DNA of 64,000 nt from positions 1,932,126 through 1,996,125 of the forward strand of contig NW_006763294.1 in assembly GCF_000218685.1 (NCBI RefSeq), given 5' to 3'. This DNA comes from Serpula lacrymans var. lacrymans S7.9. Taxonomy: Eukaryota > Basidiomycota > Agaricomycetes > Boletales > Serpulaceae. Position 1 is the stretch's first letter. Every line of letters begins with the position of its first letter. This document shows, one piece after another, positions 1 to 64,000 of the stretch. The translations under genes and the position numbers were made by a program. The notes under the pieces are model-generated. The model saw only the letters and a program-made list of their open reading frames with translations. It searched no databases and was not told where the DNA came from.

Positions 1-162
1 AGTGCTTCCCTCAGGTATCATGACCCTGAAGCATCATTGGAAGAAGGATTGGCCACACTGAAAAGATGCGTGGATGAGGTAGCCAAGCGGCTGGTTGTCA
101 GCCCTGGGAGGTATAAGGTAAAGGTTGTCGACAAAGATGGTGTCCGCGAAGTCGAAATATGA
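1..162 (+). CDS. PRE1: Proteasome subunit beta type-2 (beta4, PRE1-like), 3' end
   Basis: The window opens inside the last exon. Reading from base 1 gives 53 residues and a TGA stop at 160-162. The tail has the pattern LKRCVDEVAKRLVVSPGRYK followed by VKVVDKDGVREVEI, which matches the C-terminus of the beta4 subunit of the 20S proteasome, where V-K-x-V-D-K-D-G-x-R is diagnostic. In the family this is a non-catalytic subunit of the core particle beta ring, acting in cytosol and nucleus. The N-terminal part lies outside the window. The call rests on the tail only, but the motif is distinctive. Confidence 0.8.
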   Translation, partial: SASLRYHDPEASLEEGLATLKRCVDEVAKRLVVSPGRYKVKVVDKDGVREVEI

Positions 163-355
163 TGTACCTTTTCACACCACAACTACTGTATTCTTGACGT
201 ACTAGGTCCCCGGGACGAAACAGGAAAGCTTGCTGTCAAATTCCCTACTACACATATACATTGTACGAGGTAACAACTTGGGACGTAAATACGATTGCGT
301 GATAAGAAGTCTGTACCATAGTGGATAATGCATGATGGCCGACGAGTGAGAAAGT

Positions 356-1398
356 TCAGAGCGCGAGTACACTCCCCTCAACCCGATCACCGCCCATGAT
401 CCTTTCTGTCTGTTTCTCGCATTGGACTAGATTTCTGATACGGCCTAAATCGTGGGCTCGAGTATCGCTACCTATGCTGCCGGCAGTCTGCGCCAGACAC
501 ATATAGGCAGTCTCAATATCATCCCTCCTTAATCTGGATCCCCATATGCTCCCCATGTACGTATCCACCAGCCGAATTTGCTGTAGATTCGGCATATCCC
601 CTAAGGAGAACATAGCAGCGATCGGAAACGGGGACAAAAAGGTTGCCTGTCCGATATACAGAGTACGCAGGGTAGGGATTAAAGGGAGAAGTGGGGAAAC
701 GACAACCCTGAGGTCGGGTGCGCAAAAGGCGATATTTGATAATTTTATGTGCTGAATATTTGACCAACCTTCGAATGCTCTGAACAAGAGCATCGAGACT
801 GGAGCAACGATCTAGAACACACTATATTTATTTACTTGTACAGTCTAAGTCCGGGAAAACTTACAGCTGTGGAGAAATGATGTTCAGGGTCTGGTCCTGT
901 CCAGGTGAAGGACTCTGGGCTAAACATCGGTGTGAAAGGAAGGTAAGTGTTGGATGGCTTCGTGTATTTATCTACTCACCTTATCAAACGCAAGGCATCG
1001 GAGATGCAGTCAAGACTTGTGTCTCGCGCATAAGAATGTAGTCGTAGAGACAGACTGGTTAAGGGAATCATGTCATTTTCGTCGAGGCAAGCTGAGGCGG
1101 CACTGTGATCTTTTATCCTTTGCAATGCATCTCTCAGGAATTTGAAGACATGGAAATCACCGCTTTTCCCAGTAAAATCTAGAGTGATGGACCGTGGAGC
1201 GCATGGAAGCGAAGACACCTTCGAGAATTGTGCTAGTTGGTACAGAGAGCGGAAGATCAGATGTTCATAGAGTATGAGCTGGCCAATTCTGAAAAACCCC
1301 GGGGATGCACAAAGAATATTGCTGGGAGTAGGCTCGTTCCGAAGTGCGACAGCGAGAATGCTGAAAATCAGCTCCACAGGGAGAATTGGAAGGGCCAT
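356..1398 (-). CDS. F-box-like protein, three exons
   Basis: Exons 1398-980, 919-865 and 811-356 join in frame through GT-AG introns to give about 309 residues. The N-terminus (MALPILPVELIFSILAVALR) has the P-x-L-P-x-E-[LI]-I-x-x-I-L pattern of an F-box. The rest is leucine-rich, with phrases such as LPVITLRTLYIG and MPNLQQIRLVD, as in the degenerate leucine-rich tails of basidiomycete F-box proteins. Such proteins are expected to tie substrates to SCF ubiquitin ligases. The substrate cannot be told. It could equally be called a hypothetical LRR protein, because the F-box match is by pattern only. Confidence 0.6.
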
Positions 1399-2291
1399 AC
1401 AACTGTGACACTGTGTGAAGGCGAATTTTGAGGCTGAGACTCAGATTGCACCAGTACTTGCGGCCCCGTCACATGGGAGCACTGGTGTTGCGTCCAATCT
1501 CATCTTGCTGTGAGTATGGTCGGACTATTCCGGGCCGTATGCCGCTGCGTGCTCCGGCTCGGAGTTGCAGCGCTGCAGATTTGTTCTAGTAGAAATTTGG
1601 TCAGTTTGAATTCTCGCAGTCAAAGTTTTAAATTATAGAGTACCATGGTAAGTTAACGCTGGACAAGGAAGAGAACTCAGCCCTAGAAGCACTTGGCACC
1701 ACTTACACTGCCACCTCTCCATTCGCTACGTCCATTATCGAACACTTACACAGTATCTTGGCCTATACATATTATCTTGAGATTGTTGCCTCCTGACTCC
1801 TGGGCCCCGGCGTTGGAGCATCCGTCGGCTTCTATCCAAACTTTTTCGCGATGCCATAAGTACAGCCTCAGCAATTCAATAAGCAGCGAAAAGTCCCGTC
1901 AAATGCGGGACCATTAATCGGATTTAAATAGCGGACACAACAGCAATGCGAGAACTAGACTGAACATGGAGTGGAATGTCAATGATGAGAAAAGGAGATC
2001 CGTTCAACCAAACAATTGTAAAACAAAGACCAGATTTTTCCGAGACGGCACCAATAGTTGGAATAGTGCCGACGCATTTAACCTCCGTATACGTTAGACA
2101 AAAATGAAATCAATATGTTCCCTGGAATCGGAGCAGCATGAATCTAGCTACGAAACAAAATACAAGGGCAAAAAAACAACGCACCTCTTTAACATAAAAG
2201 TTGGCACGGTCATACTGGTTACCAACATCGCTAGTCACTATCCAGATCGAGCTATCGCCCACTTCGTTAATATAATCATGGAGCCTGGAAG
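1399..2291. other. Intergenic stretch without a recognisable gene
   Basis: About 890 bases separate the start of the F-box-like gene from the stop of MRE11. Short open frames on both strands have no family resemblance and no splice continuation. I see no repeat or RNA gene here. It should hold the promoter of the F-box-like gene and the MRE11 3' UTR. Confidence 0.5.
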
Positions 2292-5090
2292 TTAAGATAA
2301 CCTTACCACTTCCGTCATCTTCCCTCGAGCCTTGGAAGCAGCGGCTCGATTGGATGTTCTTCCAGATGGAGCAAAGCTCAGCGTTGCTTGAGACGATTGA
2401 GTTGACGGTTTAGACTTCGTGACGGCCGCCCTTTTGGCCGGAGTTTTTTTGGCTGCCGTACTAGGTTGACTACCGCAAAGATATCAGAAAAGCGGGAATC
2501 TAGAAACTGAGCTGAAGAAAGATTCACCTGAGTACTGCGGCACGATTAGTCCTTCTCGCAGTTTTTGGGGGTTCCTCTTCCTCATCGTCGTCGTCGTCAT
2601 AGAGGTCTATTATTTCCTCATCGGATTCTGGAACGACAGCTTTCTTGCCACGTCCCTTCGCAGGTGCTTTTTTTGCGGATGCTTTGGCCGCTGCAGGCTT
2701 CCTTGCAGTAGTTTTCTTGGGCCGAGGCTCGTCAGACTGTGCTTCGAAATCGGAGCCACCGGCAGCGTCCACGTCCATCATCATAGAATCGACAGATGCA
2801 GCGTCAGACTCATCGCCCGTCGCTTTTGCCTTGCCCTAGAAGAAGATTGATTAAATCAAGATTATAAGTTAGAACCGGTAAACTTGCCTTGGCATTGGAT
2901 GATTTTCCTGTCCTCACTTTCTCGATGTATTCCTTATCCTGTCTCTCTTTAGCTTTGAGAAGCTTTCTCAACAAAGTAAGTTTTTTATTATTGTTGTAAA
3001 GGCCACAAACGTACCACATCGTCGAGATCACCCTCGTTAACGTCTCCGTTAGCTGCTACCCCTTTCATTAATGAACGTAAAGCAACAGATACATGCCTAA
3101 ACATCTCAACCATCAGCTATAACGACAGACAAGGGGAAGAACGTACGATTGGATAGCGTGAGGATCATCTTTCTCCACGAACATTTGGATAGCATCTGAC
3201 ATGCCTGCTTCTCCCAATAGTTGCAGCTCTTGGGGAGCCAAATATTCCCTTACAAGCGTCTGCACGCGTACCTTTGAGAGTTTCTCGGATATCGATAACT
3301 CAGGATCATCAATGCTGAGTTCGGGTTGATCGATAGCCACTTTGGCGTTGCGGGCGGCCGATTTCTTCGAACGGTGAAAGACGAGGACATCACGAGGATT
3401 AGCAATGCGTCCTTGAAACTCCTGACCGAACCGTATAGGGTTGGACATTTCGCTGACGCCCGTGGTGTCGACCTGCCACCAAAGTTACTATTGAACCAAA
3501 GAACTGAAGAGTTGGCTTACCTTCAGACGAACTAAAGGTAGCATCCGGGGAAGTTCTTCTTCTCCGTCCTCTACTGCCCTAGCATTACGTTCGTCCCAGA
3601 GTGCATTGGCTCGATCAATCAATGCATTGACCTAACTATCATCAGCTTCTTATGCCATAACAAAGCGATCACGATCACCCTTGACTTCAAAAACTTGGAT
3701 ATTGCCATTTGATCACCAAGGTCAAGTCCCTCCTCGTCGGATACTTCACCAAGGTGGATGTCCTCCAAGACAAAAGGCCGTACTGTCCGCAGAGGTATTG
3801 GCGTCAATTGAAATTCTTTGCCTTGTATTTGAAGCAGTGCGACATGTCTGTTAAATCAGTCAGACTATATGCACATCTTATAAACATGAAGGATTACTTC
3901 TCTATGGCCTCTCCATCTGCTAGCGACGTAGCTACGGATGAGCCAGGTTGCGTGATGAGATACGGTTTTCCAGCTACAATCTCAGGTACTATTCGACAAT
4001 CGTGCTCGTGACCCCACACGACTAAGTCAATGCTGTCATCAAACATGCCCTCTGGAACGTACTCCTGAGGGCCGTGGCGCACACTGCGGGATGCAACTCA
4101 TAAGCCTTCACAGCCTTGACCTACACGACTGCCTTACCGGTTCTGATGCAGAAGTAATATATTGAACCACTCGTCTTTGTTCCTTGGCATATACATCCGT
4201 ACACGATTGCTCCGGAGCTCAAAATGCATTCTCTGATCTTTGACATTGCCAACTCCATAAAGACCTAGCTGTGTGTTACCTTTGCGTAGGAGGACCGGGC
4301 GTACTGCAATCCCAGTTGATTCTGCATCTTTGATAGGAAGGTCAAATTTTCCCATGTAATTCATCAAACCAGAGACGGATAGGACATCCAGGGCACAGAG
4401 AGCACCTTCCTAAAGGACACTATAAGACATTGTTCCGGATGAATAAGGAATACTCACTGGACCAGCGCCTTGGGGGTCATCATGATTACCGTGAATTGAG
4501 AAAACCGGGATACCGACGTTGAGATTTGGGTCCTCATAATTAATAGCTGGGAAGCTTCCAGATGAAATAGTTGGATGAGAACGTCCTGACAGTATATTGA
4601 TGATACTCACTTGAAGCCCTCTGCTTTACCTTCTTCCGGATCACTCAAAAGTTCTACTTGGACTGGCTTATCGCCTAATGTGTATTCTCTAAGGAGAGCA
4701 ATGACTTGGTATAAACAATCCCTGGATGGTCTGTTTTCATGGAAAAGGTCTCCAGCGAGAAGGATGAAGTCTACCTATAAACCGACAGGTTTGGTGAGCA
4801 AGACGCCGCACTGCTCGCAGACTTTGACCACAGTAATGCTTGCAGGAGAGCTATAGATGACTAAAATTACAAATCTGCACTTACATCATATTTCACTGCC
4901 AACTGCAAAATCTCGCGGAAAGTGTTGATCGAGTCTTGTCCTCGAATAGGGTCTCTTTCCAAATAACCGATGTGATTGTCTGTTGCAAGCATAATACGAA
5001 TGGTGTCGTCGGGATCTTTACGCAGACATAGTTTGGTTAATCAACCATTCCATTTCTTTGGGATGTGAAGCAGTATTTACTGACAGGCAT
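2292..5090 (-). CDS. MRE11: Double-strand break repair nuclease MRE11
   Basis: A multi-exon gene. The start ATG at 5090 gives a 3-codon first exon spliced to the peptide [20 protein letters not shown]. All phosphoesterase motifs are visible in order: D-x-H in ATDNHIGY (near 5000), GDLFHEN (near 4755), GNHDD (near 4485), LLLHQN (near 4140) and WGHEHDC (near 4000). The Mre11 DNA-binding region follows ([15 protein letters not shown] near 3220). The C-terminus is the usual poorly folded tail: a Lys/Ala-rich stretch, an acidic run of Asp/Glu and a basic end, with the TAA stop at 2292-2294. In the family it is the Mn-dependent nuclease of the MRE11-RAD50-NBS1 complex. It is divergently placed from the GDP-fucose transporter gene. 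I saw no frame break. Confidence 0.93.
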
Positions 5091-5598
5091 TTCGAATGGT
5101 GGGTGGCGGCGGTACAGAATCTCGCTCCTGACTTGGTTGATGGGAGTCCATCCTCGAAAATTTTGCAGAAAATGATTGAAGTATCTTGTGTCTTTAATCT
5201 TTACTATTTCCAAGGACTAAAACAAAGTAAAAAGACACGGCAAGGAAAAGAGCTGTAGAAAGCAGAAGCAAAAGGCGCGTCGCGTTCTTGTCGCGTTCAA
5301 TGGTCTCGGTTACGTACACGGTCACGGTTACATAGCCTCCGTGGCTCTGTGCTGGCGGTGGCTGCGGTTGCAACACCGTAAAGTACGGGATTCCTGTGAA
5401 TTTTTCTTCGTTCTTCCCCTTTCTAATATTTGGAGCTGACACTTGGATTCTCCGCCTTATCTTAATTCTAGAGCATCACTGTATACGGAGGTCAAGAAAC
5501 AGGCCCAGCTTACTAGAGCCGATAGCGACAACCCAACATCAAACCAGATTTCACTCTTAGAAAAAGCTGCTGTTGCTGTTCCATCAAACGTCCGAAAA
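5091..5598. promoter_or_regulatory. Shared divergent promoter region of MRE11 and the GDP-fucose transporter gene
   Basis: About 500 bases lie between two divergent start codons. An open frame from 5446 is in phase with the transporter but has no ATG before 5599 and a stop at 5437-5439, so it is read here as 5' UTR or an unresolved upstream exon. No clear TATA box was identified. Confidence 0.4.
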
Positions 5599-7003
5599 AT
5601 GCCCCTTCAACATGCTGCAAAAGCACAGAATAGTAAGATGCTTGTGGTGAGCCTAATTCCATCATATCGCCCGGGTCATATCACTGAGCGACTACAATGA
5701 TTAGACAGGGACCGTCACATTCTATCTCGTAGCTGCATTAGCGGTGTGTAGTTTATTTTAACATTCAATTACAATCCACAGTACTGATAATACTCTCCTT
5801 TGAAAGATGGTTATGGCGTAAGTGCCTCTCCTCGAGCCCCCATCCCATCTAAGGTTGACTTGGTTGATAGTAACAAATGGGTCCTAAAAACAACCGCTGC
5901 ACCACTATTTTTTCTCCTCACTCAGCTTCTAATCGCCGTCATACTATTCCTTATCTCGCATGCGACTGGATTATTGCAAGTCCCATTATATATCGACATG
6001 CAATTATTCAAAGGCTTGGCACCGATGGTTGGTCTGAATGTTGTCGGTCTCAGGTATCTTGCCATTTCTTTCTCAGCAGAAAAAATTAGGAATAGCTGAC
6101 TATATTATTAAAACAACAGTTTCAGTAACTATACTCTCAAATATGTCGATGCGTCGTTCTACCAAGTTGCCAGAGGGCTTGTACTCCCTTTCACAGTCTG
6201 CACGTCCTACTTCCTCCTTCAGTCGCGTCCATCACTGCGGATTTTGGTTTCCTGTTCGATCGTTACCCTTGGGTTCTTTGTTGGTGTGTTCCTTGACGGC
6301 ACACCCATCTCGGTCATTGGTGTTTCTTTCGGTGTTGCAAGCTCTGCTATTACTGCCTTGCACTCTGTTGTTATCAAAAAAAGTTTAGATGTCGTCAAGG
6401 GTAGCGCACTGCATCTCTCTTGGTACACCAATCTACTGAGCATTTTGGTGTTGGCACCAATAATGGTGATTATGGGAGAACTTCCATCGGTCATGGAACT
6501 ATTGTTCACACCATCCACCTTCATCACAGCAGAAGGAGAGCTCACCCCCTTACAAACCTTTATGTGGGGATCATTAATCACCGTAAGTCCATCCGCACCC
6601 TCGCAACCAACCACGCACTGAAGTGATACTCAGGGTATTCTGGGTTTCCTGATGAGTATCGCAAGTTTGTTGTCCATCAAAGTTACGTCTCCAATAACGC
6701 ACATGGTTTCATCTGCGGTACGTGGTGTGGCAGCCTCGCTTTTGGGAATGTGGCTGTTCCATGATATCATCACTTCGTGCGTCCTTTCCTTGTTTTAGCT
6801 TGACACATTCTTTCTTATCAGTGCAATCCGCTAGTGGCCGTGCATCTTCGATAGCTATTATTTTAGGTGGTTCGATCTACTACACTTGGGTAAAGCACAT
6901 GGAATCTCGAACGCCCAAATCTGGGGAGCGAGATGGATCAAAGTATGAACGGGTGCCGTTGGACGATATAGAATCGCAGAATGACTCTACGAAGCCCGAG
7001 TAG
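5599..7003 (+). CDS. GDP-fucose transporter (SLC35C1 / nucleotide-sugar transporter family)
   Basis: Joined exons give a multi-pass membrane protein. Telling stretches are ANKWVLKTTAAPLFFLLTQ, LAPMVGLNVVGLSFSNYTL, then LKYVDASFYQVARGLVLPF, which is the signature of GDP-fucose carriers, and TSPITHMVSSAVRGVAASLLG near the end. The polar tail ends at the TAG at 7001-7003. The family carries GDP-fucose into the Golgi in exchange for GMP. The first in-frame ATG is at 5599; a longer N-terminus through an upstream exon is possible. The two enzymes that make GDP-fucose lie just downstream (8947-12316), which supports this substrate over GDP-mannose. Confidence 0.85.
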
Positions 7004-7345
7004 ATGAATTTCTGATGTGGTTATGGTCTCCAGGTGACAAACAGCTGTTTGACGCCGCCAGATGATGTCTCTTTGTTTTGTATCAGCATTGCCTGAACTA
7101 TGAACATGCTGTCCAACGTTCTTTGATACCCACTGTACTGCAGACAAGTAATTTAATAACGACAGAAGCCGGCCTTGCACACTACAGGAATATGAATGAT
7201 ATTGAAAGTGCAGATAAACTCGAAGTTACAGAGACAACTAAGACCACACAATACATACAACAGGTGCTTCTAACAGGCTTCTTATCTTATTACAAACAAT
7301 CGTGATACTTTCGAAAGATAACAGGTACAACCAAATAGAAGATAT

Positions 7346-8617
7346 TCAACAATGAGACGCAAATGCTGTAGTAGCTGAACTTCTTCCGGCACGTTCCAGA
7401 CTTCCATCAACGAGCTCATAAGCTGGCTTGTACCGAGGCTGATTAGATGAATCTGCGTGGTTTGTGTGGCCATTCATAGCAAGCGGAACTGCGGATACGT
7501 GACTCGATTCGGTGAAACAGATTGTACTCGGGTCGGCGGCGATGATCGTGAAGGACGGGAGAGAGGAGTTGCCTGACGGGGTACCCGAGACAGGAATAAG
7601 GAGCGCAGGGTTAGGATAAGTATTGTATGTCGATCCGAGTGATGTGAACCTGAAGCAATACTTTTGTCAGACTCCCGAAAGACCGACGAAGTGCAACATA
7701 TCGGTGGGAAATAAGGCTTACCCTTGATCATACAGGTTACAATATGGGATATCGAGTGCCTTCAGGAAGGCCCAAATATCAGAGTACGACCAGTTTATGA
7801 TGGGGTTGATGCGCTCGAATACGGGCCAACCAGGGTCCGTCATATTGCGGTGTGAGAGTGTAGCTAGCAGACAAGAGAATAGGTTGAATTCGCAACAAAA
7901 ACGGTATATGCTTTGATAGAGACATACCACCATGTGGATCGCTTCGCCGAGTCCCAATCAAGATAGCTTGAATGTGAGGAAGTCTCTCTTTGTAAATGGC
8001 TAATGCCCTCCTCATTCCTTCACCTCCCCGCGACATGCCAACAGGCTGTGACAAGGGGTCCTTGATATGGCCGTTGCCATTAGTAAGACCCGAAGGTGTA
8101 CCGGGTATGCCTGGAGTGACGCTTTCCACGGGAAGCCGGTTTGAGGCATCTGAAGATGGGGCACAAGTATATAGGTCGAGACCATAAAGCCTAGAAGTCT
8201 CTGTAATGAACACTTCAAGCTCCGGGAATGGTGATGGGACGGGAATGTAGATCGCGGGGACTGGCTTTAGCCCCTGTGAAGCTCCCACACGGTGGGCTAG
8301 GGCTGCTGCATACAGGTGCAGCAAGACTGTACCTAATGATGAGATGAATAGCCAAACTTGCTCAGTGTCTCCTTGGTCAGTGTTCAGTAGCATTTTACGT
8401 ACAATCCTTTCCTCCATTGAAGCTCAATGATATGTGCTCCTGTCTTCATCAAACCCCTCCATAAGCTTACCACTACATTTATGTTTCGACATGAAACTCA
8501 CCCATAATGGTCCAACACCTGATCAATAACATCCAGCGCCTCTTTCACGAGTGGAGCGACCGGTTCTTTCGAGTGCGCCAGGCCATAAACCTCTTTTGCT
8601 ATCTTCTGGCCATCCAT
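7346..8617 (-). CDS. FAD1: FAD synthase (FMN adenylyltransferase, PAPS-reductase-like)
   Basis: The spliced protein starts [19 protein letters not shown]. It has the PAPS-reductase-type nucleotide loop [18 protein letters not shown] (joined across an intron near 8390), then [28 protein letters not shown] and [20 protein letters not shown]. These match eukaryotic FAD synthase in order and spacing. The enzyme adenylylates FMN to FAD in the cytosol. ATG 8617 is used because the longer open frame upstream begins only with GTG. A poorly conserved tail ends at the TGA at 7346-7348. A loop rich in Pro, Ser and Gly near 8070-8150 is an insertion between motifs. It sits between two GDP-fucose genes, probably by chance. 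Confidence 0.9.
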
Positions 8618-8946
8618 GATAATCGATGTTAATGGAATCTGCTTGTCGCAGAGAGCGCTATGACCTTGTGAGGATTTCACTGAGGGCTACCGCTGTGTGC
8701 GGATAATGAAGAGCTATGTATTGAGTAGCGCTTGTGACTTTTCATGAGCAAGTGGGAAAGGAAGGTGGGAATAAATAGACACTTACATTCGGTTTTTGTC
8801 GGTTTCCTTACTCAGATACAATCTAATCAGTGCAACGTGCGTACTCAAGCTTCAAGTTTTGATTCGCAGAACGCACTCTTATCATTGTTATCATAGCGTT
8901 TATAGCAAACAAGACACTAAAACCTTAGCTTGTACTTTGATCATCC

Positions 8947-10422
<1,476 letters not shown>

Positions 10423-10760
10423 CGGTGTCTTCGAGCCAAATCGATTTATGAAGAAGTACATTTCGTAGACCAATTGTATTGCGTGTTGTATGAATCATCC
10501 TGATTTTGTACTCCGTGGTTCGATACTAGTAACATTCAGCGACTACCTTGAAGAAATCTCAACAGACAGTCGTTCTACAGTTGTAAATCCATGAATTATC
10601 TTATCACTTATACGTACACCAACTACTTTCAGGGGAATAGGTCGGCACTGAAGCTGACAACAACAAGAAAAAGGTAACAACGGTCGAGAATATGCCCCTC
10701 TTTTCGCTCCAATCAACGTGCGACTGGAGTTATGATGACAACCCATTAAGGATCGCATGT

Positions 10761-12316
<1,556 letters not shown>

Positions 12317-12733
12317 GTTGGAAGGTAAGAGGCAAGAAAATAAAAAGCGCGCGTCAAGAAGATGATCTGAGACTTGTATTTGATGTTATCGTGATATCGT
12401 GATGGCGTCTTCAGTGAGTTTGAGTATGTAAACCTCCAGTCGCTGTAACGATGCGGCGCAGCAAATAAATGATCGATAGGAAGGTTTCCACAGCATGCAT
12501 TTGGAGCGTGTTCGCCAAGACATGAAACACGAGTACCCCAATCTCTGATATCTCACGACGGCCATCGCTGTAGCAGTCTTCAGCCCAAGGATGGCATCAA
12601 TCTCATGATAAAAATATTCAAAGTCTTTACAACACCTATACTTTGCTGAGACAAGAACTTAAAATAAAGCACTAAAAATGGTACAATGTGTGCTGAGAAA
12701 ATAGGAGGCTAAACTAGACAAAAAGTTAACCTC
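12317..12733. other. Upstream region of the dehydratase gene
   Basis: About 420 bases with no open frame worth calling. It should carry the dehydratase promoter. Nothing else is recognised. Confidence 0.4.
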
Positions 12734-12811
12734 TACCGACGATGGGGGTCGAACCCACAACCTTTGCCTAGATCATAGGAAGGCAACGCACTGCCATTGT
12801 GCTACGGCGGC
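12734..12811 (-). tRNA. tRNA-Arg (CCU) with a probable 6 base intron
   Basis: On the minus strand a cloverleaf folds from the G at 12811. It has a D arm GCAC/GTGC, an anticodon stem TTGCC/GGCAA, a T arm GTGGG/CCCAT with loop TTCGACC, and discriminator A at 12734. The anticodon loop is 13 bases long. Reading TT-CCT-A leaves six extra bases at the canonical intron site after position 37, so the anticodon is CCT (decodes AGG). Acceptor pair 5:68 is C-U and pair 1:72 is G-U, which weakens it slightly. Confidence 0.75.
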
Positions 12812-14846
12812 GTTGTAAACTCATAAACACAGATGCCTATGGCGTATCAGCCCTATTCAGCTAAACTGAAGCATTGACGGCGTTTATCCTTGCGTTTACT
12901 CCTCAACTTGAGTTTGGAGGTTGAGCTGCAACACTGGACAGCACAAAGCTTTGCTCGCACTTCGACACCTGGGTAAGAAAGCAAATGGTATACGTGTTGC
13001 GTACTCATCCAATGTCCGCAGCGGCCGATGTGGTCGTCGTCGCCTGCTTTACAGTGCGGATGCCTCTAAGAAAAGGTCTTCTCTTAATTTTGGGCTATCA
13101 GCGATGTCAGCCTGTTTCCTACATGCTTTCATGTCGTACCAACAACGTTTCGCCCCTGTTAGCACCTCTGGAATATCCGCCCTTGCAGGATGGATATAAG
13201 GCAGTGAATGTAAGTGGTCCCGAATCTATCTTCCTATGTTGACCGCAGAAAGGTTCGCAATTTCTGTTGTGGTAGTGATTATCCCCGGTGAATGAGTTGA
13301 TGCATATGGTCACTCTGGGATACAATCCCAGTGTCGAGAGCAACTGAGGTTTGTTTGTGACTTATGACGATCATGCTCATTTCATCCGTCTGCACCAAGC
13401 ACCGATCCCCAGTCCCCGTTCCCGACCCAATCACTCCTGGTCGACATCGAAATACACATTATTAACATCAAGGTTACCGTCCATCTTAAGGACTACTACT
13501 TCATTTGACTACAATACCTAATCATAGATATGACATGCATTTTTGTTGTGTTCTGAGGTTACGAAGAGCTTTCCCACATGAAGAACTTTGTAGCATGTTA
13601 GTGGTCATTTCCTTCAGGCGTGCAATGTACTTACTTGACTCACACGAACGCTCTTTTTAGGGGTGTCCCGCTGAAGAATAAGGATGTCACGCGCTTCGTC
13701 ATTGTTTTGGATTGGTCAAGCACAGACGACTTTCTGTGGCACTTTCCCTAACGTTGTTTCATCAAAATAATTCACTTACAGATATGCGACTTGTCGAACT
13801 TCATCATGATGCTCAACAAGACTGGCTGCTGTTGTAACTCGTTTTATGATCCCTGACTTACGCTGCATGTAATTTGACATAATACCCGAACTTGTCGTGA
13901 CCTACATGATTTTTCTTTCTTCGCGGTGAATGGATACTCAGACCGAGGGTTTAGACGTTTACGCCACGCAGAAACTACCACGTTTTGCCGATAAGCAAGG
14001 GAGTGTTGTCACTTTCGAGGTAATCGGATGTAATTCTCGCCGGGCATAGAACATATGCTGAAACATTATTCTATATTCTACAGCATTCCTGATAGAGGTG
14101 GTGGGTGACACACTAGGTGCAAGCTGTCCATAACTCCAAGGTGATAACTATCACCCTCAGTTTTTTTGTTTACTTAATGTCCTCCGAATACTCGTGTAGA
14201 TGTATGTGGTAGGTTCACTATGCATAGCTATAGGGAGATACGCTACTTCCATAAGCTCATGTAGTACGTTTAACCCAGACCCCCTAAGTTATACGGGCAC
14301 ATGGGGACCGTTTGAAGGTGAATCGCTGGCTGTATGATTCATGCATTGGCTTTTGAGATTATTATTCGATTAGTGCTATCTTATTTTAGGTCTTTGGCTG
14401 CGATCGCTGTAACCTCATTCGCATCACAATCGCCCGAAGCATCGGTGTGCGAGTATGTTCGTGGGAGGCGACCAGGTTTCTATGTTTGTATTATTCGCTC
14501 TGCAAGAGAGAGAGCGTATGGAAATCAGTTGAGTATTTTCGTTAGTTCCTATTAATGCTCTCTTCGTCCAAGACATATTATAATCATCTGGTCCTGGTCC
14601 AGTCCTGATTAGTTCGTCGAAGATAATGGTAAGGCAGAGTTTAATTAATGATTTTTTATCTATTCTACAAACAACATAACTTATCACATCAAGCTTCTAT
14701 GATGTCCCTATGCAATGGCTAACAGAGCAATTCAGCGAGCATACAACATGGATTGGCCAGGGAAAATTTATCCAGTGAAATTATATCATACTCTTTACTC
14801 AGAGAGGAGGTTGATAATTTACGAGATCTGCAGCACAATTTTAAGA
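12812..14846. other. Long intergenic stretch without a recognisable gene
   Basis: About 2 kb between the tRNA and the O-methyltransferase stop. Open frames are short (under 95 codons), overlap each other on both strands and resemble no family. I saw no repeat of other window sequence and no RNA gene. Confidence 0.45.
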
Positions 14847-16749
14847 CTACACTGGTATGGCTACCATATGAGGCAGGTGACTTCCTATGTTATCTGTAGT
14901 GTTCACCTGAACCAACTTCCAACCCGCCTCGTTCAACAGATTCACAATCTGCACCAAGGTCCTCTCCATCGCATTGAAGTGCACGTACATCGAAAGATCA
15001 ACGATGTAAGGTGCGATATTAGCAGCCCCCATATTTGCGAGAAGAGGCTCAGGAGGAGAACGAAACTTGAAGTCGCCGACTGTAGTTTCGTCCGGGCACG
15101 AATATGGTATTATGCTGTCGATCACCAGTAGCTTCGTCTCCGAACTTGCAGCAGCACGAAGACGTCGAAGAATGCGGGTGATATATTCGTCGGACCAGTC
15201 GTGCATGATTTGCTTGAGCACAAAGACTTTCACATCGTTCCTGGGCTGTACGTCAAAAAAGTCATGTGCTGTATAGTGATAGTGTGCTCATTGTCAGGAA
15301 ACTTTTATCGCGAAGCAAGAAGGCATGGATGGTCTCACACTGATATTCGATACACCCAGTTTTCAGCGCTTCTGGAAATATCTGCTCGCAATGCTACCAG
15401 AGGGGAAGTGTTGAACGTGCTTTGAAGGACTAATAAGCTATGCAAAACGTACCTTCTGGCCTTCTACAACTACCGAGGGCCTATCTTGCACGATGTACTT
15501 CAAATTAGGGTAATTCTTTGCCAAAGTCAGACTCGAAACCCCTATCCCTCCGCCGACATCCACTACTACATCTCCAGGCACTAATGAGTCCCAAGCAAAA
15601 CCTAACAATGTCCTCCCTTTAATATATCTCTGCAGTGACTGGTGGGGTGTTACGAACCTTTAAGGATGGATTCTACTGGTTGAACGCTGTTGACACCATC
15701 CATAGCAACACCGAATCGCTTGAATCGCAAGGTGTTGAATGGTTGTTCGAACCAAGACCAGACTCCCTTATCATAATTAAATGCTCGCATCATAGGGGTA
15801 TTAATAGGTCCGTCGTCGAAAGCTGTCTTTGAATCCTGTAAATGTTCAACAGCATATCCTGCACCTTTGTAGTCTTCGTCTGTGCTATTTTCAACATGCA
15901 GCAAATTGGTCAATAAATGAGCGAAGCACTACAAAAGAGGAAGGCACACCAATGACCGATCAGTGCTGATAATCCGTTAGTACCATGGTGCTTTTCCAGA
16001 GGCCTGCCGCAATCGTATTTATCCTCAATTGAGATCTTTGAAGTATTTAAACTGAAGGGAGAACTAACTTTTCGAATAGCTCTGAGACAGACTTCCCCGT
16101 ATCGCAGACAGATGACAAGCGATTGTTGACAAAGACATCTGGTGCAACCTCCTTGAAGATATGGTACGTGGCAAGATACCGCAAAAATCGCGCTGGATGA
16201 TGCGACCGCAGATATATCTTCAATTAAGGATATCACAGATTGACATTGTGCTTACAGAGTTTAGTAGAGTCAACGTTGGCCTTACTTGCGATATCCTTGA
16301 CGTGTAGTCCCTATGGCACACATACAAACACGATATGAGACTAGATCAGAAACATCGATCATAATATCATCAGACTTACTTGCGGCCCAGCTTCACGAAG
16401 AATTTCGACTGTATTGGTTTCTATCGCTGCTCTGAGACTTACAGGAAGATAATACTGGAGTTATGATCAACGTTTGCGGAGACCTTAAAGGAAGCAATAT
16501 ATATACCGAGCCCATTGCGGCGAATATTGAGGTCTGTGGTTGTTGAACTGCTGCAATCAGCTGGTAGGCAGCGGAAGTGATCAGAGTGGCCGCCTGTTCC
16601 ACTGCAGCACCTTGCACCGCTCTTTCTTTCTCTGGTGAATATGCATCATCGAGGGACGGAAAAACAGCACCCCGCTCTTCACAACTACGTTCGATTGCAT
16701 CCACTGAATCAGATATGATTTTAAGGAGGGCACGCAGAGGGGAGGTCAT
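14847..16749 (-). CDS. O-methyltransferase, plant-type family 2 (SAM-dependent)
   Basis: About eight exons. The N-terminal helical dimerisation part begins MTSPLRALLKIISDSVDAIE. A winged-helix part follows (GLHVKDIASKANVDSTKL, then RYLATYHIFKEVAPDVF), then SLLG-like FKRFGVAMDGVNSVQPVESI. The SAM-binding glycine motif VVVDVGGGIGVSSLTLAKNY lies near 15530-15570. VFVLKQIMHDWSDEYITRIL carries the catalytic His-Asp typical of this family, and LVQVNTTDNIGSHLPH is near the end. Such enzymes methylate phenolic or flavonoid-like secondary metabolites. The substrate is unknown, and no other pathway gene is adjacent. The frame looks intact. Confidence 0.85.
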
Positions 16750-17039
16750 GGTTATGTGTAGGATTGAAGGCTCCGCTTTGTCAGCGCTTTAAGGTGTACA
16801 GGAGGATCTGATTATTTGGTTACCATTCCGACGCAGCAACCTGGCATGTCAATGATATTACTATGACGGCCGATATAGCGCTGATACAAAGTCAGAGTCT
16901 ATCGAGCCTCAAGATGAGTGTATCAATAATGTCAGTAGTCGGAGCAAGGGATCAAAACGATTTTGATTTTGTATATAATTACTTCGCAGTGATCAATAAC
17001 CACTTTGATAGCCTATGAGCTGTCATTCTTATTACTAGT

Positions 17040-17363
17040 CACCGCGGGCATGGAAGGATAACTAACAGACAAGCCGGTAGGCCTATAGGGTGGTGATTCA
17101 TGCACAAACTACGGTGGATGATTGGTTACGGCTCAACTTTCGAGCCCGGCCAATGTCCGGCATAATATTTTTCAAAATCCGATGTACCTTCAGCTATTAT
17201 ATTTGTATTTAGCAAAATTCGAGCAAGGCCTTTGATGGGCGATCAACGAAAATACATTTTAATTAATTTCTTTGATCCAGCGAGTGTGATTTGGGCAAAA
17301 GCCAGTGTGATGAGAGATCGAGCGAGCGTGCAATTCAACATGTCAACATAGGATTTCAAGCGA
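17040..17363 (+). repeat. Left terminal inverted repeat of the 7.9 kb transposon
   Basis: This stretch is the reverse complement of 24167-24937 once the 459 base insertion in the right copy is removed. Similarity runs from the outer CACC to the inner boundary TTCAAGCG, with a few substitutions and one short rearrangement near 17077-17090. The kinase stop codon lies only 37 bases beyond its inner end. Confidence 0.9.
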
Positions 17364-17399
17364 TACAGTAAGTACATGTCATGTAAAAAAAAATCCCTC

Positions 17400-20227
17400 T
17401 CAGCCACGAACACGACTGGACATGATGTCAATCTCTTGTGATGTTCTCATCTTTGTAGCCGAACTCTGTGAAAAAAGAGGTGACATGAGATGTAGTAGAA
17501 AGGATCCATCAGAAAAAGAAAACATACTGCTGTCTGCAAGGAAGGGAGTCCGAAATATACACAATACTGGTTGCATTTGTGCAACAAGGGGAAGTTGTCT
17601 AACGTCGCCGTCCAGTTTCCTTCGCCAAAATTATCGGCAAAGTCTCTGGGAAAGGATGAGAACCAACCACATGGAGGTAATAGAGCCTTACTTGGTAGTG
17701 ATAACCTGGCAGTCAGTCAATATTCCACCGGACCCTGACAAGTCAAATGTAAGTACGAAAAGGAAAGCAAAAGAGACTAGCTTATATTAACTTACCTTGA
17801 AAATCTGAGATGAACACAAGGCCTTGCGAGAAATGATATTGAGTGTGTTGTGCGAAGCATAGGAAGGTTGCAATCTCCAGTTCAGGCGGAGCAAGTTTGT
17901 GCCGAGGAGCTGCACTATTGTTATTGATATACTTCACGAAGTTACCGTTTATCTTCTCCTCGAGAAGATAAACGGCATTACGCAACTCTCTGCTGTCTTG
18001 GGGGATGGCCAAAGCGGCGTGGACGACTCGAAGTCGGGGGATTGCCGGGGGAGGACAGTCAAGGGGCCTTCGAATAAGCTTGTCGTCGACGAAGTTATAA
18101 ACTAAAGCCAACAGGCTTGTTGCCCAGTAAAGGCAGTTAGCCTCGTCGAGCATCTTCATTAGCTCATCCTTGATGGCCAGTCGTTTGCGCCCGCCTGAAG
18201 GACTTGATGGTGTACCACTCTTTTCGGCTCCCTGTACTGTTTCTCTGTAAAAGCAACGTTTTGCTACTATAGCCTCTACCTGTAGAATATTTTCCTCTGC
18301 TGGCAGAGCTTCAGTTAGATCATATGACGCTGGGTGGCATGTCTTGAAGCTACCGGCTGGCCCCAGCATTGCTTTTGAGCTGCAGTCAACTGTTAAAGTG
18401 ACTAGAGGGCAATTGACCTTGCTCATGACATCGAAAGGGACCCGCTTCTTTAGAAGCTCAGTGAATGGGATCGAAGGGACGAGGAACAGGACATAGATTC
18501 CTATGTCCGTATTTACTTCACTAGCACGTTAATAGATGTTTTAGATAGAAATATAGGTTGACTTACATATCGGCTTTGCTAGGCGTCGAACATCTCCTTG
18601 TGCCTTCATGACACGCTCAAGAACTGCCTTGTCAGGCATGCTGAATGGCGGGATATTGGGATTAGTAGCAGCCTTGGAGAAAAGTCTTGAGGGCAGTGAT
18701 TGGCTGCTAGAGCTTGAGGGAGTGAGGGGGCGTAGTTCAGACGTCTTGATGGAGTGTTTGCTGTGGAATAGGCTTGACATTGATGCTGTGCTGCGTGTAT
18801 TGTTACTACGACTGTCATATTCACCCTACATGTGGTAAGTATCGTCTCCAATAATGTGAGGGCCATTGGCATACCTCCTCTGACACTGGTGCTTTTGAAC
18901 GCACAGATACCGACTCACGTGCGGGGATGGAAGATTGGCCTGGCGCCTTTCGCACACGAGTCTTTCTAGCTCGTTTCCCACCACGTGTTGCTGCAAGGAA
19001 TATCTAGTAAGGCCAGTTGCTGTAAGTATAGCGCAGTAAAAGTAAGTAAAATGTATAACCTTGTCCATCGGACCACCAATATCATCATCGTCTGACGATA
19101 TTCCGGGGCTCTGAACCTCTTCATTGCGTGAGCGTGCTTTGGCATGCCTATCTTCTTCCTTCCATAGCAAGACATCTTCAAATTCCTCCTTTGACACCAA
19201 GAGAATGATGGGAACTTTCACGTTTGGTGAAAACTTGGGCGTGTTGTCCTTTGCTGATGTGCGGAAGAAAAAATCGTGAAGGACCAGCCGCTCAGAGTAT
19301 TGATGAGGCTCTTCGGGGTCGTAAATGAGGAGTAATGGAGCCTTCAGCATCTGTAAAGACTCGAGTGCCAGCTGATGGTCACAAGACCAGACCACCCACA
19401 AACGCTTCAGGTGTTCAATCACTATGTTGCGTAGTTGGCCACATTTAATAGAGAGCGGTACTGTAATGTCTCGTTCAATATTCTCAAATAATAGTACATG
19501 TGAGTATCCTTGAAATATTGAAGTACCCAAAGACTCACCCCAACCAGCTCTGTTCCAGATTTTCCTTCGTCCTTCACATGATGGAGAGCTATCCGGATTG
19601 TGACTTGACGTTGAGGAGCTACTGTTGATGCTAGCATTTTCGTGCGGTGGTGGGCGTGGAATGCATGGTTCTGAGTATATCCTATGGCTTGGGAGACGCT
19701 ATCAGCACTGACACTAGCAGACGAGGGGATAAGAGGGGGAGGCATAACGCTAGATGTAGCATGTCCCACCCCAATATGCTGCCTAGGGAATGACTGTTCT
19801 GGGATTTCATAATGTGTGTTTGGTAAGTAACTTGAACACGCACAGGTGAGCTGGAAATTTTACTCACCGCCACGTTGTGCGGCCGAAGAAGCCTTGACAA
19901 GAGCCTGGCGCGAGTCGGCATCAACACCATGTGCCCGGGAAGCCACTTTCGTGAAATCTAGATTTGATCCTTAACATATACATTGAATTACAGAAGACAA
20001 TCAGACATACCGACAATTTCACCAGATATTGCACTGGTACTATGACCATGACGTTCTCCAGTTTCCGCACGCTTGCGCTGATAATGCTCGACGCAATCTG
20101 AACAGCAGTGGCGACCGGTCCCATCCCTACCCTTGATATACAAGAACCGGACAGACTTATCAAATTCTGTACGACAACGATGACAACTTTTAGTTGGTGG
20201 GCCTTCGATAGTGGGTGTGAAGTCCAT
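17400..20227 (-). CDS. Transposon-borne zinc-finger / alpha-kinase protein
   Basis: ATG 20227 gives MDFTPTIEGPPTKSCHRCRT with a paired-cysteine motif (CHRC near residue 15, CCSDC about 25 later). A long low-complexity and central region follows. It includes VLLFENIERDITVPLSIKCG and RLVLHDFFFRTSAKD, the latter recurring in a relic at 50755-52117. The C-terminal kinase domain shows the ATP lysine in VEAIVAKRCFY, AVYLLEEKINGNFVKYINNN, VFISDFQG, LTDCQVITT, the glycine loop FGEGNWT (17612-17626 on minus) and the zinc-binding HKCNQYCVYFGL. All are marks of alpha-kinases. Exons join in frame to a TGA at 17400-17402. Its role in transposition or host signalling is unknown. The kinase looks catalytically complete. 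Confidence 0.82.
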
Positions 20228-20811
20228 GGCGGCTAATTTACTTACTGTTCTCCCCCCATTCCTGGTGTAGTTTATATGGATCCTTGAAGATGAGTTGTAG
20301 TCCGAATGGATTCGGGTCGAGTCGAGTCAAATTTGAGAACTCCTCGGCACAAAGATAACAATGAGGACTTTGCCAATCTGAGTGGCTGGCGACTCACCAA
20401 TGGGCCATCCTCGAACAACACGCGGACAAGGATCAATATGGATATGTCAAAGCTGGTGATTGCAAATTGACATGAGGAGATGGGAGATCTTCGCGGAGAT
20501 AATGTCAGTGAAAACAAATGAGGAAGAGGCAGGCACCGGTTAAATGAATTGCGTGCAAACACGATCTGATTAGCCTTACGGTTTTGTCTGAAGTGCGTAT
20601 CCAAGTGTCTATTGAGCGGATCTTCCATATCCTTTCTGCCCATAGGATCACTTGAAGAACTGACTCCACTGCTTACACTGAACAGGCTGTGGATCAAATA
20701 GGAAGTGTACTATTGGACTGTGCATCCTATAGGTGAGTGTTCAAATTGCAGTGCCCCACGTGCATCAGCCAAGTGCTAACACTATCCAGGACTGTCAACG
20801 CCCTGCAGGCC
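20228..20811. promoter_or_regulatory. Divergent promoter region between the kinase and integrase genes of the transposon
   Basis: About 580 bases separate the two start codons. Open frames here are short and unconvincing. It most likely drives both genes. No clear TATA box was identified. Confidence 0.4.
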
Positions 20812-22581
20812 ATGCCTAACCCTCAAGGTACCAATGGGTATAAGGTATCCCCTGGTAGGCTTGCATAAACGACACTCCAAGGGTGTAATGCTCACTTTCT
20901 GTCCTTTTCTCACAGCTCCAGACATTTTAATCCGACCATTGGTGGAACAATTCGTCGCAGATGGATACACAAATCCAGAAATTGTCACTAAACTCAAGGA
21001 CTACTATGACACGGACCGCTACTCATTTTCGTAAGCCTTCTAGCTGTAATACTACAATACACTGACACATTTGATTAACTATAGTCTCGCTTTACTGAAG
21101 AAAAAACGGATGGTTTGGGGCTTGAAGAGTGCTCGGGGCCAGGCACACTCAGTTGATAGTGTGGGGCCTACCATTGAACGTGTTCGTGAGCGGTTCCCTC
21201 ACCAGGGGTCACACGATATGAGAGTGACTTTGCGACAAGAGGAAAGGGTGATGGTGCCTCGGTAAGTTGTTTCACTTTTCACACAGTGGCAGTCACAAGG
21301 ACGTTAGTATACTAGGCAGGTAATACTAGACTACATGAATCTACACCATCCAGACGAAGTAAAAGGACGTCGAAAACGCCGGCTGAAGCGTAGTTATTTC
21401 TGGACAGCAGGTGTCAATGAACTGTGGTGTTTTGACCAGCATGATAAGTGGAGACGCTTTCAGCTTTTTTTTCACGTTGGACTCGAGCCCTTCTCCGGCT
21501 ATGTACTCTGGCTCAAAGTCTGGTGGACTAACCATAATCCGCGTCTGATATGTGGATGGTATTGTGATGTCGTGGAGAGATTGGGTGGTGAGTCTCTTTC
21601 TCCGGTGTTTCAACTGCTTGGCTGCCAATTGCTGACTTATACTAGGGATGCCTCTAATCACACAAAGTGACCCCGGCACTGAAAACAATGGTATCGCAAA
21701 CGGCCATACATTACTTCGTCATATGCAAGACCCGGCTTTAGACAAGACCCTGCAACATACGTTCAAAGGATCTCACCGGAACATTAAGCCTGAGATCTTT
21801 TGGGGCCAATTTCGAAGACGTTGGGCGCCGGGATTTGAGGCTCTCCTTGACTGGGGGGTCAACGAGGGCCTTTATGATGCTGACGATGCTCTTCAACGGT
21901 TGCGTATATCCATTTACCTAAGCAAAGCGGCCACAACTGACACAAACCTGTAGACTAGTCTTCCACTATGTATTTATCCCCTGGATACAACAAGAACTCA
22001 ACTGCTTCATTGAGAGGTTCAACGGTTCAAAGCCCCGACGAAACTCACACAAGTTACTACCTCATGGACGCCCTGTAGATATCTTCAAGAACCCGGAGCT
22101 TTTTGAGTCACGCGATTTTGCTGTAAGTTCATAGTATCATTTCCACTTTGTCATATACTTATAATACATACATCTACAGGTTAAGGTGCATCCGCCGTAT
22201 CTAACAGAAGTGCGAGACAAGTATGCACCACCCGATCACCCTGTTTTTCATCTGGTCCCGCCGGCCTTTTCGTTACAGGCACGCACATTCTGGGATGCTG
22301 CCAACTACCCTCAAGTTGGCCGAGAAAACATATGGGACATCTATTTACACTTACTCCAGCAGTTCCGAGATCAGCCAAACAACATGGAGTTGCGTACTGT
22401 GATGGCCCTTTCAGTGAACTCTAATGAGGAGGATGAGTCCGAATTCATGCCAGTCATGGAGCTTCCACCCCACCGGCAACGGAGGCGCGTTGTAGGAGAT
22501 GCACCACAGAACACCGGGGGCTACTCATCTGACGAAGCTGATACAGATTTTGAGTATGAGTGGACAGACGACTCGGATTAG
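20812..22581 (+). CDS. Integrase-like DDE transposase of the 7.9 kb transposon
   Basis: ATG 20812 (MPNPQ) is spliced to APDILIRPLVEQFVADGYTN. A helix-turn-helix-like stretch follows (YTNPEIVTKLKDYY, then SLALLKKKRMVWGL), and RERFPHQGSHDMRVTLRQ precedes the catalytic core. The triad is visible: Asp in LWCFDQHDKW (21434-21436), Asp in ITQSDPGTENNG (21669-21671) and Glu in ELNCFIERFNGS (22012-22014). Exons join through introns near 21031, 21261, 21590, 21906 and 22123 with no break. The acidic C-terminal tail ends at the TAG at 22579-22581. This is the integrase-core family seen in mushroom and fish genomes. It is the likely transposase. Confidence 0.87.
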
Positions 22582-23229
22582 CTTAGGCCTTTTAGTATGT
22601 GTTCTGGTCTTTCTTGTTTTCTTGAAATGCACTTTGGATATCAAATCATTGTATTGTACATAGAATAGCTAAATACAACAATGAATGTTTCTATGGAATC
22701 ATGCTTTGGGCCCGAGAACTTGAGTTCTGGAATGCACAACTGTGCAGATGCTGTAAGGAGCAACTCACACCGAGTTTATTTGTAATTTAATATGGGAATT
22801 GTACCTTCCAGTCTCTTTGAGATCTCCTTGATCTTCCAAGCATGTGAGTACAATGGGATTCCATTGTGCGTCGGCGGAGACCATTGTTTTGGCTTTGCGT
22901 TGAATCATTTGGTTAGTGCGGGCTAATATGAGACATATGACCACAAGAAAGAGCTGGAACTGACTGTGCATTACTGTATTGGCGTGAGCATGTGGTTGAC
23001 GCGAAGCTCTTCAAGAATGTGTCGCCAGAATTGCATGAAAAGATTTACAGTGCTGTCTGAACAGCTGATTATTCCGAGATCGTGAAGTACACACGTGATG
23101 TTGATTTGTTGGACCTTAGCTATTGTTCTCACGCATGAAAATTCTGCAACTCTGTCAGACTGCCGTGTTTGTAGATCTCAATAATTGTCAACTATGGGCT
23201 GTAAGTCTATGCTGCCTCAAGCAAACAGC
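22582..23229. other. Spacer inside the transposon
   Basis: Non-coding 650 bases between the integrase and the third gene. Only a short antisense frame is present and it resembles nothing. It should hold the integrase 3' UTR and the next promoter. Confidence 0.4.
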
Positions 23230-23237
23230 TATAAAAG
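23230..23237 (+). promoter_or_regulatory. TATA box of the viroplasmin-like gene
   Basis: The octamer TATAAAAG stands 66 bases before ATG 23296, with a pyrimidine-rich stretch between. This is a usual TATA placement for a fungal gene with a short leader. Confidence 0.6.
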
Positions 23238-23295
23238 GTACGGGTGAGTTCACAATTATCATCCAGACATACTTACCTCCTCCTTCCAAATTGCA

Positions 23296-24109
23296 ATGAC
23301 TCAATCTCCTCCCCCTGGTCGTTCAAACTCTTCCAAGCAGCCTGAACGCTCCGTGAGTGAAGATTGCCTCAGCGACGAGGAAGAAACTATGAGTAAGGCC
23401 TTCTCATGTTTCTGATTATTGCACTAACTTACGTGTACCTCCAGACATCCTCCTTTCTCTCCTCTCATCCGTAACCTTGAGTAGGAGCAACGCTATGCTC
23501 ATGATGTCCGCTGTTCTTGGCAGTGCCCGCCCTTCAACTCCATCAAGTCCCATATACACCAGCTCTTCCCCATCTTCCTCAATAGTTCAAGGGTCGCTTG
23601 CCGCCAGCTCTACTGTGGTATCTGGTCCTTCAGCTGCTGCTTCTTCACGCACTCCTGCTTTGGGTGCCGCCGCTTCTCCGCTTACTCCTGCTTTGGGTGC
23701 CAGTGCTTATGCGACAGTTTCTCCGATCACCACCAGCTCTCCTCTTTTCACCACAGCACTTGGCTCACTCGCTACCCCTGCCGCTCCACCTGGAGGTAAT
23801 GTGCCAAATGTCTCACAGGCTATCACTCGCACATACCTCGGCCAGGTTTATGAGGTTCCTGATGCTGGGACAGCTGGTCCCTTCTATTTGGTCACCAGAG
23901 GACGTAGAATTGGTATCTTTGCTGCGTGGTAAGTGACCTTTGACTCGTCGACTTCGAAACTGTCTCATCTCTATTTTCTCAGGCAGTCTACCTCTCCTCT
24001 CGTTATCGCTGTCAGCCGCGCCGTTTTTACTCGCTGTCCTTCTATTTCCGCCGGTATCACAGCCATGCAGAACACAATCGAAGCGGGTGAGGTGGAGATC
24101 TTACCTTGA
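23296..24109 (+). CDS. Viroplasmin / RNase H1 N-terminal-like protein of the transposon
   Basis: Three exons. The N-terminus MTQSPPPGRSNSSKQPERSV is acidic to polar. A long Ser/Ala/Pro/Thr-rich linker follows, with a repeated TPALGA unit. The C-terminus has FYLVTRGRRIGIFAAW, then, across an intron at 23930, QSTSPLVIAVSRAVFTRCPS and AMQNTIEAGEVEIL. This last part has the Y-x-V-x-x-G-R-x-x-G-I-x-x-W ... V ... F pattern of the caulimovirus viroplasmin / RNase H1 N-terminal domain, which binds RNA-DNA hybrids or dsRNA. The role in the element is unknown. Its stop lies 58 bases before the right TIR. Confidence 0.65.
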
Positions 24110-24166
24110 GGAGAGGGGTTGTCAGTATATGTGTAATACTTGTAATTTCTTGATGTATTTGGACGC

Positions 24167-24937
24167 TTGAAATCCTATGTTGACATATTGAATTGCACGC
24201 TCGCTCGATCTCTCATCACACTGGCTTTTGCCCAAATCACACTCGCTGGATCAAAGAAATTAATTAAAATGTATTTTCGTTGATCGCCCATCAAAGGCCT
24301 TGCTCGAATTTTGCTAAATACAAATATAATAGCTGAAGGTACATCGGATTTTGAAAAATATTATGCCGGACATTGGCCGGGCTCGAAAGTTGAACCGTAA
24401 CCAATCATCCACCGTAACAAACATCATCATTTCGTCCGTTTTGGTGGCCTGGCTGGGTCACTTGAAATATTTTTAATATATTACTTTGTGGTATATCGAC
24501 TATATTTTAACGAATTTTTTGAGTGACAGCTGAGATGGTTTATGGCCAGTTTTAGGCTGCCAGCAGCCCAGCCAATAGTCTAGTGTTTTTGCTGTATTGA
24601 CACCGAAGGGGGGCACTCTGCACGCCACCGTTATTTTGAAGCAGACCTTATTTACAAGATATCGATCGACTATCATCAATATATTGAATTAGGTCAGCAA
24701 GGGAGACTAGCCCAGCCAATACGAACCTAGTTTTCAAAAGACCAGCAGCATGTCAACCTAAAACTGGTCACAAACCATCTCAGTTATTACTCAAAACTTT
24801 TGTCACAAATTATATATTAATAATATTTCAAGTGACCCAGCCAGGCCACCAAAACGGACGAAATGATGATGTTTGTGCATGAATCACCACCCTACCGGTA
24901 AGGCTTGTCTATTTATTATCTTTCCATGCCCGTGGTG
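24167..24937 (-). repeat. Right terminal inverted repeat of the transposon, interrupted by a MITE
   Basis: Reverse complement of the left TIR at 17040-17363, but split after ...CCACCGTA by a 459 base insertion at 24418-24876. Its outer end is followed by the TAGT duplication at 24938-24941. Confidence 0.88.
24418..24876. mobile_element. MITE nested in the right TIR
   Basis: The insertion begins ACAAACATCATCATTTCGTC and ends in its reverse complement. Its inverted repeats run for over 50 bases, and a second pair of inverted segments near 24521-24560 and 24740-24800 (around AAACCATCTCAG) lies inside. It has no coding capacity. The left TIR provides the uninterrupted version of the site, so the borders are certain to a few bases. 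The exact target duplication is unclear because the repeat end overlaps target bases. Confidence 0.85.
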
Positions 24938-25012
24938 TAGTGCATACCGGAAGCATCCGAGTCTAAGTCCCAACTAGGGAATTGCTACATTTCTTACTAG
25001 TATCATACAGCC

Positions 25013-25625
25013 ATGGCTAGGAGTTTGGACGAACAAGAGTCAAAACATAGAAAGCGTGCTGATTATGGGTACTTTCTGTCCTACAGAACTCGCTGGTTAG
25101 CTCTTTCTCTCATGTCATACTGGACATTCGTAGGCTCAGCCGCGTTTCCTCCACCTCAAGGAGCGATAATGACCAATATTCACACATCAACAATTCAGTT
25201 TATTATCATTTGTTCGATTCAATCGTGAATGCATATTTGATTCAGCACTGTGGCCTTTCTCCTTCACAATCTACACAGATTGGACTGGTCGTTTCATCAC
25301 ATTGTCAGGTGAGCATAGCTAATGTATCATTTCTCGTAATCGTAGACTTGTACCGACAAATACTCAAATCCTGTAGTTTTTTGCTCCTCTTTCGTTCCCG
25401 CAGGTCCTTAACTTGGGCTTGAGAGTTAAAAGTCTTGGAAAGAGCTCGGTAACATATGAAGTAGGAGTGTTCGAGGAAGGAAAAGATTCTCCAGCTGCCG
25501 TCGGAGGATATACGCATGTTTTCGTCAAGAGCAACTCGAGGAAAAGCACACCTATCGGCACAGATATGCGGGAAGGCCTTATCAAAGTACTTTCTTCGTC
25601 GGTGAAGCCATGTGCTAAACTATGA
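25013..25625 (+). CDS. Thioesterase / 4-hydroxybenzoyl-CoA thioesterase-like (hotdog fold)
   Basis: Three exons give about 155 residues. The core reads YRTRW then, across the intron at 25094, SDNDQYSHINNSVYYHLFDS, which is the R-W-x-D-x-D-x-x-x-H-x-N-N pattern of acyl-CoA thioesterases of the hotdog fold. GLVVSSHCQFFAPLSFPQVL and SSVTYEVGVFEEG complete the domain. It should hydrolyse a fatty acyl-CoA thioester; the substrate is unknown. The 7.9 kb transposon ends 75 bases before the ATG, so the promoter may have been displaced. Confidence 0.85.
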
Positions 25626-26152
25626 AACCTCGTTCGCCCATTTCAGTCCTTATTATATGATTGTTATGATCCTTTGTAAGCTAACGCAAAGATGTCCTGG
25701 ATGGGGAAAACCTTACTCAATTCTTTGATGACTGTCAGACGTACGGACGAAGGATTTTGAGCTCTGAATCAGTCCTAAATCCTGGCAGCCCACAATGCAC
25801 AACTACTTATTAGAGTGGTGCGTTGTGAGTATCGCCGATGATTTAGGTGAATATCGCTAACGTATGTGCAGATAAAGACTAGTTTATTTGTCAAGTAAGA
25901 TGGCTAGGTCGTTTGACAACGAGTCTCGCAAAACGAGACCATGGACATCTCACAATATGTCCCCGCCATGCCGCATCATCAGTCACCATCATGATGTCTC
26001 TTATTCATTCCAATATCTCACCACAGAGCTCAGAGAGCTCAGTGGGTTCTATTTCATCTTCACGCCGAATTTTCCTCTGAATATCAGGCGCTCCTAATAT
26101 TTGAAAACGTTCTAGATTAGCTGAACTCTTTCGCAATAGATCTCGAGCTGTT

Positions 26153-26662
26153 ATAGAAGATGTCTGGTTCTATCTCTCGTTTGGATATTCCCTCTATATG
26201 CCCAGACAGTTTCACTGGATTATATGTAGAGTCTTCGGAAATGTCCGGAATAAGTAAAGGTGAGTTGTTGTTTATTTTGTACAAAGAGCTATCTTGAATG
26301 AAGGTTCGAAGCATCTCACAGCCCTGATCTCCCGTTTGGTCGAGATTCATTTATAGTACACCTTTTCCCCACCGAGCCGTAGGGAGTATAGTATTTATGG
26401 ACAAGTTTATAGAAGATGTCTGGTTCTACTCCTCAATTTGGCAGATATTCTCTCTACATGCCCAGACAGTTTCGCTGGATTATATGCTGCCGTTACACAT
26501 GTAACGTAGTCTTCGGAAATGTCCGCAACAAGTCAAGGTGAGTTGTTATCTGTTTTGTACAAGAACTATCTTGAATGAAGGTTCTATTCCACAGCGCTGA
26601 TCTCCCGTCTGGTCGAGATTTGTTTATGGTGCACCTTTGCTCCACCTAGCCATAGAGAGTAT
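26153..26662 (+). repeat. Diverged direct duplication, units of about 240 bases
   Basis: The stretch 26153-26386 recurs at 26408-26662. Shared blocks include AGAAGATGTCTGGTTCTA, ATGCCCAGACAGTTTC, AGTCTTCGGAAATGTCCG and GAATGAAGGTTC. The second copy has an extra CTGCCGTTACACATGTAACG block. The copies are clearly diverged, so the event is old. No coding role is seen. Confidence 0.85.
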
Positions 26663-27009
26663 ATTTGAACAAGTTTTCCATTCACGCTCCACTGGCGTTA
26701 TTACTTTCTCCCGGCCGTAGCAGACGGCTATATCGGTTTGGTCTGTCCAGGTTTATAACCCCTGAACAGTCGTCCTTGGCTTCTTTATCTTTTCGGGTCT
26801 CCAAGGTTCCACTTATCCTCGAAACTAAACTCCTATTCACCCCTGTTGTCCGCCGGTGGTGTCTTGGATGCTGCTCAACTGTGCAACTGTAAGTCACCGA
26901 GGACTCTGAACTAGTCATGCTGGAGACGGTTTACGTCGCTGTATGATCTGGCAAGGTATAGTGCTATTAAAACATCAGATTTTGGATTCCATAGCCGCCC
27001 ATTGGTAAT

Positions 27010-27140
27010 CGGACATCATGCGATGGGAGTGGAGCAGCTCCTGCACTTGCACCGGGCATCATGTAATGGAAGTGGAACGGCTCCTACACTTGGTACCGAA
27101 CATCGTGCAATGGAAGCGGAACAGCTCCTTCACATTGTAC
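27010..27140 (+). repeat. Tandem repeat, three units of 43-44 bases
   Basis: Three consecutive units follow the scheme CATCATGCRATGGRAGTGG then GCTCC and CACTTG-AC. They differ at a handful of positions. There are no spacers between them, so this is a minisatellite and not a CRISPR. Confidence 0.85.
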
Positions 27141-27578
27141 TTGCAAATCTAGTGATTTCCCGAAAAAGACCCCTTGTCACAAGCAAGGGAGGATGGTCCA
27201 GATTCTTGTTGTTCTCCAGGGCAATTTGCTCGTAGTTGTATTTGATTTGTCTGCAATCGAACGTGTCTGCCTCATGATCTAAGGACTAGCCCCTGTCCTT
27301 CGACAACATTCTTCGGACCCTTGACTATTGTTCGGTTCAGCGTCTTCCAGCATGTTCCAATGCTCATTGTGGAAATCTACAACATGTCTTCTATAACACC
27401 TCTTGCTCTCCTGACCTGAGCTAGAACCTGGCATGTCGTTTGGTCCATCAGATGATATGCTAGACGTCAAGGGGTCACGCGGACGTTATTTATATTGGTT
27501 CTTTCTGTGGTCGAGTGAAATGTATATAACAGCCAGCATCCACACCTCTCTTCTTTACCAGCATTTATCACCACCACA

Positions 27579-28187
27579 ATGTCTCTTGATTATAAACAAG
27601 TCAAATTTGACATCCCCATCGCGTCGTACCGTGATTGCACCTCCTTCAAACCAGACCGTTTGTTTCACTTCTCTCCAGCATAATGCGTAATCTAATTGAC
27701 CGATGTTATTTCCCCAATAGTTCCCCCTGATTACTACTACCTTGGGCCTGTAGCCACTAGTGACTCGGTCGCTGATCAAAACGGGTTGATCGTGAAAGCG
27801 CTCGATGCATCCGCCCTCGCCGACGTCGTCGGATGGAAGAAAGTGGGGCCTAACAACGAGCCCGAGCCTCCGCCCCCCTTCTCCACATGGCGCGGCACTG
27901 CCCCAGAGGGGTACATCGTCGTCGGTGACTTCTTTGTCACTGGCAACAGCGAGCCAACGCCCGAGCAGACGAAGGGAATCAAGGCGATCAGGAAGGACCT
28001 TGTGCATGAGCTGCGCGTACAGCGTATGATTTGGGAAGGAAGGCAGCCATGGTCTGTCGTCACACTATGGGACGTTGTGGCTGTTCCCCTCCTTTTCATT
28101 ACCACTGGCGCGTTTGCGTCCGTTCCGGATAGGAGTGCAGACGATACTAACTTGGCCGTATTACGGTTCAATGTCAATCAAGTATGA
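27579..28187 (+). pseudogene. Vps62-like protein, probably broken at the first splice junction
   Basis: ATG 27579 opens MSLDYKQVKFDIPIASYRDC and ends RLFHFSPA at an in-frame TAA (27681). The second exon (from 27721) reads PPDYYYLGPVATSDS, then ADVVGWKKV, PEGYIVVGDFFV and WSVVTLWDV, ending at 28187. This is the Vps62 / DUF946-type repeat of fungal proteins. To join the two parts in frame the first exon would have to end one base after CCA, at 27678. The next bases there are CA instead of GT. The nearest GT (27686) lies beyond the stop. So the donor seems lost, or a few bases changed. A TATA-like TATATAA lies about 55 bases before the ATG. Confidence 0.6.
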
Positions 28188-28870
28188 GAAACGTCTAAAG
28201 GTCAGTGTTTTGTTTATGGCAGCTGCTGCCCGTTTCTGATACTGCAGTGGAACGGCACCATCAGATGATTGACCGAAATGACAAATGTATTAGTACTGTA
28301 ACTATTCCGCATATCTTGTTGTACGAGTGTTTTCCCCTAGTGAAATTGAGTACGTAATTGCATTTATTGTGGTGGCTCTATGTTAGTATATAACTCGAAA
28401 ATAACTTGAACTTAAATCATCGATCGATTCCGTCTCCAACCGCGCCGACAATTGTATACGGCCCACGAACCCAAGCTGTTAAGCAGTCCCAATGCATTCA
28501 AGTTGCTTAAGGAGTGTTGAAGATTGGACTTGAACGAGACTTGAGTGGATCTTTGCACGAAAGGGGAACGTGTATAGTGGCGGTATGCCAGAGTCCACAA
28601 TCAAGGCAGCCGTTTTCCATGACCAGCAACTTGCAGTAACTACGACTGGTTATATTTCCTCTAGTAATCGGTTTTACATGAGTGTTAACGTGTAAGTTGC
28701 CAATACTCTTAGAATTGCGATTTCTACGACCGAGCTTAGATTTGTCTAAAATTATAACAAAGGACAGCTTAGCTTTGAGTACATCAAACGTCCACGTCCA
28801 TGATGTGCATCGTAAAACAAATAGACAAGATGACTCCCGACGTGTGGCAATGAGACTGGTGCTACTATGA
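28188..28870. other. Intergenic stretch
   Basis: About 680 bases between two convergent genes. Only short unsupported frames on both strands. It should hold both 3' UTRs. Confidence 0.4.
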
Positions 28871-30752
28871 CTATTCGATCGCGATAGCTGCATTTCTTAG
28901 CCACTCTTCATAGTACGTGCATTCCTGTGGGTTCGTGGGCCCTTTCTCTTTACAAAAGTCGAAAACGGGACAGCTTCCACACGGTGCCTGCGACCATCCC
29001 AGGGCAACACGTTCTTGTCGTACTGCACGATATGAAAACGCCCCCCCACTGTTGCCTGCATTGAGATCATACTGAGGCGTGGCAGAGCGTTTACGTGTGC
29101 TTTTGCTCTTAGACGAACGGCGCCGAGTATCCTGTTCTGACTCGGAGGATGCAGTGTCCGACTCATCCTCAGAAGAGACAGCCTTTTTACGGCTTTTCTT
29201 TTTCTTTTTCTTCTTGCTCCGTTTTGCATCAGAATCATCCGAGTCGTCGTCAGAATCGTCGCTATCCTCTTTCGCCTTTCGTTTCTTTTTCTTCTTCTTC
29301 TCTCGCGTATCGTCCTCATCGCTGTCTTCATTAGCCTCCACCTTCCCTCGTTTTTTGGACTTCTTCTTTGGCCGTTCGTCACCACTCGATTCTTTCTCAG
29401 AATCAGAATCTGATTCTGTATCATCTTTTCTCTTCCGCTTGCGTTTTCGAGATTTCTTTTCTGACGACTTCCTCTTCCGCTTTTTAGCACGTTCATCCTC
29501 ACTACTGCTACCACTGTTCTCGTCTTCATCTTCATCCACATTCGCATCCCACATTCCAGCACCAAAAGCAGGTATCTATATAGATGAAAATTGTAATTGT
29601 AAGTGGAGGGAAGGCAATTTTTTTCGTTCCTGTGAGACGGCTGACCTTCTCTACTTCCCCGTCCAGAACGAGGACATTCAGGAGCATCTCCACATGCTCG
29701 ACGTTCAGTTGCGTCTCGGTTATCTTACTCTTGCTCAAGAAATGTTGGATTTGTAAGGCATTCGGGTATGCTGGGGCTGCGCCGATGGCATAGAGTGGCT
29801 GATCTTGAGCGGAGCGATCTTTCTTCGATTTCGGGAAACTCTATAGTAAAAATACAAGGTCGAGGTTAGTAAAAGTATGAAGTTTAGTAGCTATAGTCAC
29901 GTACCCGATCCCTGATGTAATGGAGGCATGCAGTAGAGAGTAGTTTGATGAATTCTGTATCTAGTTCGTTGTCTGTATACCATGGGCCTCCGGTTAATTC
30001 AACCGACGGTTCTAGATGGGCTAACATATAGATCTTGCGCGTTGGATGCTGGACGGAAATTATTAGTATCAGAGACCGACAACGGTTTAATAAGCTCTAA
30101 TACTAACCCGTACGGCCTTGATAGATTTGACAAGCTGCTTCTGAACAAGAGACTTGAGGCATCGGTCGATGACAGTCTGGTGCAGTTCTGTCTTAGCTTT
30201 AAGGTGTTTTGTCCATATTCCTGTAATTAATAACCATCAATGAAACATATCAGGCCATAATCAGGTCATATATTCATACCTTCATTTGCAGAAACTTGTA
30301 TGTGACTCAGGACCATGGCCTCCTCCCCCGTCATATCTTTTTTCCTGTGAAAGTGAGAAATGACTAACAATTCAGAAAGATTTGGATATCTATCACATAC
30401 ACCTCGATTTCCTTCTTCATCACCGCCCTAAATGATATCACCCCTGCTGAATTCGATAGCACCTTCAACATACCCTGCCATGTCCATCAGTACCAATATG
30501 GTCGGCACTACATGATCAGAATACCAACCGTTCCGAGCAAGAAGTTAACAGCTGCTGTCCGAGCACCTGCATCTGGAACCAACTTTTCCGCTTCTTTGGA
30601 TGTAAGCATCTATCGAGAACGAGTGAGTTGACACGCAAATAGCGAAGGACAAAACTATATCTAATCAGAGAACTTGGACTGACCTTGTCTGTATTCGAGA
30701 GGGCTGCCTGATGGAGCTTGAGCTCCTGCGGGTTGAGCTTACGCCCGCTCAT
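28871..30752 (-). CDS. RPC34: RNA polymerase III subunit RPC6/RPC34
   Basis: ATG 30752 gives MSGRKLNPQELKLHQAALSN, spliced to MLTSKEAEKLVPDAGARTAA, the first winged helix. Later exons read KDMTGEEAMVLSHIQVSANE, GIWTKHLKAKTELHQTVIDR and SLVQKQLVKSIKAV, the second winged helix. GGPWYTDNELDTEFIKLL and TETQLNVEHVEMLLNVLVLD follow. The C-terminus APCGSCPVFDFCKEKGPTNP then ECTYYEEWL carries the four cysteines that bind an iron-sulfur cluster in the family. RPC34 helps open promoters for tRNA and 5S transcription. Oddity: a Lys/Ser/Asp-rich stretch of about 150 residues (near 29080-29550) is inserted just before the cysteine cluster. Confidence 0.92.
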
Positions 30753-30955
30753 CGCGATACCCCAGAGAACGACGATATCGCCAAACCGTTTTGTTTTGTG
30801 ATCGAAGGAGTAACTTGGAAGAGGCGTGCCGACTAGGATCAGGTCTGTAAGGAATCGGATTTCGGCAGCCACGTGAGGAAACAGAGATGGCGCACGTCAT
30901 TCCGGGTCGTCGCTTGCTAACGTTCTCCTACACAAACCAATCCCGTCCGAAAAAA

Positions 30956-31791
30956 ATGGGTGCAGAATATCAGCCAGATATCAAACAGAAGCAAGGAAAT
31001 CTTGCGAATCAATTTGATAAAAGTGCCAGCACTGTCAGGCAGTACTGCGACACGTATGCTTCGCTCAATACTTCATGGTTGGCGTTTTCACACTCATGTT
31101 ACACATCCAGGGTGGAAAATAGCTATGTCAGACCTATACTTGAGAGATTTATGCATGCTTTCCATACGTATCCTATCCAGACCGTGAGCTTCACATGTAT
31201 CTCCTAAGCTATCCTGCTGGTCTAACCGAAAATATGCTATAGACATTCTTCACGGTGTTCGGTCTCATGAGCTTCCTTCCAGTAGCATTATCCATGTACG
31301 TTCTCTTTTAAACTACGTTAAAGACTCTGTCTAACTCTGACACTCCGCATATGCAGTGGTTTCTCTCTCTTCATTATAGCTTCTTCCATCTGTTTGATCG
31401 TATTTTCCGGGATATTCGTCGCCGCTGCCATTCTGACAGTTCTCGGTATGTGTTTCATGAATCATCAGATGTTGGGGTTCATTCCCAAGTGACTAACTTG
31501 TTTACAGTCGGAGTCCTGGCATCCGTCTTGATTACCTTAGGGATAGCTTCCTCTTTGCTGACCGCGCTGTTAATCTCCGTATACCTAGTCTTTAGGCTTG
31601 GTGTACTTGTCCGTTTTGATGGGCGTGCCGGTATATCAGAGTGGGCCGTAGAAACTAAGCAGCACTTCTCTCAAGCCGCGATGAACACCAAGGCTGACGA
31701 CAGCGATAGTTCCGAAGCATCGCACGTGCTAGTCGACTCGCACAACGATCAAGATAAACCGATGAAGCAGGAGGTTGAAGGGGGGAATTGA
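30956..31791 (+). CDS. Promethin / LDAF1-like lipid-droplet membrane protein
   Basis: Four or five exons. ATG 30956 gives a polar N-terminus (MGAEYQPDIKQKQGNLANQF), then HAFHTYPIQTTFFTVFGLMS. A run of hydrophobic segments follows: FLPVALSIGFSLFIIASSIC, VFSGIFVAAAILTVLVGVLA and TALLISVYLVFRLGVLV. The tail is acidic and polar. The tandem membrane hairpins with the YP-x-x-T-F-x-x-F opening resemble the promethin family (yeast LDO proteins), which act with seipin at lipid-droplet formation sites. The family call is from pattern only. It starts about 200 bases from the divergent RPC34. Confidence 0.6.
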
Positions 31792-32261
31792 GTAGTATTC
31801 AGGCTCTTCGTTCGATGTCGCTAAAACTAAATTGACTGAACTGTATCTGTATCTTCTATTTTGGACTGGTATTCGCGCTCCGTAACGTTGTCTCCATACT
31901 GTACGAATAAGCTTGGTACTTTGAACATTAGAAACACGATTAATTTTGCACTAGCATTGATCTTAAACTTTTAAGCCTCGGAACATTTTTACTGTTACAA
32001 CCGTCACGAGAAAAATCAAGCCTCAATTCGCCGCTGGCGTTGCTCACCTGTAGATAAATGCGTCATTATCACGCATCATAACAAACATGTCTGTCAATTC
32101 CTCTAACCGAAGATGCTCCGCTGCCCAGAACTGAATTAAGAGTGCAACGCCATTACTCACCCGAGGAATAGGCTGTTGTTCGGCATTTGTTGTCAAATAA
32201 CTGGGTAGCTGAACACTATAAATCATCGATATCTTTGGGGTGCCTTACAACAATTGCGAGC
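31792..32261. other. Intergenic stretch
   Basis: About 470 bases without a gene. It is the expected promoter of the CBM1 protein gene. Confidence 0.4.
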
Positions 32262-33179
32262 ATGAGTCGATTTTCGTTGTGGATCGGTTTGCTGGTGATC
32301 TTTGCCCAAAACGCAGCAGCGCAGTCAGCAGCCCCTAACTACGGCCAGGTATGCGATGAGTCTTCATGGATGTAATCTTGAAACGGATCTGACACTCCAT
32401 ACAGTGTGGTGGTATTGGCTGGACTGAATCTACGGCTTGCGCATCTGGGTGGACGTGTATTGCCTCTAGCGATTATTATTCCCAGTGCCTGACTGGGTCG
32501 TCTTCGCCAACTACTACAGATCCTAAAGGAGGGTCCGGTGCTTCCACGCCAACCCCCACGACCTCAGCTGCAAGCGGAACAGCCACTTTGCAAACCGGAT
32601 ATTCCTGGATCCGATCTGTGGTAGGTAGTTTTCCATGTCGACCTGACTTCAACCGCGGGGGGAATTGATGTAGCTCTTTTCATTGAATACAGGAAGAACC
32701 CAACTTCCACAAATATCTTCAGTCAGAAGTTGCTAACACTACTTCAATAGCTGCACTGGGAGACCCAGATACTGCAGGCCAGTTTCAAGTTGTTAACGGA
32801 CAACTGATTCAAAATGCTGGGACAACACCACTGTATGCAATAGTCGAGGGACGAGCCAACTCTACTGTGATGAAACTGGGAATGTCGTGGTCTACGGCGC
32901 CCGCATCAGGGAGCAACGCTGGGACGTTCGTATTTAACGGAGACAGCCTTGAGTGGTCAATCCCAACGACCACGAGACCTCAGGACAACGTGAGTGATGA
33001 ATTGTTCGCCAGAATTTTGTCAGCCTGGAAACGTTGTTTTATAGGCTTGGCTAGTCTGCCCAGACGCAAACAACAACCTCCTTCTTTATATCAACCTTGG
33101 GCCATACGCTTATGAGACTCCTGCAGGATGCGCGGATGAGACGATACATGCCTATACGGGGACAACGGCAGTTCCTTGA
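32262..33179 (+). CDS. Secreted protein with CBM1 cellulose-binding domain and an unrecognised C-terminal domain
   Basis: ATG 32262 opens a signal peptide ([20 protein letters not shown], likely cut after AQ). The CBM1 follows directly: YGQ is spliced to [20 protein letters not shown] then YYSQCL, with four cysteines and the aromatic face. A Ser/Thr/Pro/Gly linker leads to a domain of about 170 residues ([48 protein letters not shown]) that I do not assign to a glycoside hydrolase family. Four exons join in frame to the TGA at 33177-33179. It is probably exported and bound to plant cell wall; a catalytic role is not shown. Confidence 0.85.
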
Positions 33180-33954
33180 CCGAGGGGCTAATATATCAAA
33201 CTGAAATGAAGTAGTTCAGACTTTACGTTGAGTAAACAGTGTAGAATAAATAATGGGCCTCACATACCTCAGGGCAAAACCAGGAACGGGAGCTTTTTTA
33301 TTATTTAGGAAATAAGAGGTTCAAACTATTATATGATTTGGAGGGCTAAAGTCGATCAAATTGAGTTTGACTGAGTGCAGAATTGTGGAAGAGTTGGGTT
33401 GGTGAGACAGCAGCGTTGTAGTATTACAATATTTGGTCCATTTCTGCACGAGCATAACCGTATACATGATAGCTAATGTAGATGAAGTTGACAGTTTTCA
33501 AAATGTATTTTACTAGTAAGTACTAGTAGTACAAACTTCCAGTTGAAGTATCGTCGAACTTGAATTTTAATTTCTCTCACGCCGCCCGCGCGACAAACAT
33601 GTCAATTCAATCAACGCGACATATGTACATCATTATATATTTCACGGTTATTATGAAGTATTCTTGAATATTGCCAGCGACATAATCTCGTTCCCAAAGG
33701 GCATACGTTGGCATGTCCAAAGGCCTTGACTACAAGAAAGTGCGAAAGGTCACCAGGTCGTGAGTTCCGCTGATCGGATGGTTAGAAGTCTTGTGGGAGC
33801 CTCAAGGCCTTGAAGTTCGAATGATAACGTTTACAGTAATGGACCCGTGGACTCGAAAGGCTTGGTAAGTATGTGTGAATCAATATATTGTTCTCACCTA
33901 TACTGGTCTGCAAACCATCCTGCTTTCCTCCTGCCAGTCTACCGACCAGTACCC
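33180..33954. other. Intergenic stretch
   Basis: About 775 bases, AT-rich, no gene recognised. It should contain the P450 promoter. Confidence 0.4.
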
Positions 33955-36335
33955 ATGATGGATTCTTTCATAAAGCTACGACAATCACTAAACTTCCTCT
34001 CTGGGAGCTCGTTGGAGCCTATCTTAGTAGCTCTGACATGCATCTCTCTTGTTTGCACTATTAGCTCAGTCCTATCTTCGCGTTCGAGGAGGAAATCTAT
34101 GCCTCCGGGTCCTCCAGGTCTACCATGGATTGGTAATAAACATCAAATGCCTGCAGTAAAACCATGGAGAAAGTTTGCTGAATGGAACACCCAGTACGGT
34201 ATGTCCTCTATCTGAGCGCTTCCAATGAACTATCATTATACTTATGGATAATCCCGTCAACCAGGATCTATAGTCTCTCTCTTTCTTGGTCGTACGCCAG
34301 TCATAGGTTGGTACATTACTTGTTAGTAGATGCAGATCAATATCTCATCAGCATCTCTTCGACCAGTGCTCGGGACAGCACAGGCTGCATGGGACCTCCT
34401 TGAAAAACGTTCAGACATCTACTCTAGTAGACCTCGCTTTGTTGTAGCGTATGTGGCCACTTCCAGTGTTAAGTATTGGATTGCCATGTAATTTGTTTCT
34501 TAGGGGCGAAATCCTATCTGACAATCAACGAGGTCTTATGCTACCATACGGTGAACCGTGGCGAAAATGGCGCAAAGTAATAACTTACCTACTCTTTCAG
34601 CCTTCCAGAGGCACTGAGCTTGTTTTATACTAGGTTCTACATTCAGGATTTCATGCACGCAGGTCTGATACGTACAAGGATATTCAATCACTAGAGTCGA
34701 AACTATCAATGTATCAAATATTGAATGACCCAAAACATTGGGAACAGCACTTACAGAGGTATATATTTCCTACAGGTTGTTTTAGTCCCCCCGCCTGAGA
34801 CCATCTCTCCCACAGATATGCTGCAAGTGTAGTAGTATCTGTTTCGTACGGTAGACGCGTGGAAAGTATCGACGAATGGATTGTGCAAGAGAACATAGAG
34901 GCCATGGACTGTAAGAACTTGTTGTTAAATGTTGGGTGTCATTGCTCATTCTTTTGCGCTTCAAGATCTCACTAGGTAATTTAACTCTTCAACGAATTTG
35001 TACGTTCATGCATAGCTCATCATCTCACACTTTTTTTCAGTGTCAAGTAAATAACAATGATCTTGCCAAGTGTTTAGACAAAGACAAACTAACTTTTTCA
35101 ACAGTATCCCAGGAAAATATCTTGTTGAATCGTGGCCGTGGCTCCTGAAGCTGCCTGTACGCACTCCTTCCATCGTCAATATTAATGCCCCACTCATTCT
35201 TACGCTTGGTATTCAGCGCTTCTTGCAGTGGTTTCGCGAAGAGCCCGAGCGGCGCCGACAACGGGACATAAAGCTTTATATGCACCTTCTGGAAGACGTG
35301 AAGGCACGCATGTCTCAAGGGACTATCCAGGACTGCTTGACGACTCAGACAATCAACGACATGCCTAAGAATGGACTGAGCGAACTGGAGGTCGCGTACG
35401 CTGTATCGTCACCATTTGGTGCTGGGATCGAGACGGTATGAATTGCATCCTTTGAACCATCGAGATCAAAACAGCAACTAAGAAAAGCATGTCAGACTGC
35501 AGGAACTCTAAGCACATTCTTCCGTACGTTAAATCATCTATCATCATCGTTACTGAAATACTGACCTTATACTGCACAAAAGTTGCCATGCTTCATTTTC
35601 CCAATGTGATGAAAAAGGCACAAGCTGAGCTGGATGCTGTGGTTGGCGCAGACCGTATGCCTGACTACGACGACAAAGACAACCTACCATACATCAGTGC
35701 ACTTATCAACGAGGCACTCAGATGGCGTCCTGTCGCAGTGTTAGGTGGTACTCCCCACGCCGTAACTCAAGACGATGAGTATAACGGAATGTAGCTCCAA
35801 ATCATTAATACCACTTCACTCGAAAATTCTGACCAGCTCTTTGCAGGTTCATCCCCAAAGGGTCCACTGTCTTTGCAAATATGGCGTGAGTGCATCTTCG
35901 TTTCTCTCTTTCGATATCATTAGATACAGACTTTGCTGAGGCACCCAAAATTGCAGAGGAATCATGCACGATCCTGTGATGTTCCCCGATCCCGATGACT
36001 TCCGTCCGGAGCGCTTCCTCGAGACAACCAATCCACGCTTACAAACCTTCGAACTGCCCTTCGGTTTCGGACGGCGCATATGCCCAGGGATGCATCTCTC
36101 CCTGAATTCGCTTTTCATCAACGTCTCTCGCATCCTCTGGGCGTTTGACATCACCCCTATTGTCGACACGGCAGGTAACAAGGTCGTCCCAGACTCGTGG
36201 GCCTATACAAATGGCTTCAACTCACGCCCTGTGAGCTTTGATTGTCAGATTATACCAAGGAGTGAGAGGAAGGTTGAGTGTATCAACATGGAATGGGAAG
36301 CAGCCAAGGCGCGCATTGGGGAGTGGCAGCAGTGA
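33955..36335 (+). CDS. Cytochrome P450 monooxygenase
   Basis: About ten exons. ATG 33955 gives MMDSFIKLRQSLN and a membrane anchor (LEPILVALTCISLVCTISSV). The proline hinge PPGPPGLPWIG follows, then GSIVSLFLGRTPVIVLGTA, PYGEPWRKWRK (helix C), AGIETTAGTLSTFFLAMLHF (helix I, A-G-x-E-T-T), LPYISALINEALRWRPV (E-x-x-R), DFRPERF (the PERF motif) and the heme loop FGFGRRICPGMH, with the ligand cysteine near 36080. The frame is open to the TGA at 36333-36335. Such P450s oxidise lipids or secondary metabolites at the ER. The substrate cannot be inferred from neighbours. Confidence 0.92.
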
Positions 36336-36615
36336 ACTCGAAATACAAACTGTATTCATAATGTTGTAACTAAGAAAATCAAGAAGACGTACATCAAATC
36401 AATATCGGTATTACATATCCAGCTCCAAGATCCCATGACTTTCAGTACACACGTACACATAGATAATTTTACACAAAAGGAAGAGAAGAGAAGTACAGTG
36501 ACCAGCGTCTATCGATAAGAAATACAAGAAAATTCCTTCGTATCGCCCAACCCCCCACCATCACCACCTTTCTGGGGGAGAGATACACACTAGATACAAA
36601 CTCATCCACACACAC

Positions 36616-39600
36616 TTATAGATAAAACATCGTATCCTTCAACTTGTCGCCAGACACGCCTCCGTGCCACAGCCGTTCGGCCTCACGTCGTACCTCGTCC
36701 TCTGTCGCACTTCCACCACTGGTCGCTGTCGCGGTGCCATCGCCAAAGACTCCCTGCAGCAACTGGCGCAGGTAGCACCTCCCACGATCACATGCCATAT
36801 CGGCGTAGTATGCGGGGGAGACAAGGCTCACAGCCTTCGTTGCACGCGCAAATATATAGCTCAGGTTGTTCGTCAAGCCCTGCAGCTCATCCGCACCAAA
36901 CTTGATCTCATCATGCACTACGTAATAGTGTGTGGGTCTCGTTGTCCCCTGCAGACCACCATGTGCTAGATCCCATAAAGTTAGATATTTGCTCCACCCA
37001 GACTGCATCGAATAGGGTACATACCTTGCAAGAAGAAGTCAAATTCGTATACAGCTGTCACACCGCGATCGACCACTGTCCCAGGGCGAGGATTGCCATC
37101 TCGGTCTGCGGCACTCGGTTCGGTGGGGTAAAAGCGAGTGTGGTGACGCTTGCCGCACACGACAATGGTAAGCTTAGGTTTGTATGGCTTTTGAGGCGTG
37201 TCGAATTTACGGAAAGCTTTCTTGATCTCAGGAAGCTCATCTATGCGTACGATAGGAAATTGTCCCTGCAAATACACAGATAAGTCCCACAAAGTAACAG
37301 ATTTCTGCTTGATAGCAAACTTGCCTCTGATACACCATCACGATATACAAGAACGCGTTCAGGCAGCTTGTTGCCATTGCGCGATTTCCACAGGGTTAAT
37401 CGTTCCACCATCATTTGAGCAAGGTTCGTGATCATCTACATGGATATATGAATGAGAAAAAGCCAACAAGATGAGTGAGATGCTTGCCTCCTTCTTTGTC
37501 TCCTGTAATTCCATACTTGCTGGGTACTGCGCATAGTGGCTGTCGACACTTGCAACAACCGCTGCAATGGATGCTGTTGTGCACTCATCAGCCACACAAT
37601 CCATCTTGAACCACAATATACTCACGAGTCCCCTTGACACTACCTGGACCAGGGTGCGTCACATCCATCCCGACTATCATCGTAGGCGCCTCTTTGAGCC
37701 ATTTCCCACTCCTGTCGTCCAATTTGTGATTTACACCGCCCATCTTCATATTCACCTTCAAAGCAACGTTCGCGTAGTACTGCATCTGCCCCTTCTCCTT
37801 CCTAATCTTCGATGACTGCACACACACCGTCGCTACATCCAGGTAGGCATCGCACAAGTGTTTGAAACCCTCATATATAGCATGGTCGCCGCTTGACAAT
37901 ATCGCTAATACCATATTAGGCTTGGGCTTGACGCTGACCAGCGCATTTCTGATAGCAGTTATGGCCTCACGCCGCATCGTGTCTCCGCGGTTCTTCGGTG
38001 GAAGTTGAACGGCAACGAACGCAGGGTCCTGGCGATCTACGGTAATACCACTTTTCGAGCACATATCACGGAAGCCTTTGATCACATTGCGTAGCTCAGG
38101 ATCGTTCGTTCCACGAAACTCGTCGCGTCCACCGTCCTGCACCAGAAGCACCACCCAACGCTCTAGCCGTCCGCCCACGGTGAAACGCACGCTGCGCATA
38201 TTCCACGATGCCCGTTCATCTATTTGGGCAGGAGCATTGCTATAGGTGAGCCCGGGAGAAGGAAGGATTCGCCCCGGCACTACGGCCATCTCGTTACCTA
38301 TGCTGATCCCAAAGGCCCCCAAGAGGGAGGGGCCAGCAGTAAGGCGGAAACCCAGTTCGTTCAGACCGTGTGTGACTATTGCATTCGCATTCACGTTTGG
38401 CGGTTTGCAAGCCGCGGTGATCATTGCAGCCGTGTGCTCTTCCGTTAGTTTTCCTCGGTAGGGCTGATCTGGGAGTATCTCGCAGACTTCGGGGGGAAGG
38501 TAATTCTTGTTTTTCCCACCCACGTCAACTAATGGTAACTCTGGACGTCTCAATCTGATGCTGTATTCTGTCAATAAAAGTCCATGTCAACAAGCAGATC
38601 ATAACACTTAGAGTAGACGACAGGTGACTTACTGGCTAGGAAATACTGTTCAACTGTAACTTGTCCGCCCAGCTCTTCGCAGGGAAAACGATATTGTTTT
38701 GCATTCTGACGAGAGAGAGCCTTGACTGTCTTACGATAACCTAGGTGTGTGGTCTTCACCCTTAAATGTCTGACGAACGCGCTCGGATTAGCACTGAAGC
38801 TCGCCTCACGAAACGCTATCAATGCATCCGCTAAGTTACCAGGAGTGTAAAATGCAGTAGTGCAGACGTTGACGTTGACCATCAATTGTTTGTGCGCTGG
38901 GCGCACTGAGGAATAGAATCCTTTCCATGCTTCGAGCCCGCCTCCAAGGGGTACGGGCGGTGCCGCAGCACGAAAGAAGTAACGATTACGGCCTACGACT
39001 ACGCCACCACGTTGAGGGTGTGCAGCGAGAATGACATTGAGGGCTGCGATAACAGGAAGAATGTCGTATCCTTTATACTGCGGTTGTCCTGCGAGATAAC
39101 TAGAATCAATAGTTTTAGCCTTGAGATCATGGGAAGAGCCAACGTTGGGCTTACTTTAATAAACTTCTAGTCTCTATTTCTTGTATGAATTTTATAGTGA
39201 GTGTATACTCCTTTCCTCCTGTCTCAGGGGGTCCACTTTCGTCTTCATCATAATAAGGCACCCTAATGGCAAGTGGCTGAGGTAGTGAATTTGCTGCAAT
39301 TAATTTTGCGCTATTGTCGTGAGCAACGGTGCCTCGCATGCCTGCAGATGCCCAATCTGGGGTCTGTTCTGCGAGCTGGAAGATGCGGCGCTTGACACGG
39401 CGGGCAGCTGTACCTGCCGCTGGTGCAATACTAACATCATATTCGAAGAGAGGGCCCTTTGGGACACGAACTGGGAAGAAATTGCTTCTCAGTTTGACCT
39501 GTGTGCCCACAGTGCCGAAGCCAGGACGAAGAGGGAGGTCTGTAGGACCGTCCCCAACGGAGAGTTGCTTGAAGGAGGCCACCAGGGCGTCGTCTGACTT

Positions 39601-39997
39601 GTCTGCGATGCGTTGATCGATATTGGCGGGCACGTTCTGTGCAAAGACACTGGTGATGATGGTGGTCAGTGTCAGAGATGAGTGGTGGCGTCGTCGGAGT
39701 CACTTACCCGCCATACTCTCTCGGCCCACCCCGCCCTCTGTCCTGGAAGCCACCACGACCACCTGGGGGAGGACCACCACGACCAGAAGGAGGTCCACCA
39801 CGACCAGAAGGAGGTCCACCACGACCAGAAGGAGGTCCACCACGACCAGAAGGAGGTCCACCACGACCAGAAGGAGGTCCACCACGATCAGGAGGTCCAC
39901 CACGACCCCCTCTGTCCCCGGGGCCACCTCGTCCTCGCCCACCACGTCCTCCGTCGAACCCACCACCCCTGCCTCTGTTGTCGCCTCTGTAACTCAT
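36616..39997 (-). CDS. Argonaute (RNA-silencing slicer)
   Basis: The start MSYRGDNRGRGGGFD is followed by an RGG/SGRGGPP tandem stretch. Then come the N domain (GFGTVGTQVKLRSNFFPVRV), linker 1 (YDILPVIAALNVILAAHPQR, RNRYFFRAA), PAZ-like residues (YRFPCEELGGQVTVEQYFLA), linker 2 (LRRPELPLVDVG, NYLPPEVCEI), MID (FAVQLPPKNRG) and PIWI. The catalytic tetrad is in place: Asp in VGMDVTHPGPGS, Glu near MELQETKKE, Asp in VYRDGVSE, and His in PTHYYVVHDEIKFG. The end (VSLVSPAYYADMACDRGRCY, DTMFYL) is typical. The TAA is at 36616-36618. It should bind small RNA and cut complementary transcripts, relevant to the adjacent retroelement-rich region. Confidence 0.93.
39773..39890 (-). repeat. 21 base tandem repeat coding SGRGGPP in Argonaute
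   Basis: About five and a half near-perfect copies of a 21 base unit (plus strand GACCAGAAGGAGGTCCACCA) encode five SGRGGPP units in the Arg/Gly-rich N-terminus. The near identity points to recent slippage, so the copy number is probably variable between strains. Confidence 0.9.
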
Positions 39998-40423
39998 CGC
40001 AGTAGCTGTACTCTGTCTTGCAAGTGAACGTAGAGACCAAACCCTTGAACCGTTGTCGTGCTTGAGGTGGCGTTAAGTAACGCGTTGCTGTACAGACAAG
40101 GCTGTGGGCAGAGAACAATGGGCTAAGCGCCCTCCTAGAGGGATGCGCACGAGTCGAGCCGAGCGAACCGGGTCTGACTCGCGCGTTGCTGAGATCGGGG
40201 TGCTGTCACTGCCGTAATGCATTATTAGCCCTTCGCGTTCCCAGCCATTATCGCGGAGTAATCTTGCTTTCATCTTCGTCTTGTCCCGTGTCCACACCCG
40301 TCCTGGTCACCTGAAAAAAATCTAGTGAAACAGTAATGCACTAGCAAGAAAGGGGTCCAAGTCTTCGCTTTATAGGCCCTCATTCCACGACTGCGCCATG
40401 CAGTCGCACTTGAACATGCCAAC
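39998..40423. promoter_or_regulatory. Divergent promoter region of Argonaute and the 7-TM gene
   Basis: About 425 bases between two divergent starts. No supported frame. Presumed promoter for both genes. Confidence 0.35.
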
Positions 40424-41852
40424 ATGGACGCAGAAATCATACTACCATCCCTAGGGCGAATGTCTCTTACGTCTACATGGCTCGAGTCTCTACTTTTCGG
40501 TGTGTCCAACCTCACTCACCTTGATGCGCATCTTTTCTGATCGCGTCGTTATTGGACTTTTTGCGGACAGGAATCAAGTCAGTGTCGCACAACTTGTCGC
40601 TTGTCCCACCGCCAAACTTAACATCTATTTTCTCTTTATTCAAGTTGCATCCTCTTCGGAGCCTGTATCCATATCTTGACAGACAGACATCGACAGCCTC
40701 ATTGGTGTGTTCGCCCTGTCATCGAATAACGCGCGTTTTAGTCATCATTCGCAGGATTCTATATGTTTCATGCGCCTTTCATATGTCTATATCAACAGCA
40801 CACGCCATCTTAGCTTTTATCCAATTGTTGGATGCATTCACCGGGCATGCATATGCGTCTATTCCGCACGGTGCTGACATTTATTTTGCCACACCGAATG
40901 CATTATTTATCATAAACTTGACTATGTATGTTGCAAACGTAAGCGTCTCCTTCCTTCCAGTAGACCTTTCCCCCTCAAGCTCGTCCTCCAGGTATTTGCG
41001 CAAGACTTACTACTGGTAATTATCTATTACCCTCGTGATGTTTAAAATTGAATCTGTGGACAGATCTGGAGGTTATACATTGTCTGGGGTCATAATAGGA
41101 AATTACTCTTTCTTTCGGTACGAACTTCAATTTCATTTTAGCATTTTCATCATATATACTTTTTCGGCAGCTGTTTGTAGAAGCTGCCCATATCGGTGAG
41201 TCAGACCGTTGATCGCCCAGCTTTTCATTTATTCTAACTTGTACCATCCAGCGTGTGCGATCGTTTCCGTAGTGCTCATCGCTCCGTCAAATGGCCTGCT
41301 TTTCTCATCAAAAGTCCAAGCATTCGGAAAGGCAAGCTGGACACTCGATCTATTCCTGAACACGACTGTCACGTGTGGGATCGCATATCCGTTGTGGAGA
41401 GCTAGCATACGAACCGCCCCTATATCCAACCACAGCTACCAAGCAACGATGTACACCGTCATCGAGTCAGGCGCACTTATAGCTAGCTGTACTGTGATCA
41501 TGTTCGCGCTTGACGTGGCAGGAAGTCCCGCTGGATTCGCCGCTGTCAACGTAGCGGTCCAAGTGGCGGTAAGTTTCTTCATGCTATTGATGCAGACTTT
41601 GAATGTATCGAAGGATAATAAATTGACGATCAATCCACTTAGACGACGACGCCGCTACTTATCATTGTCCGCCTCGGTCTCGGTCTTACTCACGGAAAAA
41701 GTTCATCGAATGAAAATGCAATGGATGATGAAAAGGACGGATCATTACGCTTCGCTCGTCCAGTCCAGGTCAACGTCACTCACACTCAAACGGAGGAAAT
41801 TGCTAGTGCTCTCCCTAGGAGTTCTTTGGACTCGGTTGAAAGTGATAATTAG
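40424..41852 (+). CDS. Seven-transmembrane protein of a basidiomycete family (DUF6533/6534-like)
   Basis: Exons from ATG 40424 join as MDAEIILPSLGRMSLTSTWL, then LLFGINCILFGACIHILTDR, FIIRRILYVSCAFHMSISTA, TPNALFIINLTMYVAN, IWRLYIVWGHNRKLLFLS, LFVEAAHIACAIVSVVLIAP, DLFLNTTVTCGIAYPLWRAS, VIESGALIASCTVIMFALDV and PLLIIVRLGLGLTH. The phrase IWRLYIVWGHN is the central signature of the large mushroom 7-TM family. A charged cytosolic tail (SSNENAMDDEKDGS) ends at the TAG at 41850-41852. Function is unknown; a plasma-membrane receptor role is only a guess. Confidence 0.75.
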
Positions 41853-42439
41853 TTATACAGCCTGAGCATATGCAGATCATATGTAGGCTCTTCTGTCCCT
41901 GACTCACTTCTCAGCTGATAAATCAATGCCAGCGTTTTTCTCGGTGCCATGTGTCTAGCAATACAGAGAGAATCAAAGGACTCTTTTGGCCTGGCATATT
42001 ATACATGTTTATTAGCTGTGTAACAATATCACGCTTCTTAGTGAATCAGCGCTGTTCTTGAACAGGATGAAACCTGAGGAGATGGATGGGGAAATTCATT
42101 GCACACAGGCCACAATCAGGTAATAGTCCAGTAAAGCGGCTTCAACAAGCCAAGGACACTAAGGTAGATCAGACACTAAAGGTAAAGAAATCCAGGAGAC
42201 TTTGAATAGTAGGTAAAACTCTTGTACAGTAATGTAATAGATGTATTTAATGGCCCTGGGTTCAAAATGTGTACCCGGGGATGTGAGTGTTGTAGTCATC
42301 CTGGGTTAGACGATGTTACAGCCCAGGCTGAACAGATCATAGATCACTTGGCTATAGACCATTCCCAGGAAATGTTCCCATGTTGCTGAGCATCACTTAC
42401 AGATACCTTATCAATGTGTTGAAGTTAGACAGGTCCCAG
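41853..42439. other. Intergenic stretch bordering the repeat-rich region
   Basis: About 590 bases without a recognised gene or repeat match in this window. It marks the change from gene space to the retrotransposon-rich part. Confidence 0.35.
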
Positions 42440-42574
42440 TGTTGATGATGAGAACTGTTGTTAGAAAACCACACACGAAAAACAAACTAACACACAATCC
42501 TCCCAGATTCCATGGAACTTGTGTATGGGCTTTGCCTCCTAGAACAGTGGAGTGGTCTGGTTGTTTGTGGGGTG

Positions 42575-43267
42575 TGTTGGAGCATTAGACGACGCTCATA
42601 GTAGTTGAGCCTCTGCCTAGAAACACTTACATTACTTACGAATTTGTAACTGCGGGAAACTACTTCCTTTTTCATCTTCGGATATTCCTGCAGCATCTAT
42701 TTTCTCCGTGTTCGAGCACTTGACACCTCAGTCTGTTATTACAGTACTGAGGTGAGACATTATAACAATATTGTTACAATAACACAATTTTCGGACCTTT
42801 CCTTTAATTTTCATTCTCCGCTTTAACCTTTTTACTATAGTTCACACTCCGTGCCATGCGGCACTTTCCTTTTTCGTTCTAACCCCACCTTCTCGTGCAG
42901 CGCTGCCTTTATTCTTATTTTAAACACAAACCCTCTCACGCAGTGGAGCTGGTCACACGGGCTGTGCCCTCTGACATCATCAGCCACTGCTTTTATCAAC
43001 TGTACAGTACATAGGTACAAACACTCTGTATTAGTATAAATACCCCAATAGATCAAGGAGACTCCTCAGCGAGTCCTCCTGTTGTAAACCAACAAACTCT
43101 CTGCAGTTTAAGGGGTAACCACTCCCTCATCACTACCTTTATAGTGTGTTCCTGTGTGTGCCAGAGTAACTAACTCTTGGTTGTTACAAATATGTTTTCA
43201 AGTTAGACATCTATTGACTTTCTACTTAGTGTTTACTTATTAAACAGGTTTATACATAACCACTTCA
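42575..43267. mobile_element. Solo-LTR-like insertion with GGGTG target duplication, itself split by another LTR
   Basis: It begins TGTTGGAGCATT and ends ACCACTTCA, and is flanked by GGGTG at 42570-42574 and 43268-43272. The paralogous empty site at about 52248 has a single GGGTG. Without the LTR nested in it, the insertion is about 270 bases, a TG...CA unit with no coding capacity. Confidence 0.75.
42772..43188 (+). mobile_element. Solo LTR, family E, copy 1
   Basis: A 417 base TG...CA unit beginning TGTTACAATAACACAATTTT and ending CTTGGTTGTTACA. It is flanked by AATAT at 42767-42771 and 43189-43193. It matches 44056-44564, and the reverse complement of 55329-55741. A TATA-like GTATAAATA lies near 43032. 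Confidence 0.92.
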
Positions 43268-43473
43268 GGGTGGTATGTATAATGATCCTTCAAAGTAAAA
43301 CCCAGGGATGTATGGGTGTGGGTTTTGAGGAGGAGGGATAGTTGGAATATAGAAGATGGGGGCTTTGTGGCAAGTATAGACAAGCACTACCTTGCTAATT
43401 GTAGCACAAGGTAGGTTTGAGAATGATGAGATAATGAGGTTCCCAGTGATAGCAGGCTCCTGACGCACAAACT

Positions 43474-43792
43474 TGTTAGATCCCTACGCCTTATGCCAAA
43501 CTAACGGAGGTGTAAGTTTCAAAATCAAGCAAGTAGTGTTAAGTATTGATATTAAGAGGTAATCAACAACTGAGGAAATGTATGTACATGAGTGTTGGTA
43601 TATACACGTTTCTGAAGGTCAGCTATGAGGCGCTGACTGATGTTCTACGTCATAGTCTAGGCTTTGTCAGGTGATTGTCACGTGACCAGATATAACTAAC
43701 TACTTGCCAGTATGAATCATGTGATAGTAATATCACGTGACTATAATAAATAAGATTTTGAGATTAGATAAGGTTTGATTCGGATTGTGACA
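43474..43792 (-). repeat. 3' LTR of element A
   Basis: 319 bases, TG...CA. Same family as 50408-50686, and the reverse complement of 58038-58385. The pol frame runs into it and stops at 43764. Confidence 0.88.
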
Positions 43793-46700
43793 TTACCCCC
43801 TCCTTAAGACTTTCGTCTCGGAAGTGAGGGTCAAGTTTCCCAGATTCCCAGTTAAATAGTTGTTTTTGTACTCTTGTCGTAGTAAAATTTTCAAAAGGTT
43901 GGAATTGTAATTGAAATTGTATCCATCGAGGTGCACTAGGGTTTTTATTGTGGAATATTTTCACCTTTTTTGGTGAATTGGATAGGTGTTGTTCAGGTTC
44001 CCATGTGTGTTCCTCTTTTGGGTAGTTTTTCCAATGAACTAGGTATTCTAGTTTTTGTTACAATTAACATACCAGAACCTACTTACGCTTCACTTTTTGT
44101 ACTTTACTTTTCATTTTTCCAAGTCATATAACCAGTCATGTGACCATTTACTTTACTTTTCATTTTCGGACCTTTCCTTTAAATTTCATTCTCCGCTTTA
44201 ACCTTGTACTGTAGTTTTCACACTGTGCCATGTGGCACTTCCCCTTGTAGTTCAAACTCCACCTTTCTTGCGTGGTGCCACCTTTATTCTTATTTTAGAT
44301 ACAAGTATCTCATGCAGTGGAGCTGGTCACACGGGCTAGGCCCCATGACATCAGCAGCCACTGCCTCTAGCAACTGTACAGTACATATGTACAAACAAAC
44401 CTGTATTAGTATATAAACCCCAATAGATCTTGGGGAAGGACTCAGCGAGTCCTCCTGTTGTATACCAACTAACTCTCTGCATCCTAAGGGGTAACCACTC
44501 CCTCAATCATCTTCCTTATAGTGTGTTCTGTGTGCGCCAGAGTAACTAACTCTTGGTTGTTACAGTTTTCCCTTTTTTAGACGTGAGTCTAGAACTTCCT
44601 CGACCTCATACTCTTCTTGCCCATCCACTATCACCGGTGGTATTGGTTTGGGTTGTTTCTGAGAAGGGAATTGTGGTTCTTTGTAGGGTGTGAGTTTTGT
44701 TTCATTAAAAACTGGATGAATGGATCGCTATGTCAGTGGTAGTAGTAGTTTGTAGGCTGACTCGCCTATTTTTTCAATGATCTCGAATGGTCTGTGTCTT
44801 TTATCATCCAGTTTCTTAGTTGGTCGGTCTGTTGAAATGTTCATTGCTTCTACATATACTCTGTCTCCTATTGTATATTCCACAGCATCCCTTTCCTTTT
44901 TGTCATATTGTTTCTTCATCTGTTCTGCCGCCTTTTGTAATGATTCTTCCGCTTTTTTCCTCGTGTCTGTCATTCTCTTTACGAAATCTTCCGCGCTTTC
45001 ACTTTTCACTTCCACTTTCACTACTTCCTGTGTTCTCGGATGGCGTCCTTGATTTAGGTAGAATGTGCTATATCCTGTTGCAGAGTGTTGTTTGTTGTTA
45101 TATGAGAACTTTGCTAAAGTAAGCCATTCTGCCCAATCATCTTGTTTATGATTTATGAAGATCCTGAGATACTGCTCTATCTCTTGATTGATCCTCTCTG
45201 TTTGTCCATCCGTCTGTGGGTGCCATGCCGTTGATGGATTTGCCCTTATCTGAAGAAGCGTGTGTAGATCTTTCATAAATTTAGAAACAAATTGCGGTCC
45301 CCAATCTGAAATGATCTTTTTGGGTATGCCATAGTTTCTAAATACGTGATCTCTAAATAATCGCGCTACTCCTTCTGAGGTGATCTCCATCTGAGTGGGA
45401 ATTACTTTGATCATTTTTGTGAATTGGTCTATGACTACCATTATCATGTTGTATCCGGTTGATTCTGGTAATGGTCCGATCAGATCCACTGAAATGATTT
45501 GCCATAGTTTACTCGGGATTTCGTTTGGATGGAGTGGTGCCACTTTCTTTTTGTGGTCTGTTTTAGTTCTTTGGCAGACTTCACATCCATCTACGTATCT
45601 TGTGATATCTCTGTCCATATAAGGCCACCAGTATTGTCGAGTGATCAATTCCTTTGTTTTATATCTACCTGGGTGACCTGCAATGGTAGAGTCATGGTTT
45701 CATCTGATGATTTCTTCCCTTAGCTTGGTATCTTTTGGTACGCATATCCTGCCTTTGAATACTACATAGCCCTCTTCTTCGAACTATCCATCCTCTCTTC
45801 TCTCTATCTTTCCTTTCATCCTTTTTATCAGGTCATCTACATTCCCTTTCCTTTTTAAGATCCATTTTGAAATTACTAATTCTTCCTCTTGACTATCTTT
45901 GACTGCTTGTCTTTGTTCTGATGAAAGGGTCATTTGTACGAATAGTTTCTCATCTAGTAGTACAACATCCTCATTGTCTTTTTCTCCTTTATTGTGATCT
46001 GATTGTCTTGAGAGCAGATCTGCTTTTATATGTTTTCTTCCAGGAATATGGTGTATTGTGAAATGATATTGACTCAATTCTGTCATCCATCGTGCCTGTT
46101 GTCTGTTCAACTTCCTAGGTTCTTTGAAATATAACAGATTTTGATGATCCGTCCATATTTCAAATTCTTCCTCTGCATCTATTAAGTAGTGTCTCCATTC
46201 ATTGAGTGCTGTCATGATGGCAAGAAGTTCTTTGTCATAGATCTCGTAATTGTGTTCCGTGGGATTCAACACTTTAGAGAGGTATGCAATTGGCTTCCAG
46301 TCATCTTTTTGTCTCTGTGATAAGACAGCTCCCATTGCAAAGTCACTACTATATGCTTCTACTTTATATTGGCTCTGTGGTACTGGGAGGGCTAACACAG
46401 GGGCTGAAGCTACGCATCTTTTTAAGGTGTCAAATGCTTTGTATTGTTCATTTCCCCAAATGAATTCCTCTTTTCCCGTTAACTTGGTCAATGGTTTTGC
46501 TACTTCCCCAAAGCCTTCTATAAACCTTCTGTAGAAATTTACAAAGCCCAAGAATGCTTGGATGTCTTTTTTGTTTTTACATTCTGGCCATTTGCTAATT
46601 CCTTCTACTTTCACTGGATCCATGCAAATTTCGTTTTCTGAGATGATCAATCCCAGATATTCTACTTCTGTTTGTTCAAAATCGCATTTCTCTGGTTTAA

Positions 46701-48552
46701 GTTAGAGATGGTTCTTTCTTAGGATTTCTAATACACGTTGTGTTGTTGCTCTGTGCATTTCTATATCCTTTGTGAATATCATAATATCGTCTAGATATAT
46801 GATCACGAGCCCTTTGTTTATCAATTCTCTAAGGAGTGCGTTCATCATTGTTTGGAACGTGGCGGGGGAATTTGTCAGTCCGAAGAACATGACTAATGGT
46901 TCAAATAACCCCTGATTTGTTCTGAATGCTGCTTTCGGCTCGTCTCCCTCTCTCATTCGGATATTGTTATATCCCCATCTTACATCCAGTTTTGTGAAGT
47001 ACTTTGCTCCGCTCAACTTGTCTACTAGTTCTCCAATCAGGGGAAGTGGATATCTATTTTTGATAGTGATATCATTTAACTTCCCATAGTCCTGAACTGG
47101 TCTCAGCTTTCCGTTTTTCTTCTTTATGAAAAAGAAGGGTTATGCGAATGGGGATTTGGATGGTCTTATCTGTCCCAATTCTAGATTCTCTTTTAGAAAC
47201 ACATCTAACTCTTCCTGTTCTTCTCTTGCTAATGGGTAAATCTTGCAATCTAGGGAGTGATCTCCTGGTACTAGTTTGATTGCATGATCCCATTGTCTCC
47301 TTTCTGGTAGTGCGTCAAACTCTTTTCTATCAAATACGTCTTTGTATTGATGAAGGTGTTTTGGCACTATCTTTTTTAATCTGCCTTCTTTTTGATCTTT
47401 GCCTGCAGCTTTGGCTAGTCTTTGTGCCATTGTGCCTTGGGCCCTAATGTGATAGTATTGATTGTCGATAGTGGTGTCTTCAAAATTATGGAGATTCATC
47501 TGTATCAATCTTTCCCCCATTTCAAGTTCTTCAAAGAGTGTTTCAGGATCCTCCTCTGGATCAGAGATTTGGATTTTGGGTTTGCACTCTTCAGGACATC
47601 TTTCAAAGTTTAACTTTGACTCTTTCCAGTCTATTGTTGGGTTATGTTTGTTTAACCACTCATGTCCTAAAAACATCTTTCTGTTACCGAGATTGGTTAC
47701 GGCGAGTTGAATTCTTTCAATGTGATTATCGATTTCCATGAGCAGTATCACAAATTCATTGATGGCTCCATTCTTATTAAGAGTACCATCTGCATTATAC
47801 ACTGGGATTGGTCTAGGTATCCTTCTTGTTTCATAATTTTGGTCTTTCACAAATTGAGAGTCGATGCAACTCCCCGTGCATCCACTATCTAATAGTGCTT
47901 CAACCGTCTTTGTCTTTAGAGTATCTAGTGTAGTGAGCCTACATGTCACGTTCATTTGATTGCCTTGGGTACCCCTAATGTACTTTTTAGGGGAGGCAAT
48001 TTCTATGATCGCTTGTATAGCTTCTACTTTTGGTAACCGGTTGATTTCTTTTATTGTTTCCCGGGTTACTTCTCTAGTTCTCTTTTTATGTGTCCAAGCA
48101 CTTAGAATCCCAATGGATCTTTCTTCTCTTTGGTCTCTAAGCCTGTCTACTATCCACTCTGGGGTCCAGACTTCTTTTCTTTCTAGGTTTTGTTTTGGAG
48201 GGGTTCCTGACCTCCCTTCTACAGTCTCTGCTGCATTTTTCTCTGTAGAGCTCGCCGCATCGGGTGTAGGGATCTTAGCATCTGCCATCAGTGCTGCACT
48301 TTTTAGTGATTTGCCCGCCGTCAAAACTGCGGATGTCTCGTCACTATGCGCCGCTTCTGCTGCAGTTGTGCTTTTCTTTTTTGCATCTCTTTCGTTTTTT
48401 ATTTCTTTCTTTGTCTGTGGATTTTTTGTAGTTTTATTGTCAATGCTATCTGGTAATTTACATGTTTCCACAGACAGAGGGAGAAATTGATCCGAAATGT
48501 CTTTTTGGGGTGCAGCCAGTTGATGCGGTACCGCTGGCCTCTTTAAAAACCC
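43764..48552 (-). pseudogene. Element A pol polyprotein, broken
   Basis: From the frameshift site the frame reads LKRPAVPHQ onward, with a long spacer. The protease follows (ALLDSGCTGSCIDSQF, near 47880). Reverse transcriptase shows LRPVQDYGKLNDITIKN and IIYLDDIMIFT (near 46790). RNase H shows WTDHQNLLYF. The integrase has the zinc-binding WWPYMDRDI and CEVCQRTK, then the core VDLIGPLP, SDWGPQFVSKF and QTDGQTERINQEIEQY. The chromodomain reads YLVHWKNYPKEEHTWEPEQ (near 44000). In-frame stops occur near 47142 (before PFFFIKKK), 46700, 45784 and 45690, and a solo LTR splits the chromodomain at 44056. It is not functional. Confidence 0.9.
44056..44564 (+). mobile_element. Solo LTR, family E, copy 2, inside the chromodomain of element A
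   Basis: A 509 base unit TGTTACAATTAACATACC...TTGGTTGTTACA flanked by GTTTT at 44051-44055 and 44565-44569. It is about 90 bases longer than copy 1 because of a stretch near 44070-44160. Removing it and one GTTTT rejoins the chromodomain frame of element A. Confidence 0.93.
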
Positions 48553-48553
48553 G

Positions 48554-49666
48554 CTAAAAGTTTTCTCTCTCTTCCTTTGTCATCTTTTCTAAGAATTCTC
48601 GGACATTGAATTGAGGCTTCTTTGTTTGTGCGTTTTTGCACTCAAAGCTCCTATGTCCTTTCTCTCTGCACCGGTAATATCATCCCTCAGTGCGGAATTT
48701 TGCTTTATCCACCTGCATCTTTTCTCCGCTACCTGTATAAGTGTAGCCAGTTCCATCTCTCTTCTTCTCTGTTTTTTGTTCCGAATTTTTTTCATTTGGT
48801 TTCCTTCCAAATTTGGATCCTTTCTTCTCTTTCTCACGTTCTCTCCAGATGTAGTCTATCCGGATGAGTTCTCGTTTCCATTCCTGGTAGTCTCTAGGAA
48901 TATGCCCTCCATAGGTTACCCGGTCTACCAAGGGTTTATTCATATTTTGTCTCAATAATGAGACCAGGAATTCTTCGTTCATCCTATTATTGTATCCTGC
49001 CCACCTTTTCTTTTCTTCAAACTTTTTGAAGAAGGCTTGAGCAGTTTCATTGTCCTGTCTTAGGGTCAACATTTTGTTTTTTGCAGTTTCTTTTTCAAAA
49101 TTGTCTTTAAATTTTTCTTCCATTTTGTCAGCGAAGAATGGCCAACTCCCATACGTGTGTGTGATGTCGAGCCCCAATTGTTGGGCATTGACTCTGTTCT
49201 CTAGCCAATCAGTTCGAAAGGCCGCGGCTTCCCCTTCTTTCATAAAAGATAGCACAAAGCTTATTTTTTTTCTATTGTCTTTAAAATAGGTGGTGTCATC
49301 TTCAAAATGTAAAAGTAAGGACTCTCTGAAAGCCCGGTACTTTTTCTTATCTCCTGAGAAGTTTTCTGGCTTCTCTAGTGCCGTCCTAGTTCTTTCTACC
49401 CTTTCTGGGGGTGATGTTATCTTTGTCTTTTTCAGCCTTTTTTCTAAAATGCTCACTTCTTCTAGTGCCTCGTCTAATTGGGACTGATATAGAAGGCGAG
49501 TTTCTCTGATTGCCTTCTCGACTTATTGTTTTACGTATGCCTCTAAGGAGACTTCTTTGGGCGGGGGAGTGTCTATTCTCGGTAATGAGTCCATCATTTC
49601 CCGAGTAAATGCATCGTCCATGCTGCTGGATTGCTCGGGCTGATCTCGGTATTCTAAATTGGACAT
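48554..49666 (-). pseudogene. Element A gag, broken
   Basis: ATG 49666 gives MSNLEYRDQPEQSSSMDDAF. An in-frame TAA follows VKQ near 49528. The main body reads RTRTALEKPENFSGDKKKYR, ISFVLSFMKEGEAAAFRTDW and EFLVSLLRQNMNKPLVDRVT. A second stop falls in the zinc knuckle, where element B has GLCYRCGEKGH and this copy has a stop, then YYRCREKGH, so the first cysteine is also lost. It ends with TAG at 48554-48556, two bases before the GGGTTTT motif, because of a 1 base loss relative to element B. Confidence 0.88.
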
Positions 49667-50060
49667 TTTCGAATTGGAGTTGTTGTGGTGGGGGAGTTTC
49701 TTGTTTTATTACGAGGGAAAGGCTTCTGATTGGTGTGATAACAGGGAGTGGGAATTGTCCTTTGAAAATGTAATCTCTGGTGTAAATGTTTTGTTCACCG
49801 ATCCAGATATAAAAGTCTCTACTGAGTATAGAAGGAGTTCACCAGTGATAAGCTGAATTGATACACCACTTCTAAGATCTCTAGTAGTCTATCTGTTTCT
49901 CTTTTTTGTCAAGGTGATCCTCTTCCTTTCACCACTGACTATGTATGTACTGTGCTATTTTTGTATTTTACAAATTTTATGTAAAAGGCTATAGTAGAAA
50001 AACTAGGTGTGAACAGTTGTCTAGTTTTAACCGGCTTTTTAGGCTCTCGGTTCTTCTCCC

Positions 50061-50090
50061 GACTGGCGGACACAAATGTGCGGCCTGGTC
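50061..50090 (-). other. Conserved leader hairpin, element A
   Basis: A 30 base hairpin on the minus strand: GAC/GTC and GGC/GCC paired, apical GCAC/GTGT with loop ATTT. It is preceded by CTCT and followed by GGGAGAAG, as in the other copies at 55039, 56457 and 59778. Confidence 0.75.
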
Positions 50091-50175
50091 AGAGGAAATA
50101 GAAGTTTAAAACTATGTAAAAATGAGAAAATTCTAGTGGTTCCACACCAAAGGAATTATGATAATATAATGGTAA

Positions 50176-50379
50176 TTAAAGGGGAATGATTTGGAAGGAG
50201 TCTTGGGAGGTTGTTGGTGAGACGTTGGCTGGGAAGAATGATAGAATGGTGTCTGGGCGAGTTGGGATGTGAGTTAATGGGATGATAGGTTGTGTGTGTG
50301 GTTGGTAGAGTGTTCGGAGTAGTGCAAAGATGATGATGATGGTGATGATGATGATGATGATAGCTGCTGGTACGTTCAT
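50176..50379 (-). CDS. Small membrane-protein ORF between the 5' LTR and gag, element A
   Basis: 67 residues from ATG 50379. A very hydrophobic start (MNVPAAIIIIIITIIIIFAL), partly made of an ATC repeat, is followed by a Pro/Thr-rich tail with RPDTILSFFPANVSPTTSQ. Element B has a frame in the same place with RPSTIVSFFPANVSPTES. The gene lies about 30 bases inside the LTR border and 510 bases before gag. Function is unknown. The predicted form is one membrane segment with a short cytosolic tail. Confidence 0.6.
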   Translation of the reverse strand: MNVPAAIIIIIITIIIIFALLRTLYQPHTQPIIPLTHIPTRPDTILSFFPANVSPTTSQDSFQIIPL

Positions 50380-50407
50380 AGACGGTACTTGTTATAGTTG
50401 TTGATTG

Positions 50408-50686
50408 TGTTAGATCCCTACACCTTATGCCAAACTAATGGAGGTGTAAGTTTCAAAATCAAGCAAGTAGTGTCAAGTATTGATATTAAGAGGTAATCAA
50501 TAACTGAGGAAATGTAGGTACATGAGTGTTGGTATATACACGTTTCTGAAGGTCAGCCATGAGGCGCTGACTGATGTTCTACGTCATAGTCTAGGCTTTG
50601 TCAGGTGATTGTCATGTGACCAGATATAACTAACTACTTGTTTTATGTAATGAGTCATGTGATAGTAATATCACGTGATTATGGGT
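50408..50686 (-). repeat. 5' LTR of element A, truncated
   Basis: Matches the first ~240 bases of 43474-43792 closely, then a shorter, diverged block through ATCACGTGATTATG. The outer end with TGTGACA is missing. Beyond it lies unrelated sequence leading into the kinase relic, so no target duplication can be read. Confidence 0.85.
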
Positions 50687-50754
50687 CGGTTAATAGATAG
50701 AGATTGCTGCAACCTATATGCACCAATTCAGAGCATTAACAATAATGAGGCATT

Positions 50755-52117
50755 TGAAATTTACCTTGGAAATCTGACAGAAACACTAAGCCTTGGGTAA
50801 GATGGAACAGAGCATGCTGCATGAAGCAGAGAAAATTTGTGGTGTCAAGCTGAGATTGTTATAGACTGTCCCTCAGGGATGCACTGTTGTTGTTGATATA
50901 TTTGGTGAAAGGCCCTTCAATCTTTTCTTCAAGTAAACCACAGCCTGAGGATCTTGTGTATTCTGGGGAACAGCTAAGGCTGAGTGGACAAAGCAAGGCC
51001 TTTCTTGAACCCTGACTTGTCAATTCAATTGTAAAGCAGGTCCATTGGGCTTCCAGCCCAATAAAGACAGTTTGCTTCATCTATTGTCTTGAATAACTTG
51101 TCTTTGATTGCCAGACACTTCTGGTTTTTAGATGGGGTTGATGCAGATACAGATGCACTAGTGCTAGGTGGGTCCCTGAAATACAGCTGCTTTGCTACAA
51201 TGCTTTGCAAGCCCAGGATCCTGGAAGTATTGGTGGATGACAACAACCAGCTTTGCTTGAGATGGATTGACACTAGGTGACAGGTCCTAAAAGTACCTGA
51301 GGCACTGACCATTGCTTTGGAGGCTGTATCTTAGATTTTCCAGGTCAGGGACGCTGAAAGACATTTCCATGTCAGAGCATGTTTTGTAAGTATTGGCCAG
51401 GTGTGACCTCAGTCAAGTTGCTGCCGTCTGCAAGCTAGTCAATGTTGCCTTTATCAAATAATTTGGAGCTTAAGCCGCCAGGTCCACATGCATGTTGGGA
51501 CTCATCCTCAAACAAATGATAAGTCAAGGAAATACCATGGAATAGCCAGAATTACTTATCACAGAGTCAAAATTCCTACAACATTTTAAATTATTGGAGG
51601 TTTTCATATGTGCAGATGTCTTCTTCTTTGACATGGTTGCAATGCAGAAAACCTACAAAAAAACAGCCCAATTAGGAACAAGTAGATGAAAGTTCAACAA
51701 ACTGACTGACTCTTTCCATGGGATCTTCATATACTGACACAGACATGGCTACTACTTCTTCATCAGGATTATGGGACTCCTTCTAGGAGAGTATATTTTC
51801 AAGAACATCATTTGACATGATAAGCAAGATCAACACTTTGACACTAGGATTGAACTTGGGCAGAGAATCCTTTTTTAAGGCTTGAAAGAAGAAGTCATGG
51901 AGAATCATGCATACAGCATTGGTTTGAGATAAGCAAGGGTCATACAAGAGGAACTTGGGTGCCTTGTGCATCTCCAATGATTCCAGGGAAAGATGGTAGT
52001 TGTGGGACCACTCACTCCACAGGAGCTTCAGGTTTTCAATAGCTAGTAAACAAAGTTGGCTGCATATTATAACGAGGGGGACACTAATGTCATATTCAAT
52101 ATTCTGTTGAAACATGC
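50755..52117 (-). pseudogene. Decayed alpha-kinase gene related to the transposon-borne kinase
   Basis: Fragments in three frames match the gene at 17400-20227 in the same order. Near 52080, IEYDISVPLVIICSQL matches IERDITVPLSIKCGQL. Then ILHDFFFQALKKDSLPKFNP matches LHDFFFRTSAKDNTPKFSP. Near 51190, IVAKQLYFRD matches IVAKRCFYRE, and AIKDKLFKTIDEANCLYWA matches AIKDELMKMLDEANCLYWA. Near 50930, LLEEKIEGPFTKYINNNSAS matches LLEEKINGNFVKYINNNSAA. Frameshifts and stops are many, and the glycine loop end is not found. No TIR was found around it. Confidence 0.85.
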
Positions 52118-52120
52118 TGC

Positions 52121-52464
52121 TGTCGATGATGAGAACTGCTGTTAGAAAACCACACACAAAAACAAACTAACACACAATCCTCCCAGATTCCACAGAACTT
52201 GTTTATGGGCTTTGCCTCCTAGAACAGTGGAGTGGTCTGGTTGTTCATGGGGTGGTACATATAACAATCCTTCAAAGTAAAACCCAGAGATGTATGAGTG
52301 TGGGTTTTGAGGAGGAGGGATAGTTGAATTTATAGAAGATAGGGGCTTAGTGACGAGTATAGATGAGCACTACCTTGCTAATTGTAGCACAAGGTAGGTT
52401 TGAGAACGACGAGGATGACGAGGTGACGAAGTTCCCAGTGATAGCAGGCTCCTGACGCACAAAC
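52121..52464. repeat. Dispersed ~340 base repeat, copy 2, uninterrupted
   Basis: Matches the outer parts of 42440-43473. It shows the empty target (GGGGTGGTA near 52246) used to prove the nested insertion in copy 1. It lies directly against the LTR starting at 52465. Confidence 0.85.
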
Positions 52465-52910
52465 TGTAGTGCTCAGAAGGACTCTAATTGAAAGGGATAA
52501 CAATGACTTCAAAAGTGGGGAGTGACGATGACAGCAATTAACAGTGGTAGCAGTGGGAAGAAAGTAGCAGTAGGACTTAAGATTAGAGAAGAAGTCTGGA
52601 CTCGAGTTCTTGTTTTTTTACAAGGTAAAATACAGGAGTTTATATAGTAAAAGAAAAGTAGGCTATGCACAGTATAGCTGTGCAAAAAGAATGAGAAAAA
52701 ACATGAAGGAAGGAATGTACGCTGACAAGTCCTGCGTAGGTAGTACAGGATAAGATTGTCAAAAAAAGGAAAAGAAAGGGATAGAACAATGAATGCTGTG
52801 AGTAATGTCATAGGGTTGTACAGCCATAAAGTAAAGTCCAATAGCAAAAAGAGAGCAGGAAAATCATGATGTCATGGGAAGATACAGTAAAAAAAGGGCA
52901 AGGCAAAACA
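52465..52910 (-). repeat. LTR-like unit, probable 3' LTR of fragment F
   Basis: A 446 base unit, TGTAGTGCTCAGAAGG at the left and GGCAAAACA at the right on plus, so TG...CA on both strands. Flanking 5-mers (CAAAC and CTATC) do not match, so it is not a solo LTR with a duplication. Minus-strand gag sequence lies to its right, which fits a 3' LTR. No polypurine tract is convincing. Confidence 0.5.
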
Positions 52911-53217
52911 CTATCAGTATCAACACAGTTCCTTTATTGTCAGTCAGGTATTCTAAAAAATATGTGTCCATAAAAATGATTCAAAAATAATCGCACTGTA
53001 AATGAATGTTCTGCTGAAAAAAAAGAAACTGGAGCCACCGGTCCACCACCTAGTCCAAATCCGACAGTTCCATGGCCTTACCAATGGACTGGTTGTGTTG
53101 GACCACCTGGTCAAACGAGGGGGGGAGAGGAGTAGTCCCAATTTGGAACAAGTGATTCCCAGGCAGCGTGTGGTAGGTGTAGCTGTAGCGAAGACGATGG
53201 ACAAAAGATAAGTGTAC

Positions 53218-53787
53218 CTAAGTGAATGGGACAGCGATGAACATGGGCAACGCAAGGGGATGAACCTTCTCCAGCTCAAAAACTACCCACCCACACTCCA
53301 ACCAGGCAAGACGAGCGACCAATGTTTTGATAGTATATGATGGTAGATTGACATCATAAACATGGACCTGTTTCCCTATTTGAACCGGCCGCCGGGGCTT
53401 TGCTGATATCAGCAGTGGCACGTGGTAGTCAACGGATCGGCGACGGAAGCGGATAGGAAGTGGTGACATCAGAAATGGTGGGGGTGCAAATAAGATGAGG
53501 AGGAGGAGGGTGGAGGTGACGAGGAGGTGAACTAAAATGGGGATCCAGAAACGACCGTCGGGTGAGAATAAAAACAAGAGTAAGGGACCCATGGTGGGGC
53601 TAGGCAAAGGAAGGGAAGTGAAGGAAACGACAAAAGCGAGGGCGCAATGCAATGTGTAGCCAGTGGCGACGCGAAAATTTGCCGAAATACCAAAACGCGG
53701 AAAGTACCGAATGGAAAAGCAAAGGTGAGCGTGACTGGATTGCCTAATAGAGGTGGTGCTGATCAGCCACAAGTTTGAAAAAGGCAA
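53218..53787 (-). CDS. Unrecognised open frame left of fragment F gag
   Basis: An open frame of 189 codons on the minus strand. A possible start at MGPLLLFLFSPDGRFW gives about 125 residues with a hydrophobic stretch (IPILVHLLVTSTLLLLILFA) and then a basic part (PIRFRRRSVDYH, ISAKPRRPVQIGKQVHVYD). After the TAG the same frame continues for about 55 codons with sense-looking sequence (LPGNHLFQIGTTPLPP) to another TAG. It sits where pol would be expected. I recognise no family. It may be an accessory retroelement gene or a chance frame. Confidence 0.35.
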   Translation of the reverse strand: MPFSNLWLISTTSIRQSSHAHLCFSIRYFPRFGISANFRVATGYTLHCALAFVVSFTSLPLPSPTMGPLLLFLFSPDGRFWIPILVHLLVTSTLLLLILFAPPPFLMSPLPIRFRRRSVDYHVPLLISAKPRRPVQIGKQVHVYDVNLPSYTIKTLVARLAWLECGWVVFELEKVHPLALPMFIAVPFT

Positions 53788-53858
53788 TATTAATTACTAT
53801 TCCACGTGGCACAGTGCCTGTGTGGCGCAAAGGCGAGTCTTTTTGAATATTTGCTTCA

Positions 53859-54837
53859 TTATTGACACCTGTCCATGCTACCAATCAACTTTGGTGCATG
53901 ATAGTGCCCTTGGTTATTTTTTTGGTGAGCAGCCTGTGCTCCGTTTGTACAATTTTGGGCCATGTGCCCCTCCTCGCCACAGTTGTAGCAAGTGAATCTG
54001 CGCGTCTGTCCGCCCTGGACCGTGCCGATATCCATAGGAGCTCCCCGCCCTGGTTGCAACCCAAATGGTTGGAACCCGTGAGAGTGATTGTGTTTTTGGT
54101 TTGATGACCCAGGGCTCCTGTGGGAAAAGTTGTTTTTGGTGGTGGTCCCGCCACCTTGATGCATTTTGCAGAGCTCTATGGCCCTACCTATTTTTCGAAC
54201 CTCCTCCGCTGCTTGGGAGAGGTTTTAACTCCTCATATCCTGCAGATAGAGCTGTTCTGCAATGTGGGGGTTCACATTGTGTTCCAGCAGTTCCACTGCA
54301 TGTTCATTACCTAAGCCCCCTTGGGTGGGGAGGGCCAGGAACCGGGTTACAAAATTGTCCGTCCTCATGTTTCCTTGTTTGAAGGAACAGATTTGTTGGC
54401 GAGCCCAGTCACGCTCAGCTTGCGGTTTAAGATATTTTTCAATCTCTACTTTGAGATTGTCCCAGGTAGGCCACACACCCGCGATGTAGTACTCCTGTAG
54501 TCTTACTTGGGTGTAATGACCCGCCGCAGGTCTTTTTAGTCGAGATAGCACCACAGTTGCTACCTCAAAGTCATCGGAAAATGCACCCCAATTTGCTTTG
54601 ACCCAAATTTGGAGTTTGATCCACCATTTGGCAAATCGCGCTCTGTCTCCTTCAAAGGTGCCAGGGTCAGCGACGACTTCAACTTTCTTGTTGAATTTCT
54701 TCTCAACTAAGGGGGCTGCTGCAGGGGGGTTTGCCTGGAGCTCGGCGAGTTGCGTAGTTAACGCCAAAATCTGTGCACACATGTTGTACAACAGAGTGTT
54801 GACGTCAGGAGTTTGCGACGACATGTCAACTTGTTCT
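53859..54837 (-). pseudogene. Gag of Ty3/gypsy fragment F, one nonsense codon
   Basis: The frame from MSSQTPDVNTLLYNMCAQIL runs through ADPGTFEGDRARFAKWWIKL, WPTWDNLKVEIEKYL and RTDNFVTRFLALPTQGGL to a single TAA at about 54225. The same frame then continues NLSQAAEEVRKIGRAIELCK to the zinc knuckle CYNCGEEGHMAQNC (near 53960) and a stop at 53859. One base change would account for the break. No pol follows, so the element is deleted to the left. Confidence 0.85.
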
Positions 54838-55038
54838 GTTTGTAAAGTAAAAAAAAAGTAACTGGGGGTCCCCACTTGCTATCTGCGGATCTACCTCTTC
54901 CCGGCTAAGTATTGGATCTCAATCTCCGACTACCCACACTATAGTATTTGAAATGTATGTAAAAAGTATTCGTAACAAACCCTGGTCCAAACAGTTGTCA
55001 GGGTGTGGCCCGCTTGTTAAGCTATCAGCCCTTCTCCA

Positions 55039-55068
55039 GACTGGCGGAGGCAAATGCCCAGCCTGGTC
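55039..55068 (-). other. Conserved leader hairpin, fragment F
   Basis: Same 30 base fold on minus: GAC/GTC, GGC/GCC, apical GGGC/GCCT with loop ATTT. The apical stem differs from element A at paired positions. Followed by TGGAGAAG. Confidence 0.75.
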
Positions 55069-55328
55069 AGAGGAAAGAGAAAGTGAAGATTTATATGTAA
55101 ATTCTAATCAACGATAGTTCCACACTATTGCTGAGCTAAAGTACTCCCCTTAATACTGGGGGCCATGTATCAATAATTATTGTTTCTTCTCCCAATGCAC
55201 TACAAGGCTGTCGCTAGGAGTGCACCTATCTGCTATGCAGCATATTCCCAAACAATAATTCTATCCCCTTAACCCTGGGGTCCGGGTTTGCACAATGTGC
55301 GGGAGAGTAGAGAGAGCGAGTCCTAATA

Positions 55329-55741
55329 TGACAACCAAGAGTTTATTACTCTGGTGCACAACTCAGACAAGCTATAGAGAGGATGATGAGGGGGTGCTTA
55401 CCCTTTAGGCTTCAACAAGTTAGTTGTGAGGATACAACAGGAGGACTCGCTGAGGAGTCTCCTTGATCTATTGGTCTATATATACTACTACAGGTTTGTT
55501 TGTACATGTGTACTGTACAGTTGATAGAGGCAGTGGCTGATGATGTTATGGGGCCTAGCCCGTGTGACCAGCTCCACTGTGTGAGAGACTTGTAGCTAAA
55601 ATAAGAAGAAAGGCAGTGCAGCGCGAGAAATAGGTGTTTGAACAAAAGGGAAAGTGCTGCATGGCACAATGTGAGAAAACTACAGTAAAAGGTTAAAGAG
55701 GAGAATAAAAATTAAAGGTCCAAAAATGTGTCATTGTAACA
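55329..55741 (-). mobile_element. LTR, family E, copy 3 (reverse), possible 5' LTR of fragment F
   Basis: The reverse complement reads TGTTACAATGACACATTTTT...CTCTTGGTTGTCA and matches 42772-43188. Flanks TAATA and ATTAG do not match, so it is not a clean solo LTR. The F leader and gag lie to its left in the right orientation. It abuts a protease relic on its right. Confidence 0.75.
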
Positions 55742-55742
55742 A

Positions 55743-56060
55743 TTAGACAGCGGCTGTACTGGGAGTTGCATAGACTCAAAATTTGTCGAAGAACAAGGAT
55801 ATGAAAGACAAAGAATTCCTAGACCAATTCCAGTCTACAATGCTGATGGTACCCTTAATTGGGATGGAAGTATTAAAGAATTCATTGGACTATTAGTGGA
55901 GATAGATAACCATGCCAAAAAACTCTAATTGGCAGTGACCAATCTTTGAACTGGCCGGATGTTCTTAGGCCACGGATGGTTAAAGAAACATGATCCCATA
56001 ATAGACTGGAATAAGTCAAAAATCGAATTGGACAGATGTCCAAGCGAATGCAATATAATG
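55743..56060 (+). pseudogene. Gypsy aspartic protease fragment
   Basis: The plus-strand frame reads LDSGCTGSCIDSKFVEEQGY, RIPRPIPVYNADGTLN and RMFLGHGWLKKHDPIIDWNK. It is close to elements A and B over the protease domain, but with stops after KKL and before TGRMF. It is an orphan piece cut at both ends. Confidence 0.88.
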
Positions 56061-56456
56061 GTATGGGGTAGCATATCTGGGTTGGTCTCTCTCCAAGCAT
56101 CGAAAGACGTCTTTGTTTATTGGTGGTTCTGAAAACAGGAGGGGGGATCTGGTGTCTCCTGTTTTGGTTCTTGTTTTGGTTCTGGAGTAGGATCTAGAAA
56201 CAACCAGATGCTACGTGGTTCTTTGGCAAAGGGCATATAAAATAGTTACCCAGATGGCAAATCTGGATCAACACATTGTTTATAAGTTCCCTTTTTCTGT
56301 CTTTTTCTTTTCTGGTAAAGGGATCCTCTTCTGTTCCCTACTACCGTGTATGTAAAACTATTCTAAAAAAAATCTAACTAAGAAACTATCGTAAATGCTG
56401 TGGTCCAAATGGTTATCTCAGTTTAACTCGCTTCTTAGGCTGTTGGTTCTTCTCCC

Positions 56457-56486
56457 AACTGGCAAACACAAGTGCGTGGCCCGGTC
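56457..56486 (-). other. Conserved leader hairpin, fragment D
   Basis: Same 30 base fold on minus: GAC/GTT, GGC/GCC, apical ACGC/GTGT with loop ACTT. Flanked by CTCT and GGGAGAAG. It belongs to a leader whose LTR is probably 57605-57963. Confidence 0.7.
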
Positions 56487-56509
56487 AGAGGAAAGCGAAA
56501 GGGTAAATG

Positions 56510-57314
56510 CATCAGGAAAAATGGGGGTAGCTATATAGAGCTCTATAGCACTATAAGTACTCATAAAGCTGTTATAGTGGTCAAACCTGTTATAGAACCT
56601 CTGCCATCTATAGAGCCTCATATCCCTCGTAAATGCTCTTATAGATGTTGGAAATTGTTGTGTGGCTGATAAAAAAAAATCAACACAGACAAGATTTGAA
56701 CTCTCAACCTACTAGTCAGCTTTTGCATGACTAAGCAGCCTATAGCCACACATCATATTTATCCACTACATCATGAGAGCTTATAAAATATATCATACAG
56801 GTGTTATATATTGACCTTTCATGGACTTGGATTATTGTTTTACTCATTGTCACTACTTATATTTGGATAAATCATTATTCTTATTTTATAAATATCAATA
56901 TCAAAGATACAAACTACTATCTCACTAATACAGGCTATATAATTAATGAATACTGTATGATTTATTAGCCCTTTTAAGCACCTTGAACTATATTTTAACT
57001 ATGACCTTCACAGCTATAGGAGCCATGTAGGCTGCTATAGGCTATAAGAGCACTTATAGTACCTTGCCTATAATAATATACTTGACTTCAAACACTTTTG
57101 GCCTCTTTCTATTACTGAACAAGTTTATTAGATTAATCCAGAGTTTGGGCAAATTATAGATACTTCTCCCCTTGATTAAGATTTTGCCTACTACTATGCT
57201 ATAAGAGCTATAAGAGCTATGATTGCACTGATAGTACTATAGTTTCTATGAATGCATTTATATATATAGGTGGTGGCTATATAGCGCTATATAGCAAAAG
57301 GGTTTTTCCTGATG
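56510..57314. mobile_element. MITE-like insertion with a tRNA-like segment
   Basis: 805 bases beginning CATCAGGAAAAA and ending TTTTTCCTGATG. The ends extend imperfectly into GCTATATAGCGCTATATAGC-type inverted repeats. It is AT-rich and has no coding capacity. It separates the hairpin of fragment D from its LTR. Target duplication unclear. Confidence 0.65.
56681..56755 (-). other. tRNA-like segment in the MITE
   Basis: On minus, a TGTGGCTATAGGCTGCTTAG start, a B-box-like GAGTTCAAATC and a downstream run of nine T's (at 56672-56680) look like a polymerase III unit. A full cloverleaf could not be closed, so this is called tRNA-like only. Confidence 0.35.
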
Positions 57315-57604
57315 TGTACGTAAAGAAAGTAACTAATAAAACCTCAGTGACTCCACGTCACTTTGGTCTCTAAGTACAGGATTTGTGGGGTGGACAATGA
57401 GAGAAAGGGGGGTTGTTTCAAATGAGGAGTTGGAGGGTGTGGGTTGGATAAAAGTTAGGATGGTGGATGATCAAGGAATAGGTGATGTGATGGGTGTGGG
57501 TGGTATAGTGAAAAAGAAGTAAAGTTTGAGTAAAAGGAAAAATAGGAGAGTGGTGGCGGGAATTAGGATTATGATGAGTGTGGCCTCCGTTTGACTCATT
57601 CAAC

Positions 57605-57963
57605 TGTGTGCTATACTAGCTTTTGATTATATAATGACCTTCACTATACCGAGCTAATGGAGTGAAGATGTCAATCTACTAGCAGGTAGTTGAACTAAGT
57701 TATATAGAGGAAATCGAAAGCTAAGGTATGTACACTGGAGACTACCTACTTATATATGTAAAGACATGCATCAGCCTTGAGGCGCTGACTGAGAAACATG
57801 AGGATAAGGTGAGGATGATGAGTAATGTAGTCATGTGACTTAAGGTCATATGACGAGATAAGATAATATTACTATGTGATTAGATATGGCGATATTAGTG
57901 CTTCCACTTCTGAGTTGGATGGATAAGATGAAAGATTAGGCTGCGGAGCCTGAGATTGTGACA
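57605..57963 (-). repeat. LTR of fragment D
   Basis: Plus-strand TGTGTGCTATACTAGC to GAGATTGTGACA. It shares TGAGGCGCTGACTGA and the GATTGTGACA end with element A LTRs but is a diverged family. A frame on its left (57418-57603, minus) sits where elements A and B have the small membrane ORF, but resemblance is weak. Confidence 0.6.
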
Positions 57964-58037
57964 ATTCTTTTCCACAGAAGAGCTTATAGTTTCTACCTTT
58001 GATTACATATCCCTCATTTTCAATGCTGGTTGTAATA

Positions 58038-58385
58038 TGTCACGACTTGAGCAAGAGCGCTAGTTAAAGCGCTAATTTCTTTCTTCATTTTCTTTGATAT
58101 CTGATCACATGACAGACATAAGTTGTTAAGCTGCTGCTATTAGCGCGGATAACACAAATACCTAGTTATATCTAGTCACATGACAATCACATGACAGAAT
58201 CCAGACCATGACGTAGAACATCAGTCAGCGCCTCATGGCTGACCTTCAAAAACATATATATACTGAACACTCATGTACATACTTTTCCTCAGTTGTTGAT
58301 TACTTCTATATACTTTACTTGAACGCTACTTGTTGATTGAGAACTTGTCCCTCCGTTAATTTGGCAAAAGGGATTGGATCTTACA
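58038..58385 (+). mobile_element. Solo LTR of the element A family
   Basis: 348 bases, TGTCACGACTTGAGC...GGATTGGATCTTACA, flanked by TAATA at 58033-58037 and 58386-58390. Shares TCAGCGCCTCATGGCTGACC and CTCAGTTGTTGATTAC with the reverse complement of 43474-43792. Confidence 0.92.
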
Positions 58386-58390
58386 TAATA

Positions 58391-59125
58391 TCCCACAAGT
58401 GAGACGTACCAAGCTCCAGGATTGTTCCTGGGCTGAGAATAGACAATGCCTATTCCTGGTATATTGCACACTGTGACAGTAAAGTCAGTGTCAATCAAGT
58501 GAAAAGCCTTACATATTATGAGATCAATCTACCTCATCATGTCTGGCTGTGCTGTGTGGCAGAATTGTTGTCTCATTATTTTGTCAAGAAACATGTCATT
58601 GGAACAATAGGGAGACTCACATGTCCCATGTCATGTTTTCACATCATGTCCAATATTTGTGATTTCATTATCTGCATGCTATTTGTGAACAAAATACCTA
58701 TCAGTGTAGTGACCATGGTGCCCTATTTGCCCTATAATTATGTGCTGATACATAATAATGCAGGAAGAACATGGATTTTTCCAACTCTCCTTGCACAATG
58801 TTGACTGCAAGAATCTTCCAGAATGTTTGTACTAAGCAGGAGGTGATGGGGCTTTCTGGGAATCCACCTGCAAACATCAGGGCAAATATGCAAGAGTGTG
58901 GACCACAATCAGACTCATTGTCTTGTCCTTAAAAATTTGACTAAAATCATGTTACTGTTGGCATTGAAACAATGATTTCACAAGAGCACTTGCCTTCAAG
59001 ATATGGCAAAACCTGGAAGTGGGAGCATCAGGAGTTGTATCCTTGATAACACTCAACACATATTTCACCACTTTGTGATAATCCAACTCTTATACCGAGT
59101 ATACGTAGAGTTAGACTTCTAATTG
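58391..59125. other. Unassigned stretch between solo LTR and element B
   Basis: About 735 bases. A 101-codon frame at 58499-58804 has no family resemblance and no splice partner. I see no similarity to other parts of the window. Confidence 0.35.
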
Positions 59126-59467
59126 TGTCACGATCGTACCCACATGACTCATCTTTTTTATCTAATCGCGAGATAGAGACTATTATCTCACCTAATCTAA
59201 TCTCTCTTTGATCTTATCTTATCTAGTAATCACGTGACACATTAGTAATACTCATTACCAATCAGCCTCACGCATTACACATGTTACTTACCAATACGCT
59301 ACGTCATACCTCACCGTGGCCTCATGCCTTCTTCTATATAACTAGCACGATATCCATGTACATACCCCAGTTGTAGATTTACTTTTATACTTGCTTGTCA
59401 GACACTTGTTGTGCGATTTAAGTCCTACGCTGCTCGGGTTACCGGCATAACAGCTAGGGTCTTTACA
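59126..59467 (+). repeat. 5' LTR of element B
   Basis: 342 bases, TGTCACGATCGTACCC to GGGTCTTTACA. A TATA-like TATATAAC is at 59335-59342. The internal start TAATCTACAACTTTGAACGA is similar to element A's CAATCAACAACTATAACAAG, a likely primer-binding region. I could not name the primer. Confidence 0.8.
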
Positions 59468-59496
59468 TAATCTACAACTTTGAACGACACCTGTTG

Positions 59497-59757
59497 ATGA
59501 GCAAAAGCACAGCTATCTTAATCATCACCCTATTCCCTCTCATCGCAATCATACTCTTTGGCATTGCCAAACTCTACGTCTATATCACTAAACCAACCAT
59601 CATCACACCTATCACCCGACCATCTACCATTGTTTCATTTTTTCCTGCCAATGTCTCACCCACAGAGTCGTTTGTCGATATCCCCCTCACTCCCCCTTCC
59701 AACCCTTTAGCTAGAACCCTTGACGGCGTGGAGCCCGATAGGTATTACTTAGTTTAG
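59497..59757 (+). CDS. Small membrane-protein ORF between LTR and gag, element B
   Basis: 86 residues from ATG 59497. MSKSTAILIITLFPLIAIIL then FGIAKLYVYI form one membrane segment. The tail carries RPSTIVSFFPANVSPTES, nearly the same as in element A although the membrane segments differ, and ends DRYYLV. The start is 29 bases inside the LTR border. The stop is 20 bases before the conserved hairpin. Conservation of the tail but not the DNA repeat argues that the frame is real. Function unknown. Confidence 0.65.
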   Translation: MSKSTAILIITLFPLIAIILFGIAKLYVYITKPTIITPITRPSTIVSFFPANVSPTESFVDIPLTPPSNPLARTLDGVEPDRYYLV

Positions 59758-59777
59758 AAGAGCTTCTTTACCCTTCT

Positions 59778-59807
59778 GACCAGGCCGCTCACTTGAGTCG
59801 GCCAGTT
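59778..59807 (+). other. Conserved leader hairpin, element B
   Basis: Same 30 base fold on plus: GAC/GTT, GGC/GCC, apical GCTC/GAGT with loop ACTT. Preceded by TTCT and followed by GGAAAAG. The apical stem differs from A, D and F at both sides. Confidence 0.75.
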
Positions 59808-60165
59808 GGAAAAGACCTGCACGCGGTTATTCGCTGGGTATCACTGAGACAACCGTCTGGACCTCAGTTACTATACTTTAGAACACCGATATATCAAGAT
59901 AGAATTAGTTACGTACATAGTCAGTGCGGGACAGAAGAGGAACCGCTTGACTAAAGAAGGAAACAGATAGACCGGTTGATCTTACATTAGAAAGTGTTGA
60001 TCCGACTTATCATCGGGAAACTCTTTTGTATGCAACCTGGGAAATTCGAAGAGTGGCTAGCAGAAGAACACTTTCACTCCGAGAACAGATTAGCTTGGGA
60101 AATTTACTTCACATTCCCAGAAATAGAACCAATCAGAACTCGATACCACACCCCCTACCCAGACC

Positions 60166-61356
60166 ATGACGACAGAAGCGTACGGAGAATGGCAAGGTCC
60201 GCGCGAAGAGCCGGACACACCAGAGATAGGAATGGGAGAATTGTCAGGTGCACTCCCACCCTTGGAACCACAAGCACCAACATCGAGGGAAGCTGGACTG
60301 GAACAGTACGTTCGGACCAGAATAGAACAGGAGCAGAGACGGCTCCACGACCTCTACGAAACACAACTGAAAGAGGCGAAAGAAGAAGTAGAAGAATTGC
60401 TAGCCAAGCTGAGGTTAGCTACGTCGAATTCTTCTACGTCCGCTCCCGCCGCATCCACACCCACACCACCCAGTACGCAGCCGAGACGCGTAGACAGAAC
60501 GAGAACGGCACTCCAGAAGCCTGAGAACTTCGATGGAGACCGAAAGAAGTACAAGGCTTTCCGCGAGGCCTTAATGCTAAACTACGAGGATGATGAGGAG
60601 TATTTCGCGGATGACAAGAGAAAGATCGCCTATGTGCTTTCTTTCATGACAGGAGGAGCAGCGGCTGCCTTCAGAACGGAGTGGATGGAGACAAAGATAG
60701 AAAAGAGGATGCAAGGAGAAAACCTCAAATCCACTTATGAAAGTTTTGAGTGGTTCGCCCACAAAATGGAGACTCGGTTCAAGAATGTTCACGAGCAACT
60801 CGCCGCCCGCAGTGACATTATGATCTTGCGCCAAGGGAAAAACACGGCAGAAAAGCACTTCGAACATTTCGAAGAACTGAGGAGAGAGGCTAACTACCTC
60901 CAAGCAGCCAATGAGGACTTCCTCATTTCGCTCTTACGTAGAAACATGAATGAACCCCTGGTCAATCAGGTGATATACGGCGGCCGAGAGCCAGCCAACT
61001 ACGAAGAGTGGAAAAAGGAGTTGATCCGCATTGACTACTTGTGGTGCCACAGAGAGGCAGAGAAGGAGAGCTTCAGAAGCACAGAGAAAAAGAAGCAAGA
61101 CGGAGGAGGAAAGACCGAACCAAAGGTCGAAAGAAAGAAGGACGGTAGCGGGTACCTTTATACCCAAGCCGGTGACCCAATGAAGGTCGATAAAGCGGAG
61201 TACCGACAGAAAGGGCTCTGCTACCGGTGCGGAGAAAAAGGACACTGATCCTTTGAATGCAAAAAAGAAGCACACGCAAAACCCCAATTCAATGTTAGGG
61301 AGTTCTTGCAAAACATGAGTGCAGAAGAAAGAGCAAAGATCCTTCAGGGTTTTTGA
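60166..61356 (+). pseudogene. Element B gag, one nonsense codon in the zinc knuckle
   Basis: ATG 60166 gives MTTEAYGEWQGPREEPDTPE and a coiled-coil-like stretch (EQRRLHDLYETQLKEAKEEV). The capsid-like body follows: RTRTALQKPENFDGDRKKYK, IAYVLSFMTGGAAAAFRTEW, NEDFLISLLRRNMNEPLVNQ. The knuckle reads GLCYRCGEKGH, then TGA at 61246-61248, then SFEC, so a C-to-T change from CGA explains the break. The frame runs on to TGA at 61354-61356, where the shift site lies. It is otherwise complete. Confidence 0.88.
61347..61353 (+). other. Programmed -1 frameshift site GGGTTTT at the gag/pol border
   Basis: In gag phase the heptamer reads G-GGT-TTT and is followed at once by TGA, the X-XXY-YYZ layout of -1 slippery sites. 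Pol is open in the -1 frame from this point (TTG AAG AGG). The same heptamer is at 48546-48552 in element A. Confidence 0.75.
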
Positions 61357-63983
61357 AGAGGCCAGCGGTAACACATCAACCGGCTGTGCCTAAAGACAAT
61401 AGTTTCTACAATAGTTTCTCTTCTTTATCGATCGAAGACTCCTGTTCGCCGTCTACTATAAATTATAACGATCATGAAAATGAAATCGCATTAGCCAAAG
61501 ACGCAGCAGATCTGAGATCAAAAGAAAAAGAAACTAAAAAAGATGTGAACCTGAATAGGGAACGGGTTAGAAAGATCCCAGATGAAAAGATTACGGCGCA
61601 CTCAAAAGAGAAAAGCGCAGTAACTAAAAAAGAATTTGTGAAGGAAGTGACTCAATCGGGCAGCACTTCATTGGAAACAACAGAACCACAGAAAGCAGTG
61701 ACTCAATTGGGAAGCACTGATGTAACTGATGGTTTGACCAGTTCCAAAGAGGTCAGGAACACCTCTAATAAAAACCTAGACCACAAAGAAAGAAAGAAAC
61801 TGACAGTGGCATGGACACCACTTTGGGTTGCTGAAAGATTACGAGACCAAAAGGAAGACAGATCCATTGGTATTCTCAACATCTGGACGCACCAAAAGAG
61901 AAGCAAAGAAGTCACAATAGAGACGATACAAGAGTTAAATGCATTGATGCTACACGATGCTGAACTCGCTCTATTAGAGTTACACACCCCAAAGAAATAT
62001 ATTAGGGGAACGCAAGGAAATCAGATGAACATTACTTGCAAACTCACAACTCTTGACACAAACCGATCAACGACGATCGAAGCTCTCTTAGATAGTGGAT
62101 GCACAGGGAGCTGTATAGATTCAATGTTCGTAAAAGAACAAGGTTACGAAACAAAGAAAATACCGAGACCCATTCCAGTTTATAACGCTGATGGCACACT
62201 TAACAAAGATGGTGCTATCAAAGAATTTATAGAATTACGATTGAGCATAGAAGACCACGAAGAGAACATTCACTTTGCCGTAACAAGCTTAGGGAGTGGT
62301 CGCATGTTCCTTGGACATGAGTGGTTAACAAAGCACAATCCTGCTATAGATTGGAAGAAGTCGGAGTTAAACTTTGATAGATGCCCGAAAGAATGCAAAC
62401 GACAGGTTGACTTCCTTGATCCGGAAGAAGACCCTGACACATACTTTTCGGAAGTAGATTGCTCAGATGGGGATCAGCTGATCCAAGTGAATCTAATGAA
62501 CTACGAAGATACTTCTATTGATGATCACTACTACCATATTAGGGCACAAGGCACAACAGCTCAGAAACTTGCCGAAGCTGCTGGTAAAGATCAGAAAGAA
62601 GGAGGATTCGAGAAGATAGTTCCAAAACACCTCCACGATTACAAAGACGTATTCGATAAGGAGTCATTTGATGCACTGCCAGAGAGACGCCAATGGGATC
62701 ACGCCATAGAACTCATCCCAGGCAACCATACTCTGGACTGCAAATGTTATCCACTGGCTTTAGGAGAACAAGAACAATTAGATGCATTCATAAACGAAAA
62801 TCTCGAATCAGGAAGAATCAGACCTTCCAAATCTCAATTTGCATCCCCATTCTTCTTCATAAAAAAGAAAGATGGAAAACTTAGACCCGTCCAAGACTAT
62901 CGGAGATTAAACGATATCACCATCAAAAATAGATATCCGCTACCCTTGATAAATGAACTTGTAGACAAGCTCAGGGGCACGAAATACTTTACGAAGTTAG
63001 ACATCAGATGGGGATACAACAACATCCGAATCAAAGACGGAGACGAACACAAAGCAGCCTTCAGAACGAATAGGGGGCTCTTTGAACCATTAGTGATGTT
63101 CTTTGGACTCACGAACTCACCAGCGACATTTCAAACCATGATGAATGCGCTATTCAAAGATTTGATTGATGACGGAAAAGTCGTAATATACCTCGACGAC
63201 ATCATGATTTTCACAAAAACAATTGAAGAACACCGCGCAATGACGCGCAGAGTGTTAGATATCTTAAGGAAGAACAATCTTTACTTAAAACCAGAAAAAT
63301 GCGATTTCGAAGAGACCTCAACAGAGTACTTAGGTCTTATCATTTCAGAAAATGAAATCCGCATGGACCCGGTAAAAGTAAAAGGAATCATGGAATGGCC
63401 AGAATGCAAATCAAAGAAGGAAGTACAAGCATTCTTAGGTTTCGTGAACTTCTACAGAAGATTCATAGAAGGCTTTGGGTTGATCGCCAAGCCATTAACG
63501 AAATTGACCGGGAAAGTAGAGTTTGTGTGGGGACAGGAACAGATCGACACTTTTAACGGATTAAAAACCCGTGTCGGATCAACTCCCGTACTCGCCTTAC
63601 CAACTGATGACGGCCAATTTAAGATAGAAGCTGATAGCAGCGATTATGCTATGGGGGCAGTTCTTTCACAAATGCAAGACGGGAAATGGAAACCGATTGC
63701 ATATCTCTCAAAAGCGTTAAACCCTACAGAACGCAATTATGAGATTTACGATAAAGAACTTCTCGCTATAATGACTGCGTTAGAAGAATGGAGGCATTAT
63801 CTCGTTGATGCTAAAGAGGTGTTTGAGATCTGGACAGACCACCAGAATCTTCTCTACTACAAACAACCTCAAAAGCTCAACAGAAGACAAGCTAGATGGG
63901 TCATGGAATTGAGCAATTACCACTTTACGCTCCATCATATTCCAGGTACCAAACACATCAAAGCAGACCTTCTCTCGAGATGA
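61353..63983 (+). CDS. Element B pol: protease, reverse transcriptase, RNase H (partial)
   Basis: The -1 frame has no ATG start and would be made by frameshift. A charged spacer leads to the protease (ALLDSGCTGSCIDSMFVKEQ, near 62090). Reverse transcriptase shows FFFIKKKDGKLRPVQDYRRL, the FTKLDIRWGYNNI box and VVIYLDDIMIFTK (YLDD near 63190). RNase H shows the acidic residues in IEADSSDYAMGAVLSQ, YDKELLAIMTALEEW and IWTDHQNLLYYK. It stops at TGA 63981-63983 after LLSR, where element A has LLSRQSDHNKG, so this is a nonsense mutation and not the true end. Integrase lies beyond the window. Confidence 0.88.
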   Translation: MKRPAVTHQPAVPKDNSFYNSFSSLSIEDSCSPSTINYNDHENEIALAKDAADLRSKEKETKKDVNLNRERVRKIPDEKITAHSKEKSAVTKKEFVKEVTQSGSTSLETTEPQKAVTQLGSTDVTDGLTSSKEVRNTSNKNLDHKERKKLTVAWTPLWVAERLRDQKEDRSIGILNIWTHQKRSKEVTIETIQELNALMLHDAELALLELHTPKKYIRGTQGNQMNITCKLTTLDTNRSTTIEALLDSGCTGSCIDSMFVKEQGYETKKIPRPIPVYNADGTLNKDGAIKEFIELRLSIEDHEENIHFAVTSLGSGRMFLGHEWLTKHNPAIDWKKSELNFDRCPKECKRQVDFLDPEEDPDTYFSEVDCSDGDQLIQVNLMNYEDTSIDDHYYHIRAQGTTAQKLAEAAGKDQKEGGFEKIVPKHLHDYKDVFDKESFDALPERRQWDHAIELIPGNHTLDCKCYPLALGEQEQLDAFINENLESGRIRPSKSQFASPFFFIKKKDGKLRPVQDYRRLNDITIKNRYPLPLINELVDKLRGTKYFTKLDIRWGYNNIRIKDGDEHKAAFRTNRGLFEPLVMFFGLTNSPATFQTMMNALFKDLIDDGKVVIYLDDIMIFTKTIEEHRAMTRRVLDILRKNNLYLKPEKCDFEETSTEYLGLIISENEIRMDPVKVKGIMEWPECKSKKEVQAFLGFVNFYRRFIEGFGLIAKPLTKLTGKVEFVWGQEQIDTFNGLKTRVGSTPVLALPTDDGQFKIEADSSDYAMGAVLSQMQDGKWKPIAYLSKALNPTERNYEIYDKELLAIMTALEEWRHYLVDAKEVFEIWTDHQNLLYYKQPQKLNRRQARWVMELSNYHFTLHHIPGTKHIKADLLSR

Positions 63984-64000
63984 GCAGATCATGAAAGGGG

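What the first reader, a model, noticed from the sequence alone, without database searches (positions are those of the whole stretch)
17040..24937. A complete cut-and-paste transposon that carries its own alpha-kinase and a viroplasmin-like protein
Seen: ~320 base TIRs with CACC...GGTG ends, TAGT duplications at 17036 and 24938, and three gene models without breaks, including a full D-D-E triad and an alpha-kinase with its ATP lysine, glycine loop and zinc-binding tail. Known: integrase-type DNA transposons with 4 base duplications exist (Ginger), and mushroom genomes hold many alpha-kinases. Inference: the kinase and the RNase H1-N-like gene are standing cargo or helpers of a transposon family, a link I do not know to be described.
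Basis: partly seen in the sequence, partly recalled or inferred. Interest (0 to 1): 0.9.

Follow-up and report, generated by a model that had tools for sequence, protein, structure and literature searches.

The report
Fungal transposon carrying its own kinase
A recently mobile jumping gene in a wood-rotting fungus carries, besides its cutting enzyme, a protein kinase and a third small protein, and most of the kinases of this type found in that genome sit in such elements.

Summary
The thing is real, but its borders were misread. The window is from the dry-rot fungus Serpula lacrymans S7.9. The transposon is 17110-24416: 7,307 bp, 253-bp inverted repeats TACGG..CCGTA, 6-bp duplication ACAAAC. 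It sits inside an older 585-bp CACC..GGTG element, which owns the TAGT duplications. The genome holds ten two-ended copies; nine have matching 6-bp duplications and five are identical over 7,307 bp. Three genes read through without a break: a D-D-E transposase, a divergent alpha-kinase, an RNase-H1-N-like protein. They are standing parts: of 19 diverged transposase loci, 14 have the kinase head-to-head and 7 the third gene downstream. Kinase and transposase diverge in parallel (r=0.81 over 17 elements) and both show purifying selection. 17 of 23 alpha-kinase domain hits in the genome lie in such elements. Termini, duplication length and gene order fit the IS3EU superfamily, not Ginger. The kinase-IS3EU link is already in print in one passage (Kojima 2025, TET-carrying IS3EU). 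In ten searches of one open library I found nothing on the third gene in IS3EU or on kinase-transposase co-evolution. Helper function (regulation, anti-silencing) is inferred, not shown.

The parts
17036..17039 (.). TAGT duplication of the outer element, left (right copy 24938-24941)
17040..17109 (+). left arm of the older outer MITE-like element (CACC...), cut by the transposon
17104..17109 (.). 6-bp target site duplication ACAAAC of the transposon, left copy
17110..17362 (+). left terminal inverted repeat, 253 bp, TACGGTGG...
   Evidence: 99% complementary to 24164-24416; boundary from copies elsewhere
17447..20227 (-). KIN: alpha-kinase gene, 779 aa, 9 exons (20011-20227, 19868-19957, 19539-19798, 19060-19482, 18875-19003, 18567-18825, 17796-18515, 17692-17734, 17447-17645)
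   Evidence: model; Pfam PF02816 63.8 bits; fold of a relative
20228..20811 (.). 584-bp spacer between the divergently transcribed KIN and INT start codons; candidate shared promoter
   Evidence: from models; promoter role inferred
20812..22581 (+). INT: D-D-E transposase (IS3EU-type integrase), 467 aa, 7 exons (20812-20827, 20916-21030, 21085-21261, 21316-21587, 21646-21898, 21954-22122, 22180-22581)
   Evidence: model; Pfam PF24764 47.8 bits; 98% identical to P0001; fold of P0001
23296..24109 (+). VIR: RNase H1 N-terminal (Cauli_VI/viroplasmin)-like gene, 235 aa, 3 exons (23296-23391, 23444-23928, 23983-24109)
   Evidence: model; Cauli_VI 17.8 bits, under the cut-off of 21; relatives in other elements
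24164..24416 (-). right terminal inverted repeat, 253 bp, ...CCACCGTA
24417..24422 (.). 6-bp target site duplication ACAAAC, right copy
24417..24937 (+). remainder of the outer MITE-like element (...GGTG); its far arm keeps the uninterrupted target site

Best explanation
17110-24416 is an autonomous, recently active cut-and-paste DNA transposon of the IS3EU superfamily in Serpula lacrymans. A D-D-E transposase (INT) acts on the 253-bp inverted repeats and inserts the element with a 6-bp duplication. The family carries two more genes of its own: an alpha-kinase (KIN) transcribed away from INT across a 584-bp spacer, and an RNase-H1-N-like protein (VIR) downstream of INT. Shown: the borders, the duplications, the copies, the repeated gene order, the shared history and the selection on KIN. 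Inferred (I give this part about 0.45): KIN phosphorylates the transposase or host silencing/repair proteins and so licenses or times transposition; VIR binds RNA-DNA hybrids or dsRNA and shields the element from RNA-based silencing. Not shown: expression, excision, kinase activity. The confidence below is for the identity and the standing three-gene design.
For: Ten two-ended copies with the same TIR; 9 of 10 have matching 6-bp duplications of different sequence. Seven of the ten are free of N; five are identical over 7,307 bp and the window copy differs from them by 13 substitutions, none a stop. Pre-insertion site preserved in the other arm of the outer element. Diverged families repeat the design: of 19 INT loci 14 have KIN within 20 kb, 14 of 14 head-to-head, and 7 have VIR, 7 of 7 downstream on the same strand; 0.36 KIN and 0.23 VIR loci expected there by chance. 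Diverged elements with TAYGG ends and 5-6 of 6 duplication bases: C1, C3, C4, C15; C13 with mutated ends. KIN/INT distance correlation r=0.81 over 17 elements, 0 of 10,000 permutations; within Serpula r=0.84 over 10. dN/dS: KIN 0.145 and 0.182, INT 0.131 and 0.105. 8 of 18 KIN relatives share species and exact contig length with an INT relative. Termini, 6-bp duplication and divergent kinase match published fungal IS3EU.
Against: No transposase tree against named IS3EU members was possible. 5 of 19 diverged INT loci show no KIN within 20 kb: four rest on short hits, but C1:5457479-5458686 covers much of INT. VIR was missed at 12 of 19; two of these twelve, C13 and C15, showed it on closer search, weakly (E 2e-4 and 0.023). 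Four other PF24764 integrase loci have no kinase near, so not every such integrase brings one. Of the 8 coding differences between the window copy and the five identical ones 6 change an amino acid, so selection is seen only over the long run. L009 has unmatched flanks. Three two-ended copies and the single-ended one hold long runs of N, so their middle is unread. L016 differs by 3 substitutions and 4 one-base gaps within 60 bases of INT. VIR's domain call is under Pfam's cut-off. Gene models were set by eye and use two unusual donors (GTTGCG, GTTATA). No expression or activity data.
Confidence: 0.83

Rival explanations
1. KIN and VIR are captured host genes, passive cargo of one successful copy with no role for the transposon.
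For: Transposons do capture genes; TET/JBP genes are said to move passively between fungal transposon superfamilies. No role of a kinase in D-D-E chemistry is known to me. 6 of 8 recent coding differences change an amino acid.
Against: Same genes, order and orientation in many diverged elements; parallel divergence of KIN and INT, r=0.81, also within Serpula alone; purifying selection on KIN over the long run; 17 of 23 alpha-kinase hits in the genome are in the elements.
Confidence: 0.07
2. It is a Ginger-type transposon of 7.9 kb, CACC..GGTG ends, TAGT duplication, as first read.
For: Ends and TAGT duplications exist at the stated places; INT has a retroviral-integrase-like core.
Against: The nine other two-ended copies stop at the equivalents of 17110 and 24416; 6-bp duplications; no Cys in the first 140 residues, hence no HHCC finger; 4 bp is given for Ginger1 and 4-5 bp for Ginger2.
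Confidence: 0.02
3. The kinase is chiefly a benefit or burden to the host that keeps the element (for instance an addiction or recognition trait), not a transposition helper. This rival shares the identity of the element with the best explanation and differs only in the kinase's role.
For: Not excluded: conservation and selection fit any function that favours the element's survival. 6 of 23 alpha-kinase hits lie outside recognised elements.
Against: Two INT-less KIN loci read (L031, L032) have VIR relatives beside KIN and look like decayed elements; no host-fixed orthologue was sought.
Confidence: 0.15

Closest known systems
TET-carrying IS3EU families of Pucciniales and Tuber indicum (Kojima 2025, PMC12730594; passages and section 4.1 seen)
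   Same: 6-bp duplications, TIRs over 30 bp, TAYGG..CCRTA ends, transposase and alpha-kinase genes in opposite orientations.
   Different: Those carry a TET/JBP gene between transposase and kinase; here only a 584-bp spacer is there. The paper's main text has no hit for viroplasmin or RNase H. In the passages seen, its Agaricomycotina part names Kyakuja, Zisupton, EnSpm, Plavaka and Helitron2, not IS3EU.
Styx of Zymoseptoria (PMC10853768, passages)
   Same: Fungal multi-gene element of about 7.9 kb, four reading frames, transposase likened to IS3EU, 6-bp duplications, recent bursts.
   Different: Besides the transposase it has two genes with GATA and CCHC motifs and one with DUF3577; no kinase is named within the element in the passages seen.
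'Intons' (V. Kapitonov, in a 2012 meeting report, PMC3520738, one passage)
   Same: Fungal transposons derived from IS3EU with several conserved proteins; the report suggests that proteins acquired by transposons regulate transposition.
   Different: Five to six conserved proteins, not named there; here three.
Ginger1/Ginger2 and GingerRoot (PMC10045372, passages)
   Same: Integrase-like D-D-E transposases; GingerRoot is treated together with IS3EU and makes 6-bp duplications.
   Different: Ginger1/2 make 4-5 bp duplications. 'Kinase' has 0 hits in that paper.
Helitron HELPO1.3 gene capE of Pleurotus (PMC4289320, passages)
   Same: A viroplasmin-domain (PF01693) gene carried by a fungal transposon.
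   Different: A Helitron; described there as a captured gene.

Membership tests
IS3EU superfamily | target site duplication usually 6 bp | tested here: met
   9 of 10 two-ended copies; 6/6 in C3, C4, C15 and 5/6 in C1, 5/6 in C13
IS3EU superfamily | TA..TA termini (fungal: TAYGG..CCRTA), TIR over 30 bp | tested here: met
   TACGG..CCGTA, 253-bp TIR; definitions
[quoted passage not shown]
IS3EU superfamily | transposase branches with known IS3EU transposases in a tree | not tested
   no named IS3EU protein set was at hand
TET-carrying fungal IS3EU | alpha-kinase gene opposite in orientation to the transposase | tested here: met
   14 of 14 diverged pairs head-to-head; feature as published
TET-carrying fungal IS3EU | TET/JBP gene between transposase and kinase | tested here: not met
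   only 584 bp lie between the two start codons
Ginger1/Ginger2 | 4-5 bp duplication | tested here: not met
   6 bp; Ginger values
Intons (2012 report) | five to six conserved proteins | tested here: not met
   three genes modelled in the element; report
alpha-kinase family | alpha-kinase domain with ATP lysine, D.QG and LTD motifs and zinc-binding tail | tested here: met
   Pfam 63.8 bits; DFQG, LTD, HKCNQYC aligned to the TRP-channel kinase 1ia9; lysine kept in 17 of 17 relatives with a letter there. Which residues are catalytic is recalled
RNase H1 N-terminal / viroplasmin (Cauli_VI) | Pfam PF01693 above its cut-off | tested here: inconclusive
   E=0.004, 17.8 bits against 21

The most novel reading that the evidence does not exclude
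A kinase plus an RNA-binding-like protein form an ancient core control module of a fungal multi-gene IS3EU lineage, older than the split of rusts and mushrooms, and the reported alpha-kinase family expansions of basidiomycete genomes are mostly counts of this transposon. The kinase would be a transposon-coded licence for transposition or a counter to host silencing.
Probability: 0.4. Interest if true: 0.78.

Novelty: new variant of a known kind. Interest (0 to 1): 0.62.

Why it matters
Few eukaryotic DNA transposons are known to carry their own signalling enzyme (recalled). If the kinase controls transposition or silencing, these elements offer a direct test of how a transposon manipulates its host by phosphorylation. 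There is also a practical side: alpha-kinases are called highly expanded in rusts (PMC4469406, passages; its table row reads 79 and 39 in two columns whose heads I did not see), and here 17 of 23 domain hits in one Boletales genome are in transposons. Such expansions should be checked for transposons before they are read as host signalling.

Tried and rejected
Ginger reading: rejected on duplication length and borders.

Giant open frames of 1,900-2,600 codons in L010, L015, L017 and L018: artefacts of runs of N (5,700, 5,947, 5,758 and 7,756 N), not a new cargo. 'open_frame_aa' values over 2,000 have the same cause.

Longer elements as carriers of extra cargo: in C15 and C4 the extra 6-7 kb inside KIN are LTR retrotransposons (direct repeats of 391 and 389 bp; gag, RT, rve and chromo domains). 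C12's 3-kb gap within KIN is unexplained.

Protein database search with VIR found nothing at E<=0.001 among the 7,989 candidates scored; its Ser/Pro-rich middle may have swamped the word filter. Two annotated Serpula proteins, P0015 and P0020, turned out to fuse INT and VIR in one model. A profile search of all 123 fetched proteins found VIR in these two only; as the others are separate gene models, VIR outside Serpula remains untested.

Empty site in another strain: could not be tested. Among the 40 of 91 candidates scored there was no close uninterrupted copy of the outer element; the other arm of the same element served instead.
Full report
Where it is. The window lies in a 42.6-Mb, 29-contig genome (G000:C5:1932126-1996125). 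Contig lengths given for annotated relatives (2,744,376; 1,564,726; 3,173,450) equal C7, C12 and C4, and these proteins are named Serpula lacrymans var. lacrymans S7.9; taxonomy: Boletales, Serpulaceae. The identification is an inference from these exact matches.

Borders. A search of the genome with its left repeat shows that the repeat family starts 70 bases further in. The transposon is 17110-24416, 7,307 bp, with 253-bp inverted repeats, 99% complementary. It is flanked by ACAAAC on both sides and sits in one arm of an older 585-bp inverted-repeat element (CACC..GGTG, TAGT duplication). The other arm of that element still holds the site without insertion: the joined flanks and the other arm agree in 112 of 121 columns and are identical across the insertion point. 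The TAGT duplications are therefore not the transposon's.

Copies. One search gives ten pairs of ends, counting the window, and one single end (C6). Nine of the ten pairs have matching 6-bp flanks: ACAAAC, CGCTCA, CAAGCG, AAGGGA, TAATCT, AGATAT, CGCTCT, AATATT, TTATCA. The exception, L009, has on its right the same flank as L010 and looks recombined. Seven copies hold no N. L009, L011, L012, L013 and L014 are identical over 7,307 bp. The window copy differs from them by 13 substitutions: 5 outside the exons, 2 silent, 6 that change an amino acid (KIN 3, INT 1, VIR 2), none a stop. L016 differs from them by 3 substitutions and 4 one-base gaps, all within 60 bases of INT's last exon. L010, L015 and L017 have both ends and a long run of N between (assembly gap or withheld), as has the single-ended L018. 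Identical copies at different sites with different duplications mean very recent mobility; that the mode is cut-and-paste is inferred from the transposase class.

Are KIN and VIR standing parts? Outside the near-identical family, 19 INT loci, 20 KIN loci and 13 VIR loci were clustered from hits, whose counts are lower bounds. KIN lies within 20 kb of 14 of 19 INT loci, always head-to-head; VIR of 7 of 19, always downstream on the INT strand; by chance 0.36 KIN and 0.23 VIR loci would be expected. Distances of KIN run from 0.3 to 18.6 kb; in C15 and C4 nested retrotransposons stretch the element. Of the five INT loci without KIN four rest on short hits, while C1:5457479-5458686 covers much of INT. 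Eight diverged loci were fetched around INT, chosen because one search had shown KIN there; one search finds KIN in 8 of 8 and VIR in 6 of 8, two of the six weakly (C13 E=2e-4, C15 E=0.023). Of these eight, four have TAYGG ends with 5-6 matching duplication bases (C1 7,574 bp, C3 6,804, C4 13,997, C15 13,597); C13 has mutated ends and CTAACG/CTAATG; C12, C16 and C18 gave no convincing pair of ends. L031 and L032 show KIN and VIR without a recognisable INT.

Other fungi. INT relatives: 105 proteins, by their names nearly all Agaricomycetes with some Calocera (Dacrymycetes) and two without a name (class labels recalled). KIN relatives: 18, from the 7,994 best candidates scored. Eight of these 18 share species and exact contig length with an INT relative: Boletus edulis (48,838), Suillus subluteus (1,307,234 and 1,169,799), S. 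occidentalis (82,938), S. clintonianus (147,019), Grifola frondosa (2,125,601; tags A0H81_05042 and 05045), Trametes maxima (506,401) and Serpula (3,547,952; tags 405248 and 405247). For the other ten KIN relatives no such match was seen or it was ambiguous.

Shared history and selection. Pairwise distances of INT and KIN over 17 elements (9 read from the genome, 8 database pairs as above) correlate with r=0.81, none of 10,000 permutations reaching it. Descent within host species could give part of this; but within Serpula alone (10 elements) r=0.84, again none of 10,000. By the Nei-Gojobori method KIN has dN/dS 0.145 (697 codons, against C13) and 0.182 (667, C15); INT 0.131 and 0.105. These use ungapped blocks of at least 15 residues and 45% identity, which favours conserved parts; stops were dropped; the other pairs are saturated at silent sites, and VIR could not be measured.

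Alpha-kinases of the genome. Pfam PF02816 rings at 23 places (a lower bound). 17 lie within 20 kb of an INT-family locus or inside a TIR-bounded copy; one of these, C21:117084, is in a copy whose middle is N. 6 do not: C14:369k has a VIR remnant (L032), C5:1982804 is in this window 28 kb from INT, the other four were not looked into. Four other PF24764 integrase loci have no kinase hit closer than 59 kb.

Place among known systems. IS3EU is described with TA..TA ends, usually 6-bp duplications and no HHCC motif (PMC10045372, passages); fungal TET-carrying IS3EU with TAYGG..CCRTA, TIRs over 30 bp, and transposase and alpha-kinase in opposite orientations (PMC12730594). The element meets these except the TET gene. 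I therefore file it as IS3EU by structure, with the tree untested. The library holds open-licence papers only and no supplements were read, so 'not in print' is limited to that.

How it may work. Shown: mobile element, repeated three-gene design, long-run selection on the kinase. Inferred: a divergent promoter gives joint expression; KIN modifies INT or host factors; VIR, if it binds RNA-DNA hybrids or dsRNA like its namesakes (recalled), counters RNA-based silencing. That rust relatives keep a TET/JBP gene, read by its author as an escape from methylation-based silencing, between the same two genes fits accessory genes directed against silencing, and Kapitonov is reported to have suggested that such acquired proteins regulate transposition.

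Noticed in passing
window 50679-50966 and 51771-52106: Pieces of a second, decayed alpha-kinase gene on the minus strand (stops inside), about 28 kb from the element's transposase, with no INT within 20 kb.
   Followed up: partly
window 44728-49522 (-) and 60127-63983 (+): Two LTR-retrotransposon coding regions in opposite orientation (between them gag, RT, RNase H and integrase domains), with a 1,124-bp inverted match of 73% between 46384-47507 and 62479-63602.
   Followed up: partly
window 37588-38586 (-): A reading frame with PAZ, Argonaute linker and Piwi domains: part of an Argonaute gene, 13 kb from the transposon.
   Followed up: no
window 24574-24710: The middle of the outer MITE-like element (bases 158-294 of the query) is itself a repeat, found at 94-97% identity at nine other places without the rest.
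   Followed up: no
G000 C3:1298141, C14:428090, C3:856907, C4:466096: A different group of PF24764 integrases in the same genome without an alpha-kinase hit nearby.
   Followed up: partly
L009 and L010 (C21): Two copies 36 kb apart share the same right flank; L009's flanks do not match: recombination between copies or an assembly fault.
   Followed up: no
L016 (C5:2322952-2330258), window equivalent 22185-22244: All differences of this copy from the five identical ones, 3 substitutions and 4 one-base gaps, fall within 60 bases; local sequencing fault or real change.
   Followed up: no
window 39732-39920: Tandem array of 21-bp units in a region of raised GC.
   Followed up: no
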